The position numbers and the translations under genes are program-made. A stretch of DNA of 64,000 bases from Burkholderiales bacterium (GTDB taxonomy: Bacteria; Pseudomonadota; Gammaproteobacteria; Burkholderiales; Burkholderiaceae), in assembly GCA_021287185.1 (NCBI GenBank), contig JAJTAZ010000011.1, positions 124,001-188,000 on the forward strand, given 5' to 3'. Shown here piece after piece: positions 1 to 64,000 of the stretch. Each line of letters begins with the position of its first letter. Positions within the stretch are counted from its first letter, which is position 1. The notes under the pieces were generated by a model. It did no database searches. It worked only from the letters and a program-made list of their open reading frames with translations, and was not told where the DNA came from.

Positions 1-182
1 GAGCAAGGGCCAATCACCACCACCAAACGGTCATCGGCATCGTGCAGCACTCGGTGAATGGCCTCACGACTTTCAAAGGTGGTTTGCGCGGCTGCTTCTG
101 ACAGTGGAAATTCGCGCATGATGTGCATGGGTGGTGCGAGTTCTTCGATTTTTTTGATGCGAACGTCATCGGTTGTATTCAT
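1..182 (-). CDS. aroG: DAHP synthase, class I (5' part only)
   Basis: 3-deoxy-D-arabino-heptulosonate-7-phosphate synthase condenses PEP and erythrose 4-phosphate in the first step of the shikimate pathway. Only about 60 N-terminal residues lie in the window. They follow the AroF/G/H pattern closely: an N-terminal RIKKIEEL stretch, then DDRLVVVIGPCS, which begins the first strand of the barrel. The ATG at 180-182 is preceded by AAGGAAAC. The gene sits behind a leader with an aromatic-rich peptide and a terminator, so attenuation by aromatic amino acid supply is likely. Which of the AroF/G/H feedback types it is cannot be told from this fragment. Confidence 0.9.
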   Translation of the reverse strand, partial: MNTTDDVRIKKIEELAPPMHIMREFPLSEAAAQTTFESREAIHRVLHDADDRLVVVIGPC

Positions 183-223
183 CGTGTTTCCTTAAAATAT
201 ATAATCAAAATTAAAAATGGCAT

Positions 224-254
224 AAAAAAACCGCTAAACAGGTTTAGCGGTTTT
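224..254 (-). terminator. Attenuator terminator in the aroG leader
   Basis: On the minus strand, AAAACCGCTAAA and TTTAGCGGTTTT form a stem with a four-base loop, followed by a run of T. It lies between the leader peptide stop and the aroG start, where an attenuator is expected. The first arm (ACCGCTA) can also pair with TGGCGGT inside the end of the leader peptide gene, giving a possible antiterminator. Confidence 0.8.
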
Positions 255-276
255 ATGTATTTGGGTCGCACAAGGC

Positions 277-342
277 TCACCGAACAGATCCACCGCCAGT
301 TCGAGTAAAGTGCCAGAAATAAAAAGATTGTGCGTGTTGCAT
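277..342 (-). CDS. Aromatic leader peptide (21 aa)
   Basis: A short reading frame runs from ATG at 340-342 to TGA at 277-279. It contains the run FYFWHF at residues 7-12, that is, three Phe, one Tyr and one Trp within six codons. It lies between a good sigma-70 promoter (382-410) and the terminator at 224-254, directly upstream of DAHP synthase. This is the layout of a ribosome-stalling attenuator: a stall at the aromatic codons would leave the downstream antiterminator segment free. Which amino acid is sensed is not clear because Phe, Tyr and Trp all occur. Confidence 0.75.
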   Translation of the reverse strand: MQHAQSFYFWHFTRTGGGSVR

Positions 343-381
343 GTGGGTGCTCTCTAAAGCGTCAAAAATTCAATACCCGTA

Positions 382-410
382 TTTATAGACCCTTTTGCTA
401 AAAAAAGCAA
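382..410 (-). promoter_or_regulatory. Promoter of the aroG leader
   Basis: On the minus strand TTGCTT (405-410) and TATAAA (382-387) are separated by 17 bases, close to a sigma-70 consensus. Transcription would start near 375 and give a leader of roughly 190 nt before the aroG ATG. Confidence 0.65.
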
Positions 411-469
411 GGCAGTCAGCCGATAATTTCTGATTTCATACACACGACCACACAATCTGTGGTTTAAAA

Positions 470-641
470 CTCAGAATCCGCGATAGGACACGAGATGGTC
501 GTGAGGTAATCGGCGAGATAGTTTTGTTTCAATTTTGGAGGACATAGTTGTTCTATGTCATCCAAAATTGGAGCGAAAATAGCCGCTGAGTACCTTGCGA
601 ACACTCGTGTAGCGATTTTTGCGCCTATTGCGGAATCTGAG
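470..641. repeat. Palindromic MITE-like element
   Basis: The ends 470-487 and 624-641 are inverted repeats of 18 bases with two mismatches (CTCAGAATCCGCGATAGG against the complement of CCTATTGCGGAATCTGAG). A central inverted repeat (530-547 with 553-570, one mismatch, five-base loop) and an ACACGAG/CTCGTGT pair (488-494, 604-610) lie inside. The whole segment can fold on itself. It contains no credible gene and abuts the CHMI stop codon. It resembles small non-autonomous elements of the Correia or MITE kind. No clear target-site duplication is visible and no second copy was seen in this window. Confidence 0.5.
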
Positions 642-986
642 CTATACCACATCCTTGGCATAACTCTCACGCACCATGTCAATGATATCCACGGTGATGC
701 TCGGCACTTGTGGTAAACGTGTTCGTAAGGTTTTTGCCATACTTGAGGTGAGTGTTTGCTTCTGCGCCATGGTGCGCCCATCAAGCAGGCGAATAATGAT
801 GTGAATAAAATCACCCTCGCCAACAGACGATGCACCAAGCACATAATCACTCACCACAAAAGCACGGGTTTTGATGTCAGCCACACCAAACAGGCCTGAG
901 TCCATCATTACTTGATGGGCCGTTTGTAGCAATTCCGTTGCATCTATCGGCAGGTTGGGCGTGTATTCTATGATGCAATGGGGCAT
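642..986 (-). CDS. 5-carboxymethyl-2-hydroxymuconate delta-isomerase family protein
   Basis: A 114-residue protein of the CHMI branch of the tautomerase superfamily. It begins MPHCIIEYT, with the catalytic N-terminal proline expected after removal of Met. Classical CHMI acts in homoprotocatechuate breakdown, but no other gene of that pathway is here, so the real substrate is unknown. The start at 986 is chosen because it exposes Pro2 and is preceded by AGAGG; it lies one base after the Nudix stop, so the two are probably translated from one mRNA. Confidence 0.8.
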   Translation of the reverse strand: MPHCIIEYTPNLPIDATELLQTAHQVMMDSGLFGVADIKTRAFVVSDYVLGASSVGEGDFIHIIIRLLDGRTMAQKQTLTSSMAKTLRTRLPQVPSITVDIIDMVRESYAKDVV

Positions 987-987
987 A

Positions 988-1575
988 TTAAACCTCTTTT
1001 TTCGATAAATAGTCTTGTAACCAAAACGCGCCCAATTGGGTTTTGACATCGGGAACCCAACCTTGACGTATCCAATTCATCAATTCAGCCAGCGGCACGC
1101 GCATGACCTGCACAAACTCGTTATCATCTAATTTTTGTTGTCCCGAATCGTGTAGGTCTTCAGCAATATAAAAATGAATCACCTCATCACAGTACGCCAG
1201 CGCGTTGTGAATATCGGTGATGTGTGTGTAACGTTGTGCTGTATAACCTGTTTCCTCAAGCAATTCACGTTGTGCGGTTTCTAACGGTGCTTCGCCCGCA
1301 TCTTTCTTCCCTGCTGGAAATTCAATAAATACCTTGCGCATGGGATAACGGTATTGCCGCTCGACAAGCACATCGCCATTCTCAAACACAGGAATAATCA
1401 TCACTGCACCTGGGTGCTGTAAATACTCGCGGTAAGAGCTGGCTCCATTGGGCAAAGACACCGTATCGCGATAAACTTTAAGGTAATCCCCTGTGTACAC
1501 CAGTTCGCTGCTCAGGGTGTCTTCGCCCAAACCTGTCGGGTCTTGTAGAAGATTTAAATCGTATTGTTGTGCCAT
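988..1575 (-). CDS. Nudix hydrolase, ADP-ribose pyrophosphatase-like
   Basis: A 195-residue Nudix protein. The Nudix box is clear, starting at the G of GKKDAGE and running through RELLEETGY, with the Glu residues that bind the metal. N- and C-terminal parts resemble the NudF group that splits ADP-ribose to AMP and ribose 5-phosphate. The start at 1575 (MAQQYD) is preferred; upstream in-frame codons would run through the terminator hairpin at 1594-1622. It follows the nuo operon and precedes the CHMI gene. The exact substrate is an inference from family resemblance. Confidence 0.85.
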   Translation of the reverse strand: MAQQYDLNLLQDPTGLGEDTLSSELVYTGDYLKVYRDTVSLPNGASSYREYLQHPGAVMIIPVFENGDVLVERQYRYPMRKVFIEFPAGKKDAGEAPLETAQRELLEETGYTAQRYTHITDIHNALAYCDEVIHFYIAEDLHDSGQQKLDDNEFVQVMRVPLAELMNWIRQGWVPDVKTQLGAFWLQDYLSKKEV

Positions 1576-1593
1576 ATTGTCTCTTTGTGAACA

Positions 1594-1622
1594 TAAAAAA
1601 AACGCGTGTTGTACACGCGTTT
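1594..1622 (-). terminator. Terminator after the nuo-DUF2818 operon
   Basis: AAACGCGTGT and ACACGCGTTT form a perfect 10-base stem around a TGT loop, with an A run on the left that becomes a U run on the minus strand. It lies just past the stop of the DUF2818 gene. Confidence 0.8.
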
Positions 1623-1627
1623 GCTGT

Positions 1628-1927
1628 CTATTGGGTGCGTCGCCACAAGTAACGCCACGCAAAAGCAGGAAATGCCGCAATCACAAACAGTAAAAACGTC
1701 ACGGCATAAAATTCCCAACCCTGTTTGGCCACCTGTCCTGCTTGCGCTTCAAAAACCTTGCCGATGGCAATCCAAACGGCATACGCCAATAAAAACTCAA
1801 CCATGCGCAACCACGGCTTTTTATTGGTTTTGAATACAGGGATGCTGAAAAACCCGCGTTCACCCATCATTGGCAAACTCGCCAGTACGAAACCAGCCAG
1901 CAACACCACCCCTATTGAAACATTCAT
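1628..1927 (-). CDS. DUF2818 membrane protein
   Basis: A 99-residue protein with three hydrophobic segments (about residues 4-22, 42-56 and 73-93). It matches what I know of DUF2818, a small membrane protein usually found directly after nuoN in betaproteobacteria. Its start overlaps the end of nuoN by four bases, which suggests coupled translation. It may help complex I assembly or stability, but this rests only on position. Confidence 0.8.
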   Translation of the reverse strand: MNVSIGVVLLAGFVLASLPMMGERGFFSIPVFKTNKKPWLRMVEFLLAYAVWIAIGKVFEAQAGQVAKQGWEFYAVTFLLFVIAAFPAFAWRYLWRRTQ

Positions 1928-3405
1928 ACTGCACCCAAGGTTTTCAGTACTGCGTTGACCGCCATTTGAATCAAGCCATTGGGCAATACGCCCAAAATCA
2001 CCAAGACCAACGCATTAACGGTCAATACACCGTGCTGAACCGCTGAGAATTCAATTGGGCTATGGTCATCGGGTTTGTCAAAATACATGGTTTTGACCAC
2101 ACGCAAGTAGTAGAACGCACCAATTAAAGAGAACAACACGGCCACCAAAGCCAGTTTAAACAACCCAGCGTTGACCAAACCTTGAATCACCACAAATTTT
2201 GCCATGAAGCCAACCAAAGGCGGAATCCCAGCCAGCGAGAACATCACAAGCAAGACCAAAAATGCCAGCCAAGGATTGCGTTGATTCAAACCTTTAAAGT
2301 CCTCAATCTGATCAGCTTCAAATCCAACGCTACTCATTGCCAAGACCACGCCAAAACTTGCCAAAGTCATAATCGCATAGATGATGACGTAATAAAACGC
2401 ATTGCCCACACCAATCGCAGTCAAGTACGGGTCAATTCCTGAACGTGCAGACAAGAAACCAAGCAACACAAAACCCATGTGTGAAATACCAGAATACGCC
2501 AACATGCGTTTGTAACTTTTTTGACGAATCGCACTTAAGTTACCCAAAATCAATGAGAGTACTGCGAGCACGGCAAACATTTGCTGCCAATCGGTTGCCA
2601 AATTCGGTAAGGCTTGTACAAACAAGCGCACCACCATTACAAATGCGGCAATTTTTGGTGCAGCAGCAATCATCAATGTCACAGCCGTCGGCGAGCCTTG
2701 GTACACATCAGGTACCCACATGTGGAAAGGCACAACACCCAATTTAAATGCCACACCAGCGACCAAGAACACCAAACCCATAATCAAAATTGGCATTTGC
2801 GTGTCCACATGACCGCTGACAATCTTATTAGCAATTTCGGTATAGCCTAAACTGCCACCTGTTGCGCCATACACCAAAGACATACCGAACAGCAACAAAC
2901 CTGAAGCAATCGTACCCAAAATAAAGTACTTCATGGCCGCTTCGATTGAGCGCGTGTGATCACGGCGCAAAGCCACCATGGCGTACAATGCCAAGGCTTG
3001 CAATTCCAAGCCCATGTATAAAGCCATCAAATTGGTGGCTGAAATCATCACCATTTGACCGACCAATGAGAACAACGCGAGACCGTAATACTCGCCATGC
3101 AGGAAGTGACGCTCAGCGGCATAACGTTGACCATACACCAAGGCAACCGCCACTGAAATCATTGCAAACATTTTTGCCAAATTTGCCAATGGATCAGAGA
3201 CAAACATGTCATTAAACGCCAAGGCCACCATACCCGAATGCAACATACGTGCAGTCAAAATGCCTGCCAATGCCATTGCAAGCAAGCTCACAATATGAAT
3301 CACTTTGCGATACGAATCAGAACGCGTGGCTAATTCCAACAGCAACACCAACGTCGCCACGACAGCGAGGATGATTTCAGGGTAAACAATAAAAAAGTTT
3401 GGCAT
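1924..3405 (-). CDS. nuoN: NADH-quinone oxidoreductase subunit N
   Basis: A 493-residue antiporter-like membrane subunit of complex I, one of the three (L, M, N) that carry proton channels. Hydrophobic segments run along the whole length, and the family's conserved charged helices are visible (for example the FKLGVVPFHMWVPDVYQG stretch near the middle). It is the last nuo gene. The length is normal for the family, and the DUF2818 start overlaps its stop. Confidence 0.97.
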   Translation of the reverse strand: MPNFFIVYPEIILAVVATLVLLLELATRSDSYRKVIHIVSLLAMALAGILTARMLHSGMVALAFNDMFVSDPLANLAKMFAMISVAVALVYGQRYAAERHFLHGEYYGLALFSLVGQMVMISATNLMALYMGLELQALALYAMVALRRDHTRSIEAAMKYFILGTIASGLLLFGMSLVYGATGGSLGYTEIANKIVSGHVDTQMPILIMGLVFLVAGVAFKLGVVPFHMWVPDVYQGSPTAVTLMIAAAPKIAAFVMVVRLFVQALPNLATDWQQMFAVLAVLSLILGNLSAIRQKSYKRMLAYSGISHMGFVLLGFLSARSGIDPYLTAIGVGNAFYYVIIYAIMTLASFGVVLAMSSVGFEADQIEDFKGLNQRNPWLAFLVLLVMFSLAGIPPLVGFMAKFVVIQGLVNAGLFKLALVAVLFSLIGAFYYLRVVKTMYFDKPDDHSPIEFSAVQHGVLTVNALVLVILGVLPNGLIQMAVNAVLKTLGAV

Positions 3406-3499
3406 AACGTTTTAACCTCAATTTAAGCACTTGTCACTTGGTTCTGAGCAGGCTCGACTGTTTTTCTAAATTAAATCTTTAATAAGGCACACAAACCGC

Positions 3500-5005
3500 T
3501 TAAGGTTTCAATGGCAATTTGCTTTGAGCAACATGTTGAATCAACTCATTTACAGACGCATCCATGGAGTGGGTAAACGGCAGCGGATACAGACCCATCG
3601 CCAATACGGCAACCGCCATCAACGACAGAATCAATAATTCACGTTTATTCGCATCGCTCACTTCAGCCACATGGTGGTTGGCCACAGGACCGAACACCAC
3701 TCGTTTGTACATCCACAGTGAATAAGCCGCACCGACGATTAAGGTGGTGGCTGCCGCACCTGCAATCCAGAAATTAAACTTGGTCGCGCCTATGATAACC
3801 AAAAATTCACCCACGAAGCCACTGGTTGCAGGCAAACCCGCATTGGCCATGGTAAACAACATAAAGAATGCTGCGAACTTAGGCATGGTGTTGACAATCC
3901 CACCATAAGCTGAAATTTCGCGGCTGTGTACTCGGTCATACATCACACCAATACAGAAGAACATTGCCGCAGAGACAAAACCGTGTGAAATCATTTGTAA
4001 AATTGCACCTTGAATCGCCACATCATTGCCCAAGCCTTGTGCATTAAACATAAAAAAGCCTAAAGTCACAAAACCCATGTGTGCAATCGAAGAGTACGCC
4101 ACGAGTTTTTTCATATCCTTTTGTACCAAAGCGACCAAGCCAACATACACCACGGCAATCAATGACAAGGTGATAATCAACCATGCCAACGAACGCGAGG
4201 CATCGGGTGCAATCGGCAAAGAAAAACGCAAGAAACCATACGCACCGAGTTTCAACATAATCGCCGCCAAGACCATGGAACCACCCGTTGGGGCTTCCAC
4301 GTGGGCATCGGGCAACCATGTGTGCACTGGCCACATGGGTACTTTCACCGCAAACGCAATCAAAAATGCAAAGAAAATCAGTTTTTGCACACCCATCGCC
4401 AATGGGTAAGCCTGCCACGCCAAAATATCAAACGTACCAGTCACATAGCGCAGATAAGCGATGGCAATCAACATTAACAGTGATCCCATCAGGGTGTACA
4501 AGAAAAACTTAAATGCCGCATACACGCGATTCGGCCCACCCCACACACCAACAATGATATACATGGGAATCAAAGTCGCTTCAAAGAAAATGTAAAATAA
4601 AAAGCCGTCCGTGACTGCAAACACGCCAACCATCAAACCCGACAAAATCAAGAATGCGGCGTTGTACTGTGCCACCTTATTTGAAATCACTTCCCAGCCT
4701 GCCAAAATCACGAGCACGGTTACAAAAGCGGTCAAAGGTACGAACCACATCGACAAACCATCCACACCCAGAGCATAACTGGCATTAATACTGGACACCC
4801 ATGTGTGGTTTTCGACAAACTGCATTTTCGCCGTACCCGACTGGAACAAAGTCATCACGGGGATGGTCACAACGAAACTGACAATCGCACCGACCAGCGC
4901 GACCACGCGAGCCAATCCATCACGCGCATTGCGTCCCAAGACCAATGTCACCACACCGAACAAGATGGGCACCCAAATCGCTAAACTTAACCAAGGCATA
5001 TGCAT
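3500..5005 (-). CDS. nuoM: NADH-quinone oxidoreductase subunit M
   Basis: A 501-residue antiporter-like complex I subunit with about 14 membrane segments. Landmarks are FFEATLIPMY, the conserved Glu in an early helix, and VKVPMWPVHTWLPDAHVEAPT, the discontinuous helix with the channel lysine. It lies between nuoL and nuoN with gaps of about 110 and 95 bases that hold no gene. Confidence 0.97.
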   Translation of the reverse strand: MHMPWLSLAIWVPILFGVVTLVLGRNARDGLARVVALVGAIVSFVVTIPVMTLFQSGTAKMQFVENHTWVSSINASYALGVDGLSMWFVPLTAFVTVLVILAGWEVISNKVAQYNAAFLILSGLMVGVFAVTDGFLFYIFFEATLIPMYIIVGVWGGPNRVYAAFKFFLYTLMGSLLMLIAIAYLRYVTGTFDILAWQAYPLAMGVQKLIFFAFLIAFAVKVPMWPVHTWLPDAHVEAPTGGSMVLAAIMLKLGAYGFLRFSLPIAPDASRSLAWLIITLSLIAVVYVGLVALVQKDMKKLVAYSSIAHMGFVTLGFFMFNAQGLGNDVAIQGAILQMISHGFVSAAMFFCIGVMYDRVHSREISAYGGIVNTMPKFAAFFMLFTMANAGLPATSGFVGEFLVIIGATKFNFWIAGAAATTLIVGAAYSLWMYKRVVFGPVANHHVAEVSDANKRELLILSLMAVAVLAMGLYPLPFTHSMDASVNELIQHVAQSKLPLKP

Positions 5006-5114
5006 ATCGCTACCACTTTTATTTAAATTAATTCGAACACTATAGATTGAACTGATTCAGCACAGCACAATCTCATTCACAATCCAATAGGTGGTCATTT
5101 CCACCCACATTCAT

Positions 5115-7172
5115 TTACAGCGTGACAATCATCAGTAAGAAAAACGCCAAACCAATCACCATTGCAAACGCATATTGATAAATCAAACCCGATTGGAACA
5201 AACTCATGGCTTGCGCGAATACGTTGACCACTTTCGCTGCACCGTTGACCACCAAGCCATCAATCAATTTGGTATCCGATACTTTCCACAAAAACTCACC
5301 AATTTTGCGCGCACCACCCGCAATCACGACCTCATTGAATTTATCGAAGTAATATTTGTTTTCCAAAAGATTGTTAAGTAAAGGCGTTTTTGCTTTAATC
5401 GCAGCAGGAATCGATGGTTTGAGCATGTAGAACACATACGCCGTGACCACACCCGCCAATGCCAGCCAAAACGGTGCGGTAGAAATTGCATGCATCGCCA
5501 TACCCACTGCGCCACCGTGGTGTTCAAACACCTTGGCCAACTCCTCCATTGCCGGATGACGCTCGGCATCAATGGTAATCACTCCTTTGAAAAATTCACC
5601 AAACAACATCGGCTCAATGGTCATCAAACCAATAATCACCGAAGGAATCGCCAATAAAATCAAGGGCACTGTCACCACCCAAGGCGACTCGTGCGGTTTG
5701 TCATTCGGCCCTAAACCATGGTGGTGCTCATCATGATCGGCATGCTCATCATGGGCATCGTGTGCGTCATGACCATCATGACCATGTGCGCTCATGTGTT
5801 GCTCGGCATTATTCATCCAACGTTCTTTCCCGTGGAACACCATGAAATACATACGGAATGAATAAAACGCAGTGATAAAAACACCCGCCAGTACCGCGTA
5901 GTAAGCAAAGGTCGCACCCACTTGATGCGCATGCATCGCCTCAGCAGCGGCCTCAATAATCGAATCTTTTGAATAGAAGCCTGAGAAGAACGGCGTACCA
6001 ATCAGTGCCAGCGAACCAATCAACGAGGTAATCCAAGTAATCGGCATGTATTTGCGCAGACCGCCCATATTGCGCATGTCTTGGTCATGGTGCATCCCCA
6101 TAATCACTGAACCCGCACCCAAGAACAATAAGGCCTTAAAGAACGCATGGGTCATCAAATGAAATACCGCGACTGAGTAAGCAGACACACCCAGTGCCAC
6201 GGTCATATAACCGAGTTGCGAGAGGGTCGAATACGCCACCACACGTTTCACGTCGTTTTGAATGATGCCCAAAAAGCCCATAAATAACGCCGTGATTGAA
6301 CCAATAATCAATACAAACGACAAAGCGGTATCGGATAATTCAAACAGCGGCGACATGCGGGTCACCATAAAAATACCAGCAGTCACCATGGTGGCCGCGT
6401 GAATCAGGGCGGAAATCGGGGTTGGACCTTCCATCGAATCGGGCAACCATACGTGCAGCGGCACTTGTGCTGATTTACCCATCGCGCCGATGAACAGACA
6501 AATACAAATCACTGTGATGAGCATCCAATCCATGCCAGGGAACATCATGGCTGCGAGTTCTTCACGTTTGGCAAATACTTGCGCATAATCCAATGTACCT
6601 GCAAAAGCATAAATCAAACCAATACCCAACACGAAACCAAAGTCACCCACACGATTGACTAAAAACGCCTTCATATTTGCAAAAATCGCGGTCGGACGGG
6701 TGTACCAGAAGCCAATCAGCAAATATGAAACCAAACCCACTGCTTCCCAACCAAAGAACAGTTGCAAGAAGTTATTGCTCATCACCAACATCAGCATTGA
6801 AAAGGTGAACAAAGAAATGTATGAAAAAAAGCGTTGATAACCTGGGTCTTCCGCCATATAGCCCATGGTGTAAATGTGCACCATCAAAGACACAAAGGTG
6901 ACCACACACATCATCATGGTGGTCAAGTTGTCAATCAAAAAGCCGACCTCAAGGTGCAAACCACCAATTTGTGCCCACGTATAAACCGAGCCGTTGAATA
7001 CATTGCCTGCACGCACATCGTTAAAAACGATGACCGAACCAATAAACGCAACCAGCACGCCCAAAATCGTTGCGATTGCAGATGGCAGTCGCCCAAGTTG
7101 TTTGCCAAACAGGCCTGCTAAAATCGAGCCGACCAATGGCGCAAATGGAATGATGAGGTACAACGCTTTCAT
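5115..7172 (-). CDS. nuoL: NADH-quinone oxidoreductase subunit L
   Basis: A 685-residue distal membrane subunit of complex I with the long lateral helix in its C-terminal part. Conserved landmarks include FFGWEAVGLVSYLLIGFW and SAQVPLHVWLPDSMEGPTP. Residues about 457-489 form a loop very rich in His and Asp (repeats of the type HDGHDAHDAHDEH) between two membrane segments. Such loops occur in other NuoL proteins, but this one is long. The length is otherwise normal. Confidence 0.97.
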   Translation of the reverse strand: MKALYLIIPFAPLVGSILAGLFGKQLGRLPSAIATILGVLVAFIGSVIVFNDVRAGNVFNGSVYTWAQIGGLHLEVGFLIDNLTTMMMCVVTFVSLMVHIYTMGYMAEDPGYQRFFSYISLFTFSMLMLVMSNNFLQLFFGWEAVGLVSYLLIGFWYTRPTAIFANMKAFLVNRVGDFGFVLGIGLIYAFAGTLDYAQVFAKREELAAMMFPGMDWMLITVICICLFIGAMGKSAQVPLHVWLPDSMEGPTPISALIHAATMVTAGIFMVTRMSPLFELSDTALSFVLIIGSITALFMGFLGIIQNDVKRVVAYSTLSQLGYMTVALGVSAYSVAVFHLMTHAFFKALLFLGAGSVIMGMHHDQDMRNMGGLRKYMPITWITSLIGSLALIGTPFFSGFYSKDSIIEAAAEAMHAHQVGATFAYYAVLAGVFITAFYSFRMYFMVFHGKERWMNNAEQHMSAHGHDGHDAHDAHDEHADHDEHHHGLGPNDKPHESPWVVTVPLILLAIPSVIIGLMTIEPMLFGEFFKGVITIDAERHPAMEELAKVFEHHGGAVGMAMHAISTAPFWLALAGVVTAYVFYMLKPSIPAAIKAKTPLLNNLLENKYYFDKFNEVVIAGGARKIGEFLWKVSDTKLIDGLVVNGAAKVVNVFAQAMSLFQSGLIYQYAFAMVIGLAFFLLMIVTL

Positions 7173-7269
7173 TGTTTTCTCGCTTAACTTTAATGTAAGT
7201 TTAATAATCTAATCGTGGGATGCATCGTCAATACCAACAACACACCGTCTTTAGTCACACAAACCGAGG

Positions 7270-7575
7270 TTAACCTTGTAAATTATCCAATTTATCCATA
7301 TCCACGGTATTCATGGTACGGAACAGCACCACGAGAATCGCCAAACCAATCGCCGACTCAGCTGCCGCCACGGTCAGGATAAAAAACACAAAAATCTGAC
7401 CCGCCGTATCACCAAGCATGTGCGAAAAAGCAATAAAATTGGTGTTCACTGCCAACAACATCAACTCAACAGACATCAAGAGCACAATCATGTTTTTACG
7501 ATTGAGCACAATCCCAACCACACCGATGGCAAACAGTGCCGCACCTAAAATCAAATAAAATGAACTGGGCATCAT
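7270..7575 (-). CDS. nuoK: NADH-quinone oxidoreductase subunit K
   Basis: A 101-residue membrane subunit with three helices. The two conserved glutamates of the proton path are present (MSVELML and [10 protein letters not shown]). The start overlaps the nuoJ stop by four bases (ATGA), as is common for this pair. Confidence 0.97.
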
Positions 7576-8219
7576 AACTCCTGAGTATTGGTTGGAATGG
7601 CTGAAACAGTTTGACGCGCAGCCACATCAGCAGGTTGATTGACCACTGACAAACGATCTTTGGCGCGCGTTTGCGCTTGTTTAGATGGATTTTGTACTTT
7701 GGATTCTTTGCGGTTGCGCAAGGTAATCACGACAGCTGCAACCAAGGCCACCAATAAGATTAAAGCAGCCAACTCGAACGGCAACGCGTACTCTGTGAAC
7801 AATACTTTACCAATTTTACGTGTATTTGAGCCTTCAATGCTCAAATCAGCCGCCGCCGTCGCCACGGCAGGACGATGCAATTGGTGAAAAATAACCGAAC
7901 CCATTTGCACCACGACCAAAACACCCAAACCGACAGCCAAGGCCAAAGTTTTCTTAAATCCTTCACGTTTGCGGGTCGTGTTTAGATTAAGCATCATCAC
8001 CACAAACAAAAACAACACCATCACCGCGCCAACATACACCAGTATCAGCAAAATGCCGAGAAACTCTGCTTGCAGCATAATCCAAATACCCGCCGCTGAA
8101 AAAAACGACACGATTAGATACAAGGCTGAGTGTACAGGATTGGGCACCGTCACGACCGCGATGGCGGATGCCAGCAGCACTGCGGCAAACATAAAATAAA
8201 TAACACTTTGAATATCCAT
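7572..8219 (-). CDS. nuoJ: NADH-quinone oxidoreductase subunit J
   Basis: A 215-residue membrane subunit. The five hydrophobic segments and the [26 protein letters not shown] type stretch of the family, including the flexible third helix, are clear. About 45 residues after the last helix are hydrophilic and probably lie in the cytoplasm. It sits between nuoI and nuoK and overlaps nuoK. Confidence 0.96.
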
Positions 8220-8272
8220 CTCAATCTCTCTTAATCATTTTGAGTACTGCGCATCATGATGACACGATTAAA

Positions 8273-8761
8273 TTAACGGTACTTGGCATCTGCCGCCTTA
8301 GCCGCGGCGATTTCTGCTTCATAGCGGTCACCCACCGCCAGCAACATGTCTTTGGTGTAATACAAATCACCACGTTTTTCACCGTGGTACTCTAAAATTT
8401 GGGTTTCCACAATCGCATCCACAGGACAAGACTCCTCGCAAAAACCGCAGAAAATACACTTGGTCAAGTCAATGTCGTAGCGCGTGGTGCGACGCGAGCC
8501 ATCTTCGCGCTCTGCCAACTCAATCGAAATCGCCATGGCAGGACATACCGCTTCACACAATTTACAGGCGATGCAGCGCTCTTCACCATTGGCATAGCGG
8601 CGTTGCGCGTGCAAACCGCGAAAACGTGGGGAAATTGGGGTTTTTTCTTGCGGGTACTTGAGCGTAAATTTGCGCTTGAAGAAATACTTACCCGTGACCG
8701 TCATGCCTTGCAGCAACTCGGCCAAGAAAAAACTTTTAAATAAATGTTTGATGGGTGTCAT
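8273..8761 (-). CDS. nuoI: NADH-quinone oxidoreductase subunit I
   Basis: A 162-residue peripheral-arm subunit holding two 4Fe-4S clusters (N6a and N6b). The two cysteine motifs [12 protein letters not shown] and [12 protein letters not shown] are complete. It links electron flow from NuoG to NuoB near the quinone site. Confidence 0.97.
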
Positions 8762-8800
8762 CGTGTTTACCTACGCTTTATTCTATATTCGTGCCACACA

Positions 8801-9868
8801 TTATTTCCAAATGGACAGCGGTGTGTGCAACCAAACGCCGACCACAAACAGCCAAATCAAGCACAGCGGCAAGAAGACTTTCCAGCCCAAGCGCATGATT
8901 TGATCGTAACGATAGCGTGGAAAGGTCGCGCGAATCCATAAGAAGAAAACAATCACTGCACTCATTTTAATCAACATCCAAACAATCCCAGGGATGAATG
9001 ACAAGAATGCCACAGGTGCGTCCCAACCGCCCAAAAACATGATGGAAGTCAACGCAGAAATCACAAACATATTGGTGTATTCAGCCAAGAAAAACAGCGC
9101 GAAACCCATGCCCGAGTACTCGGTCATGTGCCCTGCAACAATCTCCGACTCACCCTCAACCACGTCAAATGGGTGGCGATTGGTCTCCGCCACACCAGAA
9201 ATCAAGTACACCAAAAACATCGGTAACAGTGGTAACCAGTTCCAAGACAAGAAGTTTAACCCCATGTTGTTGAACATGCCTTTTTGCTGAACTTCAACAA
9301 TTGTGGTCAGATTCAAACTATTGGAAATCATCAGCACCACAACAATCGCAAAGCCCATGGCGATTTCATACGAGACCATTTGTGCTGAAGCACGCATCGC
9401 GCCAAAAAATGCATATTTGGAGTTGGTCGCCCAACCCGCCAAAATCACGCCATACACACCGATTGAGGCAATCGACATCACATACAGCAAGGAGGCATCC
9501 ACATTGGCAATCACGAAATCCTTAGCCAAAGGAATCACCGCCCAAACAGCAAACGCAGGCACCAAAACCATCAGCGGGCCCAAGTAATACAGAGGTTTAT
9601 CCGCGCGAGTTGGCGTAATGATTTCTTTGACCAGCAGTTTCACCACGTCGGCAATCGGCTGCAACAAGCCAAACGGCCCCACTACTTGTGGACCAACACG
9701 CCCTTGCATCGCACCAATGACTTTACGCTCAGCATAGGTCAAATACGCCACGGACAGCAAGACGACCACCATCAATGGGACGATGCGAATCAATGCCCAA
9801 ATAACTGTCCACAAAGCGGAGCCAAAAGTGCTTGCACCCCATTGTGTGAATTGATTGATTAACTCCAT
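8801..9868 (-). CDS. nuoH: NADH-quinone oxidoreductase subunit H
   Basis: A 355-residue membrane subunit that forms much of the quinone chamber. The family signatures are present: [16 protein letters not shown] and the acidic loop [21 protein letters not shown] read in two parts around the conserved Glu residues. Its start overlaps the nuoG stop by one base (TAATG). Confidence 0.97.
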
Positions 9869-12192
9869 TATGCACGCTCCACTGTGATGGTTGCATAGGC
9901 ATCGCCCAAGCCTGATGCCAAGGCTGTGCCCGCTTGAATGTCCACAACATTGTCTGCCAAATCAGCATTACACACGGCTTGCGCTTTAACGCTGGCATCA
10001 CCTTGTTTGACCACGACCCAAGCATCGCCCGCTAAATCATCGTTTAATCCAAGTTGCGCAAACACATTGCTTGCCAAACCAATTTTTTGACCATCTTGCG
10101 CCCAGCGGGTTTTTTGCAAACTTTCCGCGCGACGCACAATGGCATCACTTGCATAGGCATTGACTTTGGTGCTGCGCACCCAACCCTGTGCCACTTCAGT
10201 CGATGCGACATCAGCATCGCAAGCGTTGTTCAATTTGCTTGGCAATTGCGCCAAAATGGGTGCAACAGCAGCACGCAAATCAGTCAATTCATTTGCGCTA
10301 AAGGCAGGCGAGGCAATACCCAGACGCTCACCCAAGACACGCAACACTTTCCATGCTGGGCGAGACTGACCCAGCGGTTTGACCACTGGATTGAATGTTT
10401 GTACTGTGCCCTGCGCATTGACGAATGTACCACCTGTTTCAGAGAACGGTGTCGTTGGCAAAATCACATCTGCCGTATCGGCCACCGCCGAGAAATAAGG
10501 ACTCAGGGTCACAACGAAAGCAGAACCCAAGGCTTTAACCGCTTGTGCAGGATTGGCCACATCAGCCGCAGGCTCGATATTAAGCGTCACATACGCCGCA
10601 CGTGGCTGTGCGAGCATTTGTTGTGCGGTCAAACTGCCTTGAGTTGCGACTGCGCCAACCGCATACGCACCCACGGTATTCGCACCATCGGTCAACACCG
10701 AAACCACCGCACCTGTTGCCTGCGCAATGCGGTTGGCCACTGCTAAAATTTGCGCAGCTTGCGGATGGTTCATTGCCGCATTGCCCAACATCACGACTTT
10801 ATTGCTTGCCTGTGGATGGCTCAATTCTGCTGCAGTTTTAGCAGCGAAACTGTCGCTGGTGTCTTTGTTCACAAGCGCTGTTTCAATTGCCAGCAATTCA
10901 TTCAACCATGCATTGGCTGCAATGGCTTTTTGATTCACACGCATCAACAAATCCGATGCTTCATCGCTCAAGACATGAATACCCGCACGATTTTTCACCG
11001 AGGTGCGCAAGCGTTGTGCCAACAATGGGTGATCCTCACGCAAATGTGCGCCAATCACTAAACCAACGTGAACTTCACTGAATGCAGTAATGGCTTGCCC
11101 CAAGTGCGGGATGCCTTGTAAAGCCGCATTTAAACCATCATCGGTGTGGCGCAATTGCGTATCGATGTGCGCACTGCCCAAACCATTGATCAGTGATTTC
11201 AAACTGTATAACTCTTCTGTGGTGGAGTATGGACTGGCCAATGCCCCCAACATATCGGCACCCGCTTGACCTTTGGCCGCTTTGATGCCTTCGATTGCAA
11301 AAGCAAACGCCTCATCCCACGATACTTTTTTCCACATGCCGTTGGTTTTAATCATCGGCTCAGTCACACGGTCTTCAGAGTTCAAACCTTCGTATGAAAA
11401 ACGATCCCGATCAGAAATCCAATCATCGTTAATGTCTGCGTTGCTCAGTGCCACAACGCGTTTGACTTGTGCGTCTTTGACATGCACGGCAATCGACGTA
11501 CCCCATGAATCATGCGGGCTAACCGATTTGCGGCGTGAAAGTTCCCACGAACGCGCGCTGTAACGAAATGGTTTTGAAAGAATCGCGCCCACTGGACACA
11601 AGTCAATCATGTTGCCAGAGAGTTCAGAATCAACGGTTTTACCGACAAAGGTGGTGATTTCAGAATGCTCGCCGCGACCAATCATGCCCAACTCCATCAC
11701 GCCTGCAATTTCTTGACCAAAGCGCACACAGCGCGTGCAGTGAATGCAACGGTTCATTTCCTTCATGGAAATCAATGGACCTGGGTCTTTCGGGGCAACG
11801 ACGTGCTTGGGTTCACCATAACGTGATTGTCCTTTGCCATAACCCATGGACAAGTCTTGCAATTGGCATTCACCACCCTGATCACAAATCGGACAATCCA
11901 AGGGGTGATTGAGCAACAAAAATTCCATCACGTCTGCTTGCGCGGTTTTGGCTTTTTCAGACACGACTTGCGTGCGCACCACCATATTGGGCGTAATCGG
12001 CGTAGCACAAGCAGGCAATGGTTTGGGTGCTTTTTCTACTTCGACCAAACACATGCGGCATGAGGCTGCCACCGACAATTTTTCGTGGTAGCAAAAATGG
12101 GGTACGTATTTACCCATTTTTTTCACGGCGTCCATGACCATACTGCCCTCAGGCATTTCGATCTTGACACCATCAATTTCTAATTCAAGCAT
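9868..12192 (-). CDS. nuoG: NADH-quinone oxidoreductase subunit G
   Basis: A 774-residue peripheral-arm subunit. The N-terminal 2Fe-2S domain has [15 protein letters not shown] and a later Cys; then come [10 protein letters not shown] and CIHCTRC for 4Fe-4S clusters, followed by a molybdopterin-oxidoreductase-like region with no sign of catalytic cofactor use. The C-terminal third is Ala-rich and less conserved, as in other betaproteobacterial NuoG. Confidence 0.96.
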
Positions 12193-12205
12193 ACGTCACC
12201 TTCAA

Positions 12206-13498
12206 TTAACGATATTCGGGCACAATGCAAGACTTGTGCTCAATGTGATGCGCAAACTCATCACGGAAGTGTTTGACAAACGAGCGCACTGGCATTGCCG
12301 CCGCATCGCCCAAGGCACAAATCGTGCGCCCCATGATATTGCCAGCCACAGAATCCAATAAATCCAAATCTTCTGGACGACCTTGACCATTTTCGATTCG
12401 TTCCACCATGCGCCACAACCAACCTGTGCCCTCGCGGCAAGGTGTGCATTGGCCGCATGATTCTTCGTAATAAAAATATGACAAACGTTGCAATGATTTA
12501 ACCATACAGCGCGTGTCATTCATGACAATCACTGCACCCGAACCAAGCATTGAGCCCGCTTTAGAAATCGAGTCATAATCCATGGTGCATTCCATCATGA
12601 TGTGCGCGGGCAAAACAGGCGCAGATGAGCCGCCAGGAATCACCGCTTTGAGTTTGCCACCTTTAACGCCGCCCGCCAATTCGAGCAGGGTTGAAAATGG
12701 CGTGCCCATTGGAATTTCGTAGTTGCCTGGTAAATTCACGTCACCTGAAATGGAGAAAATTTTCGTGCCACCGTTATTGGGTTTACCCATGTCCAAATAC
12801 GCTTGGCCACCCATTTTTAGTAGGAAAGGCACTGCGGCGAAGGTCTCGGTGTTGTTAATCGTGGTTGGTTTGCCATACAGACCAAAACTCGCTGGGAAAG
12901 GTGGTTTGAAACGTGGTTGACCTTTTTTACCTTCAAGCGATTCGAGCAAGGCGGTTTCTTCGCCACAAATGTATGCACCGTAACCATGGTGCGCAAACAA
13001 ATCAAACTCAAAGCCTGAACCCAAAATGTTTTGACCCAAGAAGCCCGCTGCACGCGCTTGTGCCAAGGCTTGTTCAAAAATTTCATAGGCTTCAAAAATC
13101 TCGCCGTGAATATAGTTGTAACCACGGCTGATGCCCATGGTATAGGCAGCAATCGTCATGCCTTCGATTAAAGCGTGTGGGTTGTAACGAATGATGTCAC
13201 GGTCTTTGAATGTCCCTGGTTCGCCCTCGTCGGTATTACAAACCAAGTATTTTTGCCCTGGATATTGACGCGGCATGAAACTCCATTTCAAACCCGTTGG
13301 GAAGCCCGCACCCCCACGGCCACGCAGTGCAGACAATTTCATTTCATTGATGATGTCATCGGGACTGGTTTTCTCAGCCAAGATTTTTTTCAAAACCGAG
13401 TAACCGCCACGCGCCACATAGTCATCCAACCCCCAGTTTTGGCCATTCAAACCCGCCAGAATCACGGGATTAATGTGTCGATTGTGCAAACAAGTCAT
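12206..13498 (-). CDS. nuoF: NADH-quinone oxidoreductase subunit F
   Basis: A 430-residue subunit that binds NADH and FMN and holds 4Fe-4S cluster N3. Motifs: [13 protein letters not shown] (nucleotide/FMN loop), [13 protein letters not shown], and [15 protein letters not shown] with a further Cys near the C-terminus. The start overlaps the nuoE stop by one base. Confidence 0.97.
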
Positions 13499-13983
13499 TA
13501 TTTCTCTCCTTTTGCCAAATCGCTCAGGAGCGCATCAATTTTTTCGGTGCTCATATGGCTACACATGGTGTGGTTGTTGTGCAAAAGCACAGGCGCATCA
13601 CCACATGCACCCATGCACTCGCCCTCTTTAAGGGTAAACAAGCCATCCGCTGTGGTTTCATTGAAATCAATGCCGAGTTTTTGCTTGAGGTAATCGGCCG
13701 CCACCACACCGCCCCCCAAGACACAAGGCAAATTGGTGCAAACGGTGATTTTGTGCTTACCAACGGGCTTGGTATCAAACATATTGTAAAACGTCGCCAC
13801 TTCGCGTACTGCAATGGCAGGCATTTCTAAAACCTTGGCCACCGCCTCCATGACCTCTGGTGAGCACCAGCCGTGCTCGACCTGCGCGATACGCAATGCG
13901 CTCATCACAGCAGACTGTTTTTGGTCTGCTGGATATTTCGCCACTTCCACGGCGATTTTTTGTAATGCTTGTTCAGATAACAT
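13498..13983 (-). CDS. nuoE: NADH-quinone oxidoreductase subunit E
   Basis: A 161-residue thioredoxin-like subunit with the N1a 2Fe-2S cluster: CTNLPC and later CMGACG. The start at 13983 (MLSEQALQ) is preferred: it gives the usual family length, has AAGGGG upstream, and avoids overlapping nuoD by about 40 bases as a longer frame would. Confidence 0.95.
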
Positions 13984-14026
13984 CTTCGATGCCCCTTGTT
14001 TTGCGTCTGCTATTTCGTCTGCTCTA

Positions 14027-15280
14027 TCAGCGGTCAATTTCGCCGAATACAATGTCTTGTGTACCAATAATCGTCACCACGTCGGCCAACATGTGCCCAC
14101 GGCTCATTTCATCCAATGCCTGCAAGTGTGCAAAACCTGGCGCGCGAATTTTCAGACGATAGGGCTTGTTGGCACCATCAGACACCATGTAAATGCCAAA
14201 CTCACCTTTTGGATGCTCTACCGCAGAGTAGGCCTCTGAGGGTGGAATGTGCATACCTTCAGTAAAGAGTTTGAAGTGGTGAATTAAGGCTTCCATATTG
14301 GACTTCATCTCACCACGCGGTGGCGGTGCGACCTTATAGTCATCAACAATCACTCGACCTGGGTTGGTTTTGAGCCAAGCGATACACTGAGCCATGATTT
14401 TGTTGGACTCGCGCATCTCCTGCATACGCACCAAATAGCGATCATAAGAATCGCCGTTTTTGCCGACTGGAATCGCAAAATCCAATTGGTCATACACTTC
14501 ATAAGGCTGGTTTTTACGCAAATCCCACGCCACACCCGAGCCGCGCAACATTGGACCAGAAAAACCCCACGCTTTCGCACGTTCAGGTGTCACAATACCC
14601 ACATCCACCAAACGCTGTTTCCAAATGCGGTTATCAGTCAGCAAGGTTTCATATTCGTCAACGTATTTCGGGAAGCGGCGGGTAAAGTCTTCTAAAAAGT
14701 CGAGCAGACTGCCTTGACGATTGGCATTAATGCGATCTGCACGTGCTGTCGAGCCTTTGGCAGGTTTCTTCATTTGCGGCATGGTGTCGGGCAAGTCGCG
14801 CGCCACGCCGCCAGGACGATAATACGCCGCATGCATACGCGCACCCGAAACTGCCTCATACGCATCCATCAAATCCTCACGGTCACGGAATGCGTACAAA
14901 AATGGCGTCATCGCACCCACGTCTAAAGCATGTGCACCCAACCACATCAAGTGATTCATCAAGCGAGTAATTTCATCAAACAACACGCGAATGTATTGCG
15001 CGCGCAATGGAACCGTCAAACCCAGCATTTTCTCAATGGCCATGACATAAGCATGCTCATTGCTCATCATGGACACATAGTCCAAACGATCCATATAAGG
15101 CAAAGACTGAATATAAGTTTTATGTTCTGCCAATTTCTCAGTCGCACGATGCAACAAACCGATGTGCGGATCCGCGCGTTGAACCACTTCACCATCCAAC
15201 TCCAGCACCAAACGCAATACCCCGTGCGCCGCAGGGTGCTGCGGACCGAAGTTCAATGTATAGTTTTTAATTTCAGCCAT
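14027..15280 (-). CDS. nuoD: NADH-quinone oxidoreductase subunit D
   Basis: A 417-residue 49-kDa-type subunit that lines the quinone pocket. It starts with the typical [22 protein letters not shown] stretch (conserved His region) and has PHIGLLHR, followed by a hydrogenase-like fold. Length is normal. Between nuoC and nuoE. Confidence 0.97.
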
Positions 15281-15323
15281 GATGTACTCGATTTATCCGA
15301 TTCCGTCGATTTAGTCGTTCGAT

Positions 15324-15956
15324 TTAGTTTTGCCCGAAGCCTTCTTCGCGCACAATGCGTGGCGTGATTTCACGAGGCTCGATGGTCACTGGTTGATAAA
15401 TCACACGTTTTTGTTCAGAGTCATAACGCATTTCAACGTGACCCGATACGGGGAAGTCTTTACGCAATGGATGACCAATAAAGCCATAGTCAGTCAAAAT
15501 ACGGCGCAAGTCATTGTGCCCCTCAAATACGATACCGCACATGTCGAACGCTTCTCGTTCAAACCAGTCAGCAGCACTCCAAACATTGGTGACTGATGGC
15601 AACACAGGAAAATCATCGTTGGTGGCAAACACCCGCACGCGCAAACGTTGATTGTGCGTCACAGACAACAAATGCAACACCACCGCAAAGCGATGCGCAA
15701 ACCCACCGCCTGCATATTCTGAATAGTCCATGCCACACAAATCAATCAGCGCATCCAATTTTAACGCTGTGTGATCGTGCAAAGTACGCGCCACTTGCGC
15801 ATAATCGCTTGCAGGCACTTCCAAAGTTACCTCACCACGCACATCCGCGTAGCGATAAGCATCGCCCAAAATAGCTTTCAAATCATCTAAATATTGCGCT
15901 GTACGCGACAACGGCGCTGCTTGCTCGACCACTTCTGTTGCTGTCACTTCACTCAT
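15324..15956 (-). CDS. nuoC: NADH-quinone oxidoreductase subunit C
   Basis: A 210-residue 30-kDa-type subunit of the peripheral arm. The signature [29 protein letters not shown], read in parts, is intact, as is HPLRKDFP. It overlaps nuoB by four bases. C and D are separate genes here, not fused as in enterobacteria. Confidence 0.96.
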
Positions 15957-16456
15957 ACGGCACCTCGCGTCAATAACACTGTGTTTTGAGATTTTTGCTT
16001 ACGCATGATTTTATTTTGCAATTGGAAAATACCGTAAATCAAGGCTTCAGCAGTTGGCGGACAACCAGGCACATAAATATCCACTGGCACAATGCGATCA
16101 CAACCACGCACCACTGAATAAGAATAATGGTAGTAACCACCACCATTGGCGCACGAACCCATGGAAATCACCCAGCGCGGTTCTGCCATTTGGTCATATA
16201 CCTTGCGCAACGCAGGTGCCATTTTATTGGTCAAAGTGCCCGCAACAATCATCACATCCGAGTGACGTGGACTGGGGCGGAAAATCACACCAAAACGATC
16301 CAAGTCATAACGCGCAGCACCCGCCTGCATCATTTCGACCGCACAACAGGCCAAACCGAAGGTCATGGGCCACAACGACCCAGTCCGCGTCCAATTGATT
16401 AAATTTTCAGCAGTGGTGGTAATAAACCCTTGCTTTTCGACGGTAGTATCACTCAT
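15953..16456 (-). CDS. nuoB: NADH-quinone oxidoreductase subunit B
   Basis: A 167-residue subunit with the N2 4Fe-4S cluster that passes electrons to quinone. Cys ligands are seen in [18 protein letters not shown] and PGCPPT. The ATG at 16456 (MSDTTVEK) with AGAGG upstream is preferred to a start 13 codons earlier. Confidence 0.97.
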
Positions 16457-16531
16457 CAGATTAACCTCTTTGCAGGTCATTGCCCTGCATGACAATCAAA
16501 AATTGCAACGAAAAAAAGCACTTGTATAGAA

Positions 16532-16906
16532 TTACTCCCACTCAAGTGCACCTTTTTTCCAAATATAAATATAGCCCAAAACCAACTCAGCTAAAAACAC
16601 CAGCATGACCATCAAACCATACAACGGTGCTTCAGGAGTTGATAAATCTTTCAACGACACCGCCCAAGGAACCAAGAAAGCGGTCTCTAAATCAAACAAG
16701 ATGAACAAAATGGTGATTAAGTAGTAACGCACATCAAAACGCATGCGGGCGTCTTCGAAGACCTCGAAACCACACTCATAAGGCGACAATTTGGCTGGAT
16801 CAGGCTTGCGAGGACCAAAAAGAAAACCAATCCCGACCACCAATAAACCCAAGCCAGTCGCGGCGAAGATGAACAACAACACGGGCACATAGTTGGTTAA
16901 ATTCAT
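16532..16906 (-). CDS. nuoA: NADH-quinone oxidoreductase subunit A
   Basis: A 124-residue membrane subunit with three helices and the conserved acidic stretch [20 protein letters not shown]. It is the first gene of the nuo operon. AGGAAG lies before the ATG. Because the island now separates it from the tpiA-secG-tRNA unit, the operon must be driven from the AT-rich 300 bases just upstream or from inside the island. Confidence 0.97.
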
Positions 16907-17304
16907 AACGTTCTCTTCCTAAATATAAGATTTAATCATCATTTAATGATACAAATTGTCACTCAAGCATGTTTCGCTTTTTATTATTATTAAATCATTG
17001 GTGCGACGACGGGTATTGGAAAAAACACATAACTTATTGATGTCAAATAGATTGTTTTAACAAAGCCAATTCAAAACACCCACTCTTACACCCATTTTAT
17101 TGCACGCTCTTTACGATGCCCTTACATTTTGGTATTTTTACCACAACTGTCAACCAAACCCTGCAATTCATCACCTTTGAGTTATTTTGACCCAAAAAGA
17201 ATACAACTAACTTATCCGCGAGATTATCTCCTGTTTCGGTGTTATGTGTCAAATCAAACTCGGCATTCCCCTTTAAATTTATTTTTTTTCATTAACCACA
17301 TGAA
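16907..17304. other. Non-coding stretch upstream of nuoA with the island end
   Basis: No gene is visible. The part nearest nuoA (16920-17000) is very AT-rich and probably holds the nuo promoter, but no pair of -35 and -10 boxes with good spacing stands out. The candidate attachment site lies at 16998-17011. The rest is AT-rich island-side DNA up to the caspase-like remnant. Confidence 0.5.
16998..17011. other. Candidate attachment site (nuo side) of the island
   Basis: TTGGTGCGACGACG matches the 3' end of tRNA-Leu at 41031-41045 (TTGGTGCCGACGACG) except for one missing C, in the same orientation. The distance is about 24 kb, and the integrase lies just inside the other copy. The match is short and imperfect, so this is a candidate only. 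Confidence 0.45.
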
Positions 17305-17838
17305 TTAATTGACGACTCTAATCTGCACATCTCTCCCCACATTCTGAATCACAGGATACTGTGCGGTACTCACTGAACCTTCTTTGAGCTTGTCCGATAG
17401 CTCAATTACAGATATACGTCCGTCTTTGTCTTTATCGGTGGCTTTGTCTTTTAGGGTACTAAGGATTTTCGCAGTGAATGCACCGTTCTTGACATTTGGA
17501 TCTTGGGACTCGAATGCGCTGGTGCCTTTGGTTGTGGCCAAGAGCATGTGAATCCCTGCTGTTTTGGCTAAGACCGAGGCTTTGGCATCGTATACGCTCG
17601 ACACAATATCGTTCGCTTGACCTGATTCACAGGCATCGACGATAAATACTTGATTAAAAGCTCTTATGGACTGTATGGCCTTGAAGGTTTGTTCAAAGTC
17701 GATGAACTTCTCAAGATTGGTACTGTCTTGCGCGGCCAAAAGCAACTTACCTTCTCTAGCTCTACCGTGGGTCGAGACATAAAATACGATACTGTCCTCT
17801 GGGTTTGCTTGCTTAGCGATGTCACTCACCGCTTGCAT
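17305..17838 (-). pseudogene. Caspase-like (peptidase C14) protein lacking its N-terminus
   Basis: The 177 residues match the later part of a bacterial caspase-like peptidase: VFYVSTHG with the catalytic His at 24 and IVDACESG with the catalytic Cys at 70. An EF-hand-like loop, DKDKDGRISVIE (134-145), follows. The first strand and helix expected before the His motif (about 50-70 residues) are missing; the frame extends only ten codons upstream to a stop. It is therefore probably a 5'-truncated remnant at the island edge. A short functional protein cannot be fully ruled out since the catalytic pair is intact. Confidence 0.7.
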
Positions 17839-18047
17839 CAGCTTGGCTTTGAGGGGGGAAATTGTAGTTTATCCATATTGATTTGATTTATTTGACAAAA
17901 GTTAAATTTCAAAATTTCAGCATATACAAATTAATATTCAAACAGAATTTTTGGGACTTAAACCCACTTGATGAATCGTCGTGTACGCAGATGTTGTCAC
18001 TGTTTTGGAGTGCAACTCCTAACGAAGCACTCGTACTGTTCGTAATG

Positions 18048-18824
18048 CTAAATAAGCACTCGATGCGCTAACCCATCCAACCGTATCTTCACACGTTCCC
18101 AATCGGGCATCACCTGCCCCAATAGCATATAAAATCTCTTGCTGTGGTTATGCTCTGCTAAGTGGCACAACTCATGCAAAATCACGTAGTCTATGCAGGC
18201 GTTTGGGGTTTTTACCAAATGAGGATTTAGGGTCAATCGACCTGTTGGCGAGCAACTGCCCCATTGGGTTTGCATGGTTAAAATTCTAAATGCTGGGCGC
18301 GACTCCACCCAAAGGGCTTTTTCTAATACAACATCTAAGCGTTTAGCAAATACTTCTTTGGCACGGGTTTTATACCATTCGTCTAACAACTGCTTTACTT
18401 TTTCGGGCGAATATTGACGTACCGAAACCTCAATTTTGCCACGCAATAATTTCACGTTTTGTGTGGCATCAGGCGCATGAATGACTTTAAGCATATATTG
18501 TTTGCCTAAATACAGGTGCGATTCGCCACTGACATATTCACGCGGTGTGGCGTATTGCGATTGCGCCCGAAAATCCCTTAATTTTTGGTAAATCCAACGT
18601 GACCGCTTATTTACAGCACGCATGAGCGACTGCTCATCGATTTGCTCAGGCACTGAGACTACGACCTTACCATTGGGGTGAACTTTAATCAAAATCCTTT
18701 GTTTGGATTGGGTCGTTACATTCGAGCGTATGACGCATTCAAACTCTATGCGTTCATCTCCATAAATAAAGTGTTTTTTTGAGTTTGTTGCCAACTTGCT
18801 TGGTGCAATGACTTCATCACACAT
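18048..18824 (-). CDS. YgjP-like metallopeptidase (DUF45/M48-like)
   Basis: A 258-residue protein with a zinc-protease motif HELCHLAEHNH at about 215-225, preceded by the PHLVKTPNACIDYVILHE stretch typical of the YgjP/WLM-like family. Genes of this kind often lie next to type I hsdR genes. It overlaps the hsdR stop by eight bases, so it belongs to the same operon. Role in restriction is unknown; proteolysis of HsdR or of phage proteins is speculation. Confidence 0.85.
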   Translation of the reverse strand: MCDEVIAPSKLATNSKKHFIYGDERIEFECVIRSNVTTQSKQRILIKVHPNGKVVVSVPEQIDEQSLMRAVNKRSRWIYQKLRDFRAQSQYATPREYVSGESHLYLGKQYMLKVIHAPDATQNVKLLRGKIEVSVRQYSPEKVKQLLDEWYKTRAKEVFAKRLDVVLEKALWVESRPAFRILTMQTQWGSCSPTGRLTLNPHLVKTPNACIDYVILHELCHLAEHNHSKRFYMLLGQVMPDWERVKIRLDGLAHRVLI

Positions 18825-21800
18825 GATTTAACCCCACCCGTGTGATTTGCACTATCGTTTCAACAATTCGTTTGGCTTGATCCATGCCACCACCATGGGC
18901 TTTGCACACATTAAACATCTTAGGCAATAGTTTTTTGCGTATTTCGGCTTCGATGTTTTGTGGGTTAATCGAGTGTTCCGCCACCGAAGTTTCAACCGCC
19001 AAATCCACCTCATGCGCCAAATTGACCCATGTGTTTTGTGTGTGCTCATCCATAGTCACAAACGCTTCGGGTAGGTTTTTCTTAAACACCCCAAAGTAAG
19101 CCTGTGCGTGATGATTGCCTGCAAAAACATCGGGAATATCGTTTAACCTACGCGCTTGTACCTGTGTTTCAAACTCATGGAACAGCATGTATTGTTTCAA
19201 TGGGTGTTCGAACAACTTCTCTGCTTCCTCGATGACTTGACGCAATAATTTTGAAAACGCCTCCTGTGCGTATGGATCGTCGCGTAAACCCTGCTCAATG
19301 GTTTTGGTTACACGTGTTTTGATGATGTCGGTTTCATTACGGGTTTTGTCCTCGTTCCATTCGGATGGTTCGGGTTTTTGCCCCATTTTGGATACTTCAT
19401 ACACGCCAGTAGGCTCTTTCACCCCAACGCCAACCACATGTTTGTCCAATAGTTTTTTCACCTGCTGGGCATACTCATCATAATCCACCCGCTCGCCAGC
19501 ATCCTGCTGGGCTAACTGGCGCAGACTGGAGAGTTGTTTAACCGTTTCTTTGTAGTGTTTGCGGTCATCGTCGCTAAAACTCTTGTCCTCAAAAAATGTT
19601 GCCGATTGCAACGCCACTTTTAGACAACTGGTAAACGCAGATAATGCCTCATAAAAATCCTCACGCACTTTCAAATGTACGTCCACCAATTCGCCATCTT
19701 TGTCCTGCATCCGTGGCACCAACACTTGACGCAGTTGTTCAATGTCTGATTTATTGTGCACCCCGTCAAATATCGCCCACAGTTCCTTGTATAACTGCGG
19801 AAGGCGTTTGTACTCAGTACTCATTTGTTGATACAAGCCATCAATATCCGCAACGTCATACCCGCCTTGGGTACGGGAAGCCAACTCTTGATATTTAATC
19901 AGAGTGGTATCTAATTCAGACAAAATTCCACGGTAATCTATCAATAAGCCAAATTTTTTCTGTGGGTGAAGACGATTGACCCGCGCAATGGCTTGTATCA
20001 AATTGTGTTCTTTGAGTGGTTTATCAATGTACAGCACCGCATTGCGTGGCTCATCAAAGCCCGTCAGCAGTTTATCCACCACGATGAGTAGTTTCAGCTT
20101 ATCGTCTTTTTCAAACCGTTTGATGATCTCACTGGTATAAACCTGCTCATCGGTACTGCCCACATTATCTTTCCACCACTTCGCAACAATCGGCATGGAC
20201 TCCTCATCCACGGAAGTATTGCCCTCACGGGTATCAGGCGCACTCATCACCACGGCAGACTCAAACAAACCAGCCTCATCCAAATACTGTTTGTACTTAA
20301 TCGCGGTCAGTTTACTGTCGCACGCCAATTGACCTTTTAGCCCATCGTCAATATTTTTCACAAAATGATTGGCAATATCCAAAGCAATCAAGCGAATGCG
20401 GTCATCCACTGCGTACAATTCACCTTTTTTGGCAAATTTGCGTTTTAAATCTGCTTTTTGCTCATCAGTCAGCCCCTCGGTGATTCTATCGAACCAGCTA
20501 TCAATCGCACGCTCATTCACATCCAAATCAGGAATCCGCTCCTCGTACAGCAATGGCGTGACCGTACCATCCTCGACCGCTCTTTGCATGGTATAGGCAT
20601 GAATCATCTTGCCAAATTTACCCTCGGTTTTATCATTTTTGAGTAAAGGCGTACCCGTAAATGCCACAAATGCCGCTTTGGGCAATGCCAGCGTCATACG
20701 CGTATGGTTTTCACCGCCTTGGCTACGGTGTCCTTCATCCACCAGCACGATTAAATCCGCGCTGTCGTTAAAACACTCGGGCAGTTTGGTGGCTGAATTA
20801 AACTTCTGTATCAATGAAAAAATAATCCGCTCTGTCCCTTTGCCTATCATCTGCGCTAACTTAGCCCCAGAATTGGCTAAGGACGCTTGTTTATCAGTCC
20901 GTCCAGTAAACTCACCCGTCGCTGCAAACGTATCGGACAATTGTTTCTCTAAATCCACCCTGTCCGTCACCACCAAGATACGACAGGCTTTCAGCGTGTC
21001 GTGCAAAATCAAGGTTTTGCTTAAAAAAACCATGGTCAATGATTTGCCTGAACCTGTGGTATGCCACACCACGCCGCCCTCGCGCCCGCCATCTGCGCGG
21101 CGGGTGTTGATGCGCTCAATCAGACGACGAATGCCAAACACCTGCTGATACCGTGCGACCAATTTACCAAACTTGCTATCAAATACAGTGAAATAACGCA
21201 CCATGTCCAAGAGGCGCGACGGCGTGAGCAAACTCATCAGCAATACATCTTGCCCCGTCACCGCCAAATCCCCGCCTGCAATCAGTGCCTGATACCAGCG
21301 CACATCATCGGCAGGACGATGCTCAAACAAACCCTGTATTTGCGCGTCCGTTAAACGCGTGTTTTTAATCGCGTGCATTTGTGCATCGCTTACATCCTCC
21401 TCACGCCAAGCCGCCCAAAACTTTGCAGGGGTTTCGCACGTGCCATAACGTCCCTCATGCCCATTGATGGACAGTAGTAACTGACTATAGACAAACAAAC
21501 GTGGAATCTCATCATGCCGCTGATTGCGCAGGCTTTGCGAAATTCCTTCGTCAATAGTCGGGCCTTTCTTAGCATTGCCGTCGGGTCGTTTAGCCTCAAC
21601 TACCACCAACGGAATCCCATTGACAAAGCACACCACATCAGGGCGGCGCGTGTCCAAACCACCCGAACGCAGTACGCTAAACTCCTCGGTAAAGGTAAAG
21701 TTATTGTGTGTGATGTTTTGCCAATCTATCAGCGCAATGGTCGGTGTGACTTTTTTGCCGTCAATAAACTCCGTGACCGAAATACCATAGAGCAATTGAT

Positions 21801-22134
21801 GGTACATACGCTCATTGGCAGTGAGCAAGCCCTCATTCAGTGCAGGGCTACACACCTGCGCAATCAGGTTATCCATCGCCCGCTCGGACAGTGGATAATC
21901 CTGCCCCGCAAAATGAAATCGCCTTTGCGCCAATGCCTCGCGCAATAAGGGGCGCAACACCACCTCATCGGTTTTACCCCCACGCATGGACAGCGCAGCA
22001 TCGGGCGACAAAAACCGCCAGCCTAATTGAGTGAGCAGGGTCAGCGCAGGGAGTTTTGCGCTGTATTCCTCTTGGAATTTGGGCATTGCTTGGTTCATAG
22101 CGTCGTCATCCAATCTTTCATTCAATCCAATCAA
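18817..22134 (-). CDS. hsdR: Type I restriction enzyme R subunit
   Basis: A 1105-residue motor and nuclease subunit. The N-terminal PD-(D/E)xK nuclease has RPDVVCFVNG and LVVVEAKRP (about 164-179). Then comes a superfamily 2 helicase with Walker A HTTGSGKS (about 357-364) and DEGH (about 464). The C-terminal part is helical and would bind the M2S methylase. Its start overlaps the fic stop by four bases (ATGA). It is separated from hsdM and hsdS by about 5 kb that holds a CBASS cassette, a coiled-coil gene and fic. Confidence 0.95.
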   Translation of the reverse strand: MIGLNERLDDDAMNQAMPKFQEEYSAKLPALTLLTQLGWRFLSPDAALSMRGGKTDEVVLRPLLREALAQRRFHFAGQDYPLSERAMDNLIAQVCSPALNEGLLTANERMYHQLLYGISVTEFIDGKKVTPTIALIDWQNITHNNFTFTEEFSVLRSGGLDTRRPDVVCFVNGIPLVVVEAKRPDGNAKKGPTIDEGISQSLRNQRHDEIPRLFVYSQLLLSINGHEGRYGTCETPAKFWAAWREEDVSDAQMHAIKNTRLTDAQIQGLFEHRPADDVRWYQALIAGGDLAVTGQDVLLMSLLTPSRLLDMVRYFTVFDSKFGKLVARYQQVFGIRRLIERINTRRADGGREGGVVWHTTGSGKSLTMVFLSKTLILHDTLKACRILVVTDRVDLEKQLSDTFAATGEFTGRTDKQASLANSGAKLAQMIGKGTERIIFSLIQKFNSATKLPECFNDSADLIVLVDEGHRSQGGENHTRMTLALPKAAFVAFTGTPLLKNDKTEGKFGKMIHAYTMQRAVEDGTVTPLLYEERIPDLDVNERAIDSWFDRITEGLTDEQKADLKRKFAKKGELYAVDDRIRLIALDIANHFVKNIDDGLKGQLACDSKLTAIKYKQYLDEAGLFESAVVMSAPDTREGNTSVDEESMPIVAKWWKDNVGSTDEQVYTSEIIKRFEKDDKLKLLIVVDKLLTGFDEPRNAVLYIDKPLKEHNLIQAIARVNRLHPQKKFGLLIDYRGILSELDTTLIKYQELASRTQGGYDVADIDGLYQQMSTEYKRLPQLYKELWAIFDGVHNKSDIEQLRQVLVPRMQDKDGELVDVHLKVREDFYEALSAFTSCLKVALQSATFFEDKSFSDDDRKHYKETVKQLSSLRQLAQQDAGERVDYDEYAQQVKKLLDKHVVGVGVKEPTGVYEVSKMGQKPEPSEWNEDKTRNETDIIKTRVTKTIEQGLRDDPYAQEAFSKLLRQVIEEAEKLFEHPLKQYMLFHEFETQVQARRLNDIPDVFAGNHHAQAYFGVFKKNLPEAFVTMDEHTQNTWVNLAHEVDLAVETSVAEHSINPQNIEAEIRKKLLPKMFNVCKAHGGGMDQAKRIVETIVQITRVGLNHV

Positions 22135-23141
22135 TCGTGGTCAATGTACCTGTCCAGCACACGCCAATGACCCTTTTTATCTGAGCCAACGCGCTCAATG
22201 TATGTGCCACGCAAGGCACGTATGCGTCGCTGTATGGTGGGCACAGAGCAATTCAAATCTTGTGCCAGTTGGCTTTGGTTAATGCGCGGCAGTTCACGCA
22301 TCATGCGCAGAATCTGCCGATCCAAATCATCCAGCGCATTTACCCCATCATTTACACCATCATTTACCCCATCGTGTTTGAGTAAATGCGCCTGCAAATT
22401 AGCATGAATCACATCGAGCATAAACTCAACAAACAACGTTGACTCACCCGCGCGATCGGCTTGACCGAGGGCCGCATAATACGCTGCCTGTCGTTCATGG
22501 ATCAGCGTCTCAATCGGCAACCACGCCAACTCAGAGCGCCACTGTGACAAAATCAAGGTTTGCCACAAACGCCCCATGCGACCATTGCCATCAGCAAAAG
22601 GGTGAATGAACTCAAACTCATAATGAAATACACAACTGCTAATCAGCGGAGGTAAATCAGTGAACGCCAACCAATGCAACAAATCCCGCATCAACTCAGG
22701 TACACGTGAGGCTGGTGGGGCAAGGTGCACGAGTTGCTGGTTTTGATAAATCCCCACACCACCCGAACGATACGCCCCACACTCATCGACCAACCCAGAC
22801 ATCAGGGCGCGGTGCGCCGCCAACACATCCGCCTCACGGTGCGCCACCCAAAGTGGCATTCCCTCATACGCGGCAAACGCATTGCGTACCTCGGCAATCT
22901 CCCGCACCGAGCCACGCACCGCCTTGCCCTCAAGCACCGCCGTCACCTGAGCTACACTCAAAGTATTTTGCTCAATCGCCAAAGACGCTTGAATGGTGCG
23001 AATGCGATTGCCACGGCGCAAGGTGGGCGTGAGCGTGGTGTTCGCCATGGCAGACCAACGACCCAGTAACTCGCTAATCTGCACCACCCGATTGAGCATG
23101 TGGGGCGTGATGGTGAGGGGTGGGGTGTAGTTGGTCATCAT
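22131..23141 (-). CDS. Fic family protein with winged-helix domain
   Basis: A 336-residue Fic protein, probably an AMP transferase or related. The active motif HPFADGNGRMGR is complete (around 180-195). An inhibitory-helix-like motif SLAIEQN at 53-59 lies N-terminal to it, as in class II Fic proteins, with Q in place of the usual G. The C-terminus has a helix-turn-helix (INQSQLAQDLNCSVPTIQRRI). Between the two is a DGVN triple repeat encoded by three 12-base units. Fic genes of this layout are often found in type I restriction loci. Confidence 0.9.
   Translation of the reverse strand: MMTNYTPPLTITPHMLNRVVQISELLGRWSAMANTTLTPTLRRGNRIRTIQASLAIEQNTLSVAQVTAVLEGKAVRGSVREIAEVRNAFAAYEGMPLWVAHREADVLAAHRALMSGLVDECGAYRSGGVGIYQNQQLVHLAPPASRVPELMRDLLHWLAFTDLPPLISSCVFHYEFEFIHPFADGNGRMGRLWQTLILSQWRSELAWLPIETLIHERQAAYYAALGQADRAGESTLFVEFMLDVIHANLQAHLLKHDGVNDGVNDGVNALDDLDRQILRMMRELPRINQSQLAQDLNCSVPTIQRRIRALRGTYIERVGSDKKGHWRVLDRYIDHD
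22337..22372. repeat. Three 12-base tandem repeats inside fic
   Basis: Three units of CATTTACMCCAT (M is A or C) in tandem encode DGVN three times on the minus strand. The unit is in frame, so copy-number change would alter a linker length without frameshift. Confidence 0.85.
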
Positions 23142-23395
23142 TGCCCTTTATGTTTATTGTGATAATGGGGCAATAAAAAGCCACCAAGGTTACGCATTGT
23201 AAAGAGGCGTGGTGGCTGTGTTACCGTCATTATCGTTGATTGCTGCACATGAGTCAATACGTCACCGCTGTATGCACAAACATCGTTAAGCACGGCTTCT
23301 GAATTCAGAAGCGTGCCGTTTATTTTAGATCCTTGGGGAGGTACGAAAATTTTCGCACCGTATCCTTCTTGGAGTTTCTGAGTTTCTAAAATCAT
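23138..23395 (-). CDS. Possible 85-aa protein in the fic leader (doubtful)
   Basis: This frame ends with an ATGA overlap with fic, which favours it being translated. Against it, the segment contains a strong promoter (23229-23257) and a terminator-like hairpin (23180-23216), and the encoded sequence has no domain I recognise. It may be a regulatory leader rather than a gene, or a remnant of a phage gene. Confidence 0.3.
   Translation of the reverse strand: MILETQKLQEGYGAKIFVPPQGSKINGTLLNSEAVLNDVCAYSGDVLTHVQQSTIMTVTQPPRLFTMRNLGGFLLPHYHNKHKGQ
23180..23216 (-). terminator. Terminator-like hairpin in the fic leader
   Basis: On the minus strand GCCACCA pairs with TGGTGGC across a 23-base loop and is followed by TTTTTATT. 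It lies between a promoter and the fic start, so it could end transcription from the CBASS side or act as an attenuator. Confidence 0.45.
23229..23257 (-). promoter_or_regulatory. Promoter for fic-hsdR
   Basis: On the minus strand TTGACT (23252-23257) and GATAAT (23229-23234) are 17 bases apart, near the sigma-70 consensus. Start of transcription would be about 80 bases before the fic ATG. This lets fic-hsdR-peptidase be expressed apart from the CBASS genes. Confidence 0.6.
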
Positions 23396-23441
23396 GAACC
23401 ATCTCTAGCAAAAATAAATGTGACTTTGATTACCATAACCT

Positions 23442-24032
23442 TCAGGGACAAATTCGAAACACAATGTTTGAACACCACAGACCAAAAACGCACATTGCAA
23501 CGATCACGAATGTGGTTAATGACAGCGGAATCTTATCGCGAAAAAATTTAAAATTTAGCTGTTCATCAATCCAGTCGATTTGATGCTCCCAAAAAAATTT
23601 ATAATGTGCGCACCAATTGCTAAATAAAATTTGGTGAGAATTACTGATTTTTGTATACCTTTGTTCGATGAGCGACAATTGTTCTAAATGCTCATTTGTT
23701 GGGTTAGTTGATGATTTTACTTTCCGATACAAAGTTTTCAGTTCATTAAATAAATCAATGAGTAAATTCCCATTTTGGACGTAACTGTCCTTTTTTGAGT
23801 CATATAACGAAATATAAATCCCAACAATCCCCAAGATAACGAGAGTTGCAGAGATGAATTTAGTATTTAGACTCTCAAATATTAGCGCATATATACCAAC
23901 AACCATAGAAAAGAAACCAATTAGACCAGGTACTTTCGAAACAATATCAAAAGTGGCAAAATGTTTTTTCGCACCAAATCCAATGTTATATGCAGTTTCT
24001 GCGATTTGCTTTAAACAATCTTCTTTATTCAT
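23442..24032 (-). CDS. SLATT-domain membrane effector of CBASS
   Basis: A 196-residue membrane protein. Two hydrophobic helices (about 35-52 and 59-77) near the N-terminus, then a helical cytoplasmic region with a conserved-looking LSLIEQRYTKISNSHQILF stretch, and a third hydrophobic segment at about 171-193. This fits the SLATT class (SMODS- and SLOG-associated 2TM effectors), which are thought to form pores when a cyclic nucleotide is made. It starts 12 bases after the CD-NTase stop. The call depends strongly on this neighbour; the sequence itself is diverse. Confidence 0.8.
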   Translation of the reverse strand: MNKEDCLKQIAETAYNIGFGAKKHFATFDIVSKVPGLIGFFSMVVGIYALIFESLNTKFISATLVILGIVGIYISLYDSKKDSYVQNGNLLIDLFNELKTLYRKVKSSTNPTNEHLEQLSLIEQRYTKISNSHQILFSNWCAHYKFFWEHQIDWIDEQLNFKFFRDKIPLSLTTFVIVAMCVFGLWCSNIVFRICP

Positions 24033-24044
24033 GACTCTTCCTTC

Positions 24045-25343
24045 CTATTTGATTGGTACGTCAATTGAAGCGCGTGCGACAACCACTCCTCCTCGAATGG
24101 CATAGCATTCCACAATATGCTCACCAATAAAGTCCGTGGATTCATGTTTTTCATTACTTCCTCGGTCGCTTTCAATTTGACCTCGTATGCAATCACGACG
24201 TTCAGCTTCCAACCCCCTGTTTAATACCTTCCATTTAAGTTGGTATGGTTGTGGAATGTCAGTTTTAGTTACAAAGAACCTTAGTTTTTTGTGCGCCCTA
24301 AGTGGCAATTTGTTCAATAACATATAAGCAAGCGTATGCTCTCGAAAACCATTTTGAGTAACATCACAATCCATTTCAATATTGAATTTCACATCAATAG
24401 GGAATCTATCCTCTATAAATTCCTCCGTATTTATCCATGAGTTAGATTCCAATGCGGCTGATTTTTGCAGTGCATCACCCATCGGAAAACTTCGACCAAA
24501 GACTTTTTTCCATTTTTTCCCGACATCTGAATCTTGTTCGGAATTTATTGCCTTTAAGCATAAGTCATAAGTATCGTTAGCCTTTTTCTGAAATTTCTTT
24601 TTAACCTTGACATTTTGATTACTTCCAGGAGCTCTATAAAAATCTCGGTCAGTTTGTTCTGCTAAAAACTTAAAAAAGTCTCTACACATCCAGTCAAAAT
24701 AATAGAAACTTTTGTCGTCATATTCAGTTGTTGAATTTAGAAAATTATATGCAAGGGTATCAATTAACAAACCACCCATTTCAATACCATGTTGATTTTT
24801 CCATGCACGCGCCATTTTGCATAGTGATCTTAAATTTTTATTTTTTTGAACATTCAACTCTCTTATTGCTTGCATTTCCTGACGAGGCTTTGTAATTTTC
24901 CAACTTCCACCATTGTAAGTATCAGGATATTTAAATTGAGTGTTGCCCTCTGCATCAAATTCCTCAAATACTGGTTGTACTTCAATGTGAAAATTAGTAT
25001 AAGTTACGGTAACAACCAATCTATCAACTCGGACATCCGTTTTAGGGTATCTTGCTTTTATTGCATCCCTCACCCCATTTAATAATTGTGTTTGTTTCCC
25101 ATCTTTATAATTAATCCATTCACTTTCTGGCATTATGTAAAGCATATCCAAGTCCGAGATTCCCTTAATACCTGTATATCTTCCATATGAGCCGACTTGC
25201 AATGTGTTCGCTGTGGTTGATTCTGAATCTCTAAATTTTTGATTTAGAACCTTTGTAATTTCTCCGTAACGTGAGCTGATCTGATCTGCGCTATCAACTT
25301 TTAGGTTGCCTAAAAATTCTTCGAACATTGTAGCTATAGACAT
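24045..25343 (-). CDS. CBASS CD-NTase (SMODS nucleotidyltransferase with AGS-C sensor)
   Basis: A 432-residue nucleotidyltransferase. The motif GSYGRYTGIKGISDLDMLY (51-69) carries the GS and the two metal-binding Asp residues (64 and 66), and Glu121 in FHIEVQPVFE is the likely third ligand. The C-terminal 130 residues (from about 300) match the AGS-C sensor domain, ending with HIVECYAIRGGVVVARASIDV. Such enzymes make a cyclic nucleotide signal after phage infection. The start at 25343 (MSIATMF) has GAGG upstream and lies seven bases after the DUF2188 gene. Clearly more AT-rich than hsdR and fic. Confidence 0.9.
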   Translation of the reverse strand: MSIATMFEEFLGNLKVDSADQISSRYGEITKVLNQKFRDSESTTANTLQVGSYGRYTGIKGISDLDMLYIMPESEWINYKDGKQTQLLNGVRDAIKARYPKTDVRVDRLVVTVTYTNFHIEVQPVFEEFDAEGNTQFKYPDTYNGGSWKITKPRQEMQAIRELNVQKNKNLRSLCKMARAWKNQHGIEMGGLLIDTLAYNFLNSTTEYDDKSFYYFDWMCRDFFKFLAEQTDRDFYRAPGSNQNVKVKKKFQKKANDTYDLCLKAINSEQDSDVGKKWKKVFGRSFPMGDALQKSAALESNSWINTEEFIEDRFPIDVKFNIEMDCDVTQNGFREHTLAYMLLNKLPLRAHKKLRFFVTKTDIPQPYQLKWKVLNRGLEAERRDCIRGQIESDRGSNEKHESTDFIGEHIVECYAIRGGVVVARASIDVPIK

Positions 25344-25350
25344 TTTTACC

Positions 25351-25584
25351 TCACTTTTTATCAGTTGGAGGATGTGGATCGTTACCATAATTATTACCTG
25401 CACGGATTTTGCCATCACGTCCGTGGATTTTGGTATCCGATTGTTGATTACGGGCGATTTGCTGCGCTCTTTGCGTGGCTTCGGCTTGGGTATCTGTCAC
25501 CTTAGTGGCTTTTGAATTCCCTGCACCTTTAACCGCCCATCCATCAGGATGAGGAACAACGTGTTGATTTTTACCTTGACTCAT
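25351..25584 (-). CDS. DUF2188-like small protein
   Basis: A 77-residue basic protein. HVVPHPDGWAVKGAG followed by ATQRAQQIARNQQSD and IHGRDGKIR is the layout of DUF2188: a small beta sheet and a helix, of unknown function. The start at 25584 (MSQGKNQ) has AAAGGA upstream; a longer frame would add 36 unlikely residues. It directly precedes the CD-NTase gene, so it may be part of the CBASS operon, although DUF2188 genes occur in many other settings. Confidence 0.75.
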   Translation of the reverse strand: MSQGKNQHVVPHPDGWAVKGAGNSKATKVTDTQAEATQRAQQIARNQQSDTKIHGRDGKIRAGNNYGNDPHPPTDKK

Positions 25585-25735
25585 GATGTATCCTTTCAAT
25601 GGTTTATGGTTATCTGTTGTTTCGCTTATAACAATGTTTGCTTCTGGGCATTTTATTACTTTAATCTTTACAGCCACGTGCATAAGGAACATTGAGAATT
25701 TTATGTTTTATGAAAAAATCTGTGGCAGTAATGAA

Positions 25736-27211
25736 TCACCCCTTAATTTTCTCAACAAGTTTTGTAATTGGTTCAACGATTCCAGACAGTTTTTTATCAA
25801 AATCATCCAACGGGTGACCTGTATCCTTGACTTTATCTAAAACTTCAGCAGGGTTTTTGGCAATGGTTTGTATAGATCCTTCAAGCAATTTTTCAAGCAA
25901 TTCTTTACTGGTCTGGTCATCTTTGTATAACTCAAGCACCTGTGATTTATAACCCTCGAAACTTCTTGAAACAACCTCTTTATGCTCATATTCGTGCTCT
26001 AACCTAAAATACTGGTTCGCTTTTTTAGCATAAGAATACGCAATCCAAATAACTGGCGAGATAAAGGAAGCACGATAAAGCATTGCTACGTACCACACAT
26101 CCGACTTTGGCCATAAACCAAAACTTTGCATCATGTAGGTGATTGCAAGTATCGCAACCAACGCAACAATCATCCGCTGGAAACGTTTTTCGCTATCTAT
26201 TTTGAGTTGTTGCACAGCATCTCTTGACTTTCCAAAAGCATGCGCCAAACTTGCGTTTGTTGCAGCTTTTAACAAACCTTCAATTTCTTGCTTTTTGGCA
26301 TCCTTGTATTTATCAAAGGCTAAAATATAACCATCTATTTTTTTCTTTTCATCTGCGATATACACTTCAAATTGTTTATGCAGTTCATCGACCAGTTCTT
26401 TTTTAGATTTGGTTTTTGTGATGACCTCCTCACCTTCCTTGTCTTTTGATACAGTGGTTGAACCAGTAATATATTCAGCTATAAAGGAACTGATTTTATT
26501 TTGGTTAGCTTCCAAATCTTCAACCAACTCATCAATCTGAGCTTTTACAGAATCGGTTTCATCATCTCCGTCAATTAACTCTGTTTTCAACTCAAGAATT
26601 TCATCTCGTAACGTACTTGCTTCGGTGTTTTTGTTTTTAATTTGCTCCAGATAACCGTCATCACCGAAGATTTCTTCATGAACTCCTTTAATATGTTCGA
26701 ACTGAGATTTGTAAGACTCTGTATCCTCATCGTCTTCAAAACACAGATTATAAAAAGTCTCAATTTCATTACTATAGCCATCAATTTCAGTTTTGATGCT
26801 CCTAACCTCTCCTGCAGTCTTTGTAATCTCATCAAAGGATTTAGCTGCTAATTTCCGATTGGCTAATGAATCGTTAATAATCTTGCCAACTCTATGGTTA
26901 AAGTAACCATAGCTGTGCAGTAACTTATCCAATTCAAAAGCATGTATAACGCATTGCGCATAATAACTTGAGTTGGTGTATGAATTTATGTGCTGAATGA
27001 GACCAGTTAATTGAGTTTGTATGCTGTTTGTTAAAGCAGATTCCTCTTTCGAAGTGAACTCCGTTTTCAGCACAGAGATACACCGAGTCAACATCTGTTT
27101 CAATGCCATCAAATTAGTGGACATATGGGTCAACGATGGTGCGGTCTCTGCTGTCCATGTTTGGAGTATCGGCTCAATTTGCGCAACTTGTGCATGGATG
27201 GTGTTAGGCAT
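25736..27211 (-). CDS. Coiled-coil membrane protein of unknown function
   Basis: A 491-residue protein I do not recognise as a named family. Residues 1-150 are helical, about 150-345 are a charged coiled coil, two hydrophobic helices lie at about 358-376 and 393-411, and about 80 helical residues follow (EYEHKEVVSRSFEGYKSQVLEL). The start overlaps the hsdS stop by eight bases, so it is translated with the methylase genes. A 150-base gap separates it from the CBASS cassette. Similar membrane-plus-coiled-coil proteins occur in defence regions, where they may act as abortive-infection effectors; that is inference. Confidence 0.7.
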   Translation of the reverse strand: MPNTIHAQVAQIEPILQTWTAETAPSLTHMSTNLMALKQMLTRCISVLKTEFTSKEESALTNSIQTQLTGLIQHINSYTNSSYYAQCVIHAFELDKLLHSYGYFNHRVGKIINDSLANRKLAAKSFDEITKTAGEVRSIKTEIDGYSNEIETFYNLCFEDDEDTESYKSQFEHIKGVHEEIFGDDGYLEQIKNKNTEASTLRDEILELKTELIDGDDETDSVKAQIDELVEDLEANQNKISSFIAEYITGSTTVSKDKEGEEVITKTKSKKELVDELHKQFEVYIADEKKKIDGYILAFDKYKDAKKQEIEGLLKAATNASLAHAFGKSRDAVQQLKIDSEKRFQRMIVALVAILAITYMMQSFGLWPKSDVWYVAMLYRASFISPVIWIAYSYAKKANQYFRLEHEYEHKEVVSRSFEGYKSQVLELYKDDQTSKELLEKLLEGSIQTIAKNPAEVLDKVKDTGHPLDDFDKKLSGIVEPITKLVEKIKG

Positions 27212-28451
27212 AACAATTCTCCAGTTTAACCCGCCGCTTGCCAGTCAATAACTGCTGCATCAAGGCTTTTTTCTCTTGTTTGAGGGCTTCGAGTTTGGTT
27301 TGTAATAAATCGACTTCATTCTCGGCAATCTTTAGTACACCGCCGATTTTTTTTTGCTCAGCAATATCTGGGTAACTAATCAAAATACTTCTGAAACTAT
27401 CTTGTGATACAACATACCTCTGCCCACTTCCATCGGCTAAGCGATTGACCTGCTTTCTAAATTGAGGTGTAGTGAAAGCATAGGCTTTGAAATTTAGATC
27501 CCAAGGTTCATTAATTCTATATCTAACCACATGATAGCTATAACAGCATTCAGAAATATCTTCAGCCGCCACAGCGGGGATTCCGGCCTCCTCTCGTGTT
27601 TCAGAAGATGGTGTAAAAAAAACATCTCCCTTTCGGATATCGCAATCTCTGATTTTTGACGGTGGAGCTGTAACCCAGTGATTTAAGTCCTGAGAATGAA
27701 TAAAGCTATTGTTAAATACATCGGTGAAATTTAGTAATCGAACAGGCACTTCGCCCTCGACTACTTTTTTGTCCACACCCGCACTTTTCACTAACCCAAT
27801 TTTCCCAATAGTTGAATGATTCCACCGTTCACCAAACCTCACCCCATCCTCATCCAACAATCGTTTTTTGCCTGTGAGCAGTTGTTGCATCAGGGCTTTT
27901 TTTTGATGTTGGCTGTTGGCGAGTAGTTGCTCGGTGGTGGTGATGGCTTTGTCCCACGTGGATAGGATTTGAGCGATTTTTTGTTGTTCGGGGAGTGGGG
28001 GCGCAGGAACTTGTATTGACTTCACAATTGAGCCGCTTAAGTTCTCTTGACTGCCACTGTTACTTAGGTTACGAATGTTATCGTATTGAGAACGCAGATA
28101 TTGATAATAATAATCCACGCAAAAATTATGTTTGAACACAATGGCGGCACAGGCTTGATTCGTCGTGGCTTCAATTCCTAATTTAGCCACTTTGCCACGA
28201 GTTTTCCCCTGCCCATACATTGCTAGTAACACCGTTCCAATAGGAAATAATTTTGCTGAAGAATTATTCAGGCCATCCTGTGTAATTTTCTCGGTAGTGT
28301 CAAATATTTCGCAAAAGTCAATTTCTGCTGTTGTTACCCACGGAATTGCGCCGTTCCAGTACTCTGGCTTCCCCCTACTTGGTGTTCCACCCGAACTAAC
28401 GTTCGCGATGTCCTCAAGTGTTTTTTTACTCCACCCCTCAGGCACTTTCAT
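27204..28451 (-). CDS. hsdS: Type I restriction enzyme S subunit
   Basis: A 415-residue specificity subunit with two target-recognition domains. Each is followed by a conserved helix: PLPEQQKIAQILSTWDKAI with LLANSQHQKKALMQQLLTGKKR, and IAEQKKIGGVLKIAENEVDLLQTKLEALKQEKKALMQQLLTGKRR, read in parts. The first starts with GWSKKTLEDIANVSSGGTPSRGKPEYWNG. Its start overlaps the dinD stop (ATGA). Confidence 0.95.
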   Translation of the reverse strand: MKVPEGWSKKTLEDIANVSSGGTPSRGKPEYWNGAIPWVTTAEIDFCEIFDTTEKITQDGLNNSSAKLFPIGTVLLAMYGQGKTRGKVAKLGIEATTNQACAAIVFKHNFCVDYYYQYLRSQYDNIRNLSNSGSQENLSGSIVKSIQVPAPPLPEQQKIAQILSTWDKAITTTEQLLANSQHQKKALMQQLLTGKKRLLDEDGVRFGERWNHSTIGKIGLVKSAGVDKKVVEGEVPVRLLNFTDVFNNSFIHSQDLNHWVTAPPSKIRDCDIRKGDVFFTPSSETREEAGIPAVAAEDISECCYSYHVVRYRINEPWDLNFKAYAFTTPQFRKQVNRLADGSGQRYVVSQDSFRSILISYPDIAEQKKIGGVLKIAENEVDLLQTKLEALKQEKKALMQQLLTGKRRVKLENCYA

Positions 28452-29335
28452 TCGTTTTCCCCTTGTGGTTTTTCTCCATTCATTTCGCCGCTCCCCAAGA
28501 CGTCTGGGTTTTGTACGGCTTTTTTCTCGGTTGTTGTCAATCTCCGCTCTACTTTTTTTACATCTTCCGCTGGGGGTAGGTTTTCTGGGGTAATGCCACG
28601 GTTGAGCAGTGTTTGACGAACCGCTTCGTTATTGGTGACATGTTCGCCTGAAATTTGCCCTTCGGTGTGCATGTTTTGCGCACGCGCGTTGTGGATGGTG
28701 ATTTCGGTGGCGAAGTCTTTGGCTTTGAGGATGATGGTGGGGGCAAAGTCTGCCAAGGGACGATTATCAGGAATTTGCCATTGGGCTTTCATCGCGTGGG
28801 TGCTTTTGCCAAAGAGTGCGCGGTCGCCTTTGCTGCGAATCAGTGCGAAATTTTGATTGCCGCCTGTTTGCTCATAGATGACGCTGGAGAGTTCTTTTTC
28901 GGTATCGGAGAGTTTTTTGCGTGCCTGCAATCGCTCGGTTTCTAAGAGCCGTTGTTCAATCAGTTCGGCTTTGCGGGTTTGCATGGCAAAGTAGGTTTGT
29001 GCAAAGGCGATTTCTTGCTTGCGAGGGTCGCCGTTTTGTGCAATCAAATAACAGGCGTAGCGGGTGAGCATGATGTCGTTAATGTCTCGCTGGCTTCCTG
29101 AGCCTAATTCGACCATTTTCCCGACGTCGGCAAAATGGTCGTCTATGTTATGGCCAGAGAGTTCACATGCGGTTTTGGCTTTGGAGATCACGCCCTGAAA
29201 GTTATCCCATTTACCATAACCCAATAGATGCTGCAAATCACGCGCCAGCCAAAACTCAATGCCGTTTTCGGTCTGTTGTGCATGGTCTTCAAAACTCGTG
29301 GTCAGTGTTTGGATGAATTGCTGTTCCATCGTCAT
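28448..29335 (-). CDS. dinD: DNA damage-inducible protein D
   Basis: A 295-residue DinD-family protein. The N-terminal BRO-like part has FWLARDLQHLLGYGKWDNF, followed by AKTACELSGHNIDDHFADVG and DIMLTRYACYLIAQNGDPRK, typical of DinD. In E. coli, DinD is SOS-induced and inhibits RecA strand exchange. Here it is embedded between hsdM and hsdS with overlapping ends at both sides, a pairing seen in other type I loci. Its role there is not known. Confidence 0.92.
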   Translation of the reverse strand: MTMEQQFIQTLTTSFEDHAQQTENGIEFWLARDLQHLLGYGKWDNFQGVISKAKTACELSGHNIDDHFADVGKMVELGSGSQRDINDIMLTRYACYLIAQNGDPRKQEIAFAQTYFAMQTRKAELIEQRLLETERLQARKKLSDTEKELSSVIYEQTGGNQNFALIRSKGDRALFGKSTHAMKAQWQIPDNRPLADFAPTIILKAKDFATEITIHNARAQNMHTEGQISGEHVTNNEAVRQTLLNRGITPENLPPAEDVKKVERRLTTTEKKAVQNPDVLGSGEMNGEKPQGENE

Positions 29336-29451
29336 ATCCCAGTTATTTGGTTATTTAATTCGACCATCTCGGTGATGCCGACGATAGGGTCATAAGCATT
29401 TTTGCCACTGACTTCGCAGGCAGTCCGTGCGATGCTGTTGTGCATTTTCAT
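29332..29451 (-). CDS. 39-aa mini-ORF resembling a DinD fragment
   Basis: This ORF starts four bases after the hsdM stop and ends with an ATGA overlap with dinD. Residues IARTACEVSGKNAYDPIVGI and TEMVEL align with AKTACELSGHNIDDHFADVG and KMVEL of the DinD just downstream. It is either the relic of a second dinD copy or a small coupled peptide. The alignment is clear by eye; function is unknown. Confidence 0.5.
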   Translation of the reverse strand: MKMHNSIARTACEVSGKNAYDPIVGITEMVELNNQITGI

Positions 29452-29455
29452 GGGG

Positions 29456-30988
29456 TTATTCATAGCCCAACTCCGCAAGGTATTGACTCATTTGTGTTTC
29501 GATGTCGTTTAATTGCGCTTGCAGTTTGAGCCGCTCGACGCGTACTGCCATGAGGTCTATCTCGGCTTCTTCTTCAAAGGTATCCACGTAACGTGGTATG
29601 TTTAGGTTGTAGTCGTTCTCTTTAATCTCATCCAAAGTCGCAAGGTAGGCGTATTTGTCGACGTTGGTGCGTGCGCGGTAGGTGGTGATGATTTTTTCGA
29701 TGTTAGTTGCTGAGAGTATGTTTTGATTTTTACCCGATTCGTAGTCACGGCTGGCATCAATGAACAGTACGTTTGGGTCGGTTTTGGTCTTTTTGAATAT
29801 CAGTATGGCAGCAGGGATGCCTGTGCCGTAAAAGAGTTTTTCGGGTAGTCCGATGACGGTATCGAGTAGGTTTTCGTCTATGAGTTTTTGACGAATGACA
29901 CCCTCGGATGAACCCCGAAACAGTACGCCGTGTGGCACAACCACCCCCATGCGCCCTGATTTGGGTTTCATGGTTTCGATCATGTGGCTGATAAAGGCGT
30001 AGTCGCCTTTGGTTTTGGGCGGGATGCCTCGGCGGAATCGACTGAATTTGTCATTTTCCGCGCCATCATGCCCCCATTGGTCTAACGAAAACGGTGGATT
30101 AGCCGTCACGATGTCAAAGAGCATGAGGTCGCCATTTTTGTCCAATAGTTTGGGGTTGCGGATGGTGTCGCCCCATTCGATTTTGTGGTTGTCTTCGCCA
30201 TGCAAGAACATATTCATTTTGGCAAGTGACCATGTGGAGCCGATGGCTTCTTGACCATATAAGGCGTAGTTTTTACTGCCGTGGTTGGCAAGGATTTTGC
30301 GCCCGCATTTCATCAATAATGAGCCTGAACCACAGGCAGGGTCGCAAATGGTGTCGTTGGGCTGTGGGTCAAGCAGTTCGGCAATCAAGTCTGAGACTTC
30401 GGGCGGTGTGTAGAACTCACCTGCTTTTTGTCCACCACTGGCGGCAAACTTTTTAATCAGGTATTCGTAGGCATTGCCAATTACATCCAATGAACCCACA
30501 CGGGTGGGCTTGAGGTCCAGTTCTGGTTTGTCAAATACTTCGATAAGCGCACGTAGGATGTCGTTTTTTTGTTTTTCCTCACCTAGTTTGTCGGTGTTAA
30601 AACTGATGTCTTGGAACACGCTTTTGCCTGCGTCTTTGAGCTTGGTGCCGTTGGCTTCCTCTATGGCATGCAGGGCTTTGTCTATGCGTTCGCCATTGCC
30701 TGGCTCGTAACGCGAATCAAAAAGTTTGTAAAAACTGGACTGTGGCGGCAATACGAAACGTTCGTTTTTCATCATTTCATGGATGAGTTCTGGCTCATCG
30801 CCGTACTGCGCTTTGTAATTGTCGTAGTGGTCTTGCCATACATCGGAGATGTATTTGAGAAAGAGCATGGTCAGGATGAAATCTTTATACGTGTCCGCGC
30901 TGATGGTGCCACGAAAGACATCGCAGGCGTTCCATAATGCGTTGTTGATGTCGTCTTGCTTAATTGGAGTGACTTGGGTGTGTGTCAT
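29456..30988 (-). CDS. hsdM: Type I restriction-modification methylase (M) subunit
   Basis: A 510-residue N6-adenine methyltransferase. The SAM-binding motif DPACGSGSLL lies at about 215-224 and the catalytic NPPF motif in TANPPFSL at about 294-301. An N-terminal helical domain (HsdM_N) starts with NNALWNACDVFRGTISADTY. It follows the half-S gene after seven bases. Confidence 0.97.
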   Translation of the reverse strand: MTHTQVTPIKQDDINNALWNACDVFRGTISADTYKDFILTMLFLKYISDVWQDHYDNYKAQYGDEPELIHEMMKNERFVLPPQSSFYKLFDSRYEPGNGERIDKALHAIEEANGTKLKDAGKSVFQDISFNTDKLGEEKQKNDILRALIEVFDKPELDLKPTRVGSLDVIGNAYEYLIKKFAASGGQKAGEFYTPPEVSDLIAELLDPQPNDTICDPACGSGSLLMKCGRKILANHGSKNYALYGQEAIGSTWSLAKMNMFLHGEDNHKIEWGDTIRNPKLLDKNGDLMLFDIVTANPPFSLDQWGHDGAENDKFSRFRRGIPPKTKGDYAFISHMIETMKPKSGRMGVVVPHGVLFRGSSEGVIRQKLIDENLLDTVIGLPEKLFYGTGIPAAILIFKKTKTDPNVLFIDASRDYESGKNQNILSATNIEKIITTYRARTNVDKYAYLATLDEIKENDYNLNIPRYVDTFEEEAEIDLMAVRVERLKLQAQLNDIETQMSQYLAELGYE

Positions 30989-30995
30989 GGTGTGC

Positions 30996-31583
30996 TCAGT
31001 TATTTGGGTTGGATTGAATGAGTTGATTGACCAATGCGGTTTGCATTTGGGCTGTATTGGTACGCATTTGCTCTAATAAACGGTATTCTTCGCGGAACAG
31101 TCGGGCGAGTGATACGATGTGTTGTTGTTGCGCCATGGGTGGAATGATGACGGGTGTGTTCTCTAATGCGGTGCGTTTGAGGCTTTTTGAGATCGCACCT
31201 TCGGCTGATTTTTCAAAATATCTTTGCGTGGGCACTTGATTGAGCCACCATGTTAAGTATTCGGGTAATATTTGTGCGTTTATTTTACTCAGCACAAAAA
31301 AAGCGGGCGCAGCAACTGCCTGAAAACCTTGTGGAATGTCTTGTATATGTGCCGCAAAGAAATTAAAGCCTCGTGCAACCACAATCACATCGCCATCGCA
31401 TAACCACTGCGGCATTTTTTTACCTGGCAGTTGAGTTGGAACGCAAGTCTTCCAATTCACGCCATTGGTTTTAGATACATCCTTCATTTGAATCAAGAGT
31501 TCTTTCGACTCGGGCGACTGAATCACTTGTGACCTGAGTTGAAAGCCAAGCTCAATGGAGGCGATTTGATTTAGAATTTGCAT
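30996..31583 (-). CDS. Half-sized type I specificity (HsdS-like) subunit
   Basis: A protein of about 195 residues with a single target-recognition domain: ELGFQLRSQVI near the N-terminus and PPMAQQQHIVSLARLFREEY with a terminal helix rich in leucine. Full HsdS proteins have two such units. Half-size S proteins can work as dimers. It lies upstream of hsdM by seven bases, while a full hsdS lies downstream. Start is uncertain: ATG at 31583 fits the domain, an ATG at 31634 is possible. Confidence 0.75.
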   Translation of the reverse strand: MQILNQIASIELGFQLRSQVIQSPESKELLIQMKDVSKTNGVNWKTCVPTQLPGKKMPQWLCDGDVIVVARGFNFFAAHIQDIPQGFQAVAAPAFFVLSKINAQILPEYLTWWLNQVPTQRYFEKSAEGAISKSLKRTALENTPVIIPPMAQQQHIVSLARLFREEYRLLEQMRTNTAQMQTALVNQLIQSNPNN

Positions 31584-31757
31584 TGCAGTAATTGGTTTTT
31601 TGTATAAACGGCTAAATTTTACACAATTCCGCATCTCAAGTCAATTAAAATTTATGCAGTAATATTTTTACTACAATTAAGTGGGTGCGCTACTGTTAAT
31701 AAGAAAATGAGTTAAATCACCATTAATAAAGCGTTACGCGTTAATGGTGTCAAACTA

Positions 31758-31955
31758 TCAATCAAAATATTTATATTGGTTCAAGTTTGCATTACCAAAC
31801 GAATTCAAAAACTCAGTTCTATGATTGATATCTGCACCTAACCACTCATCATACCGCCCTCGCGGTAGTATCGCGATTATGCGCTTTTCGTCCTTTGGCT
31901 TGTGAAACTGGCGCATCGCATCAGAATGCGCAAGGTCTTTAAAATGACTGCACAC
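31758..31955 (-). pseudogene. Remnant of an SRAP (YedK/HMCES-like) gene
   Basis: The 65 residues contain MRQFHKPKDEKRIIAILPRG and YDEWLGA, the C-terminal signature of SOS response-associated peptidases that protect abasic sites in single-stranded DNA. The N-terminal catalytic Cys2 region is absent, so this is a 3' fragment. Confidence 0.65.
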
Positions 31956-31971
31956 AGATTAAGTTTTCGCT

Positions 31972-32217
31972 TTAATGGTTTGTATGAGTATTGGAAATGC
32001 CCTTAATTATCATTTTTCCCGTCGATTTTATTTGCTGATACATGGCATCAGGGGCGATGTCGATTTCATTTGGCCAGGTTTAAAATTCATCTTTGCAATG
32101 GGCTTGCTTAAAGAAATTTTGATTTCTCAAAGGTTCGAAGATATTTTGCAGTGCATCAGGCTCAAATATCACAACACCTTCAGTGCCGTCTTGGTGTTTT
32201 GGGTGCTCATGGTATGC
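31972..32217 (-). pseudogene. Remnant of a DUF2442 gene
   Basis: Read on the minus strand, the frame gives DGTEGVVIFEPDALQNIFEP, then LRNQNFFKQ, a TAA stop at 32080-32082, and WPNEIDIAPDAMYQQI. This follows the DUF2442 pattern (LrD...F, then WPNG-DIAPD-LY). It has no start codon (two stops directly upstream) and one internal stop, so it is decayed. DUF2442 genes are often paired with a DUF4160 gene in toxin-antitoxin-like units; none is seen here. Confidence 0.6.
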
Positions 32218-32297
32218 TCACTAAATAGATTATTTGATTGCTGTGACAATAATCAAATTATAAGCACGAATGAGTTTTAGGAGGGGTGTTTTTTCAA

Positions 32298-32564
32298 CTA
32301 AAACGAATCATCCCAAGAGTTGCTTGAAAAACTGTCATTCAAATCGAATAAAGACGAATGCTCGAATGAGTCATGTAAATTCGTACCAAACGGATTGCCC
32401 TCAATGTCCAAGCCAGCCATACCGCCTACCATTGGCAATCCATTGGCAGGGTTGATGGTAAAGTCGTCTTGATATGATTTTGTATCATGCAATCCATCTG
32501 CGGAGGAGATAGGCTTGGGTTCTGATGTTGATAACACATTTCTAAGCCAAGAAAATAGGTTCAT
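32298..32564 (-). CDS. Small acidic protein of unknown function
   Basis: An 88-residue protein starting MNLFSWLRNVL, with GGGGGA upstream of ATG 32564. The central stretch INPANGLPMVGGMAGLDIEG followed by NPFGTN resembles small proteins I have seen in many proteobacterial accessory regions. The C-terminus is rich in Ser, Asp and Phe. No function is known to me. Confidence 0.6.
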   Translation of the reverse strand: MNLFSWLRNVLSTSEPKPISSADGLHDTKSYQDDFTINPANGLPMVGGMAGLDIEGNPFGTNLHDSFEHSSLFDLNDSFSSNSWDDSF

Positions 32565-33035
32565 AAGTCCCCCCTGTCCGTTACGCCACAATCTCTTGGA
32601 GATGTTGGCACACATCAATCTGCGGATATGACAACATATTCAATGACAGATTTCGCTATACACTCAATTTATTCACGAGCAACATGGACAAGGCGGCAAT
32701 CACAATGGGTAAAGGTCATGTACACTGTGTTCGGCTCAATGTACTCGTATATCCATGTAATCAATCATTGATTTCATTAATGCGCAATATTCGCGATACA
32801 CATCCATCACAGCATGAGTTGTGCCCTTTGGATACACTGCTTGCAGCGAATTGAGTTCACCATCAAACTAAATAGCCTACATACTGTGGTTGGAACGGTT
32901 GGCTTTTTTGTAGCATAGCAAAGATTCAAATAATTCGCTTTAAGAGTGACGTTGTAGCATAAGTTTTTGGCATAAAAAACACAAAAACCTTCGCAAAATG
33001 GAGCCGACTCAACACTTTGACTTTATAATTTCAAA
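32565..33035. other. Non-coding stretch between divergent genes
   Basis: No gene with a start codon is convincing. A 43-codon open stretch on the minus strand (32736-32867) has a protein-like look but no start and is bounded by stops, so it may be another relic. TATAAT at 33024-33029 could serve the SLOG gene. Confidence 0.4.
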
Positions 33036-33569
33036 ATGCACATCAAAAACAAAATGAACCTCACCCAAATCATCTCAGGCGGACAAACAGGCGTGGATAG
33101 AGGTGCTCTGGATGCCGCACTTGCCGCACAGTTTTCTTGTGGTGGTTATTGCCCCAAAGGCCGAAAAGCCGAAGATGGAGTGATTGATGAGCGTTACCCA
33201 CTCACCGAACTGCCCACCGCTGGCTATCGCCAACGCACCATTCGCAATTTGAGTGAGAGCGATGGGACTTTGATTTTGTATCATGGGTATTTGTCTGGTG
33301 GTACTCAAGAGACTATGGTGCAGTGCATCCGCTTGCACAAGCCATACAAATTGATAGATGCACAGGCGGTGAATGTACAATATGCCAGCGAGTTGGCATT
33401 GGCATTTGTTGCCGATTTTGATATTGCTGTGCTCAATGTGGCGGGACCAAGATTGAGCCAATGGGCGGATGGGTATCAGTATTCATTAGAAGTCATTGCC
33501 AATCTGATTGATTTTTCTAATCCTTTAAAATTATCGGGGGAAACACATGTCAACCTTGCGACCTTGTGA
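33036..33569 (+). CDS. SLOG-family protein (YspA/putative molybdenum carrier type)
   Basis: A 177-residue Rossmann-like protein. IISGGQTGVDRGALDAALA is the signature of the cpYpsA/putative molybdenum carrier group of the SLOG superfamily, and SDGTLILYHGYLSGGTQET continues it. SLOG domains bind nucleotides, and several act as sensors in defence systems. The true start may be ATG 33054 (MNLTQII); if 33036 is used, the mRNA would be nearly leaderless given TATAAT at 33024-33029. The next gene, a small membrane protein, starts 13 bases on. One of only two plus-strand genes in the island. Confidence 0.8.
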   Translation: MHIKNKMNLTQIISGGQTGVDRGALDAALAAQFSCGGYCPKGRKAEDGVIDERYPLTELPTAGYRQRTIRNLSESDGTLILYHGYLSGGTQETMVQCIRLHKPYKLIDAQAVNVQYASELALAFVADFDIAVLNVAGPRLSQWADGYQYSLEVIANLIDFSNPLKLSGETHVNLATL

Positions 33570-33582
33570 GGCCGATTTCATA

Positions 33583-33885
33583 ATGAAGCTCATTCGTTTT
33601 ATGGTGTTGGTTTATGTTTGTTTGGCAGGCTTGATGCTCATCAAACATTTTGCCAATCCCGATTATATGCAAACTCATCTGTATGTCCCAATTTTGTTTG
33701 CAGCGGGAGCACTCGCAATTCCCTTAACGTTTTTCTACGCAAAATATGATTTAGAGTCGTTTGGGCTTGAAAATATTCAAAGACTTGGGGCAAACCTCTC
33801 GGCAGAATGGCGTGATAGAGTTTGGCAAACAGGCAAAATGACTTTGTCTGAATGGGTCAAAGCCAAGCGGATGATCAATCAATAA
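33583..33885 (+). CDS. Small two-helix membrane protein
   Basis: A 100-residue protein with hydrophobic helices at about 5-20 and 36-53 followed by a charged helical tail ending WVKAKRMINQ. Start chosen at MKLIRF, with GAGG upstream; a frame from 33547 would overlap the SLOG gene. Not recognised. Its place after a SLOG gene recalls SLOG-membrane effector pairs, which is inference only. Confidence 0.6.
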   Translation: MKLIRFMVLVYVCLAGLMLIKHFANPDYMQTHLYVPILFAAGALAIPLTFFYAKYDLESFGLENIQRLGANLSAEWRDRVWQTGKMTLSEWVKAKRMINQ

Positions 33886-33942
33886 ATGCCACTGGCCGTG
33901 GGGGCGGGTCTGCATGAGTTCATGCAGACCTTTTGTGATTTA

Positions 33943-34644
33943 TCAGCGCAACCCTCGCGCCACTGCCTCCATCAACGCCACCTGAGTTTTAAGTTCATCA
34001 TGGTGCACCTGTGTGAGGGCTATTTCGTCCAAAACAGTTTGTTGACGGGAGTGCAATTGCTCCAAGGTTTGTCTATTGGTAGCAATTTGAGTTTGAGTAT
34101 TTACCAACTCCAGTGATAAATTGGTTCGCGCTTGATTGACCGACTGACGTTGCTTCTCGATTTCTGTCTCTACCAATGCCAACTCTTCACGCTTACGTTC
34201 TATCGCATGAAACTCAGACTGACGATCGCTCATTAACTTGCCAATTCGGTTGATTCCAAATAATAACAACAGCAATATCAAACCCACCAATATCGTTAGT
34301 TTAACCACGGAAATTACCCATACCTGCCACTTATCCAAGCCCCCAAACCCTAAAGCAATTAGTTCACGACCTTCCTTTGTCATAGCATCTGTACACACAG
34401 GTATCAATACATCACAACCCTTCACAATCGAGGCTTGACGCTCTTTGTAATCTCGATTGTGATAAATCTCTTGTGCCCATGCATTGAAACTTTGCTCTTG
34501 CGCCTTGAGTTGGTGGATTAACTGGGTATTGAGTGCGAAGCATCGTTGGTTACTTTGTTGGCAGGTGTCTGAACATAGTTTTGTGCAACCGTTTAAACTG
34601 ATAACCAACACCAGCCCCATCAATAGTCTTTGAATTCTTGGCAT
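33943..34644 (-). CDS. Lipoprotein with membrane helix and coiled coil
   Basis: A 233-residue protein. A signal sequence ends in a lipobox-like LNGC, followed by several Cys residues (CTKLCSDTCQQSNQRC). A second hydrophobic helix at about 109-129 is followed by a long coiled coil (about 135-230). Not recognised. It overlaps the gene upstream by 25 bases, so the two form a unit. Topology could place the coiled coil in the cytoplasm. Confidence 0.6.
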   Translation of the reverse strand: MPRIQRLLMGLVLVISLNGCTKLCSDTCQQSNQRCFALNTQLIHQLKAQEQSFNAWAQEIYHNRDYKERQASIVKGCDVLIPVCTDAMTKEGRELIALGFGGLDKWQVWVISVVKLTILVGLILLLLLFGINRIGKLMSDRQSEFHAIERKREELALVETEIEKQRQSVNQARTNLSLELVNTQTQIATNRQTLEQLHSRQQTVLDEIALTQVHHDELKTQVALMEAVARGLR

Positions 34645-35402
34645 AGCACTTTCCTTTCAATACCTTCGGGTAAGGTAAACAAACCGTTTGTCTCCCAAAA
34701 TCGCTTCTTGTTTTGCACCCAACGTGGTATCTGATTGCCTCCAGTCAATGCTTGCTTATAACGTTTGATAATCGCTGGTGCATCCGAAATCAGAAACAGT
34801 TGATTGACAGCACCCGAGGTGATGGATTGTGCACAACCAATAATGAATTGGTCAAAAGGTCGATTCCACTTGGCAGTCAATTCGATTTCTACGCCAATGC
34901 GTGCATTGCCAATGTGCCAAATTACATCGTGTTGTTTCACACCTGACTCGGCAATACGTTGGATTTCCTTCTCGGTTTGAAAGCCAATAAATTTTTCACT
35001 GCCCATCACGTTTGCTGTGACTTTTTGGGCATACAGTCCATGGCGCAGAAAATCTTGCTTGATTTTGTGTGGGTCAAGTTCGTAAGGCAATAACTCATCC
35101 TCATCCAAAAGTCGTTCGACATCATTTAAGCCCGTGCGCGTTAGGGTCAGAATCTTGCTCGGCACACCTTTGGTAATACCTCCGTTTCCAGTGCGCGTCT
35201 CAATTAACAAACCCCGTTTGACCAACCGTGAAGACAATCCTCGCCCAACGTTTCCAGCCAAAGAATCAATGACCGATGGCGCAGACCAGCCCCATTTATA
35301 AATCCACTTCAAAGCCAATTGCTCCTTGTGTTTACCACGCGCACGAGGTGACATCCCTGCCAGCAAGCGTTCGCGGTTTTCGTTGCGTATTTCGTAATTC
35401 AT
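34620..35402 (-). CDS. Winged-helix plus nuclease-like protein of unknown function
   Basis: A 260-residue basic protein. The N-terminal half looks like a winged helix (QLALKWIYKWGWSAPSVIDS, then RLVKRGLLIETRTG). The C-terminal half has HDVIWHIGNARIGVEIELTAK, which looks like the core of a restriction-endonuclease-like fold. This resembles replication-relaxation or mobilisation accessory proteins of integrative elements, but I cannot assign it. ATG 35402 has AGGAT upstream; an earlier ATG at 35420 is possible. Confidence 0.55.
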   Translation of the reverse strand: MNYEIRNENRERLLAGMSPRARGKHKEQLALKWIYKWGWSAPSVIDSLAGNVGRGLSSRLVKRGLLIETRTGNGGITKGVPSKILTLTRTGLNDVERLLDEDELLPYELDPHKIKQDFLRHGLYAQKVTANVMGSEKFIGFQTEKEIQRIAESGVKQHDVIWHIGNARIGVEIELTAKWNRPFDQFIIGCAQSITSGAVNQLFLISDAPAIIKRYKQALTGGNQIPRWVQNKKRFWETNGLFTLPEGIERKVLCQEFKDY

Positions 35403-35463
35403 TTTGAACATCCTATCCATTTTTTATGTACGAAATGAATGCGCCATAGCCTATAGGGATGGT

Positions 35464-35933
35464 GTTGTTTTAAGCGTCCAACATCGTGCTTGCGGTATCC
35501 CGCACTCGCGAGGGCGAGACACACGACTGGCGTGGCTGAACGCCACACCTGAGCACTTAAAACAACCTCCGCAGGTATCCTGCTTCGCGTCTTTTACAAA
35601 GACTTGACGGCCCGCCGCTGAAAAGCGCGACTCCCCTGCTCGGAGGGCGTATGCCAAGGCATCCTTCGGTCTGCGACCGACCCTCGTGCCTCTCTGCGCT
35701 CTCGCTTTTAGAGTCACGGCTACACTTTCGTGTAGTCCGAACAGGGGAGTCGCGCTTCGCTTGACGGGCGGGGCTGCGCCCCCCAAACCCGAACCGACTC
35801 GCTTGGGCGAGTCTTTGCCTGCGCGACGCTTTGATTTTGGACGATTGTCCAAAATCAAACCTGCTTGGCAATTCGGATTCGGCTCCCCCCAGCCCCGTGC
35901 TACCGCACGGGGTGGAGGCTGAACGCCTCCACC
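35464..35933. repeat. Array of nested hairpins
   Basis: This GC-rich, gene-free stretch has at least eleven inverted repeats. Pairs: 35464-35474/35556-35566; 35491-35495/35500-35504; 35505-35509/35514-35518; 35532-35536/35542-35546; 35623-35644/35736-35757 (22 bases, one mismatch); 35720-35725/35730-35735; 35770-35774/35778-35782; 35796-35802/35807-35813; 35830-35842/35847-35859 (13 bases, perfect); 35893-35900/35905-35912; 35911-35919/35925-35933. Open frames exist in several phases but look like translations of palindromes. A structured RNA or a DNA replication signal is likely. Confidence 0.75.
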
Positions 35934-36039
35934 GCTACACGGCTGAACCCCATTTTGTTTGTGACACATTCATTTCGTGGTTGAATCAGTTAACATTTTT
36001 GAGTCTATTTGACCCAATTGCTTTGTTGGTGTGGTGAGA

Positions 36040-36153
36040 CTGGCAGAACTGGTAAGTCTGTGAGAACAATTCAGCAATATTTTAGTGAAACGCCTATAAA
36101 TAGGCTGTTTCACCAGTATTGCCAGTTCTGCCACGCTCGCCACACTTACCAGT
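36040..36153. other. Candidate replication origin of the island
   Basis: TGGCAGAACTGG (36041-36052) and its complement (36122-36133), and ACTGGTAAGT (36048-36057) and its complement (36144-36153), form overlapping inverted repeats. Between them lies a hairpin with arms GTGAAAC/GTTTCAC (36085-36113). It sits directly past the end of the primase-helicase gene, where P4-like elements have origin sequences bound by their primase. Function inferred from place and repeats. Confidence 0.45.
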
Positions 36154-36162
36154 ACCGCCAAA

Positions 36163-38241
36163 CTAAGCACAGGCTGGACTTTGATTCACCAAGTGCGGTG
36201 AAATCGGTGGCAGACACCAGTATGTCTCGGATGGAAACGTATTGGTGCGCTGTCGCACTACTTTTAAAGCCGTGCCAGCACGCTCAACACTGCGCCAACT
36301 GATGGATGGTCGTTCTTCAACAATGCTTTTGATATCGCTGACTTTGAGCGATGAGCCATCTTTGAGTAAGTCGATCAGCAGTTTGGATGGTTCAGTCAAA
36401 TTTTCTGTGTCATCTGCATTGTCGAACGTAAATTCTTTGAACAGCTGACTTGCCGTTTCTGCGCGATACTCGCCCCATACGATGCGTGAAGTTTCGATTT
36501 CTTGACCCAAATCATTTAATACCGTATGCGATTCAATCGTGTATTCATAACCACCGATGAGTGGAGCAAGGTTGTTCTTGATAATCGCGACCACACAAGT
36601 ATTGTCACTGTCGCGTCGTTTTGTACCCCACGCCACCCGTGGCACGGCGATGTAAGCTTGACTGCCGAGTACATCGTCACTGATGTTTTGAGCATTGCTG
36701 CTTTTACGGTAGTGGGTGATGCCGATGACCGCACAGTTGAGTTCCTGCGCCATATCGACAATCGGCTGTAAGCCTGAACGAACATCACTGGATTTGTTGC
36801 TGTCGCCTGCAACCACCGAGACGATAGGATCAATGATGATGAGGCCAATATCACCTATTTGCTCGGCTTTGGCTTTAAGGTCGGGCAGGTCTATCGCAAA
36901 GTCAAATGGTCGATATCGACCATTTGGTTCAGTCACACCTTGCACCAAATGAATGCGGTTCATCTGCGCGGATGCAGCTTTGAAGCGTGGTGTGATGACA
37001 GTACTGATATCATCTTCACCTGACCACATCAAGATGCTAAATGGAGGATTAACCGAGCCATCAGGTAAGTGCTTGCCTGCTGATAACTTGGCAGCAATGC
37101 TAATAGCCAATTGTGTTTTACCAGTCCCAGCCTGTCCTGCAAGCAAAGTCAATTTACCGAGGGGGAGCCAGTTTTTTATCAACCAAGCGATTGGTTCCAT
37201 CTTGACTTGATCAAGACTGATGGTGTCCACCCCTTTGGTACCTGCCGTGTGATGTTGGCGTTCATCAATTGGACTTTGCACCAACGGTTGAGATGTAGGT
37301 GGTGGTTGATTGAGCGCAGCGTTGATTTGACGCGCAACTTCTTCAAGTCCAGCCAATTGGTGAAGATCGTTAAAGTCTGTGGGCTTTTGACTCGCATCGC
37401 AGTTGGCAAAATCTGGAATCACCAAGCACGCATGGATGGCTTTTGCTGCTTCAGAGGCTTTTTGCACACCAATGTTGACTTCGCCCCAAGTATCGTTGTC
37501 TGCCGCTATGATGATGGTTTGGTCAGGCTTTTTGCTTTTAGCAATGTGCTGAGCGACTGGCAGTAGATTACCAGCATCAAATGCCACGATGACTTGGTAG
37601 TTGGTCGCTTGCGCAATGCTCGCGCCTGTGGCAAAGCCTTCGCAAATAACGTAGATGTTGCTATCGTTTTTGCTAATTTGTAAGTAACATCCTTTCTTTT
37701 TGCCACCCGTCATATACTTTTTTGAACCATCGGGCGATATGAACTGGATATTGACGATGTAGGGCTGTCCTTGCTCATCATCCCCGTCACAGATAGGTAC
37801 AACCAACGTGTCTGTATTTCCAAGCACTTTGCAACCATAAGGCCGAATGCCTTTGCGTTTAGCATAAGCGTTGTCCGTCGTTGCGTCGCGAGTGCTCAAA
37901 ATTAGCTTTTGCGCTCGGATTTTGACTTCTTGGTGCATTTTGGCTTTTGCTTCAGCATACTGTTGCTTTGCTTTTGCAATGCTTTCAGCATACGCTTTGC
38001 GTTCCACCCCCGAAAGGGTTTGTACAGATTTGGAACACCAGACTTCACTCAAACCTGTGCGCCAATTCCCGCATGCGCCAACAAGCAGATCCCCATGTTC
38101 AAATAGTGTGTACCAACCACTGCTTTGGTCAGTTTTATCACCTGCGACTTTGAAGCGGTGGAATTTCCCATCAATAATTATTGGCTTTACGTGTTGCCCC
38201 ACTTTGTTTAACAAGCTTTTAAATTCGAGGAGGTGGTTCAT
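36163..38241 (-). CDS. Primase-helicase-like replication protein (Toprim and AAA domains)
   Basis: A 692-residue protein. The N-terminal region is primase-like; a Toprim domain spans about 195-260 (VICEGFATG, AFDAGNL, AADNDTWGE). A RecA/DnaB-like or RepA-like ATPase follows with Walker A GQAGTGKT (about 370-377) and Walker B GLIIIDP. A C-terminal winged-helix-like part ends the protein. Such proteins replicate P4-like satellites and plasmids. The start at 38241 (MNHLLEF) is chosen because it overlaps the AlpA stop as ATGA. Confidence 0.85.
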   Translation of the reverse strand: MNHLLEFKSLLNKVGQHVKPIIIDGKFHRFKVAGDKTDQSSGWYTLFEHGDLLVGACGNWRTGLSEVWCSKSVQTLSGVERKAYAESIAKAKQQYAEAKAKMHQEVKIRAQKLILSTRDATTDNAYAKRKGIRPYGCKVLGNTDTLVVPICDGDDEQGQPYIVNIQFISPDGSKKYMTGGKKKGCYLQISKNDSNIYVICEGFATGASIAQATNYQVIVAFDAGNLLPVAQHIAKSKKPDQTIIIAADNDTWGEVNIGVQKASEAAKAIHACLVIPDFANCDASQKPTDFNDLHQLAGLEEVARQINAALNQPPPTSQPLVQSPIDERQHHTAGTKGVDTISLDQVKMEPIAWLIKNWLPLGKLTLLAGQAGTGKTQLAISIAAKLSAGKHLPDGSVNPPFSILMWSGEDDISTVITPRFKAASAQMNRIHLVQGVTEPNGRYRPFDFAIDLPDLKAKAEQIGDIGLIIIDPIVSVVAGDSNKSSDVRSGLQPIVDMAQELNCAVIGITHYRKSSNAQNISDDVLGSQAYIAVPRVAWGTKRRDSDNTCVVAIIKNNLAPLIGGYEYTIESHTVLNDLGQEIETSRIVWGEYRAETASQLFKEFTFDNADDTENLTEPSKLLIDLLKDGSSLKVSDIKSIVEERPSISWRSVERAGTALKVVRQRTNTFPSETYWCLPPISPHLVNQSPACA

Positions 38242-38471
38242 TGCTGACCCCCTAATTTTTTTAAAGCTTCTCGCAAATCGCCCACACGCCATGTATTTAT
38301 TCCACCACCTATTTTTTCAGGTTTTGGAATTTTATTTGCTTTTATCAACCGCCACACAGTACTTCTTGATATTTCGCCCCAAAGCAGTTGAACGGTTCGG
38401 ACTTTCACACGCGCATCATCTGGCGATCCTGTGAAATTCTTTAGCTCATTAATATGATCTGGTTTTTTCAT
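38238..38471 (-). CDS. AlpA-like DNA-binding regulator
   Basis: A 77-residue helix-turn-helix protein. QLLWGEISRSTVWRLIKANK and INTWRVGDLREALKKLG match the AlpA/excisionase-like MerR-type fold of P4-like islands, where such proteins control integrase or excision. It overlaps the primase start. Paired direct repeats (38552-38584) upstream may be its operator. Confidence 0.8.
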   Translation of the reverse strand: MKKPDHINELKNFTGSPDDARVKVRTVQLLWGEISRSTVWRLIKANKIPKPEKIGGGINTWRVGDLREALKKLGGQQ

Positions 38472-38551
38472 GATTCATTCCTTTTCAATTAAAATTTTCG
38501 AGCTTCATATTGAAGCAACAAAATTTTTACTGGTATAGAAAATCATTAAAA

Positions 38552-38584
38552 ACCAATTGGGGTCAAAATAGGACCAATTGGGGT
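38552..38584. promoter_or_regulatory. Direct repeats upstream of the AlpA gene
   Basis: ACCAATTGGGGT occurs at 38552-38563 and 38573-38584, with a 21-base period (two helical turns), and each contains the palindrome CCAATTGG. It is a likely operator for AlpA or another regulator. Confidence 0.5.
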
Positions 38585-38586
38585 GA

Positions 38587-39495
38587 CTATTCGTCTATTA
38601 ATTCAGAACTCATTTTAAACACATGGAATAAGTTGTTCTTCGAAAATGCTGGATTATCTCCATAACCTATGCTTTTATCAGATAAGAACTCGATCAATTG
38701 TGTTTTATTTTTGAATGGCGGTTTCCCCTTGTCGGTATTTTGCTTTTTTGATTCCGATTTTGCATTTGGATCTATTATCATTTGTTGCAAAACCGATATG
38801 ATTCGATATAAATTGTTCTCAATTTTTCTTTGAGAAGAAACACTTGATTCCTTCTGAGAAGAGTGTTTTTGCACAAAATTATCCAATTCTTGGCGTGTAA
38901 AACCCACTTCACCTACGCTTGGCAGAACACTTTGGTATGAAATCGCAAGCTTGTCAACAATTGGTGTCCAACTTAAAACTTCGTCAATATCCAATTCGTA
39001 ATTTGGTAAACAATCTTCATAGCTATCATGCTTTATTACAGGCAAGCCTTCTGGAATTGAAATTATTTCATTTTCCAAATCAGAAAATGAATGTGTAAGG
39101 ATGCATTTAAATTGACCTTGAACCACTAAATGAGCCATAACTTGATCGGGGTGTTTGCTTGACTTCCCAAAGCCAAGCAGCTCATAAGTCCCATTCATCA
39201 GAACAAAACCAATTTCAAAAAATACTCTGCGGCTTTGTTCTGTCGATAAGTTTTTTAATTCTGAATAATTGTCTGGTGGCAAATCCATTAACTCAGAGCA
39301 AAAATTGGGTAAACCATCTTGTGACAATCTTTCTGAAAGCACCTGCGGTTCCCTAATTCGAAAAAATTTTGTTAGTTCCCCATCTTCAATTAATTCATCT
39401 AAAGTTTGTTGCGAAGTACCTGCGCCAAACAAATATTCAGCCGCATCTTGTGGAGAAAACCATTGTTTTATCTCAAATAATTTTAATTTCGTCAT
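38587..39495 (-). CDS. Island protein of unknown function
   Basis: A 302-residue protein not recognised. It begins KLKLFEIKQWFSPQDAAEYL, which looks like a helix-turn-helix (SPQDAAEYLFGAGTSQQTL). The C-terminal third (from about 210) is charged and Ser/Lys-rich and ends KSIGYGDNPAFSKNNLFHVF. AT-rich compared with the chromosome. Between integrase and AlpA genes, a place often taken by regulators in P4-like islands. Confidence 0.6.
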   Translation of the reverse strand: MTKLKLFEIKQWFSPQDAAEYLFGAGTSQQTLDELIEDGELTKFFRIREPQVLSERLSQDGLPNFCSELMDLPPDNYSELKNLSTEQSRRVFFEIGFVLMNGTYELLGFGKSSKHPDQVMAHLVVQGQFKCILTHSFSDLENEIISIPEGLPVIKHDSYEDCLPNYELDIDEVLSWTPIVDKLAISYQSVLPSVGEVGFTRQELDNFVQKHSSQKESSVSSQRKIENNLYRIISVLQQMIIDPNAKSESKKQNTDKGKPPFKNKTQLIEFLSDKSIGYGDNPAFSKNNLFHVFKMSSELIDE

Positions 39496-39530
39496 GTTGC
39501 ATCCTATTCACTATTATTGAACTGCCAATC

Positions 39531-40832
39531 TTACAGTTTGGTTAAGCTCACAACAATTTTTTCAATCTCATCCGCATACCATTGAACCATTTCTATCCGC
39601 TCATCTAAAAACTCTTCTGGTCGCTCATAAGCCGCTTCAACTGCGTTTGGATTTTTATGCGCAAGTTGAAATTCAATCGCACGTTTGATAAATAGTTTGC
39701 TCTTTGTTGCTTTCATCCTCATGGTTGTACGAAAACCGTGCGGAACTGCGCGAGGCTTACCTTCAACCGAACCATCATAACCTACCGAGCGCATCAATTT
39801 GCTTAGAGTGGAATCACTGATGCACTTGCGCATACTAGAACGTGATGGAAATAAAAACTCACTGCTGCCTGTATATCGCTTTAGTTGCTCTATGATTGCT
39901 ATGGATTGACGCGATAACGGTACAATATGATCGACTTTCATTTTCATGCCGCCCCCACCCGTTTTATAAACTTCGGGGCGTTCTGAGGGAATAGTCCACA
40001 GACAAGTTTCGAAATCAATTTCTTTCCACATTGCACCACGTAATTCCGTTGTACGCACACCAGTCAAAATCTGCAAGCGAATCGCCAACTTAGATGTGAT
40101 GTAAACATCTGGGTTGGCATCCACATCTTGCAAAAACTGAGGAATCGCTTCAAATGGAAGAGAATCAAAATGCTTGGTTTTCGGTTTGATTAAGTCGTCA
40201 GCTTTAATACTTGTCACTGGATTATTTTCAATTAGTTGGTGTACAACAGCATAGTCAAAAATATTTTTAATTCTGCGCAATACACGTCCCGTTTGATCGC
40301 CTATTTCATTTTCTTGCATTCTTTCCAGCAGTGAAACACATTCTATCGCTCTAATTTCGTTAATAGGACGTTTGCCCAACTTGGGAAACGCATGGCGTTC
40401 CAGTGATTGCCAAATCTTTTTGACATACCGCTCATCCAAATTTTTCTTGCGTTTGCGCCACTGCATCCACTTCTCAGCCACAATTTCAAATGTGTTTCCT
40501 TTTTCAAATTGTCTGAGTTCTTTGTCTCGTCGTTTTTGCTCGGTTGGGCTAATGCCTTGTTTCAATAGCATTTTTGATTTAAAACAAGCCGCTCGCGCCT
40601 CCGCTAAACTAACGAATGGGTATACGCCCAAACCTTCAGTGCAATCTGAACCTTCAAATTTAAAACGAAATGCCCACCGCTTCGCACCATCGGGGTATAT
40701 TTCAAGACGCAAGCCACGGTAAGTTTTATCACCATCCAATATTCGCCAAAGGGTAGGTCGAGGCTTGGCATTTTTTACAGCAAGATCGGTTAACGGTTTA
40801 TTGGGATTTTTGACGTTTTCAGAGTGGCTCAT
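39531..40832 (-). CDS. int: P4-type tyrosine integrase
   Basis: A 433-residue site-specific recombinase. The N-terminal arm-binding domain (DUF4102 type) covers about 10-95 (LTDLAVKNAKPRPTLWRI). A SAM-like core-binding domain follows. Catalytic residues: Arg in TGVRTTELRG (about 257), HGFR (about 361-364) and the Tyr in VEAAYERP (about 400). It lies 200 bases from tRNA-Leu(GAG), pointing away from it, as in islands inserted at a tRNA 3' end. Confidence 0.93.
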   Translation of the reverse strand: MSHSENVKNPNKPLTDLAVKNAKPRPTLWRILDGDKTYRGLRLEIYPDGAKRWAFRFKFEGSDCTEGLGVYPFVSLAEARAACFKSKMLLKQGISPTEQKRRDKELRQFEKGNTFEIVAEKWMQWRKRKKNLDERYVKKIWQSLERHAFPKLGKRPINEIRAIECVSLLERMQENEIGDQTGRVLRRIKNIFDYAVVHQLIENNPVTSIKADDLIKPKTKHFDSLPFEAIPQFLQDVDANPDVYITSKLAIRLQILTGVRTTELRGAMWKEIDFETCLWTIPSERPEVYKTGGGGMKMKVDHIVPLSRQSIAIIEQLKRYTGSSEFLFPSRSSMRKCISDSTLSKLMRSVGYDGSVEGKPRAVPHGFRTTMRMKATKSKLFIKRAIEFQLAHKNPNAVEAAYERPEEFLDERIEMVQWYADEIEKIVVSLTKL

Positions 40833-40993
40833 GGTATGCGAGTTCGAAAATGATATACCCGCTTTTATACCCCTTTTTGAGTGGGCTGTAAAGGTTTTAT
40901 TTGAAACAACTTGACACTAAAAAAACACCTATTAAAAAATTTAATTCATTGTTTATAAAAGGAAAATGATGAAAATTGAAGCAATATGAAACA

Positions 40994-41025
40994 AAAAAGC
41001 ACCTGCTGAACAGCAGGTGCTTTTT
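40994..41025. terminator. Terminator after tRNA-Leu
   Basis: A perfect inverted repeat of 15 bases (40994-41008 and 41011-41025) with GCACCTGCTG as core and A/T runs at the ends. It can end transcription in both directions: the tpiA-secG-tRNA unit from the right and island transcription from the left. Confidence 0.85.
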
Positions 41026-41030
41026 ATAAT

Positions 41031-41045
41031 TTGGTGCCGACGACG
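41031..41045. other. Candidate attachment site (tRNA side) of the island
   Basis: The last bases of tRNA-Leu including CCA. An imperfect copy is at 16998-17011. The core may extend further into the tRNA. Confidence 0.45.
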
Positions 41046-41117
41046 AGAGTCGAACTCGTACAGCCTAAGGCCACTACCCCCTCAAGATAGCGTGTCTACC
41101 AATTTCACCACGTCGGC
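41032..41117 (-). tRNA. tRNA-Leu (GAG)
   Basis: An 86-nt tRNA with CCA encoded. The acceptor arm GCCGACG pairs with CGTCGGC at the ends; the D-loop has AAATTGGTAGAC. The anticodon stem CTATC/GGTAG encloses TTGAGGG, giving anticodon GAG. It has a long variable arm, as for class II tRNAs, and TTCGACTC in the T-loop. It follows secG, as in many betaproteobacteria. Confidence 0.95.
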
Positions 41118-41134
41118 TTTAAATCCATCATCCT

Positions 41135-41476
41135 TTACTGCGGGATGCCTTTTGTATTATTCGGTGCTGCGGGTGCTACAGGCGCGGTTTCCACTTTGAC
41201 ACCGTTTAAGTTGACACCTGTATCCACACGGGTACTTGCTGGGCTAACCACAAACGCCAAAACAATGGTACACGCCACGAACACAGTCGCCAACCAAGCG
41301 GTTGTGCGGCTGAGAAAATTCGCTGAACCTGTTGCCCCAAACACTGTGCCCGACGCGCCAGAACCAAAAGCCGCGCCGGCATCCGCGCCTTTACCTTGTT
41401 GCACCAACACCAAGCCAATCACACCGATGGCTGACAACACTTGCAACACAATCATCAACGTTTTTAATAATTCCAC
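41135..41476 (-). CDS. secG: Protein translocase subunit SecG
   Basis: A 113-residue inner membrane protein with two helices (about 3-24 and 55-74). The central loop [23 protein letters not shown] is the SecG signature, read in parts. It helps SecYE move proteins with SecA. The C-terminal tail is long and Pro/Ala-rich. The start codon is GTG. It lies between tpiA and tRNA-Leu. Confidence 0.95.
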
Positions 41477-41502
41477 TTTTGCCCACTCTCTTATCGACCG
41501 AT

Positions 41503-42297
41503 TCAGGCCGATTGATAAATCGTTAGAAAATCCTCAGCGACTAAAGCCGCTCCGCCAATCAAGCCACCATCAACATCCGCTTGTGCGAAAATTTCTGCCG
41601 CATTGCTTGCCTTGACACTACCGCCGTACAAGATGCTGATGTTTTCAGCCATTGTACCATCCAATTCTTGTAACGCTGCACGCAACCAAGCGTGCACTTC
41701 TTGCGCCTGCTCTGGGCTGGCCGTCTTGCCCGTGCCAATCGCCCAAACAGGTTCATAGGCCAATATACTACGCGACAAACCTGACACGCCGATGACATCG
41801 CTCACCGCTTTTAATTGTCGCAAAACCACTGCTTGCGCCTGACCTGCCTCACGCTCATCCAAAGTCTCACCCACGCAAACCACAGGCGTTAAACCCGCTT
41901 CCAATGCAACACGGGCTTTTTCTGCCACCAAACCATCGGTTTCACCGTACAGACTGCGACGTTCTGAATGCCCAACAATGACCAATTTTACGCCAAAGTC
42001 TTTGAGCATAGCCGTGCTGACCTCACCCGTAAACGCACCATTGGCCTTGTCAGACACATTCTGCGCGCCCAATGCAATCTTGGTCGCACCCAAAACCCGA
42101 TGCGCCTGCGCCAAATAAGGAAAAGGCACACACACGCCCATATACACGGGACACTCTGTTTCACACCCACCTTCAGACTGACACGCACAGGCGGGGCAAG
42201 TTTCGCTCATACCCGCAACCAAATCGTTGAGCAAAACGGCATTGTCGCTCAAATTACCGTTCATTTTCCAATTGCCAACCACCCATTTGCTACGCAT
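41503..42297 (-). CDS. tpiA: Triose-phosphate isomerase
   Basis: A 264-residue barrel enzyme that converts DHAP to glyceraldehyde 3-phosphate in glycolysis and gluconeogenesis. Catalytic residues: Asn9/Lys11 in GNWKMNG, His in IVGHSERR and Glu in [21 protein letters not shown] binds the phosphate. There is an odd cysteine-rich insertion at 33-56 (Cys 34, 37, 39, 45, 49, 56) in place of the usual short loop before [14 protein letters not shown] precedes the ATG. Confidence 0.96.
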
Positions 42298-42365
42298 ACG
42301 CTCTCCACTGACGGAATATATAAGGCAAAATCATGTTACCAAAGATGCTACTGCACAATTTTTGA

Positions 42366-42394
42366 ATTATACGCAGTTGCACATATTTGGTCAA
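42366..42394 (-). promoter_or_regulatory. Promoter of tpiA-secG-tRNA-Leu
   Basis: On the minus strand TTGACC (42389-42394) and TATAAT (42366-42371) are spaced 17 bases. Nearly consensus, so strong expression is expected. Transcription would begin near 42359. Confidence 0.8.
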
Positions 42395-42501
42395 TCTTAG
42401 CACCGCCTTTATTTGGATTTATCAGTTCAACCCGCTCAATATGTCACCACATTTAAAGAAACGCCATCACGCAACAAAATGAGCTTTAATATCTCAACCC
42501 A

Positions 42502-43506
42502 TCACTCCCACGACAAAACCAATTTACCGATGTGCTGGTTTGATGCCATGTATTCATGTGCCTGTATAACTTCGCTCATGGGAAACACTCGATCCACAAC
42601 AGGTTTAATGACGCGATTATCAAGATGCGGCCAGATGTTTTGGCGCAAGTCCTGTGCAATTTTGGCTTTGACATCTGGCGACTGAGGGCGTAAAAATGCA
42701 CCCGTCAACTGCGCTTGCTTGCCCATCACCTCGTGGACTTTAATTTCTACCTTGCTACCGGTTAAAAAGGCAATCCATGCCAATCGTCCATTCTGTGCCA
42801 AAGCCTTCATATTACCCGCCGCAGTGGCTGTCCCCAGCATGTCCAAAATCACATTCACCCCCTTACCAGAGGTTTTTTCCAACACGGTTGGCGCCCAATG
42901 GTCATTCAATTCAACGACCTCATCCGCACCCAGCTCATGACACACAGCAGCTTTATTCATTTGGCGCAAAGTGACCACCACACGATTGCCCAAAGCTTTT
43001 GCCATCTGAATCGCAGCCACGCCAATACCGCTCGCGCCTGCATGAACCAGCAGTGTTTCCGCACCACCGCGACCCAAATAAGCGCGGTCAAATACATTGA
43101 GCCACACCGTGAATAGGGTTTCAGGCAGGCTCGCCGCCTGTGCCATCGTCCAGCCAGCGGGTACAGGCAGACATTGCCGCGCATCCGCCCACACATATTC
43201 AGCATAACCGCCGCCGTGGGTAAGCGCACACACCTTATCACCCACTATCCAGTCTGTTTGACCATGCACTTGAACGATCTCACCAGCCACTTCCAAACCC
43301 AACAGCGGAGAAGCATCTGCAGGCGGCGCGTACAAGCCAGCACGCTGCAATAAATCAGGACGATTGATACCCGCCGCCCTCACGCGAATCAACACCTGCG
43401 GCGCATCACTCGAAAAAGGCGCGGGCACATCCAGTGTTGTCATGCGCATTACATTTGCCTCACCCACACCATCGCACACAATCGCACGCATTTGTTTCAC
43501 ATCCAT
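42502..43506 (-). CDS. NAD(P)H quinone oxidoreductase (zinc-less alcohol dehydrogenase family)
   Basis: A 334-residue medium-chain reductase of the PIG3/QOR type. It has the GroES-like N-terminal part (AAGINRPDLLQRAGLYAPP) and a Rossmann domain with LVHAGASGIGVAAIQMAKALG. No zinc-binding Cys set is seen. Likely reduces quinones or enones with NADPH. ATG 43506 with GAGG upstream is preferred over a GTG three codons before. Confidence 0.9.
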   Translation of the reverse strand: MDVKQMRAIVCDGVGEANVMRMTTLDVPAPFSSDAPQVLIRVRAAGINRPDLLQRAGLYAPPADASPLLGLEVAGEIVQVHGQTDWIVGDKVCALTHGGGYAEYVWADARQCLPVPAGWTMAQAASLPETLFTVWLNVFDRAYLGRGGAETLLVHAGASGIGVAAIQMAKALGNRVVVTLRQMNKAAVCHELGADEVVELNDHWAPTVLEKTSGKGVNVILDMLGTATAAGNMKALAQNGRLAWIAFLTGSKVEIKVHEVMGKQAQLTGAFLRPQSPDVKAKIAQDLRQNIWPHLDNRVIKPVVDRVFPMSEVIQAHEYMASNQHIGKLVLSWE

Positions 43507-43527
43507 ATTCAGCACCTCATTATGCGA

Positions 43528-44166
43528 TCAATCATTCATTTGACGAATCTGTTGATTGTGCCAGCGACCCAAAAGCACAACCGCAACACACGCGCCCACC
43601 CAAGCAAACAACATATCCGATTGTGTATCCCAAACATCACCTTGCGTTCCGAGAAACTCGTCCGCACCCTGCCCAAGGAATTCAGCAGCAGCCCACTCAA
43701 GCAACTCATACAGCAAACTCACCGACAGTGCCACGCAGACACCGACGAAACTGGCAACGCGCTCGCCATTGACCCATTCACGACGCAGCAGCCATTCACG
43801 CGCCACCATTGCGGGAACAAATCCTTGCATAAAATGTCCGATTTTGTCGTACGGATTGCGTATTAGCCCAAAAAGGTCTTGCAACCAAAACCCAAACGGC
43901 ACGCGCGCATAAGAATACTTGCCTCCGACAATCAGCACCAGAGCATGCAGACATATCAACACATAAACCAATTGTGTGAATTCAAAATGTTGATGCCCTC
44001 GCCACATGAACCACAATGCAGGAAACACAATCAAAACAGGAGCAATCTCCATCCACCAAGTCACGCGGTCAAACGGAGCGATACCCGATACCACCAAAGC
44101 CACCAACACCAACATACTACCGAGCGTCAAAATATCCGATGGTTTTTTCATAACTTGATTTTCCAC
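43528..44166 (-). CDS. DUF2238 (YjdF-like) membrane protein
   Basis: A 212-residue inner membrane protein with about six hydrophobic segments. It has the DUF2238 signatures RNPYDKIGHFMQGFVPAMVARE, read in parts, and LLYELLEWAAAEFLGQGADEFLGTQGDVWDTQSDML. Function unknown. Start could be five codons later (MKKPSD). Confidence 0.85.
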   Translation of the reverse strand: MENQVMKKPSDILTLGSMLVLVALVVSGIAPFDRVTWWMEIAPVLIVFPALWFMWRGHQHFEFTQLVYVLICLHALVLIVGGKYSYARVPFGFWLQDLFGLIRNPYDKIGHFMQGFVPAMVAREWLLRREWVNGERVASFVGVCVALSVSLLYELLEWAAAEFLGQGADEFLGTQGDVWDTQSDMLFAWVGACVAVVLLGRWHNQQIRQMND

Positions 44167-44286
44167 ATGGATTGGCCGTAAAAATCAGTGAAGGAAGCAC
44201 AAAACAATTTAATCCAGTCTGTGTTCGAAGTAAAAACAGCCGTGCAGACGAAAGGCATTATTTCGAATCTCTTTAATCATGCCCTG

Positions 44287-44496
44287 TCAAAGACCATGGT
44301 GGCTGAGAATCAACTCCACCCCCAATTTAATGCCAAACCCAAGCACGCCCATCATCAGCGCAATCAGCAAAATCATCGTGCCATACTTACCCGCCTTATT
44401 TTCATGTGCCAATTGAAACACAATGAAAAACATCATGGCAATTAAAAACCCCACGCAGATACGCACCGCCCATGTGGCAAACATTTCTTCTGACAT
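44287..44496 (-). CDS. DUF2788 small membrane protein
   Basis: A 69-residue protein with two hydrophobic helices (about 10-27 and 40-62), with FQLAHENKAGKYGTMILL between them. Pattern fits DUF2788, unknown function, common in beta- and gammaproteobacteria. Confidence 0.75.
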   Translation of the reverse strand: MSEEMFATWAVRICVGFLIAMMFFIVFQLAHENKAGKYGTMILLIALMMGVLGFGIKLGVELILSHHGL

Positions 44497-44537
44497 TTTG
44501 TCTCCAACTCTATAATATTTTTATTCATTAAAACGCA

Positions 44538-45098
44538 TTAGACTTGCGCTTTTTTTAGCCACGCGCTGAGCATATGCGGTTGCAAAGCATCATACGCTTC
44601 AAATGGTTGGTGAATCCACGGATTATTTTCTAATGTATCCACACAATAATCTGGTTCATAACCCTCAGTACCCGCCAATTGTCCCGCATGACCTTTTTGC
44701 CACAGCACCGCTGAACGCACATCGGTAATCGCAGGATAAAACTCTTTCAAATGATTTTTGACAGCCGCCAAGGTCACACCTGTGTCAATCAAGTCGTCAA
44801 CCAACAATACACTACCCGACAATTCACCTTGTGTCATGGTGATGTTTTTGGCAATGTCCAAAGCACCTTGCACCGTACCAATCGCTTCACGATATGAACT
44901 GGTGGATAAAATCGCCAAAGGCTTGTCAAAAATTCGACACAGCACATTGCCCGCCACCAAGCCGCCGCGCGCCAAACACAACACCACGTCAAAATGCCAG
45001 CCAGACTCGTAAATTTGCAAAGCCAGTCGCTCAATCATGCGGTGATAACCCTGCCAGTCAATATACAAATCAGTTTCGGTGGATTGCTGTGTGCTCAT
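44538..45098 (-). CDS. Phosphoribosyltransferase (hypoxanthine/xanthine type)
   Basis: A 186-residue type I phosphoribosyltransferase. The PRPP loop is VLLVDDLIDTGVTL and the substrate loop region includes VVLCLARGGLVAG. It probably salvages purine bases. The start at 45098 (MSTQQS) has GGAG upstream; longer frames run back into the desaturase gene. Found near purA, which fits purine metabolism. Confidence 0.85.
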   Translation of the reverse strand: MSTQQSTETDLYIDWQGYHRMIERLALQIYESGWHFDVVLCLARGGLVAGNVLCRIFDKPLAILSTSSYREAIGTVQGALDIAKNITMTQGELSGSVLLVDDLIDTGVTLAAVKNHLKEFYPAITDVRSAVLWQKGHAGQLAGTEGYEPDYCVDTLENNPWIHQPFEAYDALQPHMLSAWLKKAQV

Positions 45099-45216
45099 TT
45101 TTGAATGCTCCGAGGATGGGATTGCGAAAATATAAAGGGTAAATTGTAAGCCATTCAAGAATGCTTTGCTTACGATTTGCCATTTGCGAGAGGTCTTTTG
45201 ATACCGCGTAAAACTT

Positions 45217-45251
45217 AAAAAGAAAAATCCACCGCGAACAGGTGGATTTCT
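45217..45251 (-). terminator. Terminator after the desaturase gene
   Basis: GAAATCCACC and GGTGGATTTTTC form a stem on the minus strand, followed by a T-rich run. It lies just past the desaturase stop. Confidence 0.7.
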
Positions 45252-45273
45252 AAATAACCCTATCAATGCATAC

Positions 45274-46455
45274 TTAATTTTGAGCCACACCCAATTTTTT
45301 ATTCATCGCATCCAGTAATGCTTGCGTTCGTTGCAAATGCGCGTGCATGGTGTGTTCCATTTTGTGAAACTCATGTTTGAGTTTATGGTCCACTTGTCTG
45401 AATGTTTGGTTAATTTGCTCTTTGGTTGAATTGATTTCTTGCTCTTTCAACTTTGACCAAGTATTCACAGTTTTTTTGTACAACTCATATTCGGCAGAAA
45501 TTTTTTCTCTGAGCATGTTGACATCTTCTTTAAACTCCATACCATAAATATCTAAAGTTTTTTCAGCATGTTTAAACTTCATTTCGACTTCTGCTTTTTC
45601 GATGATAAAGCGCGGAATGCGACGCAATTTACGTGCCAAACCCAGTTGCGACAAACCATAAATCAACCATTTGGTTGGGTCATATTGCCACCATTTAACA
45701 CCGTTGCGATAATCATATTGGAAAATGTGGTGAAAGTTATGGTAACCCTCACCCCAAGTAAACAATGCCATCAATGGATTATTGCGCGCTGTATTTTCGT
45801 CGGTATAAGGTTGCGAACCGCTGATGTGCGCCCACGAATTGATGAAAAAGGTAAAGTGGTGGCTAATCACCAAACGCAACAAACCCGCCAACAACATAAC
45901 GCCCCATACATCACCACTCAAATAACCAATCGCCAAGGGGATTCCAAAATTGGTCAACACCGCCAAAAGGGTATAGTACTTGTGTTGGAACATCACCATT
46001 TTGTCTTTTTTCAAGTCAGGAACATTTTTATAATCTACGCGCCCGCTCGGATAATCGCGCAACATCCAGCCCATGTGCGAGAACCAAAAGCCCCGTTTGG
46101 CCGAATATGGATCTAAATCCACATCATCAACGAACCGGTGGTGGTTGCGATGACCTGCCGACCAAAATAGAATTGAGTTTTGCACCGCCATCGTGCCAAA
46201 AATCATCAATACAAACCGTACAGGCCAACTCGCTTCATACGCACGGTGCGCCCATAAACGGTGATATCCCGCAGTAATACTCAAACCATTTAACGGGAAA
46301 ATGATAAAAAACGACACCCAAGCGGCAGTGCTAAAATCATAATTCCAGCTATACCAAGGAATCAAAATCAAAGCGAGCAGCGGGGTCAAAGTCAACACTA
46401 AAGTGGCAGGCCAATTGATTGGAGCTTTGGTTTTCTCTGTCGGTTCAATCTTCAT
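45274..46455 (-). CDS. Acyl-CoA/acyl-lipid delta-9 desaturase with coiled-coil tail
   Basis: A 393-residue membrane desaturase. The three His boxes are present: HRLWAHRAYE, GHRNHHRF and GYHNFHH, with four hydrophobic helices. It inserts a double bond into saturated acyl chains. About 100 residues after the last box are a charged coiled coil, longer than in typical desaturases. Confidence 0.92.
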   Translation of the reverse strand: MKIEPTEKTKAPINWPATLVLTLTPLLALILIPWYSWNYDFSTAAWVSFFIIFPLNGLSITAGYHRLWAHRAYEASWPVRFVLMIFGTMAVQNSILFWSAGHRNHHRFVDDVDLDPYSAKRGFWFSHMGWMLRDYPSGRVDYKNVPDLKKDKMVMFQHKYYTLLAVLTNFGIPLAIGYLSGDVWGVMLLAGLLRLVISHHFTFFINSWAHISGSQPYTDENTARNNPLMALFTWGEGYHNFHHIFQYDYRNGVKWWQYDPTKWLIYGLSQLGLARKLRRIPRFIIEKAEVEMKFKHAEKTLDIYGMEFKEDVNMLREKISAEYELYKKTVNTWSKLKEQEINSTKEQINQTFRQVDHKLKHEFHKMEHTMHAHLQRTQALLDAMNKKLGVAQN

Positions 46456-46656
46456 AAAGTTTCATCTTTCCAATCCAATGGTTAAAATATTTATGCCAGC
46501 ACACGGCACTAAAAAGTAATTAATCGTTTTTGTACGTTGCACCATGTCGGTTACAAATTTCGAGAGTTATGTTCGCCACAAACACTCTAAGAAACGATGA
46601 TATTGAGTTTCAGACATGTAGCGCAATATGCAAAAAGGCTTATTGCGCCCTATGAA

Positions 46657-47082
46657 TTAGGGGTTGGGAGTCTGTGATTGAACTTGTGAATAGTTGGTAT
46701 CCAACAAAATTGGATTTTCTTTGTAATCTTCAATTTTTGGAGAGCAATTTTTTAGACGATAACGCTCTGCCAACACCTGATTGCGACGAACAAGCCCGCG
46801 CGCTTCTTGAGAAGCTGCATTCTTAGTATCCAAGAAAAACCAAGGAATTAGCAAAAACGCACCCGCCACAGTCGCCACAGCATTCCCAGCAATGTCATTA
46901 TTGCGTTCTTTTGCCAAACCTTGGATTTCCTTGGTATTCAATACCATCGCTTCTAACAACTGCGAGCAACCCAAACCATCATCTCCAGGTTGAATGGCTG
47001 GCACAACCTTCGCCTCACGACCAGCACAACCAATTAACAATGAACTCGCGACGATTGCGCTGATGATTTGATTCAATTTCAT
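46657..47082 (-). CDS. Lipoprotein of unknown function
   Basis: A 141-residue protein with a signal peptide and lipobox LLIGC at about 15-19. A hydrophobic segment AVATVAGAFLLIPWFF follows at about 68-83. This resembles small lipoproteins of proteobacteria with a glycine-zipper-like helix. AAGGAG lies before the ATG. No function known. Confidence 0.75.
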   Translation of the reverse strand: MKLNQIISAIVASSLLIGCAGREAKVVPAIQPGDDGLGCSQLLEAMVLNTKEIQGLAKERNNDIAGNAVATVAGAFLLIPWFFLDTKNAASQEARGLVRRNQVLAERYRLKNCSPKIEDYKENPILLDTNYSQVQSQTPNP

Positions 47083-47257
47083 TGAATACTCCTTAGATTA
47101 TCAAAGACGCTAAGATTGTCCTCTCTGCGCGCCAAAAATGAGAGGTCCGATTTGCACTACTTTTAACCCACATAAATGATTGGGGCGCTGGCCATTAGCC
47201 TTACTTTTAACTCGTCTGATACATTCAATAACAGCAATCAAATCAGAAAATCACACA

Positions 47258-48619
<1,362 letters not shown>

Positions 48620-48666
48620 TCATTTAATCTGCGTTGTCTTCTCATAACCCATGAGAATCCAGCCCA

Positions 48667-49821
48667 TCAGCACGCCTTAACCTGAACCACCCATTGACCC
48701 GCATCTTTGACCAATTCACGGTCACAGATAAATTCATCCTCTTCGTGTGCCACACCCACAGGCAACTGAATCACCACCTCACCTTGCGCACGCAGTGCGT
48801 TGATGGCATCGCGCAAGTCCGCATCCAAACCCCACGGCGCACCAATGGCAGATTTTGCAGGCACAGTCGGTAAAATTTCTGTGATTTCACGCAAATCCAA
48901 TGAAAACCCAGTCGCTGGGCGCGCTCGTCCAAAACGCTCACCAATGCGATCGTAACGACCGCCACGCGCAATCGCGTTCGGCATCCCATCACAATACGCC
49001 GCAAAGGTCACACCTGTGTGGTAGCTGTAACCCGTCAAATCCGCCAAATCAAACTGCACCACACCCACGGTATCCAAACTTGCCAGCGTTTGTAAATCAT
49101 TCAAAGCATGTTGTATGCGCGCATCATTGGGCAACACCGCGCGTGCACGTTCCAGTACCTCAACCCCACCGTACAAATCCAATAAAGCGAGCAAAGCAGT
49201 ACGCACAGTCTCAGGGAAACCAGCCGTGCATTCGCGCAGAGCCGCCGTGTCTTTCGCCTGCAAAGCCGCGTACACAGCGGTCGTGTTTTTCACAGGCACA
49301 TCCGCCAGCAAAGCGCGGACAATCTGTGCGTGCGACACATCCACGCGCACACCAGGTAATTGACAGAACCTCAGTGCTTCAATCAACAAAGTTTGAATTT
49401 CCGCATCGGCTTCCAAGCCTTGCTGCCCATACACTTCAGCCCCAATCATCAGAGGCTCGCGCGAAGTCAGCAAACCGACCGCGCGCGCGTGAAACACCGA
49501 ACCAAAATAACACAAACGCGCCACACCTTGACGGTTCAACAAATGCGCATCGATTCGAGCCACCTGCGAAGTCATATCGGCGCGAATTGCCAAAGTACGT
49601 CCCGTCGCGTGATCCGCCCATTTGACCGTGCGCAACTCCAAATCCTCGTCTTCATCATCGAGCAGCGCGTCGGTGTATTCAACCAAAGGTGGAATCACCA
49701 ACTCATAGCCATAGCGTTTAAATAAATCCAATAAACCACGGCGCAAAGCCTCCAACGAGCGAGCCTGTCGAGGCAGCACATCCGAAATCTGATCGGGCAA
49801 AACCCAAGCATTGGTATTCAT
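48667..49821 (-). CDS. hisZ: ATP phosphoribosyltransferase regulatory subunit
   Basis: A 384-residue HisRS-like paralogue without tRNA charging function. It pairs with the short HisG in the first step of histidine synthesis. Landmarks: LFKRYGYELVIPPLVEY, IRADMTSQVARI, and YHTGVTFAAYCDG. Start at 49821 (MNTNAWVLPD). Upstream is a leader with a terminator-like hairpin. Confidence 0.94.
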   Translation of the reverse strand: MNTNAWVLPDQISDVLPRQARSLEALRRGLLDLFKRYGYELVIPPLVEYTDALLDDEDEDLELRTVKWADHATGRTLAIRADMTSQVARIDAHLLNRQGVARLCYFGSVFHARAVGLLTSREPLMIGAEVYGQQGLEADAEIQTLLIEALRFCQLPGVRVDVSHAQIVRALLADVPVKNTTAVYAALQAKDTAALRECTAGFPETVRTALLALLDLYGGVEVLERARAVLPNDARIQHALNDLQTLASLDTVGVVQFDLADLTGYSYHTGVTFAAYCDGMPNAIARGGRYDRIGERFGRARPATGFSLDLREITEILPTVPAKSAIGAPWGLDADLRDAINALRAQGEVVIQLPVGVAHEEDEFICDRELVKDAGQWVVQVKAC

Positions 49822-49860
49822 ATCGTATCCAAAATCAATATCGCAGCACACGCACAAAAA

Positions 49861-49893
49861 AACACGCCATTCTTTGTGGTGAAAAGGCGTGTT
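49861..49893 (-). terminator. Terminator-like hairpin in the hisZ leader
   Basis: AACACGCC and GGCGTGTT pair across a 17-base loop, followed on the minus strand by a run of seven T. It lies 40 bases upstream of hisZ and downstream of a promoter-like pair at 49939-49968. It may end slam transcription, or attenuate hisZ. Confidence 0.6.
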
Positions 49894-49938
49894 ATCGTTT
49901 TGCGTGTAGTGAGGAAAATCCTCGTGCTTTTCAGCGTT

Positions 49939-49968
49939 ATTCTACGGGAAAATGAAGGAAATTGGTAA
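49939..49968 (-). promoter_or_regulatory. Promoter-like pair upstream of hisZ
   Basis: TTACCA (49963-49968) and TAGAAT (49939-49944) on the minus strand are 18 bases apart. If used, the hairpin at 49861-49893 is within the hisZ leader. Confidence 0.45.
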
Positions 49969-50075
49969 AAATTTAAGGTATTTAAATAGATACAAGCATT
50001 GAGGTAAGGCATGCGTAGGGCGGGCATTGCCCACCGTTCATCATTCATAATGATCAACACGGTATTTTCACCAAC

Positions 50076-51503
50076 TTAAAACCGTCTGTCCAAACTCAAA
50101 TAAATTCGATTTTTCTGAAACGAATACATACTGATATTGCTGCGAGTACGGGTGTATTCGAAGTTTAATTTTGGCATCACCCCATACCAATACCAGCCAC
50201 GGTTCCACAGCGTCAGCGTACCGCTGTATTCGCGTTCATCACGACGCACACCAAAAAACCCCTCTGCATCGAACAACTTATTCGCCACGCCCAATTGCAC
50301 TTGTGCCGACATATTCAGAGGCAACTCGCGCGCCATGCCCACACGATAACCCACTCGAAACGAGGAGTCACTCGCATCCTGCGTTTGATCATCCGTCACA
50401 TCCACGCCTACAAACACTTGGGTTTTGGTATTCAATGTATAACTGGAACTCAGTGAAACAAAATGATATGCACCGTCTAAAAAACTGCGCTCATCGTAGC
50501 GATTTTTACCATATTCATACGCACCACCCACCTGCCAATTGGGCGTGATTAAATACGAACTATTCAAGCGCGCACCATAAGTATCAGAGTACGACTGTCC
50601 AGCAAACCAGCGTTTTTGATAAAACGGCACCAGTGCAAACACTTTGCGTGCGCTTTGCCATTGATAGCCCACATTCATTCGAGCAATGATGTCATCATAG
50701 TCATGACGATTCCAGTAGGACTTACCGTTCAAATTCACGCTTGTGGTCACTGCGTGCTGGTCAGAAATATAAAAATCCCGCGCCACATTTGTACCATAAC
50801 TCAAACCTTGCCCAGCCTTGGGCAGACTCGCTTCGCTTAAATACAAACGAGTTGGCTGACCATTGATGGAAATCATCCTATCAGAAGAAGCATTGTTGAC
50901 ATTGTCATCGCTGACATAATTGATATAACCATTCACACGCCAACCACTGCGCTGACGAATGGCCGATAAATACTGATCCACCAGCTTGAGCACAGGTTCA
51001 GGTGGATTGTCCGCCTGAGCTTTTTCGAATTGGAAAGTCGCCGCCTCATTTTCTTGATTTTCAAACAAAGCCTGCGCGAGGTACATCCGCACGGGTGTCA
51101 ACTCAGCACTGGCATTGAGAATTTGACGATAGGTCGTAATCGCGCGTGGGTAATCGCCCTGAGCATGTGCCAAGCGTGCTTGGGCATAGCGCAGCAGCGT
51201 TTCATCACGCGTCTGTGACTGTGCATACATCGGCAATAAATGCGCGACCACACCCCATGCTTGTCCCTCAACCGCTTTGTCCAAAATCGAAGCGAGCAAA
51301 GCAGGATCGCTCGCCAACTGCTCATCCGTGACAGCTATAGACTTCGGGACAGATGCGTCTTTGCCCACATCCATCGGGCGGGGTGATTCAGGTAAAACCG
51401 CAGCCGGATTAGCAGGTGTGGGTTTATAAACCTCTTGCGCGTATGCGTTGCTGAAACACAGAGCAGACAGTACTATCACGAGCCGTTTTGGGAAGAAAAT
51501 CAT
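50076..51503 (-). CDS. Slam-type surface lipoprotein assembly modifier (DUF560)
   Basis: A 475-residue outer membrane protein. Signal peptide ending SNAYAQ, an N-terminal helical TPR part (about 60-180 with ARLAHAQGDYPRAITTYRQIL), then a 14-strand-type barrel from about residue 190 ending in Phe (LSLDRRF). This is the layout of Slam proteins, which move lipoproteins to the cell surface. Two lipoproteins with TbpB-like ends lie directly upstream, as expected for substrates. The start is unclear: ATG 51503 gives a good signal peptide; ATG 51527 lies right after a terminator. Confidence 0.85.
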   Translation of the reverse strand: MIFFPKRLVIVLSALCFSNAYAQEVYKPTPANPAAVLPESPRPMDVGKDASVPKSIAVTDEQLASDPALLASILDKAVEGQAWGVVAHLLPMYAQSQTRDETLLRYAQARLAHAQGDYPRAITTYRQILNASAELTPVRMYLAQALFENQENEAATFQFEKAQADNPPEPVLKLVDQYLSAIRQRSGWRVNGYINYVSDDNVNNASSDRMISINGQPTRLYLSEASLPKAGQGLSYGTNVARDFYISDQHAVTTSVNLNGKSYWNRHDYDDIIARMNVGYQWQSARKVFALVPFYQKRWFAGQSYSDTYGARLNSSYLITPNWQVGGAYEYGKNRYDERSFLDGAYHFVSLSSSYTLNTKTQVFVGVDVTDDQTQDASDSSFRVGYRVGMARELPLNMSAQVQLGVANKLFDAEGFFGVRRDEREYSGTLTLWNRGWYWYGVMPKLNFEYTRTRSNISMYSFQKNRIYLSLDRRF

Positions 51504-51530
51504 GGTATATTTCGCATCAAATTTCATTAA

Positions 51531-51556
51531 AAAAAGCGAGGCTCACCTCGCTTTTT
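51531..51556 (-). terminator. Terminator between lipoprotein and slam genes
   Basis: AAAAAGCGAGG and CCTCGCTTTTT form a perfect 11-base stem with a CTCA loop. It ends the lipoprotein transcripts; slam would be made by read-through or a weak separate promoter. Confidence 0.85.
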
Positions 51557-51572
51557 CGTATTACCATACAAA

Positions 51573-52358
51573 TTATTGCTTTTTTGCCCCGAAAGAAAAG
51601 GCGTTACTAACACTTGGATTATCATCAGTTGGATTAAACACCGCTATACCACCCAACTCTTGTGCCGCTGGACCAAAAAATGAACCCGAGTATTTACCAT
51701 TTTGTACGTCACGATTCATCATCGTACCCGCAAATGAACTACCTGAAATGGGTGCTTGGTTAAAGCGTATTTCAGCACCATCAGCCACTTGACCTGAAAT
51801 TGTTTTCGCACCGAAATCCACGTTAAACGAAACAGGCGGAGTTTGAAAATAAAAATTATCAACCCCTTCATTCAAACCCACAGCCAACCCCTTATACATA
51901 GCCGTACCTGACGTGGGCATATCGACAGTTTTCTGTCCGACATAAAACACATCGCCCGCTACCAAATTATCTACAGAGGCAATTGCGCCAAAGCGAGAGT
52001 AGGCATAGGTCGTGCCGCCAATCATTTGTTTATTCGCACCCACGGTCATATCCACCACTGTACCCGCCGTGATACCACGTGAAGTGACATCAATCTCGGT
52101 GCCATTGAAGTTATAGGTGTACTTGGCATTTGCTGCATCATAAGTCGCAGTACCAGCAGTCGCACCACCTTCTATTTTTATGCCTTGAAAAACCGAATTG
52201 ACGGGGGTCGTTGTGCCACCTGTCGTACCACCCGTAGTTCCACCCGAACCACCACCTGTACTTGGACCTGTAGCACCCGAGCCACTTCCACCTGAACCAC
52301 AGGCAAACAACACACTGGTGCTTGCTGCAAGCAAAATCATTTTATACACATTCTTCAT
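51573..52358 (-). CDS. TbpB-like surface lipoprotein, copy 2
   Basis: A 261-residue lipoprotein. Signal peptide with lipobox LFAC, then a Gly/Ser/Thr-rich linker with GGTTGGTTGGTTTP-type repeats, then a beta-rich domain ending in GKYSGSFFGPAAQELGGI and FSFGAKKQ. The ending is like the TbpB/factor-H-binding-like barrel of Slam substrates. ATG 52358 has AGGAG upstream. Highly similar to the next gene, so a tandem duplicate. Confidence 0.85.
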   Translation of the reverse strand: MKNVYKMILLAASTSVLFACGSGGSGSGATGPSTGGGSGGTTGGTTGGTTTPVNSVFQGIKIEGGATAGTATYDAANAKYTYNFNGTEIDVTSRGITAGTVVDMTVGANKQMIGGTTYAYSRFGAIASVDNLVAGDVFYVGQKTVDMPTSGTAMYKGLAVGLNEGVDNFYFQTPPVSFNVDFGAKTISGQVADGAEIRFNQAPISGSSFAGTMMNRDVQNGKYSGSFFGPAAQELGGIAVFNPTDDNPSVSNAFSFGAKKQ

Positions 52359-52470
52359 AACCACTCCTATTCATTTTAAGGTCTACACTACGATACGTTT
52401 TATTCGCAAATCCATCTCACCATCCCTTATACGCTATACAATCAAAGGCTTGATGATTCCACACTGCAAA

Positions 52471-53253
52471 TTATTGCTTTTTTGCACCGAAAGAAAAGAC
52501 ATCATTATCATTACCATCGACATCTATATTAAATTTACCGATGCCGCCCAACTCTTCTGCGGTAGGACCAAAAAAAGAACCTGCATAGCTACCACTTTGC
52601 GTACCATTTGACAATGTACCCGCAAATGAATTTCCTGTTATGGGTGCTTGATTAAATCGCGTTGGCAAGCCGTCAAGTTGGCCCGATATGGTTTTCGCAC
52701 CAAAATTCACATCAAACGAAACGGGCGCATAGGCAAAAGCAGTTGACCCAGCACCACTTCCATTTGGAAGTCCAATCCCGAGCCCCTTATACACTGCAAC
52801 CCCAGACGTTGGCATATTGACAGTTTTTTGTCCGACATAAAAAACGTCGCCCGCATCTAAATTACCCACTGGACCAATGGCACCAAAGCGCGAATAGGCA
52901 TAGGTTGTGCCGCCAATCATTTGTTTATTACCACCCACGGTCATATCCACTACCGTGCCCGCCGTGATGCCTCGCGAAGTGACATCAATCTCAGTGCCAT
53001 TGAAGTTGTAAGTATATTTGGCTTTGGCCGCATCGTAGGTTGCTGTGCCAGCAGCCGCACCACCTAAGTTTTTAGCACCTTGAAAAACCGAATTAACGGG
53101 AGTCGTTGTACCACCTGTTGTGCCGCCAGACGTACCACCCGTGGTTCCACCTGTACTTGGACCGGTAGCACCTGAACCGCTACCACTTGAACCACATGCA
53201 AACAGCACACTGGCACTTGCTACAATTAAAATCGTTTTACAAACATTTTTCAC
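52471..53253 (-). CDS. TbpB-like surface lipoprotein, copy 1
   Basis: A 260-residue paralogue of the lipoprotein gene at 51573. Same signal peptide (VLFAC lipobox), linker and C-terminal SGSYAGSFFGPTAEELGGIG and FSFGAKKQ. The loops between differ most (for example the region near residue 170-185). GTG start at 53253 with GAGG upstream, aligned with the ATG of the paralogue. Likely substrate of the adjacent Slam. No ligand is predictable. Confidence 0.85.
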   Translation of the reverse strand: MKNVCKTILIVASASVLFACGSSGSGSGATGPSTGGTTGGTSGGTTGGTTTPVNSVFQGAKNLGGAAAGTATYDAAKAKYTYNFNGTEIDVTSRGITAGTVVDMTVGGNKQMIGGTTYAYSRFGAIGPVGNLDAGDVFYVGQKTVNMPTSGVAVYKGLGIGLPNGSGAGSTAFAYAPVSFDVNFGAKTISGQLDGLPTRFNQAPITGNSFAGTLSNGTQSGSYAGSFFGPTAEELGGIGKFNIDVDGNDNDVFSFGAKKQ

Positions 53254-53304
53254 AATCGCTCCTCTCATTTATTTAAGACAGTACGCATTGAAATTTCGGT
53301 CTCA

Positions 53305-53334
53305 AGACTACCCCACCCCAATATACTATGTCAA
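53305..53334 (-). promoter_or_regulatory. Promoter of the lipoprotein-slam cluster
   Basis: TTGACA (53329-53334) and TAGTCT (53305-53310) with 18 bases between them on the minus strand. The -35 is consensus, the -10 is weak. Confidence 0.5.
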
Positions 53335-53404
53335 GTCGAAAGGTTGATTATTCACATATTTGTTTCATTATTGTATTTTCCTTTATAAATATTCACGGAT
53401 ATCC

Positions 53405-55789
53405 CTATTTTTTCAATTTTGCAAACGCCGCCGCAAACGCGGTCTCTGTCACTGGAATATTGGATTGACGTGCATTGCCTGTCGAATGGCTTTTGTCCGA
53501 ACGACGCTCATGAGAACGTTCACGTGCCGCACCCGCGTTGGATGCGCCACCCATGCTGCTCGGCACATCATCCATGCGCATACTCAAACCGATGCGCCCA
53601 CGCGCCACATCCACTTCCATGACTTTGACTTTAACCAGTTGCCCCGTTTTAACCACTTCGCGTGGGTCTTGTATAAATTTATTTGCCAGCGCAGAGATGT
53701 GTACCAAGCCATCCTGATGCACGCCAATATCGACAAACGCACCGAAATTCGCCACATTGGTAATCACGCCTTCGAGTACCATGCCGATTTGCAAGTCTTT
53801 AATTGACTCAACGCCTTCGCTAAAGGTTGCGGTTTTAAACTCACCGCGTGGATCGCGCCCTGGTTTTTCGAGTTCGTTAAAAATATCCATCACCGTTGGC
53901 AAGCCGAATTTCTCGTCGGTAAATTCGGCTGGCGAAATGCCTTTGAGGGCTTCTTTATTGCCCATGACTTCGCGGATGGATTTTTGGATGCGGCTCAGTA
54001 TGCGCTCCACTACGGGATAGGCTTCTGGGTGGACTGCGGAGGCATCCAGCGGATTGACTTTATCCGTTAAACCGGGGGTTTCAATATTGATGCGCAAAAA
54101 CCCAGCCGCTTGCTCAAAGGTTTTTTCGCCCAAACGCGGCACTTTTTTGAGTTCGTTGCGGTTGATAAATGCGCCATTGGCTTCGCGAAACTCAACCACG
54201 TTTTTCGCCAACACCGCGTTCAAGCCCGACACGCGCGCGAGCAACTGCACCGAGGCGGTGTTGACATCCACGCCGACCGCGTTCACGCAGTCCTCAACCA
54301 CCGCGTCCAAGCCACGCGCGAGTTCGCGCTGATTGACATCGTGCTGATACTGCCCCACGCCGATGGATTTCGGGTCAATTTTCACCAACTCTGCCAATGG
54401 GTCTTGCAAACGCCGAGCAATTGACACCGCACCGCGCAGCGACACATCCAAATCAGGGAATTCTTTGGCGGCGAGTTCGGACGCAGAATACACCGATGCG
54501 CCTGCTTCGGACACCACGATTTTTTGTACACCGCTGTTTTGACCTCCGACGATTTTAATCACATCTGCGGCGAGTTTTTCGGTCTCGCGACTGGCTGTGC
54601 CGTTGCCAATCGCTATGAGTGATACATTGTGTTGTTTAATCAATTTAAGCAAGGTGTTCATCGAGCCATCCCAATCATTGCGCGGCTGATGTGGGTAAAT
54701 CGTGTCGGTGGCGAGTAGTTTACTGGTCGCATCCACCACCGCCACTTTTACACCCGTGCGAATCCCAGGGTCTAAGCCCATGATGACTTTATGCCCTGCT
54801 GGCGCGGCAAGGAGTAGATCACGCAGGTTTTTACCAAACACGTTAATCGCCTCGGTTTCCGCGCCCTCGCGCAGTGTGCCGAGCAATTCGGTTTCAAGGT
54901 GCAGTTGCAGTTTCACGCGCCACGCCCAACGCGCACAGTTGAGCAAAAACGCATCCGCAGGGCGATTCATGTCTTTGATATTAAAGTGTTGAGAAATAGT
55001 TGCCTCGCATGGGTGTGGCGTGAGGCTTTCTAAATCCTCAGCCAAGCCCAAGCGCACGCTCAAAATCCCCTCATTGCGTCCACGAAACATTGCCAATGCG
55101 CGGTGCGACGGAATCCCTGCGTATTGCTCGGAGTAATCAAAGTAGTCTTGGAATTTTTGCCCTTCGACTTGTTTGCCTTCAATCACCGTGGCATAGACCA
55201 CGCCGTGTTTATTCAAATATTCACGCAGTTTTGCCAACAACTCCGCACTCTCCGAGAACTCCTCAGCGAGGATGTCGCGCGCGCCGTCCAAAGCGGCTTT
55301 GGTATCGGTAATGCTCGCCTCGGCATTGAGGTATTTTTGTGCCTCTTCTTCAGGGACGAGCAATGGATTCTCAAGCAAAGCGTGTGCCAATGGCTCCAAA
55401 CCCGCTTCACGGGCGATTTGCGCGCGGGTGCGGCGTTTGGGTTTATACGGCAAATACAAATCTTCTAAAACCTGCTTGGTCATCGCTGCCTCAATGGCTA
55501 CGGATAACTCAGGCGTGAGTTTGCCTTGTTCCTCAATCGATTTCAAAATCGTTGTGCGCCGCTCCTCCAGCTCGCGCAAATAGCGCAAGCGTTCATCCAA
55601 ATCACGCAATTGCGTGTCATCCAACCCTTGAGTGACCTCTTTACGGTAACGCGCGATGAACGGCACGGTCGCGCCTTCGTCCAACAATTGCACGGTCGCA
55701 CTCACCTGCTCGGTACGAATTCCCAAATCACTGGCAATTTGGGGGATAATACGTTTCTTCAAGATATCCAACACAGTCAAATCACTCAT
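53405..55789 (-). CDS. tex: Tex-family RNA-binding protein
   Basis: A 794-residue cytoplasmic protein. Tex-N part ([23 protein letters not shown]), YqgF-like nuclease fold ([18 protein letters not shown]), helix-hairpin-helix ([18 protein letters not shown]), and an S1 domain near 640-715 ([20 protein letters not shown]). C-terminal tail is basic and low complexity. Role in transcription and RNA handling, not well defined. ATG 55789 is chosen, with GGA upstream. Confidence 0.95.
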
Positions 55790-55802
55790 TGTCATTCCAA
55801 TT

Positions 55803-56465
55803 ATGCTTTTTAAAATCAAACAGTTACTTCAATCCATCATAGCCCAAGGGCATGTTTTGCCTTGGAAAATAGGCGCGTATTGTGCCACAACTGTTTACCT
55901 TATGGGCTGTGCAAGCGCGAATAATGCCCTCGTCCAAAACGACCCTTTATCCAACGAAAACCTACAAGCGCGTGCCAGTCAAATACACAGCCTTGAAGAA
56001 GCACAAACAATCGAAGCCAACGCGATTGATCAGCAACAACTGGCTGACACCACCCTCGAGCAAGCAAAAGTTGCGTGCTACCGCAAATTTTTCGTCAACC
56101 GCTGTTTAGACCAAGTCAATCAAACCCGCAACGATGCATGGGATGCGTCGCAAATTGAGCGCAGCGCAGCGCGCCTGTACATCCGTCAGCAACAAGCCGA
56201 AGCACAACGTCTTGCCTTGACCGAAAAATTAACAACCTACAACCGCGAAGAGGCCGCCAAAGCCCCGCTGCGGGCGCAAAATGCCGCTGCCTATCAAGCG
56301 CGTCAACAGGCTTATCAAGCCAAGCTCGCGCAAGCACAGGCACAACAACAAGCCGATGCACCCAAACGTGCGCAAAACGTAGAGGACTTTAACGCCAAGG
56401 TCAAACGCATTGAAGCCATCAAACAAAAACGCATGGACGATGCCAAGAAATTGATGCCTCAATGA
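55803..56465 (+). CDS. Lipoprotein with coiled-coil, unknown function
   Basis: A 220-residue protein. Signal-like N-terminus with lipobox YLMGC at about 32-36 (long n-region). The rest is Ala/Gln-rich helix, likely coiled coil ([20 protein letters not shown]). Start of the divergent tex gene lies 14 bases away. It overlaps the helicase gene by four bases (ATGA). Unknown role. Confidence 0.65.
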
Positions 56466-58450
56466 GTTCCATGAGTTCGCCCCCACCCATTACCTTTGAG
56501 CAGTCGCACAACCTCACGCAGATTTTTGGTGCGGATGGCACACTCGCCCACCGTTTGCCATTTTTTAATCCGCGCCCAGAGCAGCTCGAGATGGCTCAAG
56601 CGGTCACGCAAGCGTTGAACAATACTTCCTGTGCGGTGCTTGAGGCCGGCACAGGCACGGGCAAAACCTTCGCTTACCTTGTACCGACTTTGCTTTGGGG
56701 CGGCAAGACCATTATTTCCACAGGCACCAAAACCCTGCAAGACCAATTATTCGAGCGCGATTTACCGACCATCCGCGATGCGCTCGGCGCGCCTGTGACG
56801 ATTGCCTTACTCAAGGGGCGGGCGAATTATGTCTGTCACTATCACCTTGACCGCACGTTAATGAATGGTCGCTTATTGGGACGCGACGACGCGGCGCACC
56901 TCAAACGCATTCGCAAAGACCTCAATCATGTCAAACGCGGTGATAAGGCCGAATGGCCAGACATTCCCGATGACGCGCTGGTGTGGCAACAGGTCACTTC
57001 GACACGCGAGAATTGTTTGGGTTCCGATTGCCCCAATCACAAAGAATGCTTTGTGATGAATGCGCGCAAAGAGGCACAATCCGCCGACGTGATTGTGGTC
57101 AACCACCATTTGTTTTTTGCCGATGTGATGCTGCGCGAAGAAGGCATTGCCGAACTTCTACCCGCAGTCAACACGGTGGTCTTTGATGAAGCGCACCAAG
57201 TGCCCGAAGTCGCCAGTATATTTTTTGGACAACAATTCTCGACTGCACAAATCATCGACTGGGCGCGCGACATTCAAGCCGAGGGCATCACCCATGTGCG
57301 CGATGCCGCCGATTGGCGCGAAGTCAAAGACGTATTGGAGCGCGCTGCCAAAGACGTGCGCATCGCCTGTGGCACAGACAATGGTCGCTGGAGCGTGGCG
57401 CAATTGCCCGACAATTCGCCGATTTGGGATGCCTTAGGCAAACTACAAACCACCATCAACGACACGCTCAAAATCATCGAGCCTGTGTGCGAGCGCGCCG
57501 AAACCATTGAGCAATTGTCAGTGCGTTTAGAACAACTGTCCGAGCAATTGACCCAATGGCAAGAACTACAATCGGATGAAATGGTGCGTTGGATAGAGGC
57601 TTTCTCGCACACCGTGCGCCTGAATGCCACGCCATTGTCAGTCGCCGAGCCATTCACCCGCCAACGCGAGTCCGACCATCCGCGCTCGTGGATATTTACC
57701 TCGGCGACGCTGTCGGTGCGCAATGATTTCACTTTATTTAAAGAACAACTCGGGCTACACGATGCGCACACCGCAACGTGGGAGTCACCGTTTGATTTTG
57801 CCAAGCAAAGTTTGCTGTACGTGCCCAATGGCTTGCCTGAACCGTGGGACAGAAATTTTGGCAACATCGTCTTGCAAAAAATCTTCCCCATGCTGCGCGC
57901 TTCAAATGGTCGGGCGTTCTTACTGTGCACCACATTGGCCGCGGTCAAACGCTATGGCGCGTGGCTGACCGAGCAAATTGACAAATATGATTTGGACTGG
58001 ACGCTGTTGATACAGGGCGAGTCCTCACGCACTGAATTGCTCAATCAATACCGCGAAGCGAAAAATCCGGTGTTGATTGGCTCGCAAAGTTTTTGGGAGG
58101 GCGTGGATGTGCGCGGTGAGGCATTGTCCTTGGTCATCATCGACAAACTACCGTTCGCGCCACCCGATGATCCCGTGCTGGCGGCGCGCCTGCGCGTGAT
58201 TGAGGCGCGTGGTGAAAATGGTTTTATGGCGTATCAGGTGCCGCAAGCGGTGATTAACCTCAAGCAAGGCGCGGGACGATTGATACGTTCTGAAACCGAC
58301 CGTGGTGTGCTGATGATTTGCGACTCGCGCTTGATTACCAAACGCTATGGTGGACGCATTTGGCAGTCATTGCCACCTTTTGCCCGTACACGCGAGGAAT
58401 CAGTGGCGTGTGGCTTTTTTGAGGGCGGTCTTGAGAATGGCAAGGCGTAA
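56462..58450 (+). CDS. DinG/YoaA-family ATP-dependent helicase
   Basis: A 662-residue superfamily 2 helicase of the XPD/DinG type. Walker A EAGTGTGKTFAY (about 60-70), an Fe-S cluster region with Cys in NYVCHYHLD, ENCLGSDCPNHKECF, and Walker B VVFDEAHQ. C-terminal motifs FWEGVDVRGEALS and GAGRLIRSETDRGV. It unwinds DNA in repair. More like YoaA than DinG in size. Confidence 0.92.
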   Translation: MSSMSSPPPITFEQSHNLTQIFGADGTLAHRLPFFNPRPEQLEMAQAVTQALNNTSCAVLEAGTGTGKTFAYLVPTLLWGGKTIISTGTKTLQDQLFERDLPTIRDALGAPVTIALLKGRANYVCHYHLDRTLMNGRLLGRDDAAHLKRIRKDLNHVKRGDKAEWPDIPDDALVWQQVTSTRENCLGSDCPNHKECFVMNARKEAQSADVIVVNHHLFFADVMLREEGIAELLPAVNTVVFDEAHQVPEVASIFFGQQFSTAQIIDWARDIQAEGITHVRDAADWREVKDVLERAAKDVRIACGTDNGRWSVAQLPDNSPIWDALGKLQTTINDTLKIIEPVCERAETIEQLSVRLEQLSEQLTQWQELQSDEMVRWIEAFSHTVRLNATPLSVAEPFTRQRESDHPRSWIFTSATLSVRNDFTLFKEQLGLHDAHTATWESPFDFAKQSLLYVPNGLPEPWDRNFGNIVLQKIFPMLRASNGRAFLLCTTLAAVKRYGAWLTEQIDKYDLDWTLLIQGESSRTELLNQYREAKNPVLIGSQSFWEGVDVRGEALSLVIIDKLPFAPPDDPVLAARLRVIEARGENGFMAYQVPQAVINLKQGAGRLIRSETDRGVLMICDSRLITKRYGGRIWQSLPPFARTREESVACGFFEGGLENGKA

Positions 58451-58592
58451 TGTCCACAAAACGAACACAAGTGTAAAGTTTGTAAAGTTCGCTGCAAATA
58501 CCCATTTGAGCGTCAACTTATGCGCACATTGACTTGTTACAATACGCACGTTCGGTGAAGAACACTATCGAGCAAAAATGAAAGGATTTTTC

Positions 58593-59225
58593 ATGCAAGC
58601 AATCAAATATTCAAACATCACTCGTACAGTTGCCAATTTTGGCATTGCATTGGGCGCAGTGTGCCTGATGACCAGCGCACACGCAGGTGCGATTGAGGAT
58701 TTACAAAGTTTTAACAGCAATTTCAAAACCGCTTCGGGCAACTTCACCCAGCAGGTCAAAGGCAAAACCACCAAGTCCAGTTCGGGCTCATTCACTTTCT
58801 CACGCCCAGGGAAATTCCGCTGGACGTACACATCACCTTACGAACAAGTTTTGGTCAGCGATGGCAAAACCCTGAGCATCTATGACAAAGATTTGAAACA
58901 AGTGACCAAACGCTCACTCGGCAGCGCGATTGGTTCGTCGCCTGCGGCGGTGTTGTTTGGCAGTGGTGATTTATCGAAAAACTTCACGCTGACCGATGCG
59001 GGCGAGCGCGATGGACGCAACTGGGTGTACGCCAAACCGCGCGGACAATCGAGTTTCGAGAGTGTGAACATCGGTATGAAAAATGGCGTGCCCGATGCGG
59101 TGGTGTTGTTTGACAACTTTGGTCAAACCACGATTTTATTTTTCTCAGGCTTTCAGAAAAACCCCAGTGTTCCAGCGAGCACCTTCGTTTTCACCCCACC
59201 CGCAGGAACTCGCACTTCTAAATAA
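58593..59225 (+). CDS. lolA: Outer-membrane lipoprotein carrier protein LolA
   Basis: A 210-residue periplasmic chaperone that takes lipoproteins from LolCDE to the outer membrane. Signal peptide ends SAHAGA. Conserved FNSNFKTASGNFTQQVKG and GSFTFSRPGKFRWTYTSPYEQ are seen, read in parts. ATG 58593 is preferred as AAAGGA lies eight bases upstream. Useful for the many lipoproteins in this window. Confidence 0.94.
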   Translation: MQAIKYSNITRTVANFGIALGAVCLMTSAHAGAIEDLQSFNSNFKTASGNFTQQVKGKTTKSSSGSFTFSRPGKFRWTYTSPYEQVLVSDGKTLSIYDKDLKQVTKRSLGSAIGSSPAAVLFGSGDLSKNFTLTDAGERDGRNWVYAKPRGQSSFESVNIGMKNGVPDAVVLFDNFGQTTILFFSGFQKNPSVPASTFVFTPPAGTRTSK

Positions 59226-59240
59226 TTAAATGTTTTTTCC

Positions 59241-59264
59241 TATTCCCACGCGAGCGTGGGAATA
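59241..59264. repeat. Palindrome after lolA
   Basis: TATTCCCACGC and GCGTGGGAATA with a GA centre. It can end transcription weakly but lacks a T run. It looks like a common dispersed palindromic unit of proteobacteria. Confidence 0.6.
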
Positions 59265-59285
59265 ATTGTCAAACAAAACCGCTTT

Positions 59286-59759
59286 TTACACATTGCTTTC
59301 ACTGTGTTGTTGGTATCGTCTCAACTCTTTTTTTGGGTCGTGAGGACGACTATTGCTATAAGCAAATGCCACGTGTTGCCTACCGTAATCGTCTACAATT
59401 TCACACTTAATTGTTGTCGGCTTTGCCAGAGCAGAGCGATAAAAATGATACTCAGCCTTAAACTCCGATTCAAACTCAACTCGAATCCACACAAACTTGA
59501 CCCAATCTTGCGGAATGTGCAACTTACTCAACATTGAAAATAACAACGTCTGATACTTTTGAATCATTGGTTCAAACTCAGGATTTGAGGGATACATGCG
59601 TTTTGTAACCAGTTCAATCTGTACGCTTTTCACTGCTTGCTTAACTGCTAACCGATATAATCTCCCTATACCCCAATAGCCGCCCACATCGTTATTACGA
59701 CTATTAAACGAGTGAGCCAAGCCATAAGCCACATTGACTAATTCTTTTCTTCGAGCCAT
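59286..59759 (-). CDS. Protein of unknown function
   Basis: A 157-residue protein. MARRKELVNVAYGLAHSFNS followed by a helical part and a basic tail. The sequence is not one I can name. GAGG lies upstream of the ATG. Its codon use and AT content look lower-GC than the neighbours, so it may have been acquired. It has no signal peptide or membrane helix. Confidence 0.6.
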   Translation of the reverse strand: MARRKELVNVAYGLAHSFNSRNNDVGGYWGIGRLYRLAVKQAVKSVQIELVTKRMYPSNPEFEPMIQKYQTLLFSMLSKLHIPQDWVKFVWIRVEFESEFKAEYHFYRSALAKPTTIKCEIVDDYGRQHVAFAYSNSRPHDPKKELRRYQQHSESNV

Positions 59760-59776
59760 AGGGAACCTCGGGTATT

Positions 59777-60514
59777 CTATTTCGCTCGCACCGCAATATA
59801 AAAATTCACCGCCATGGATTCGCGCCCCTCAACCAATTCAGGTTGAGACACCGCATCGCTGACCATTTCCGTTTTCATCATCGCCACAGGTGCAGCATAC
59901 ATACGCCCTGAGTAGCCATTGCATGGGTTGTTGGGCATGGTGTTCATATGCGCCACACGCCACGCAGAAACAGGTTGTCCAAAAGCTTTGGCGACCGAAG
60001 CAATGCGCGCCTTAACATCGGCAAACGCCATATCGTCCAATTGTTGTGCGGCAAGACGGCGACCCTCAGGCGACAAATAGGTGTTCATACTGCCGACTTG
60101 GATGCCCATGCCTTGCAGTTGCGCAGCAATTTCGGTGATGTCGGTGATTTTTTTGCTGGTTAAGGTATAGGATTGTCGAACCGTCCATTTTTTAATCGGT
60201 TGACCGTCCTCATCACGTTCTTGGTAGGTGTTGTAGTTGGCATTTTCAAATACCACCGCTGGGTATTTTTGCTTAATCATGCGCACCGCTTGTGCCATGG
60301 TGGCATTGACCTTATCAGCGGCCTGCACCTTGTCGCGCTCGGTCGCCACCATTTCGATGTTCATCACTGCGGTGTCGTGCGCCACTTGCTTTTCTGCACT
60401 GGCGCACATTTCTACGAGTGAACCATTTTGGTTGATGTTGACGGTTTCTGCCTGCGCCGTGAGCGTGGCAATGCCGAGCAGCGCGCCAACCATGAGGGTA
60501 TGCTTGAATGTCAT
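59777..60514 (-). CDS. SIMPL domain (DUF541) periplasmic protein
   Basis: A 245-residue protein. Signal peptide ends LTAQAE. The remainder is a SIMPL/DUF541 domain with VQAADKVNATMAQAVRMIKQ and KKITDITEIAAQLQGMGIQVGS. Periplasmic or outer-membrane-linked, unknown role. GGAG precedes the ATG. Confidence 0.85.
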   Translation of the reverse strand: MTFKHTLMVGALLGIATLTAQAETVNINQNGSLVEMCASAEKQVAHDTAVMNIEMVATERDKVQAADKVNATMAQAVRMIKQKYPAVVFENANYNTYQERDEDGQPIKKWTVRQSYTLTSKKITDITEIAAQLQGMGIQVGSMNTYLSPEGRRLAAQQLDDMAFADVKARIASVAKAFGQPVSAWRVAHMNTMPNNPCNGYSGRMYAAPVAMMKTEMVSDAVSQPELVEGRESMAVNFYIAVRAK

Positions 60515-60584
60515 ATAAACTCCTTGTGTGTTGAATCAATTGTAATGCTTTTGTTGAATTTGCGTTTACTTTTGCGCTTACTTG

Positions 60585-60605
60585 ATTGCGGGTCAAGCCC
60601 GCAAT
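60585..60605. repeat. REP-like palindrome
   Basis: ATTGCGGG and CCCGCAAT around TCAAG. This short unit resembles a repeat dispersed in many proteobacterial genomes. Confidence 0.55.
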
Positions 60606-60616
60606 GACCTGCTCAT

Positions 60617-60654
60617 AAAAAAGCAGGGACAAAATGATTTTGCCCCTGCTTTTT
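60617..60654 (-). terminator. Terminator after ilvC
   Basis: AAAAAGCAGGG and CCCTGCTTTTT stem with an inner CAAAA/TTTTG pair. Works on the minus strand after ilvC and maybe in both directions. Confidence 0.85.
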
Positions 60655-60689
60655 GTACCACCATCAAACCACCCAAATATCAAAGCACC

Positions 60690-61718
<1,029 letters not shown>

Positions 61719-61773
61719 TTATATTCATTAAATAAAGTTAAAACTGCTTTTTGAATCCTTGAATCTTGAATTC

Positions 61774-62265
61774 CTAAACCCGCAAACCGCGCTCACCGCG
61801 ACCAATACCCGATGGCCCTGTGCGCACAGTTTCTAAAATCAAACCGCGATCAATGGCTTGCAAAAACGAATCATTTTTCGCCAAATTACCCGTGACCTCT
61901 ATTGTATAGGCTTTGTCCGTTACGTCCAAGATACGCCCACGGAAAATATCTGCCAAACGTTTGAGCTCTTCACGGTCTTTACCGACCGCACGGACTTTGA
62001 CCATAAGCAATTCACGTTCAACAAACGCGCCATCGGTCAAATCCTGCACTTTGTACACTTCAATCAGGCGGTTCAAATGCTTGGTGATTTGCTCCATGAC
62101 ATCATCTGAACCCACCGAAGTGATGGTCATGCGTGATAAGGTCGGGTCTTCGGTCGGTGCAACGATCAGTGATTCAATGTTAAACCCACGAGAAGAGAAT
62201 AAACCGACCACACGCGACAGCGCGCCTGCTTCATTTTCGAGTAATACTGAAATAACGTGTCTCAT
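61774..62265 (-). CDS. ilvH: Acetolactate synthase small subunit
   Basis: A 163-residue ACT-domain regulatory subunit that gives valine feedback. HVISVLLENEAGALSRVVGLFSSRGFNIESL is the N-terminal ACT motif, read in parts. One base separates it from ilvB. Confidence 0.96.
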   Translation of the reverse strand: MRHVISVLLENEAGALSRVVGLFSSRGFNIESLIVAPTEDPTLSRMTITSVGSDDVMEQITKHLNRLIEVYKVQDLTDGAFVERELLMVKVRAVGKDREELKRLADIFRGRILDVTDKAYTIEVTGNLAKNDSFLQAIDRGLILETVRTGPSGIGRGERGLRV

Positions 62266-62266
62266 A

Positions 62267-64000
62267 TTATTCTCCTCGTTTCAAATGGGGGCCAGCGGAC
62301 TGAAGCACTTCTGGTGGTGGACGCAAAAGCATTTCCGACATGCCTTTACCCGCCTGCACCATCGGGAACACGTTCTCAGATTGATCCACTTGAAAATCGA
62401 TGAACACCAAACGATCTTTTAATGCCAAAGCCTCTTTCAACGCACCTTCCACATCCGCATCGCGTTCAATGCGCATACCGACATGACCATAAGCCTCAGC
62501 GAGTTTGACAAAATCTGGCAAAGCATTGAAATAGGTTTGTGAGTAACGTTCATCGTAAATCAATTCTTGCCATTGGCGCACCATACCAAGGTAGCCGTTG
62601 TTCAAACTAAAAATCTTAATCGGCAAGTTGTATTCTTTACAGGTCGAGAGTTCTTGAATACACATTTGCACCGAACCTTCGCCCGTGATACAGCACACAT
62701 CGGCCTCAGGATGGAGTTTTTTCACGCCCATCGCATACGGAATGCCCACGCCCATCGTACCCAAACCACCTGAGTTAATCCAACGACGTGGCTTTTCAAA
62801 CGGATAGTATTGCGCAGCAAACATTTGATGTTGCCCCACATCCGAGGTAATGAAGGCATCGCCGCCTGTCAGGCGGTGCAAGGTTTCGATGACTTTTTGT
62901 GGTTTGACCAATTGGCTATCGCGGTCATATTTCAGACTGTCGACTTCACGCCATTCGTTAATCTGTTTCCACCATTTTTCAATGCGCGCGGCAGGACGAC
63001 CTTGAGTCGAGATGGCGTTCATCTCAGTCAATTGCGTGAGCATATCGCTCAAAACGTCTTTGACATCGCCGACAATCGGTACATCAGCGCGCACGCGTTT
63101 GGAAATTGAAGAAGGATCGACATCAATATGAATGATTTTGCGCGATACTTGCGAGAAATGTTTGACATTACCAACCACGCGGTCATCAAAACGCGCGCCA
63201 ACACTGATAATCACATCGGCATGCTGCATGGCCATATTGGACTCATAATTGCCGTGCATTCCAGGCATACCGAGATACAAATTAGACGAGGCGCGATAAC
63301 CGCCCAAACCCATTAAGGTGTTGACGCAGGGCATCCCCAGCGTATCAACCAATTGATTCAACTGCGGCGCAGCATCGGACAAAATCACGCCACCGCCCGC
63401 GTAAATCACAGGACGCTCGGCGTTCATCAACATCATCAAGGCTTTTTTAATTTGCCCACTGTGACCTTTGACCACAGGATTGTACGAGCGCATTTCAACC
63501 GACTCAGGATAGCCGTCGAACTTGCATTTATTATTTGAAATGTCCTTGGGGATGTCAATTAAGACTGGGCCAGGGCGACCTGTTTTGGCGATATGAAATG
63601 CCTTTTTAATGGTCACAGCCAACTGACGCACGTCTTTGACTAAAAAATTATGCTTCACAATCGGGCGCGTCACGCCGACCGCGTCACACTCTTGGAACGC
63701 ATCTTGACCAATCAGTGCTGTGGGCACTTGGCCTGAAATCACCACCATTGGAATCGAATCGTAATAAGCGGTGGCAATCCCAGTGACAGCATTGGTCAAA
63801 CCTGGGCCGCTGGTCACCAATGCCACACCAATTTCGCCGTTGCTCGATGAGCGCGAATAGGCATCCGCCGCATGAACCGCTGCTTGCTCATGGCGCACCA
63901 AAATATGCTCAATTCCTGATTGTTGATGCAAAGCATCGTAGATGTACAACACAGAACCGCCGGGGTAGCCAAAAATATGCTTAACGCCCTCTGCTTGCAA
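62267..64000 (-). CDS. ilvB: Acetolactate synthase large subunit (5' end missing from window)
   Basis: 578 codons of a ThDP- and FAD-dependent enzyme that makes acetolactate from pyruvate. GYPGGSVLYIYDAL, the catalytic Glu in VRHEQAAVHAAD, and the ThDP motif GEGSVQMCIQELSTCKEYNLP with NNGYLGMVRQWQ are all present. About 15 N-terminal residues lie beyond the right edge. Confidence 0.97.
   Translation of the reverse strand: MQAEGVKHIFGYPGGSVLYIYDALHQQSGIEHILVRHEQAAVHAADAYSRSSSNGEIGVALVTSGPGLTNAVTGIATAYYDSIPMVVISGQVPTALIGQDAFQECDAVGVTRPIVKHNFLVKDVRQLAVTIKKAFHIAKTGRPGPVLIDIPKDISNNKCKFDGYPESVEMRSYNPVVKGHSGQIKKALMMLMNAERPVIYAGGGVILSDAAPQLNQLVDTLGMPCVNTLMGLGGYRASSNLYLGMPGMHGNYESNMAMQHADVIISVGARFDDRVVGNVKHFSQVSRKIIHIDVDPSSISKRVRADVPIVGDVKDVLSDMLTQLTEMNAISTQGRPAARIEKWWKQINEWREVDSLKYDRDSQLVKPQKVIETLHRLTGGDAFITSDVGQHQMFAAQYYPFEKPRRWINSGGLGTMGVGIPYAMGVKKLHPEADVCCITGEGSVQMCIQELSTCKEYNLPIKIFSLNNGYLGMVRQWQELIYDERYSQTYFNALPDFVKLAEAYGHVGMRIERDADVEGALKEALALKDRLVFIDFQVDQSENVFPMVQAGKGMSEMLLRPPPEVLQSAGPHLKRGE

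What the first reader, a model, noticed from the sequence alone, without database searches (positions are those of the whole stretch)
23442..25584. CBASS cassette nested inside a type I restriction locus
CD-NTase with AGS-C sensor and a SLATT pore-like effector sit between hsdS and fic-hsdR, on the same strand, with AT-rich DNA compared to its neighbours. Two defence systems in one co-directed block could share transcription or be a layered defence, where the abortive CBASS acts if restriction fails.
Basis: partly seen in the sequence, partly recalled or inferred. Interest (0 to 1): 0.75.

Follow-up and report, generated by a model that had tools for sequence, protein, structure and literature searches.

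The report
CBASS cargo inside type I restriction operons
A complete-looking bacterial abortive-infection alarm system sits inside an operon for a DNA-cutting defence, and the same insertion, at the same spot, turns up in unrelated bacteria, so it looks like a recurrent passenger of a known defence-gene slot and not a one-off.

Summary
Between hsdS and hsdR of an intact-looking type I restriction-modification (RM) operon lie DUF2188, a SMODS+AGS-C CD-NTase with intact motifs, and a SLATT_6 effector, co-directed. The same interval also holds an unknown 491-aa protein and Fic. The arrangement recurs: of 25 loci examined with this CD-NTase type, 7 are hsdS-CBASS-hsdR (the window; Aeromonas, Arcobacter and Methylomonas plasmids; Salinimonas, Marinomonas, an Alteromonadaceae). 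A 147-aa in-frame scar marks a former one. Trees reject a single embedded clade (p-AU 0.018) and scatter CBASS over the HsdR tree. From the RM side the interval is a general cargo slot: of 28 relatives opened, 20 carry other genes (Shedu, KwaB, Abi_2, GmrSD, Fic and others), 6 are empty, 1 has CBASS, 1 the scar. Since 18 of 25 CD-NTase loci lie elsewhere, obligate PrrC-like coupling is unlikely. Best reading: a modular CBASS repeatedly inserted into a known cargo slot and expressed with the operon; layered defence is plausible but untested. The window is the loosest case (gaps of up to 151 and 300 bp). Embedding in RM is known (PrrC, DarTG2, TgvAB); my searches of open papers showed no report of CBASS there.

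The parts
30996..31634 (-). half-length HsdS-like gene (212 aa), first gene of the operon
   Evidence: NCBIfam PRK09737 E 4.8e-6, far below its cut-off; no Pfam match at E 0.001; half-length homologues at 23-39% identity near or ahead of hsdM in 13 loci
29456..30988 (-). hsdM, 510 aa, NPPF motif intact
   Evidence: Pfam N6_Mtase E 5e-106 and HsdM_N E 2e-23; NPPF at residue 297
28448..29335 (-). DinD-like gene in the hsdM|hsdS interval (PDC-S13)
   Evidence: NCBIfam PRK11525 E 6.8e-115; PADLOC PDC-S13 1.2e-119
27204..28451 (-). hsdS, 415 aa, two Methylase_S stretches
   Evidence: Pfam Methylase_S E 1.3e-37, 2 stretches; PADLOC Specificity_I 7.4e-108
25736..27211 (-). unknown 491-aa coiled-coil protein with one hydrophobic segment over threshold, first cargo gene, overlaps hsdS by 8 bp
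   Evidence: no Pfam match reaching its cut-off, no PADLOC match; weak, mostly C-terminal relatives on Vibrio, Campylobacter and Acinetobacter plasmids; segment 348-366
25351..25584 (-). DUF2188 protein, 77 aa (PDC-S16)
   Evidence: Pfam E 1.3e-22 (on the longer ORF); 86% identical in Salinimonas L007, in the same place before the CD-NTase
24045..25343 (-). CD-NTase, 432 aa, SMODS + AGS-C; GSYG 51-54, DLD 64-66, E121
23442..24032 (-). SLATT_6 2TM effector, 196 aa; hydrophobic segments near 34-52, 59-77 and 174-192
23138..23395 (-). 85-aa ORF in the SLATT-fic gap, overlapping fic by 4 bp; coding status unknown
   Evidence: no Pfam match
23295..23312 (.). perfect 18-bp palindrome in the SLATT-fic gap, single place in the genome; role unknown
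23229..23257 (-). promoter-like TTGACT-17-GATAAT (10 of 12) ahead of fic; weak evidence
   Evidence: 29 sites found in the region against 32.6 expected in shuffles
22131..23141 (-). Fic-family gene with C-terminal winged HTH, last cargo gene before hsdR
   Evidence: Pfam Fic 3.6e-20; PADLOC SoFic 1.3e-44; HPFADGNGR visible in the translation
18817..22134 (-). hsdR, 1105 aa from TTG 22134 (or from ATG 22098)
   Evidence: TIGR00348 E 1.6e-140; VEAK, GSGKS and DEGH motifs
18048..18824 (-). YgjP/SprT-like metallopeptidase gene, constant downstream partner
   Evidence: Pfam YgjP-like 8e-61; a homologue or annotated SprT-family gene follows hsdR in 27 of the 28 slot relatives, not seen in L051

Best explanation
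This is a complete two-gene CBASS (CD-NTase with SMODS and AGS-C, plus a SLATT membrane effector) that has been inserted as a module into the hsdS|hsdR cargo slot of a type I RM operon. Shown: the parts, their intact motifs, the slot, embedding in several RM lineages that does not trace to one clade, and loss by deletion in one. Inferred from family knowledge: on infection the cyclase makes a cyclic oligonucleotide, SLATT opens or damages the membrane, and the cell stops or dies, while the RM enzyme cuts unmodified incoming DNA earlier. Inferred too: the slot gives the module expression with the operon and joint transfer, and the CBASS works without this RM, as relatives lying elsewhere suggest. 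The two would act in sequence only in the sense that one is early and the other late.
For: HMM identities and intact motifs. Recurrence: 7 of 25 CD-NTase loci embedded. CD-NTase tree: embedded rows need 5 changes, at least 3 forced by well-supported branches; one clade rejected at p-AU 0.018. HsdR tree: 7 changes, at least 5 forced. Slot census: 20 of 28 with other cargo, 6 empty. Close RM relatives (HsdR 87-93% identical) show filled (L004), scarred (L054) and empty (L071) states. Tight ORF spacing in the 6 other loci. Effector swap at the same site: SLATT_4 in L004, SLATT_6 in the other six. Precedent: with V. cholerae TgvAB the whole cluster protected better than tgvAB alone, but HsdR nuclease was not needed (PMC11411939, passages).
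Against: No expression or phage data. In the window two gaps (up to 151 and 300 bp, the second with a promoter-like site, but such sites are at chance frequency) could separate transcription units. From the RM side CBASS is rare: 1 of 28 slots plus 1 scar. Neither tree shows the label more clustered than shuffles (88 and 211 of 500 as low), which fits repeated gain but also means little tree signal. AlphaFold models were too poor to use (pLDDT 47 and 52).
Confidence: 0.72

Rival explanations
1. RM guardian: the embedded CBASS watches the RM enzyme and fires when a phage blocks restriction, as PrrC does for EcoprrI.
For: Embedded in a type I RM locus, as PrrC is in ecoprrI, where T4 Stp activates it (PMC12707154 and PMC2610378, passages); tight ORF coupling in relatives; embedding not from one clade.
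Against: PrrC orthologues are described as invariably linked to type Ic RM (PMC2610378), whereas 18 of 25 CD-NTase loci are not in this position (action in trans on an RM elsewhere in the genome was not tested); the host RMs include HsdRs only 29-38% identical, a poor fit to a conserved contact; RM genes stay full length after CBASS is broken (L054).
Confidence: 0.12
2. Neutral clustering: CBASS falls into a defence-island hotspot with no benefit from the RM operon; each module has its own promoter.
For: The slot accepts many unrelated genes; the window has a gap of up to 300 bp with a promoter-like site; HsdR-tree label not clustered (211 of 500 shuffles as low).
Against: ORF overlaps of 1-28 bp or gaps of at most 22 bp at all joints but one (64 bp in L005) in the 6 other loci, with starts partly chosen mechanically, and an in-frame scar that keeps the 8-bp overlap with hsdR, point to readthrough expression.
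Confidence: 0.14
3. Decayed passenger: the cassette in this window is no longer functional.
For: Nothing direct; a decayed case exists elsewhere (L054).
Against: Full-length ORFs, GSYG/DLD/E motifs and AGS-C present, and 59-61% identity to five aligned relatives.
Confidence: 0.02

Closest known systems
CBASS with CD-NTase (SMODS+AGS-C) and SLATT/2TM effector (PADLOC Cyclase and Effector 2TM models)
   Same: both genes and domains; PADLOC scores 2e-193 and 5.7e-83
   Different: 18 of the 25 loci examined lie outside hsdS|hsdR; here the pair lies between hsdS and hsdR
RRDM island: DarTG2 between hsdS and hsdR with an M48 peptidase gene (EPEC; PMC12255303, passages and two sections read)
   Same: same slot, with a metallopeptidase gene in the island; that paper calls the site a potential recombination hotspot
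   Different: cargo is a toxin-antitoxin pair; an RptR repressor comes first; RptR was not sought here
TgvAB inside the type I RM operon of V. cholerae VPI-2 (PMC11411939, passages read)
   Same: defence pair embedded in a type I RM operon
   Different: cargo is a GmrSD-type type IV restriction system
PrrC in EcoprrI (PMC2610378, PMC12707154, passages read)
   Same: suicidal effector embedded in a type I RM locus
   Different: PrrC is an anticodon nuclease silenced by the RM enzyme and described as always linked to it; most CD-NTase loci examined here are not
PADLOC PDC-S candidates; guilt-by-embedding (Payne et al. 2024 preprint; not held, seen only as cited by other papers)
   Same: DUF2188 (S16) and DinD (S13) are best matches to PDC-S models, Fic a secondary one (S04, 1.9e-15); several relatives' cargo also match PDC-S models
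   Different: these are single-gene candidates; I could not check whether that preprint lists CBASS in RM loci

Membership tests
CBASS | CD-NTase with SMODS domain and catalytic GS / DxD motifs | tested here: met
   PF18144 1.2e-44; GSYG 51, DLD 64, E121; that these are the catalytic motifs is from recall
CBASS | adjacent effector gene | tested here: met
   SLATT_6 gene 12 bp downstream; response to a nucleotide not tested
CBASS | synthesis of a cyclic oligonucleotide on infection and abortive defence | not testable with these tools
   needs biochemistry and phage assays
Type I restriction-modification | HsdM, HsdS and HsdR together, with motifs | tested here: met
   HsdS and HsdR; HsdM; motifs; activity not tested
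hsdS|hsdR cargo slot (RRDM/TgvAB-like embedding) | defence genes lie between hsdS and hsdR and differ among relatives | tested here: met
   of 28 relatives opened, 20 carry other cargo, 6 none, 1 CBASS, 1 scar; hsdS itself out of view in L041 and L042
PrrC-like RM guardian | effector always linked to a type I RM system | tested here: not met
   18 of 25 loci not embedded
PrrC-like RM guardian | silenced by the RM enzyme, released by anti-restriction factors | not testable with these tools
   needs genetics
PrrC-like RM guardian | anticodon nuclease with ABC ATPase | tested here: not met
   no such domain in CD-NTase or SLATT

The most novel reading that the evidence does not exclude
Embedded CBASS is an RM guardian: the AGS-C CD-NTase is held inactive by, or reads the products of, the type I RM complex, so that a phage that blocks or evades restriction triggers SLATT-mediated cell death. 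This would be a cyclic-nucleotide counterpart of PrrC that arose several times by insertion into one slot.
Probability: 0.12. Interest if true: 0.82.

Novelty: new variant of a known kind. Interest (0 to 1): 0.46.

Why it matters
It shows that CBASS, a suicidal alarm related to animal cGAS signalling, repeatedly enters the expression unit of a first-line DNA-cutting defence at one fixed position, in several RM lineages and with two different SLATT effectors. That makes a question directly testable: does placing an abortive system inside a restriction operon only tie their expression and inheritance, or make one sense the failure of the other? The filled, scarred and empty versions of one RM system give ready comparisons.

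Tried and rejected
AlphaFold2 of the 491-aa protein (one sequence, pLDDT 47) and of the CD-NTase (six sequences, pLDDT 51.6) were too poor; no fold search was run on them. PDB sequence search: CD-NTase 4 weak hits (best E 1.4e-7, 6p8u/6p82), SLATT none up to E 1. Promoter and terminator scans were near chance (29 against 32.6 and 20 against 16.8). The palindrome in the SLATT-fic gap matches only itself in the genome at up to 3 mismatches, so not a repeat family. DUF2188 as a fixed CBASS partner was rejected: it matches 474 plasmid records, the one I opened for it (L089) has no CBASS in view, and in most of the 25 CD-NTase loci none was seen close by in tblastn or annotation; but it does precede a cyclase-SLATT pair in three loci: the window, L007 (8 bp) and, about 490 bp away, the second pair of L066. 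Low GC as a mark of the module was set aside: the direction is the same in all 7 embedded loci but hsdS shares it. Phage records hold only partial relatives (3 records, none covering 80% or more). One paper opened for 'embedded within' (PMC12813430, passages) uses the words in another sense.

Full report
What is there. On the minus strand, in transcription order, the window holds a half-length hsdS-like gene (31634-30996), hsdM (30988-29456), a DinD-like gene (29335-28448), hsdS (28451-27204), an unknown 491-aa protein (27211-25736), DUF2188 (25584-25351), a CD-NTase (25343-24045), SLATT (24032-23442), fic (23141-22131), hsdR (22134-18817) and a YgjP/SprT-type peptidase (18824-18048). The two CBASS genes are strong HMM matches: SMODS 1.2e-44, AGS_C 1.9e-46 and SLATT_6 3.5e-72 in Pfam, and PADLOC cyclase 2e-193 and 2TM effector 5.7e-83. 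GSYG 51-54, DLD 64-66 and E121 of the CD-NTase are invariant in the window and five aligned relatives (the scar ORF of the Aeromonas-type lineage has GSFG); that these are the catalytic residues is from recall. HsdM has NPPF; HsdR has VEAK, GSGKS and DEGH. No other CBASS accessory gene (ubiquitin-like conjugation or HORMA/TRIP13) appears among the ten proteins of this region scanned with Pfam.

Recurrence, drawn by the CD-NTase alone. AGS_C was checked by HMM in 16 of the 25 and found in all 16. Seven are hsdS-CBASS-hsdR: the window, Aeromonas veronii plasmid (L004), Arcobacter plasmid (L005), Salinimonas profundi (L007), Marinomonas polaris (L008), an Alteromonadaceae bacterium (L009) and a Methylomonas plasmid (L059). 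Eighteen are not; several of these are close kin of one another (L006/L060, L010/L011, L063/L064, L065/L070/L088), so the 18 are fewer independent cases. For unannotated contigs 'not embedded' means no tblastn hit to three reference Hsd sets, so distant Hsd families could be missed. G176's contig is only 4.6 kb and has a C5 DNA methylase upstream. The other 14 contig loci (best segments 28-44% identical, at most 300 residues matched) had no Hsd hit. Hit rates in the genome samples were low: 1 of 61, 10 of 369 (mostly weak or partial) and 3 of 398 genomes, each including the window's own, and none new in 42 genomes of one order.

Scar and empty site. Plasmid pKAZ1 (L071, HsdR 93% identical) has no cargo; its hsdM and the end of hsdS are fused. 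In all three, the gene before hsdR ends inside the first codons of hsdR with the same 8-bp overlap.

Independent gains. In a tree of 23 CD-NTases the 7 embedded ones need 5 changes of state, at least 3 forced by well-supported branches; 88 of 500 shuffled labelings need as few. One clade is rejected, p-AU 0.018. L088 and the cut L012 were not in the tree; L066-L069 have long branches. In a tree of 35 HsdRs the CBASS label (7 plus the scar) needs 7 changes, at least 5 forced, and is no more clustered than shuffled labels (211 of 500 as low). This set mixes loci drawn by CD-NTase and by HsdR, so the counts show scatter and not a rate. HsdR pairs are 38% (window-Arcobacter), 29% (window-Aeromonas) and 32% (Arcobacter-Aeromonas) identical. 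The effector also differs: SLATT_4 in Aeromonas, SLATT_6 in the other six.

The slot seen from the RM side. HsdR similarity gave 15 of 369 class genomes including the window, 2 of 32 and 2 of 41 in two orders, and 29 and 439 plasmid records, of which I looked at 4 and 9 chosen for diversity. Two genome loci, L052 and L053, were cut by contig ends and dropped. Of 28 relatives whose stretch upstream of hsdR is readable, 20 hold other genes, 6 are empty (L046, L047, L048, L071, L072 with only a 62-aa same-strand ORF, L078), 1 holds CBASS (L004) and 1 the scar (L054). In L041 and L042 the contig ends before hsdS, so there only the genes next to hsdR are seen. Other cargo: Shedu with HAD, KwaB, Abi_2, GmrSD, Fic, RhuM, KAP ATPase, AAA_21/OLD-like ATPases, GIY-YIG/DUF4357, NucS-type PDC-S02, YecA, DUF3800, DUF559, DUF4917, DUF6161 (some from annotation). 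L046, L049, L076 and L077 have rearranged or split neighbours, so their slots are less clean. A second, smaller slot lies between hsdM and hsdS (DinD in the window; RhuM, PDC-S02 or Fic in relatives).

Coupling. In the six other embedded loci the joints from hsdS through CBASS to hsdR overlap or lie within 22 bp, but for one 64-bp gap in L005; starts in L007-L009 and L059 are first-codon or match starts, so overlaps are approximate. In the window hsdS overlaps the 491-aa gene by 8 bp; DUF2188, CD-NTase and SLATT are 7 and 12 bp apart; but gaps of 151 and 300 bp stand before DUF2188 and after SLATT. With the longest DUF2188 ORF the first gap would be 43 bp. The second holds an 85-aa ORF without family match that overlaps fic by 4 bp, a palindrome, and a promoter-like site at chance frequency. 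So one transcript is likely in the relatives and open in the window. If hsdR starts at ATG 22098 and not TTG 22134, its overlap with fic becomes a gap of 32 bp.

Mechanism. Best reading: modular CBASS cargo expressed with the RM operon. The steps from infection to cyclic nucleotide to SLATT membrane damage are inferred from family knowledge; [quoted passage not shown] The strongest argument against a PrrC-like guardian is that PrrC orthologues are said to be invariably RM-linked (PMC2610378, passages), while most loci of this CD-NTase are not in such a position. The guardian reading stays open because embedding recurs, action in trans was not tested, and I know of no phage experiment on these loci.

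Literature. [quoted passage not shown] PMC11411939 (passages) describes TgvAB and cites RloF between hsdR and hsdS in Campylobacter. PMC10569733 (passages) notes three genes between hsdS3 and hsdR3 in A. veronii C4. PMC12707154 (passages) treats PrrC and PARIS as RM guardians. Searches for CBASS inside type I RM loci listed none that I recognised as reporting it; but only openly licensed papers are searched, I did not open most of the listed papers, and the embedding preprint cited there is not held. The statement that the arrangement is unreported is therefore weak.

Noticed in passing
window 30996-31634; L007 6389-6979, L008 5567-6163, L009 6578-7189, L040 9238-9861, L043 7135-7707, L059 759-1391: A half-length HsdS-like gene (about 190-212 aa) is kept before hsdM in many relatives at only 23-39% identity (13 loci by tblastn); its role is unclear.
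   Followed up: partly
window 17305-17838: Caspase-like ORF (Peptidase_C14 E 3.5e-10; EACC1-associated type below cut-off) just after the RM operon; it matches only from position 53 of the profile, so it may be truncated.
   Followed up: no
window 25736-27211: 491-aa coiled-coil protein of unknown family as first cargo gene; mostly its C-terminal part has weak relatives on plasmids and in two of 398 phylum genomes besides its own.
   Followed up: partly
L054 9879-10322: In-frame deletion fuses CD-NTase N-terminus to SLATT C-terminus and keeps the overlap with hsdR; possibly selection to keep hsdR translation, possibly chance.
   Followed up: partly
L084 5863-9586: Two genes with GmrSD N-terminal domains side by side in the hsdS|hsdR slot, reminiscent of V. 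cholerae TgvAB.
   Followed up: no
L066 888-7283: Rhodococcus plasmid with two cyclase/SLATT pairs in opposite gene order and a DUF2188 gene between them; the second cyclase matches SMODS only weakly (1.9e-10) and DncV-like.
   Followed up: partly
   Followed up: no
window 25351-25584 and L007 9759-9992: DUF2188 is 86% identical between the two loci while the adjacent CD-NTase is 60% and HsdR 57%: strong constraint or separate exchange.
   Followed up: partly

Follow-up and report, generated by a model that had tools for sequence, protein, structure and literature searches.

The hairpin array at 35464–35933 is very probably an origin of transfer (oriT). It would belong to an integrative mobilizable element that encodes its own MOBC-type relaxase next to the array, and this relaxase would nick the array so that one strand could pass into another cell. 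The array is found within a window of 64,000 nucleotides, the whole stretch of Burkholderiales DNA analysed here. The oriT is already known as a kind of sequence, and this block would add a new example. Read on the minus strand, the elements of the array are ordered as a signature hairpin M, element A, element B, a 22-bp inverted repeat and a second signature hairpin M (Table 1). It is quite possible, and is proposed here tentatively, that MOBC relaxases across Pseudomonadota share an oriT code composed of strand-coherent GTNCA hairpins of single-stranded DNA and of A and B around a long inverted repeat.

Table 1. Features of the hairpin array and of the surrounding island in the window.
Feature	Positions	Strand	Remarks
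Partner gene, 233 aa, hydrophobic segment and coiled coil	33943–34644	-	
Predicted MOBC-type relaxase, 261 aa, winged helix and PD-(D/E)XK nuclease	34620–35405	-	
Hairpin array, proposed MOBC-type oriT	35464–35933	-	Signature loops read on the minus strand
Outer stem arm GTTGTTTTAAG	35464–35474		Pairs with 35556–35566, encloses M2
Signature hairpin M2, GTGGC-GTTCA-GCCAC	35532–35546	-	
Outer stem arm CTTAAAACAAC	35556–35566		Pairs with 35464–35474
Long inverted repeat, other arm TCCGAGCAGGGGAGTCGCGCTT (minus-strand reading)	35623–35644		
Long inverted repeat, arm AAGCGCGACTCCCCTGTTCGGA (minus-strand reading)	35736–35757		
Element B, hairpin GGGGGC-GCA-GCCCC	35770–35783	-	
CCAA-loop hairpin, GACTCGC-CCAA-GCGAGTC	35796–35813	-	
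Perfect 13-bp stem, TTTGATTTTGGAC / GTCCAAAATCAAA	35830–35859		Arms 35830–35842 and 35847–35859
Element A, GGGGGGAGCCGA	35879–35890	-	
Signature hairpin M1, GGTGGAGGC-GTTCA-GCCTCCACC	35911–35933	-	9-bp stem, loop GTTCA
Iteron-like repeats CCAGT..TGCCA, candidate replication origin	36029–36160		Separate from the array
Toprim and AAA_25 primase-helicase (island replication)	36163–38292	-	
AlpA-like excisionase/regulator	38238–38471	-	
Tyrosine integrase	39531–40832	-	Beside tRNA-Leu(gag) at 41032–41117

The preliminary description, made from the sequence alone, reported an array of nested hairpins here, and the folding of the block bears this out. As one strand, positions 35440–35985 fold with RNAfold to −249.8 kcal/mol on the plus strand and −282.8 kcal/mol on the minus strand (z = −8.9 and −10.6, respectively). 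On either strand, dinucleotide shuffles fall far short of this, and none is equally stable. The two stems described earlier are both located: the 22-bp stem with one mismatch, spanning 135 bases, is 95% complementary, and the 13-bp stem is perfect. A further perfect 11-bp pair makes up the outer stem. The contrast in composition between a GC-rich block and an AT-richer island also holds, with a G+C content of 0.59 (35440–35985) versus mostly 0.36–0.49 per kb elsewhere in the island. The earlier statement that no gene in the block is convincing can be upheld. A 172-aa ORF crossing the block has no Pfam family, and its clear match to the ORF of the equivalent block of Hydromonas is limited to 18 aa. 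The whole block has no match in DNA searches of plasmids and phages, and among 398 genomes of the family a clear partial match is seen in Hydromonas only. The block was placed next to the island replication genes; this is correct for one side, where the primase-helicase is encoded, but the neighbor on the other side is the relaxase gene.

The 261-aa protein is, as judged from its sequence and its structural model, a relaxase of the MOBC type, and is thus predicted to nick DNA. No Pfam family is assigned to it. It matches the NCBIfam model MobC_subf (NF041423) with an E-value of 6.7e-8 and 32 bits against a curated cut-off of 200 bits. NF041423 represents a narrow subfamily, and proteins from Klebsiella, Proteus, Pseudomonas and Vibrio alginolyticus also score under its cut-off, two of them from plasmids that MOB-suite types as MOBC. 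Residues of catalytic type (H122, D160, E173, E175 and K179) are invariant in 24 relatives. The AlphaFold model (pLDDT 92) is composed of a MarR-like winged helix (residues 20–104) and a restriction-endonuclease-like domain (residues 118–261). The latter resembles VC1899 (Z 9.1), PaqCI and BstEII, and the structural matches of MarR-like and endonuclease-like type are moderate overall (Z 8–9). Sequence search found no solved structure for this protein. A scan of genome contigs with the relaxase alone gave no match, and neither did scans of viral contigs. MOBC relaxases are described with the same make-up, a winged helix plus a restriction-endonuclease-type active site (PMC12857230). TraX of pAD1, a MOBC relaxase from Gram-positive bacteria, shares it too, but the bind site of pAD1 consists of five direct repeats at 70–120 bp from nic (PMC12857230), unlike the array in the window.

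Similar arrays accompany relatives of this relaxase gene on plasmids and islands from many Pseudomonadota. In Hydromonas duriensis (locus L009, on the same contig as L015), the primase gene, the array and a diverged relaxase gene are arranged in the same order as in the window. In plasmids of Sulfuriferula and Thiothrix, an array lies upstream of the relaxase relative, and no such primase is annotated in the fetched regions. Based on these two cases, the array is tied to the relaxase, not to the primase. Structured noncoding DNA also lies ahead of the relaxase gene in plasmids from Klebsiella, Proteus, Pantoea, Eleftheria, Pseudomonas and Vibrio alginolyticus, and it extends for 0.5–1 kb if the intergenic region is complete. 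In the 43.6-kb Klebsiella plasmids of the pKPC_CAV1392 type, a 1-kb hairpin array containing GGC-GTCCA-GCC precedes the MOBC relaxase gene as in the window, but it is on the opposite strand relative to that gene, and type IV secretion system (T4SS) genes follow. MOB-suite types pKPC_CAV1392 as MOBC. The array is downstream instead of upstream of the relaxase gene in L049, L050, L054, L061, L064 and L065, and among the relatives it is oriented either way with respect to that gene. Some relaxase relatives (Sulfuricella L014, L048, L051 and L057) have no array adjoining the gene. For instance, the relaxase relative of Sulfuricella pSCD (L014, 5551–5982) has no structured DNA upstream.

The arrays have a hairpin in common. 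The 11-mer GGC-TGGAC-GCC, or GGC-GTCCA-GCC in the complementary strand, is seen in 5 of 10 arrays, while no 11-mer is seen in more than 3 after shuffling. The relaxed motif GCGTNCAGC, a GC-GTNCA-GC hairpin, is present in 66 copies versus 5.9 expected (maximum 12 in 60 shuffles), and the reversed motif, used as a control, in 5 copies. Among 19 regions with at least two copies of GCGTNCAGC, 18 have all of them on one strand. An initial set comprised 26 hairpins from 16 loci, with six pairs each outside the fixed core; 93 of these 156 pairs are Watson–Crick, whereas 46 would be expected. For 59 copies from 25 arrays, stem pairs 3–9 are Watson–Crick in 228 of 413 cases, compared with 117 expected from 1000 arm swaps (maximum 149). 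Three or four types of Watson–Crick pairs are seen at each stem position, indicating covariation in the stems but conservation of the loop. Because the compared arrays are mutually related, these shuffle figures should not be read as strict probabilities. The CCAA-loop hairpin shows a compensatory change as well: it is GATTCGC-CCAA-GCGAATC in Hydromonas versus GACTCGC and GCGAGTC in the window. At the place of the perfect 13-bp stem, Hydromonas has a different, shorter stem. The 10-mer GGGGGAGCCG of element A is common to 10 of 25 arrays (shuffle maximum 4). Another 10-mer, CGCCCCAGCG, is also present in 10 of 25 arrays (e.g., L074 908 and 994), mostly those without GGGGGAGCCG.

The order of the elements resembles that of published putative oriT regions and, in part, that of the type plasmid. 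Klebsiella pMET1 was published as oriT-mobB-mobC, with nic sites within an inverted repeat, and its paper reports 90% identity of this region with HPI-ECOR31 (PMC2262945). The motif strand of pMET1 contains GGGGAGCC, GCCCCAGCG, GGGGGC-TT-GCCCC and a 22-bp inverted repeat (one mismatch), followed by two GCGTCCAGC hairpins. The window has the same succession of GGGGAGCC, a GGGGGC..GCCCC hairpin, a long inverted repeat with GCGCGAC..CCCC, and GCGTNCAGC hairpins, and its relaxase is of the MOBC kind, like that of pMET1. The arm of the window at 35736–35757 is the positional counterpart of the pMET1 inverted repeat reported to hold the nic sites (PMC2262945). The array of pMET1, however, is upstream of mobB and has two M hairpins after the inverted repeat, whereas the array in the window lies immediately before the relaxase gene on its upstream side, with one M before A and no recognised mobB. 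In CloDF13, the type plasmid of MOBC, the DNA upstream of the mobB homologue likewise holds four GCGTNCAGC hairpins, all on the same strand, together with a long inverted repeat. Unlike the window, it has no A or B by exact match, its relaxase is distant in sequence, and mobB is present. In Vibrio pTJ187-1, which has a curated mobC, four signature hairpins on one strand lie upstream of the coupling-protein gene. B is followed by a long inverted repeat in 9 of 11 loci compared, and the sequence of the inverted repeat varies by locus. CloDF13 and L039 do not have B, and CloDF13, pCVM19633_110 and Sulfuriferula do not have A. No gene for the coupling protein MobB is recognised beside the block in the window, the flanks being the primase-helicase and a protein with a membrane segment and a coiled coil; therefore the block is not filed as CloDF13-type oriT-mobB-mobC. 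A gene is seen at the position of the partner gene in the Sulfuriferula and Thiothrix plasmids too, and sequence comparison of these partner membrane proteins found no significant similarity among them. SGI1, another integrative mobilizable island, likewise has a GC-rich oriT with inverted repeats next to mob genes of its own (PMC6414798), but its MpsA resembles tyrosine recombinases and is not a MOBC relaxase.

A structured RNA, a single-strand origin, and a packaging or transfer signal had been suggested for the block earlier. The transfer signal is the suggestion that stands, based on the adjacent MOBC-type relaxase gene and on the element order of the type and published putative oriT regions. 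A noncoding RNA transcribed from the minus strand, either regulatory or a mobilization sRNA like sgm-sRNA of SGI1, would explain the strong single-strand folding, which is better on the minus strand, and the conservation of loops on one strand only. SGI1 depends on an sRNA whose gene lies between mpsA and oriT (PMC9299015). G.T wobbles exceed A.C mildly when arrays are oriented by the motif strand (64 versus 41; 36:17 in strong stems, with too few long stems in the rRNA control), as transcribed RNA would also give, but they are equally frequent (46 versus 45) in the first ten arrays oriented by the relaxase gene, which leaves the wobble comparison ambiguous between RNA and single-stranded DNA. 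Rfam shows no family at gathering score within the block, a result that an undescribed RNA would also give, and the weak Rfam matches to miRNA families (36030–36146) sit on the iteron-like repeats outside the block, far below gathering scores. Promoter- and terminator-like sites are no commoner than in shuffles, and in relatives the array may lie upstream or downstream of the relaxase gene and run in either direction. The RNA is thus improbable, and the earlier suggestion of it is not supported.

The adjacency of the primase-helicase gene, in both the window and Hydromonas, could instead point to an ssi- or Frpo-like single-strand origin or primase loading site, at which the Toprim primase-helicase would support complementary-strand synthesis. 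Against it, the same elements lie by MOBC-type relaxase genes with no such primase annotated nearby in Sulfuriferula, Thiothrix, CloDF13, pMET1 and Vibrio. The iteron-like repeats, which are between the primase gene and the array and are also present in Hydromonas (L009, 8370–8500), are a better candidate for the origin of the primase. As the sole role of the block this is a shade less probable than the RNA, and the block may act as a single-strand origin as a secondary function. That the block is a repeated palindromic element or a transposon remnant with no role in transfer agrees with its being palindrome-rich, GC-rich and noncoding. However, it is a single copy in the 2.03-Mb genome, and its ordered elements are common across bacterial orders and tied to one gene family, which leaves this explanation with hardly any probability.

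If the block is an oriT, its working would be as follows. The integrase would excise the island first. The relaxase would then assemble on the array and nick one strand within or close to the long inverted repeat at 35623–35757, a position suggested by analogy with pMET1 (PMC2262945). On the transferred strand, the GTNCA-loop hairpins would fold as single-stranded DNA and could serve as strand-specific sites for binding and for termination or re-ligation. The loops are strand-coherent, the array flips with respect to the relaxase gene, and evidence of RNA type is lacking; together these points suggest that the hairpins act on single-stranded DNA. No T4SS gene is recognised among the island proteins scanned, so the element is probably mobilized by a helper, with the transferred strand passed to the T4SS of a co-resident conjugative element. 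Binding by the relaxase, the nicking position, the identity of the transferred strand and the helper T4SS are all inferred.

The DNA processing by MOBC relaxases is poorly understood: the active site is of restriction-endonuclease type, no covalent intermediate has been observed, and the bind site is remote from nic (PMC12857230). A shared code, if true, would let MOBC relaxases use hairpin structure to recognise the transferred strand and to join it again. Extending from islands of Burkholderiales to plasmids of Klebsiella, it would make the oriT, the strand and the leading region predictable in MOBC elements, and it supplies specific loops and stems as targets for mutation. The open-access literature searched, which does not cover the original papers on CloDF13, pAD1 and HPI-ECOR31, contains no description of this family-wide hairpin architecture. 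A survey of anti-defence genes reported no leading-region enrichment for MOBC (PMC11541004). One possible reason is that the leading side was misassigned, given that the array may be found upstream or downstream of the relaxase gene and pointing either way. The results also suggest that several plasmids of Sulfuriferula, Thiothrix, Proteus, Pantoea and Eleftheria called non-mobilizable by MOB-suite carry a predicted relaxase and oriT.

A second att site, searched for as a direct repeat of the 3′ end of tRNA-Leu, is not found within the window. The proposed mobilizable element carries CBASS and type I restriction, and its region at 18817–30988 is defence cargo. Here, hsdR, hsdS and hsdM of a type I restriction-modification system are interleaved with the CBASS genes (23442–25418), which encode an oligonucleotide cyclase (24045–25418) and a 2TM effector (23442–24032). 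The same region encodes a SoFic-like Fic protein (22131–23141) and the candidate defence proteins PDC-S13 and PDC-S16. An abiF RNA of Rfam (39.1 bits versus a gathering score of 37) adjoins the defence genes at 23179–23216 on the minus strand. A circularly permuted protein of the YpsA/SLOG family (Pfam cpYpsA, 3.4e-48) is encoded within the island at 33036–33569.
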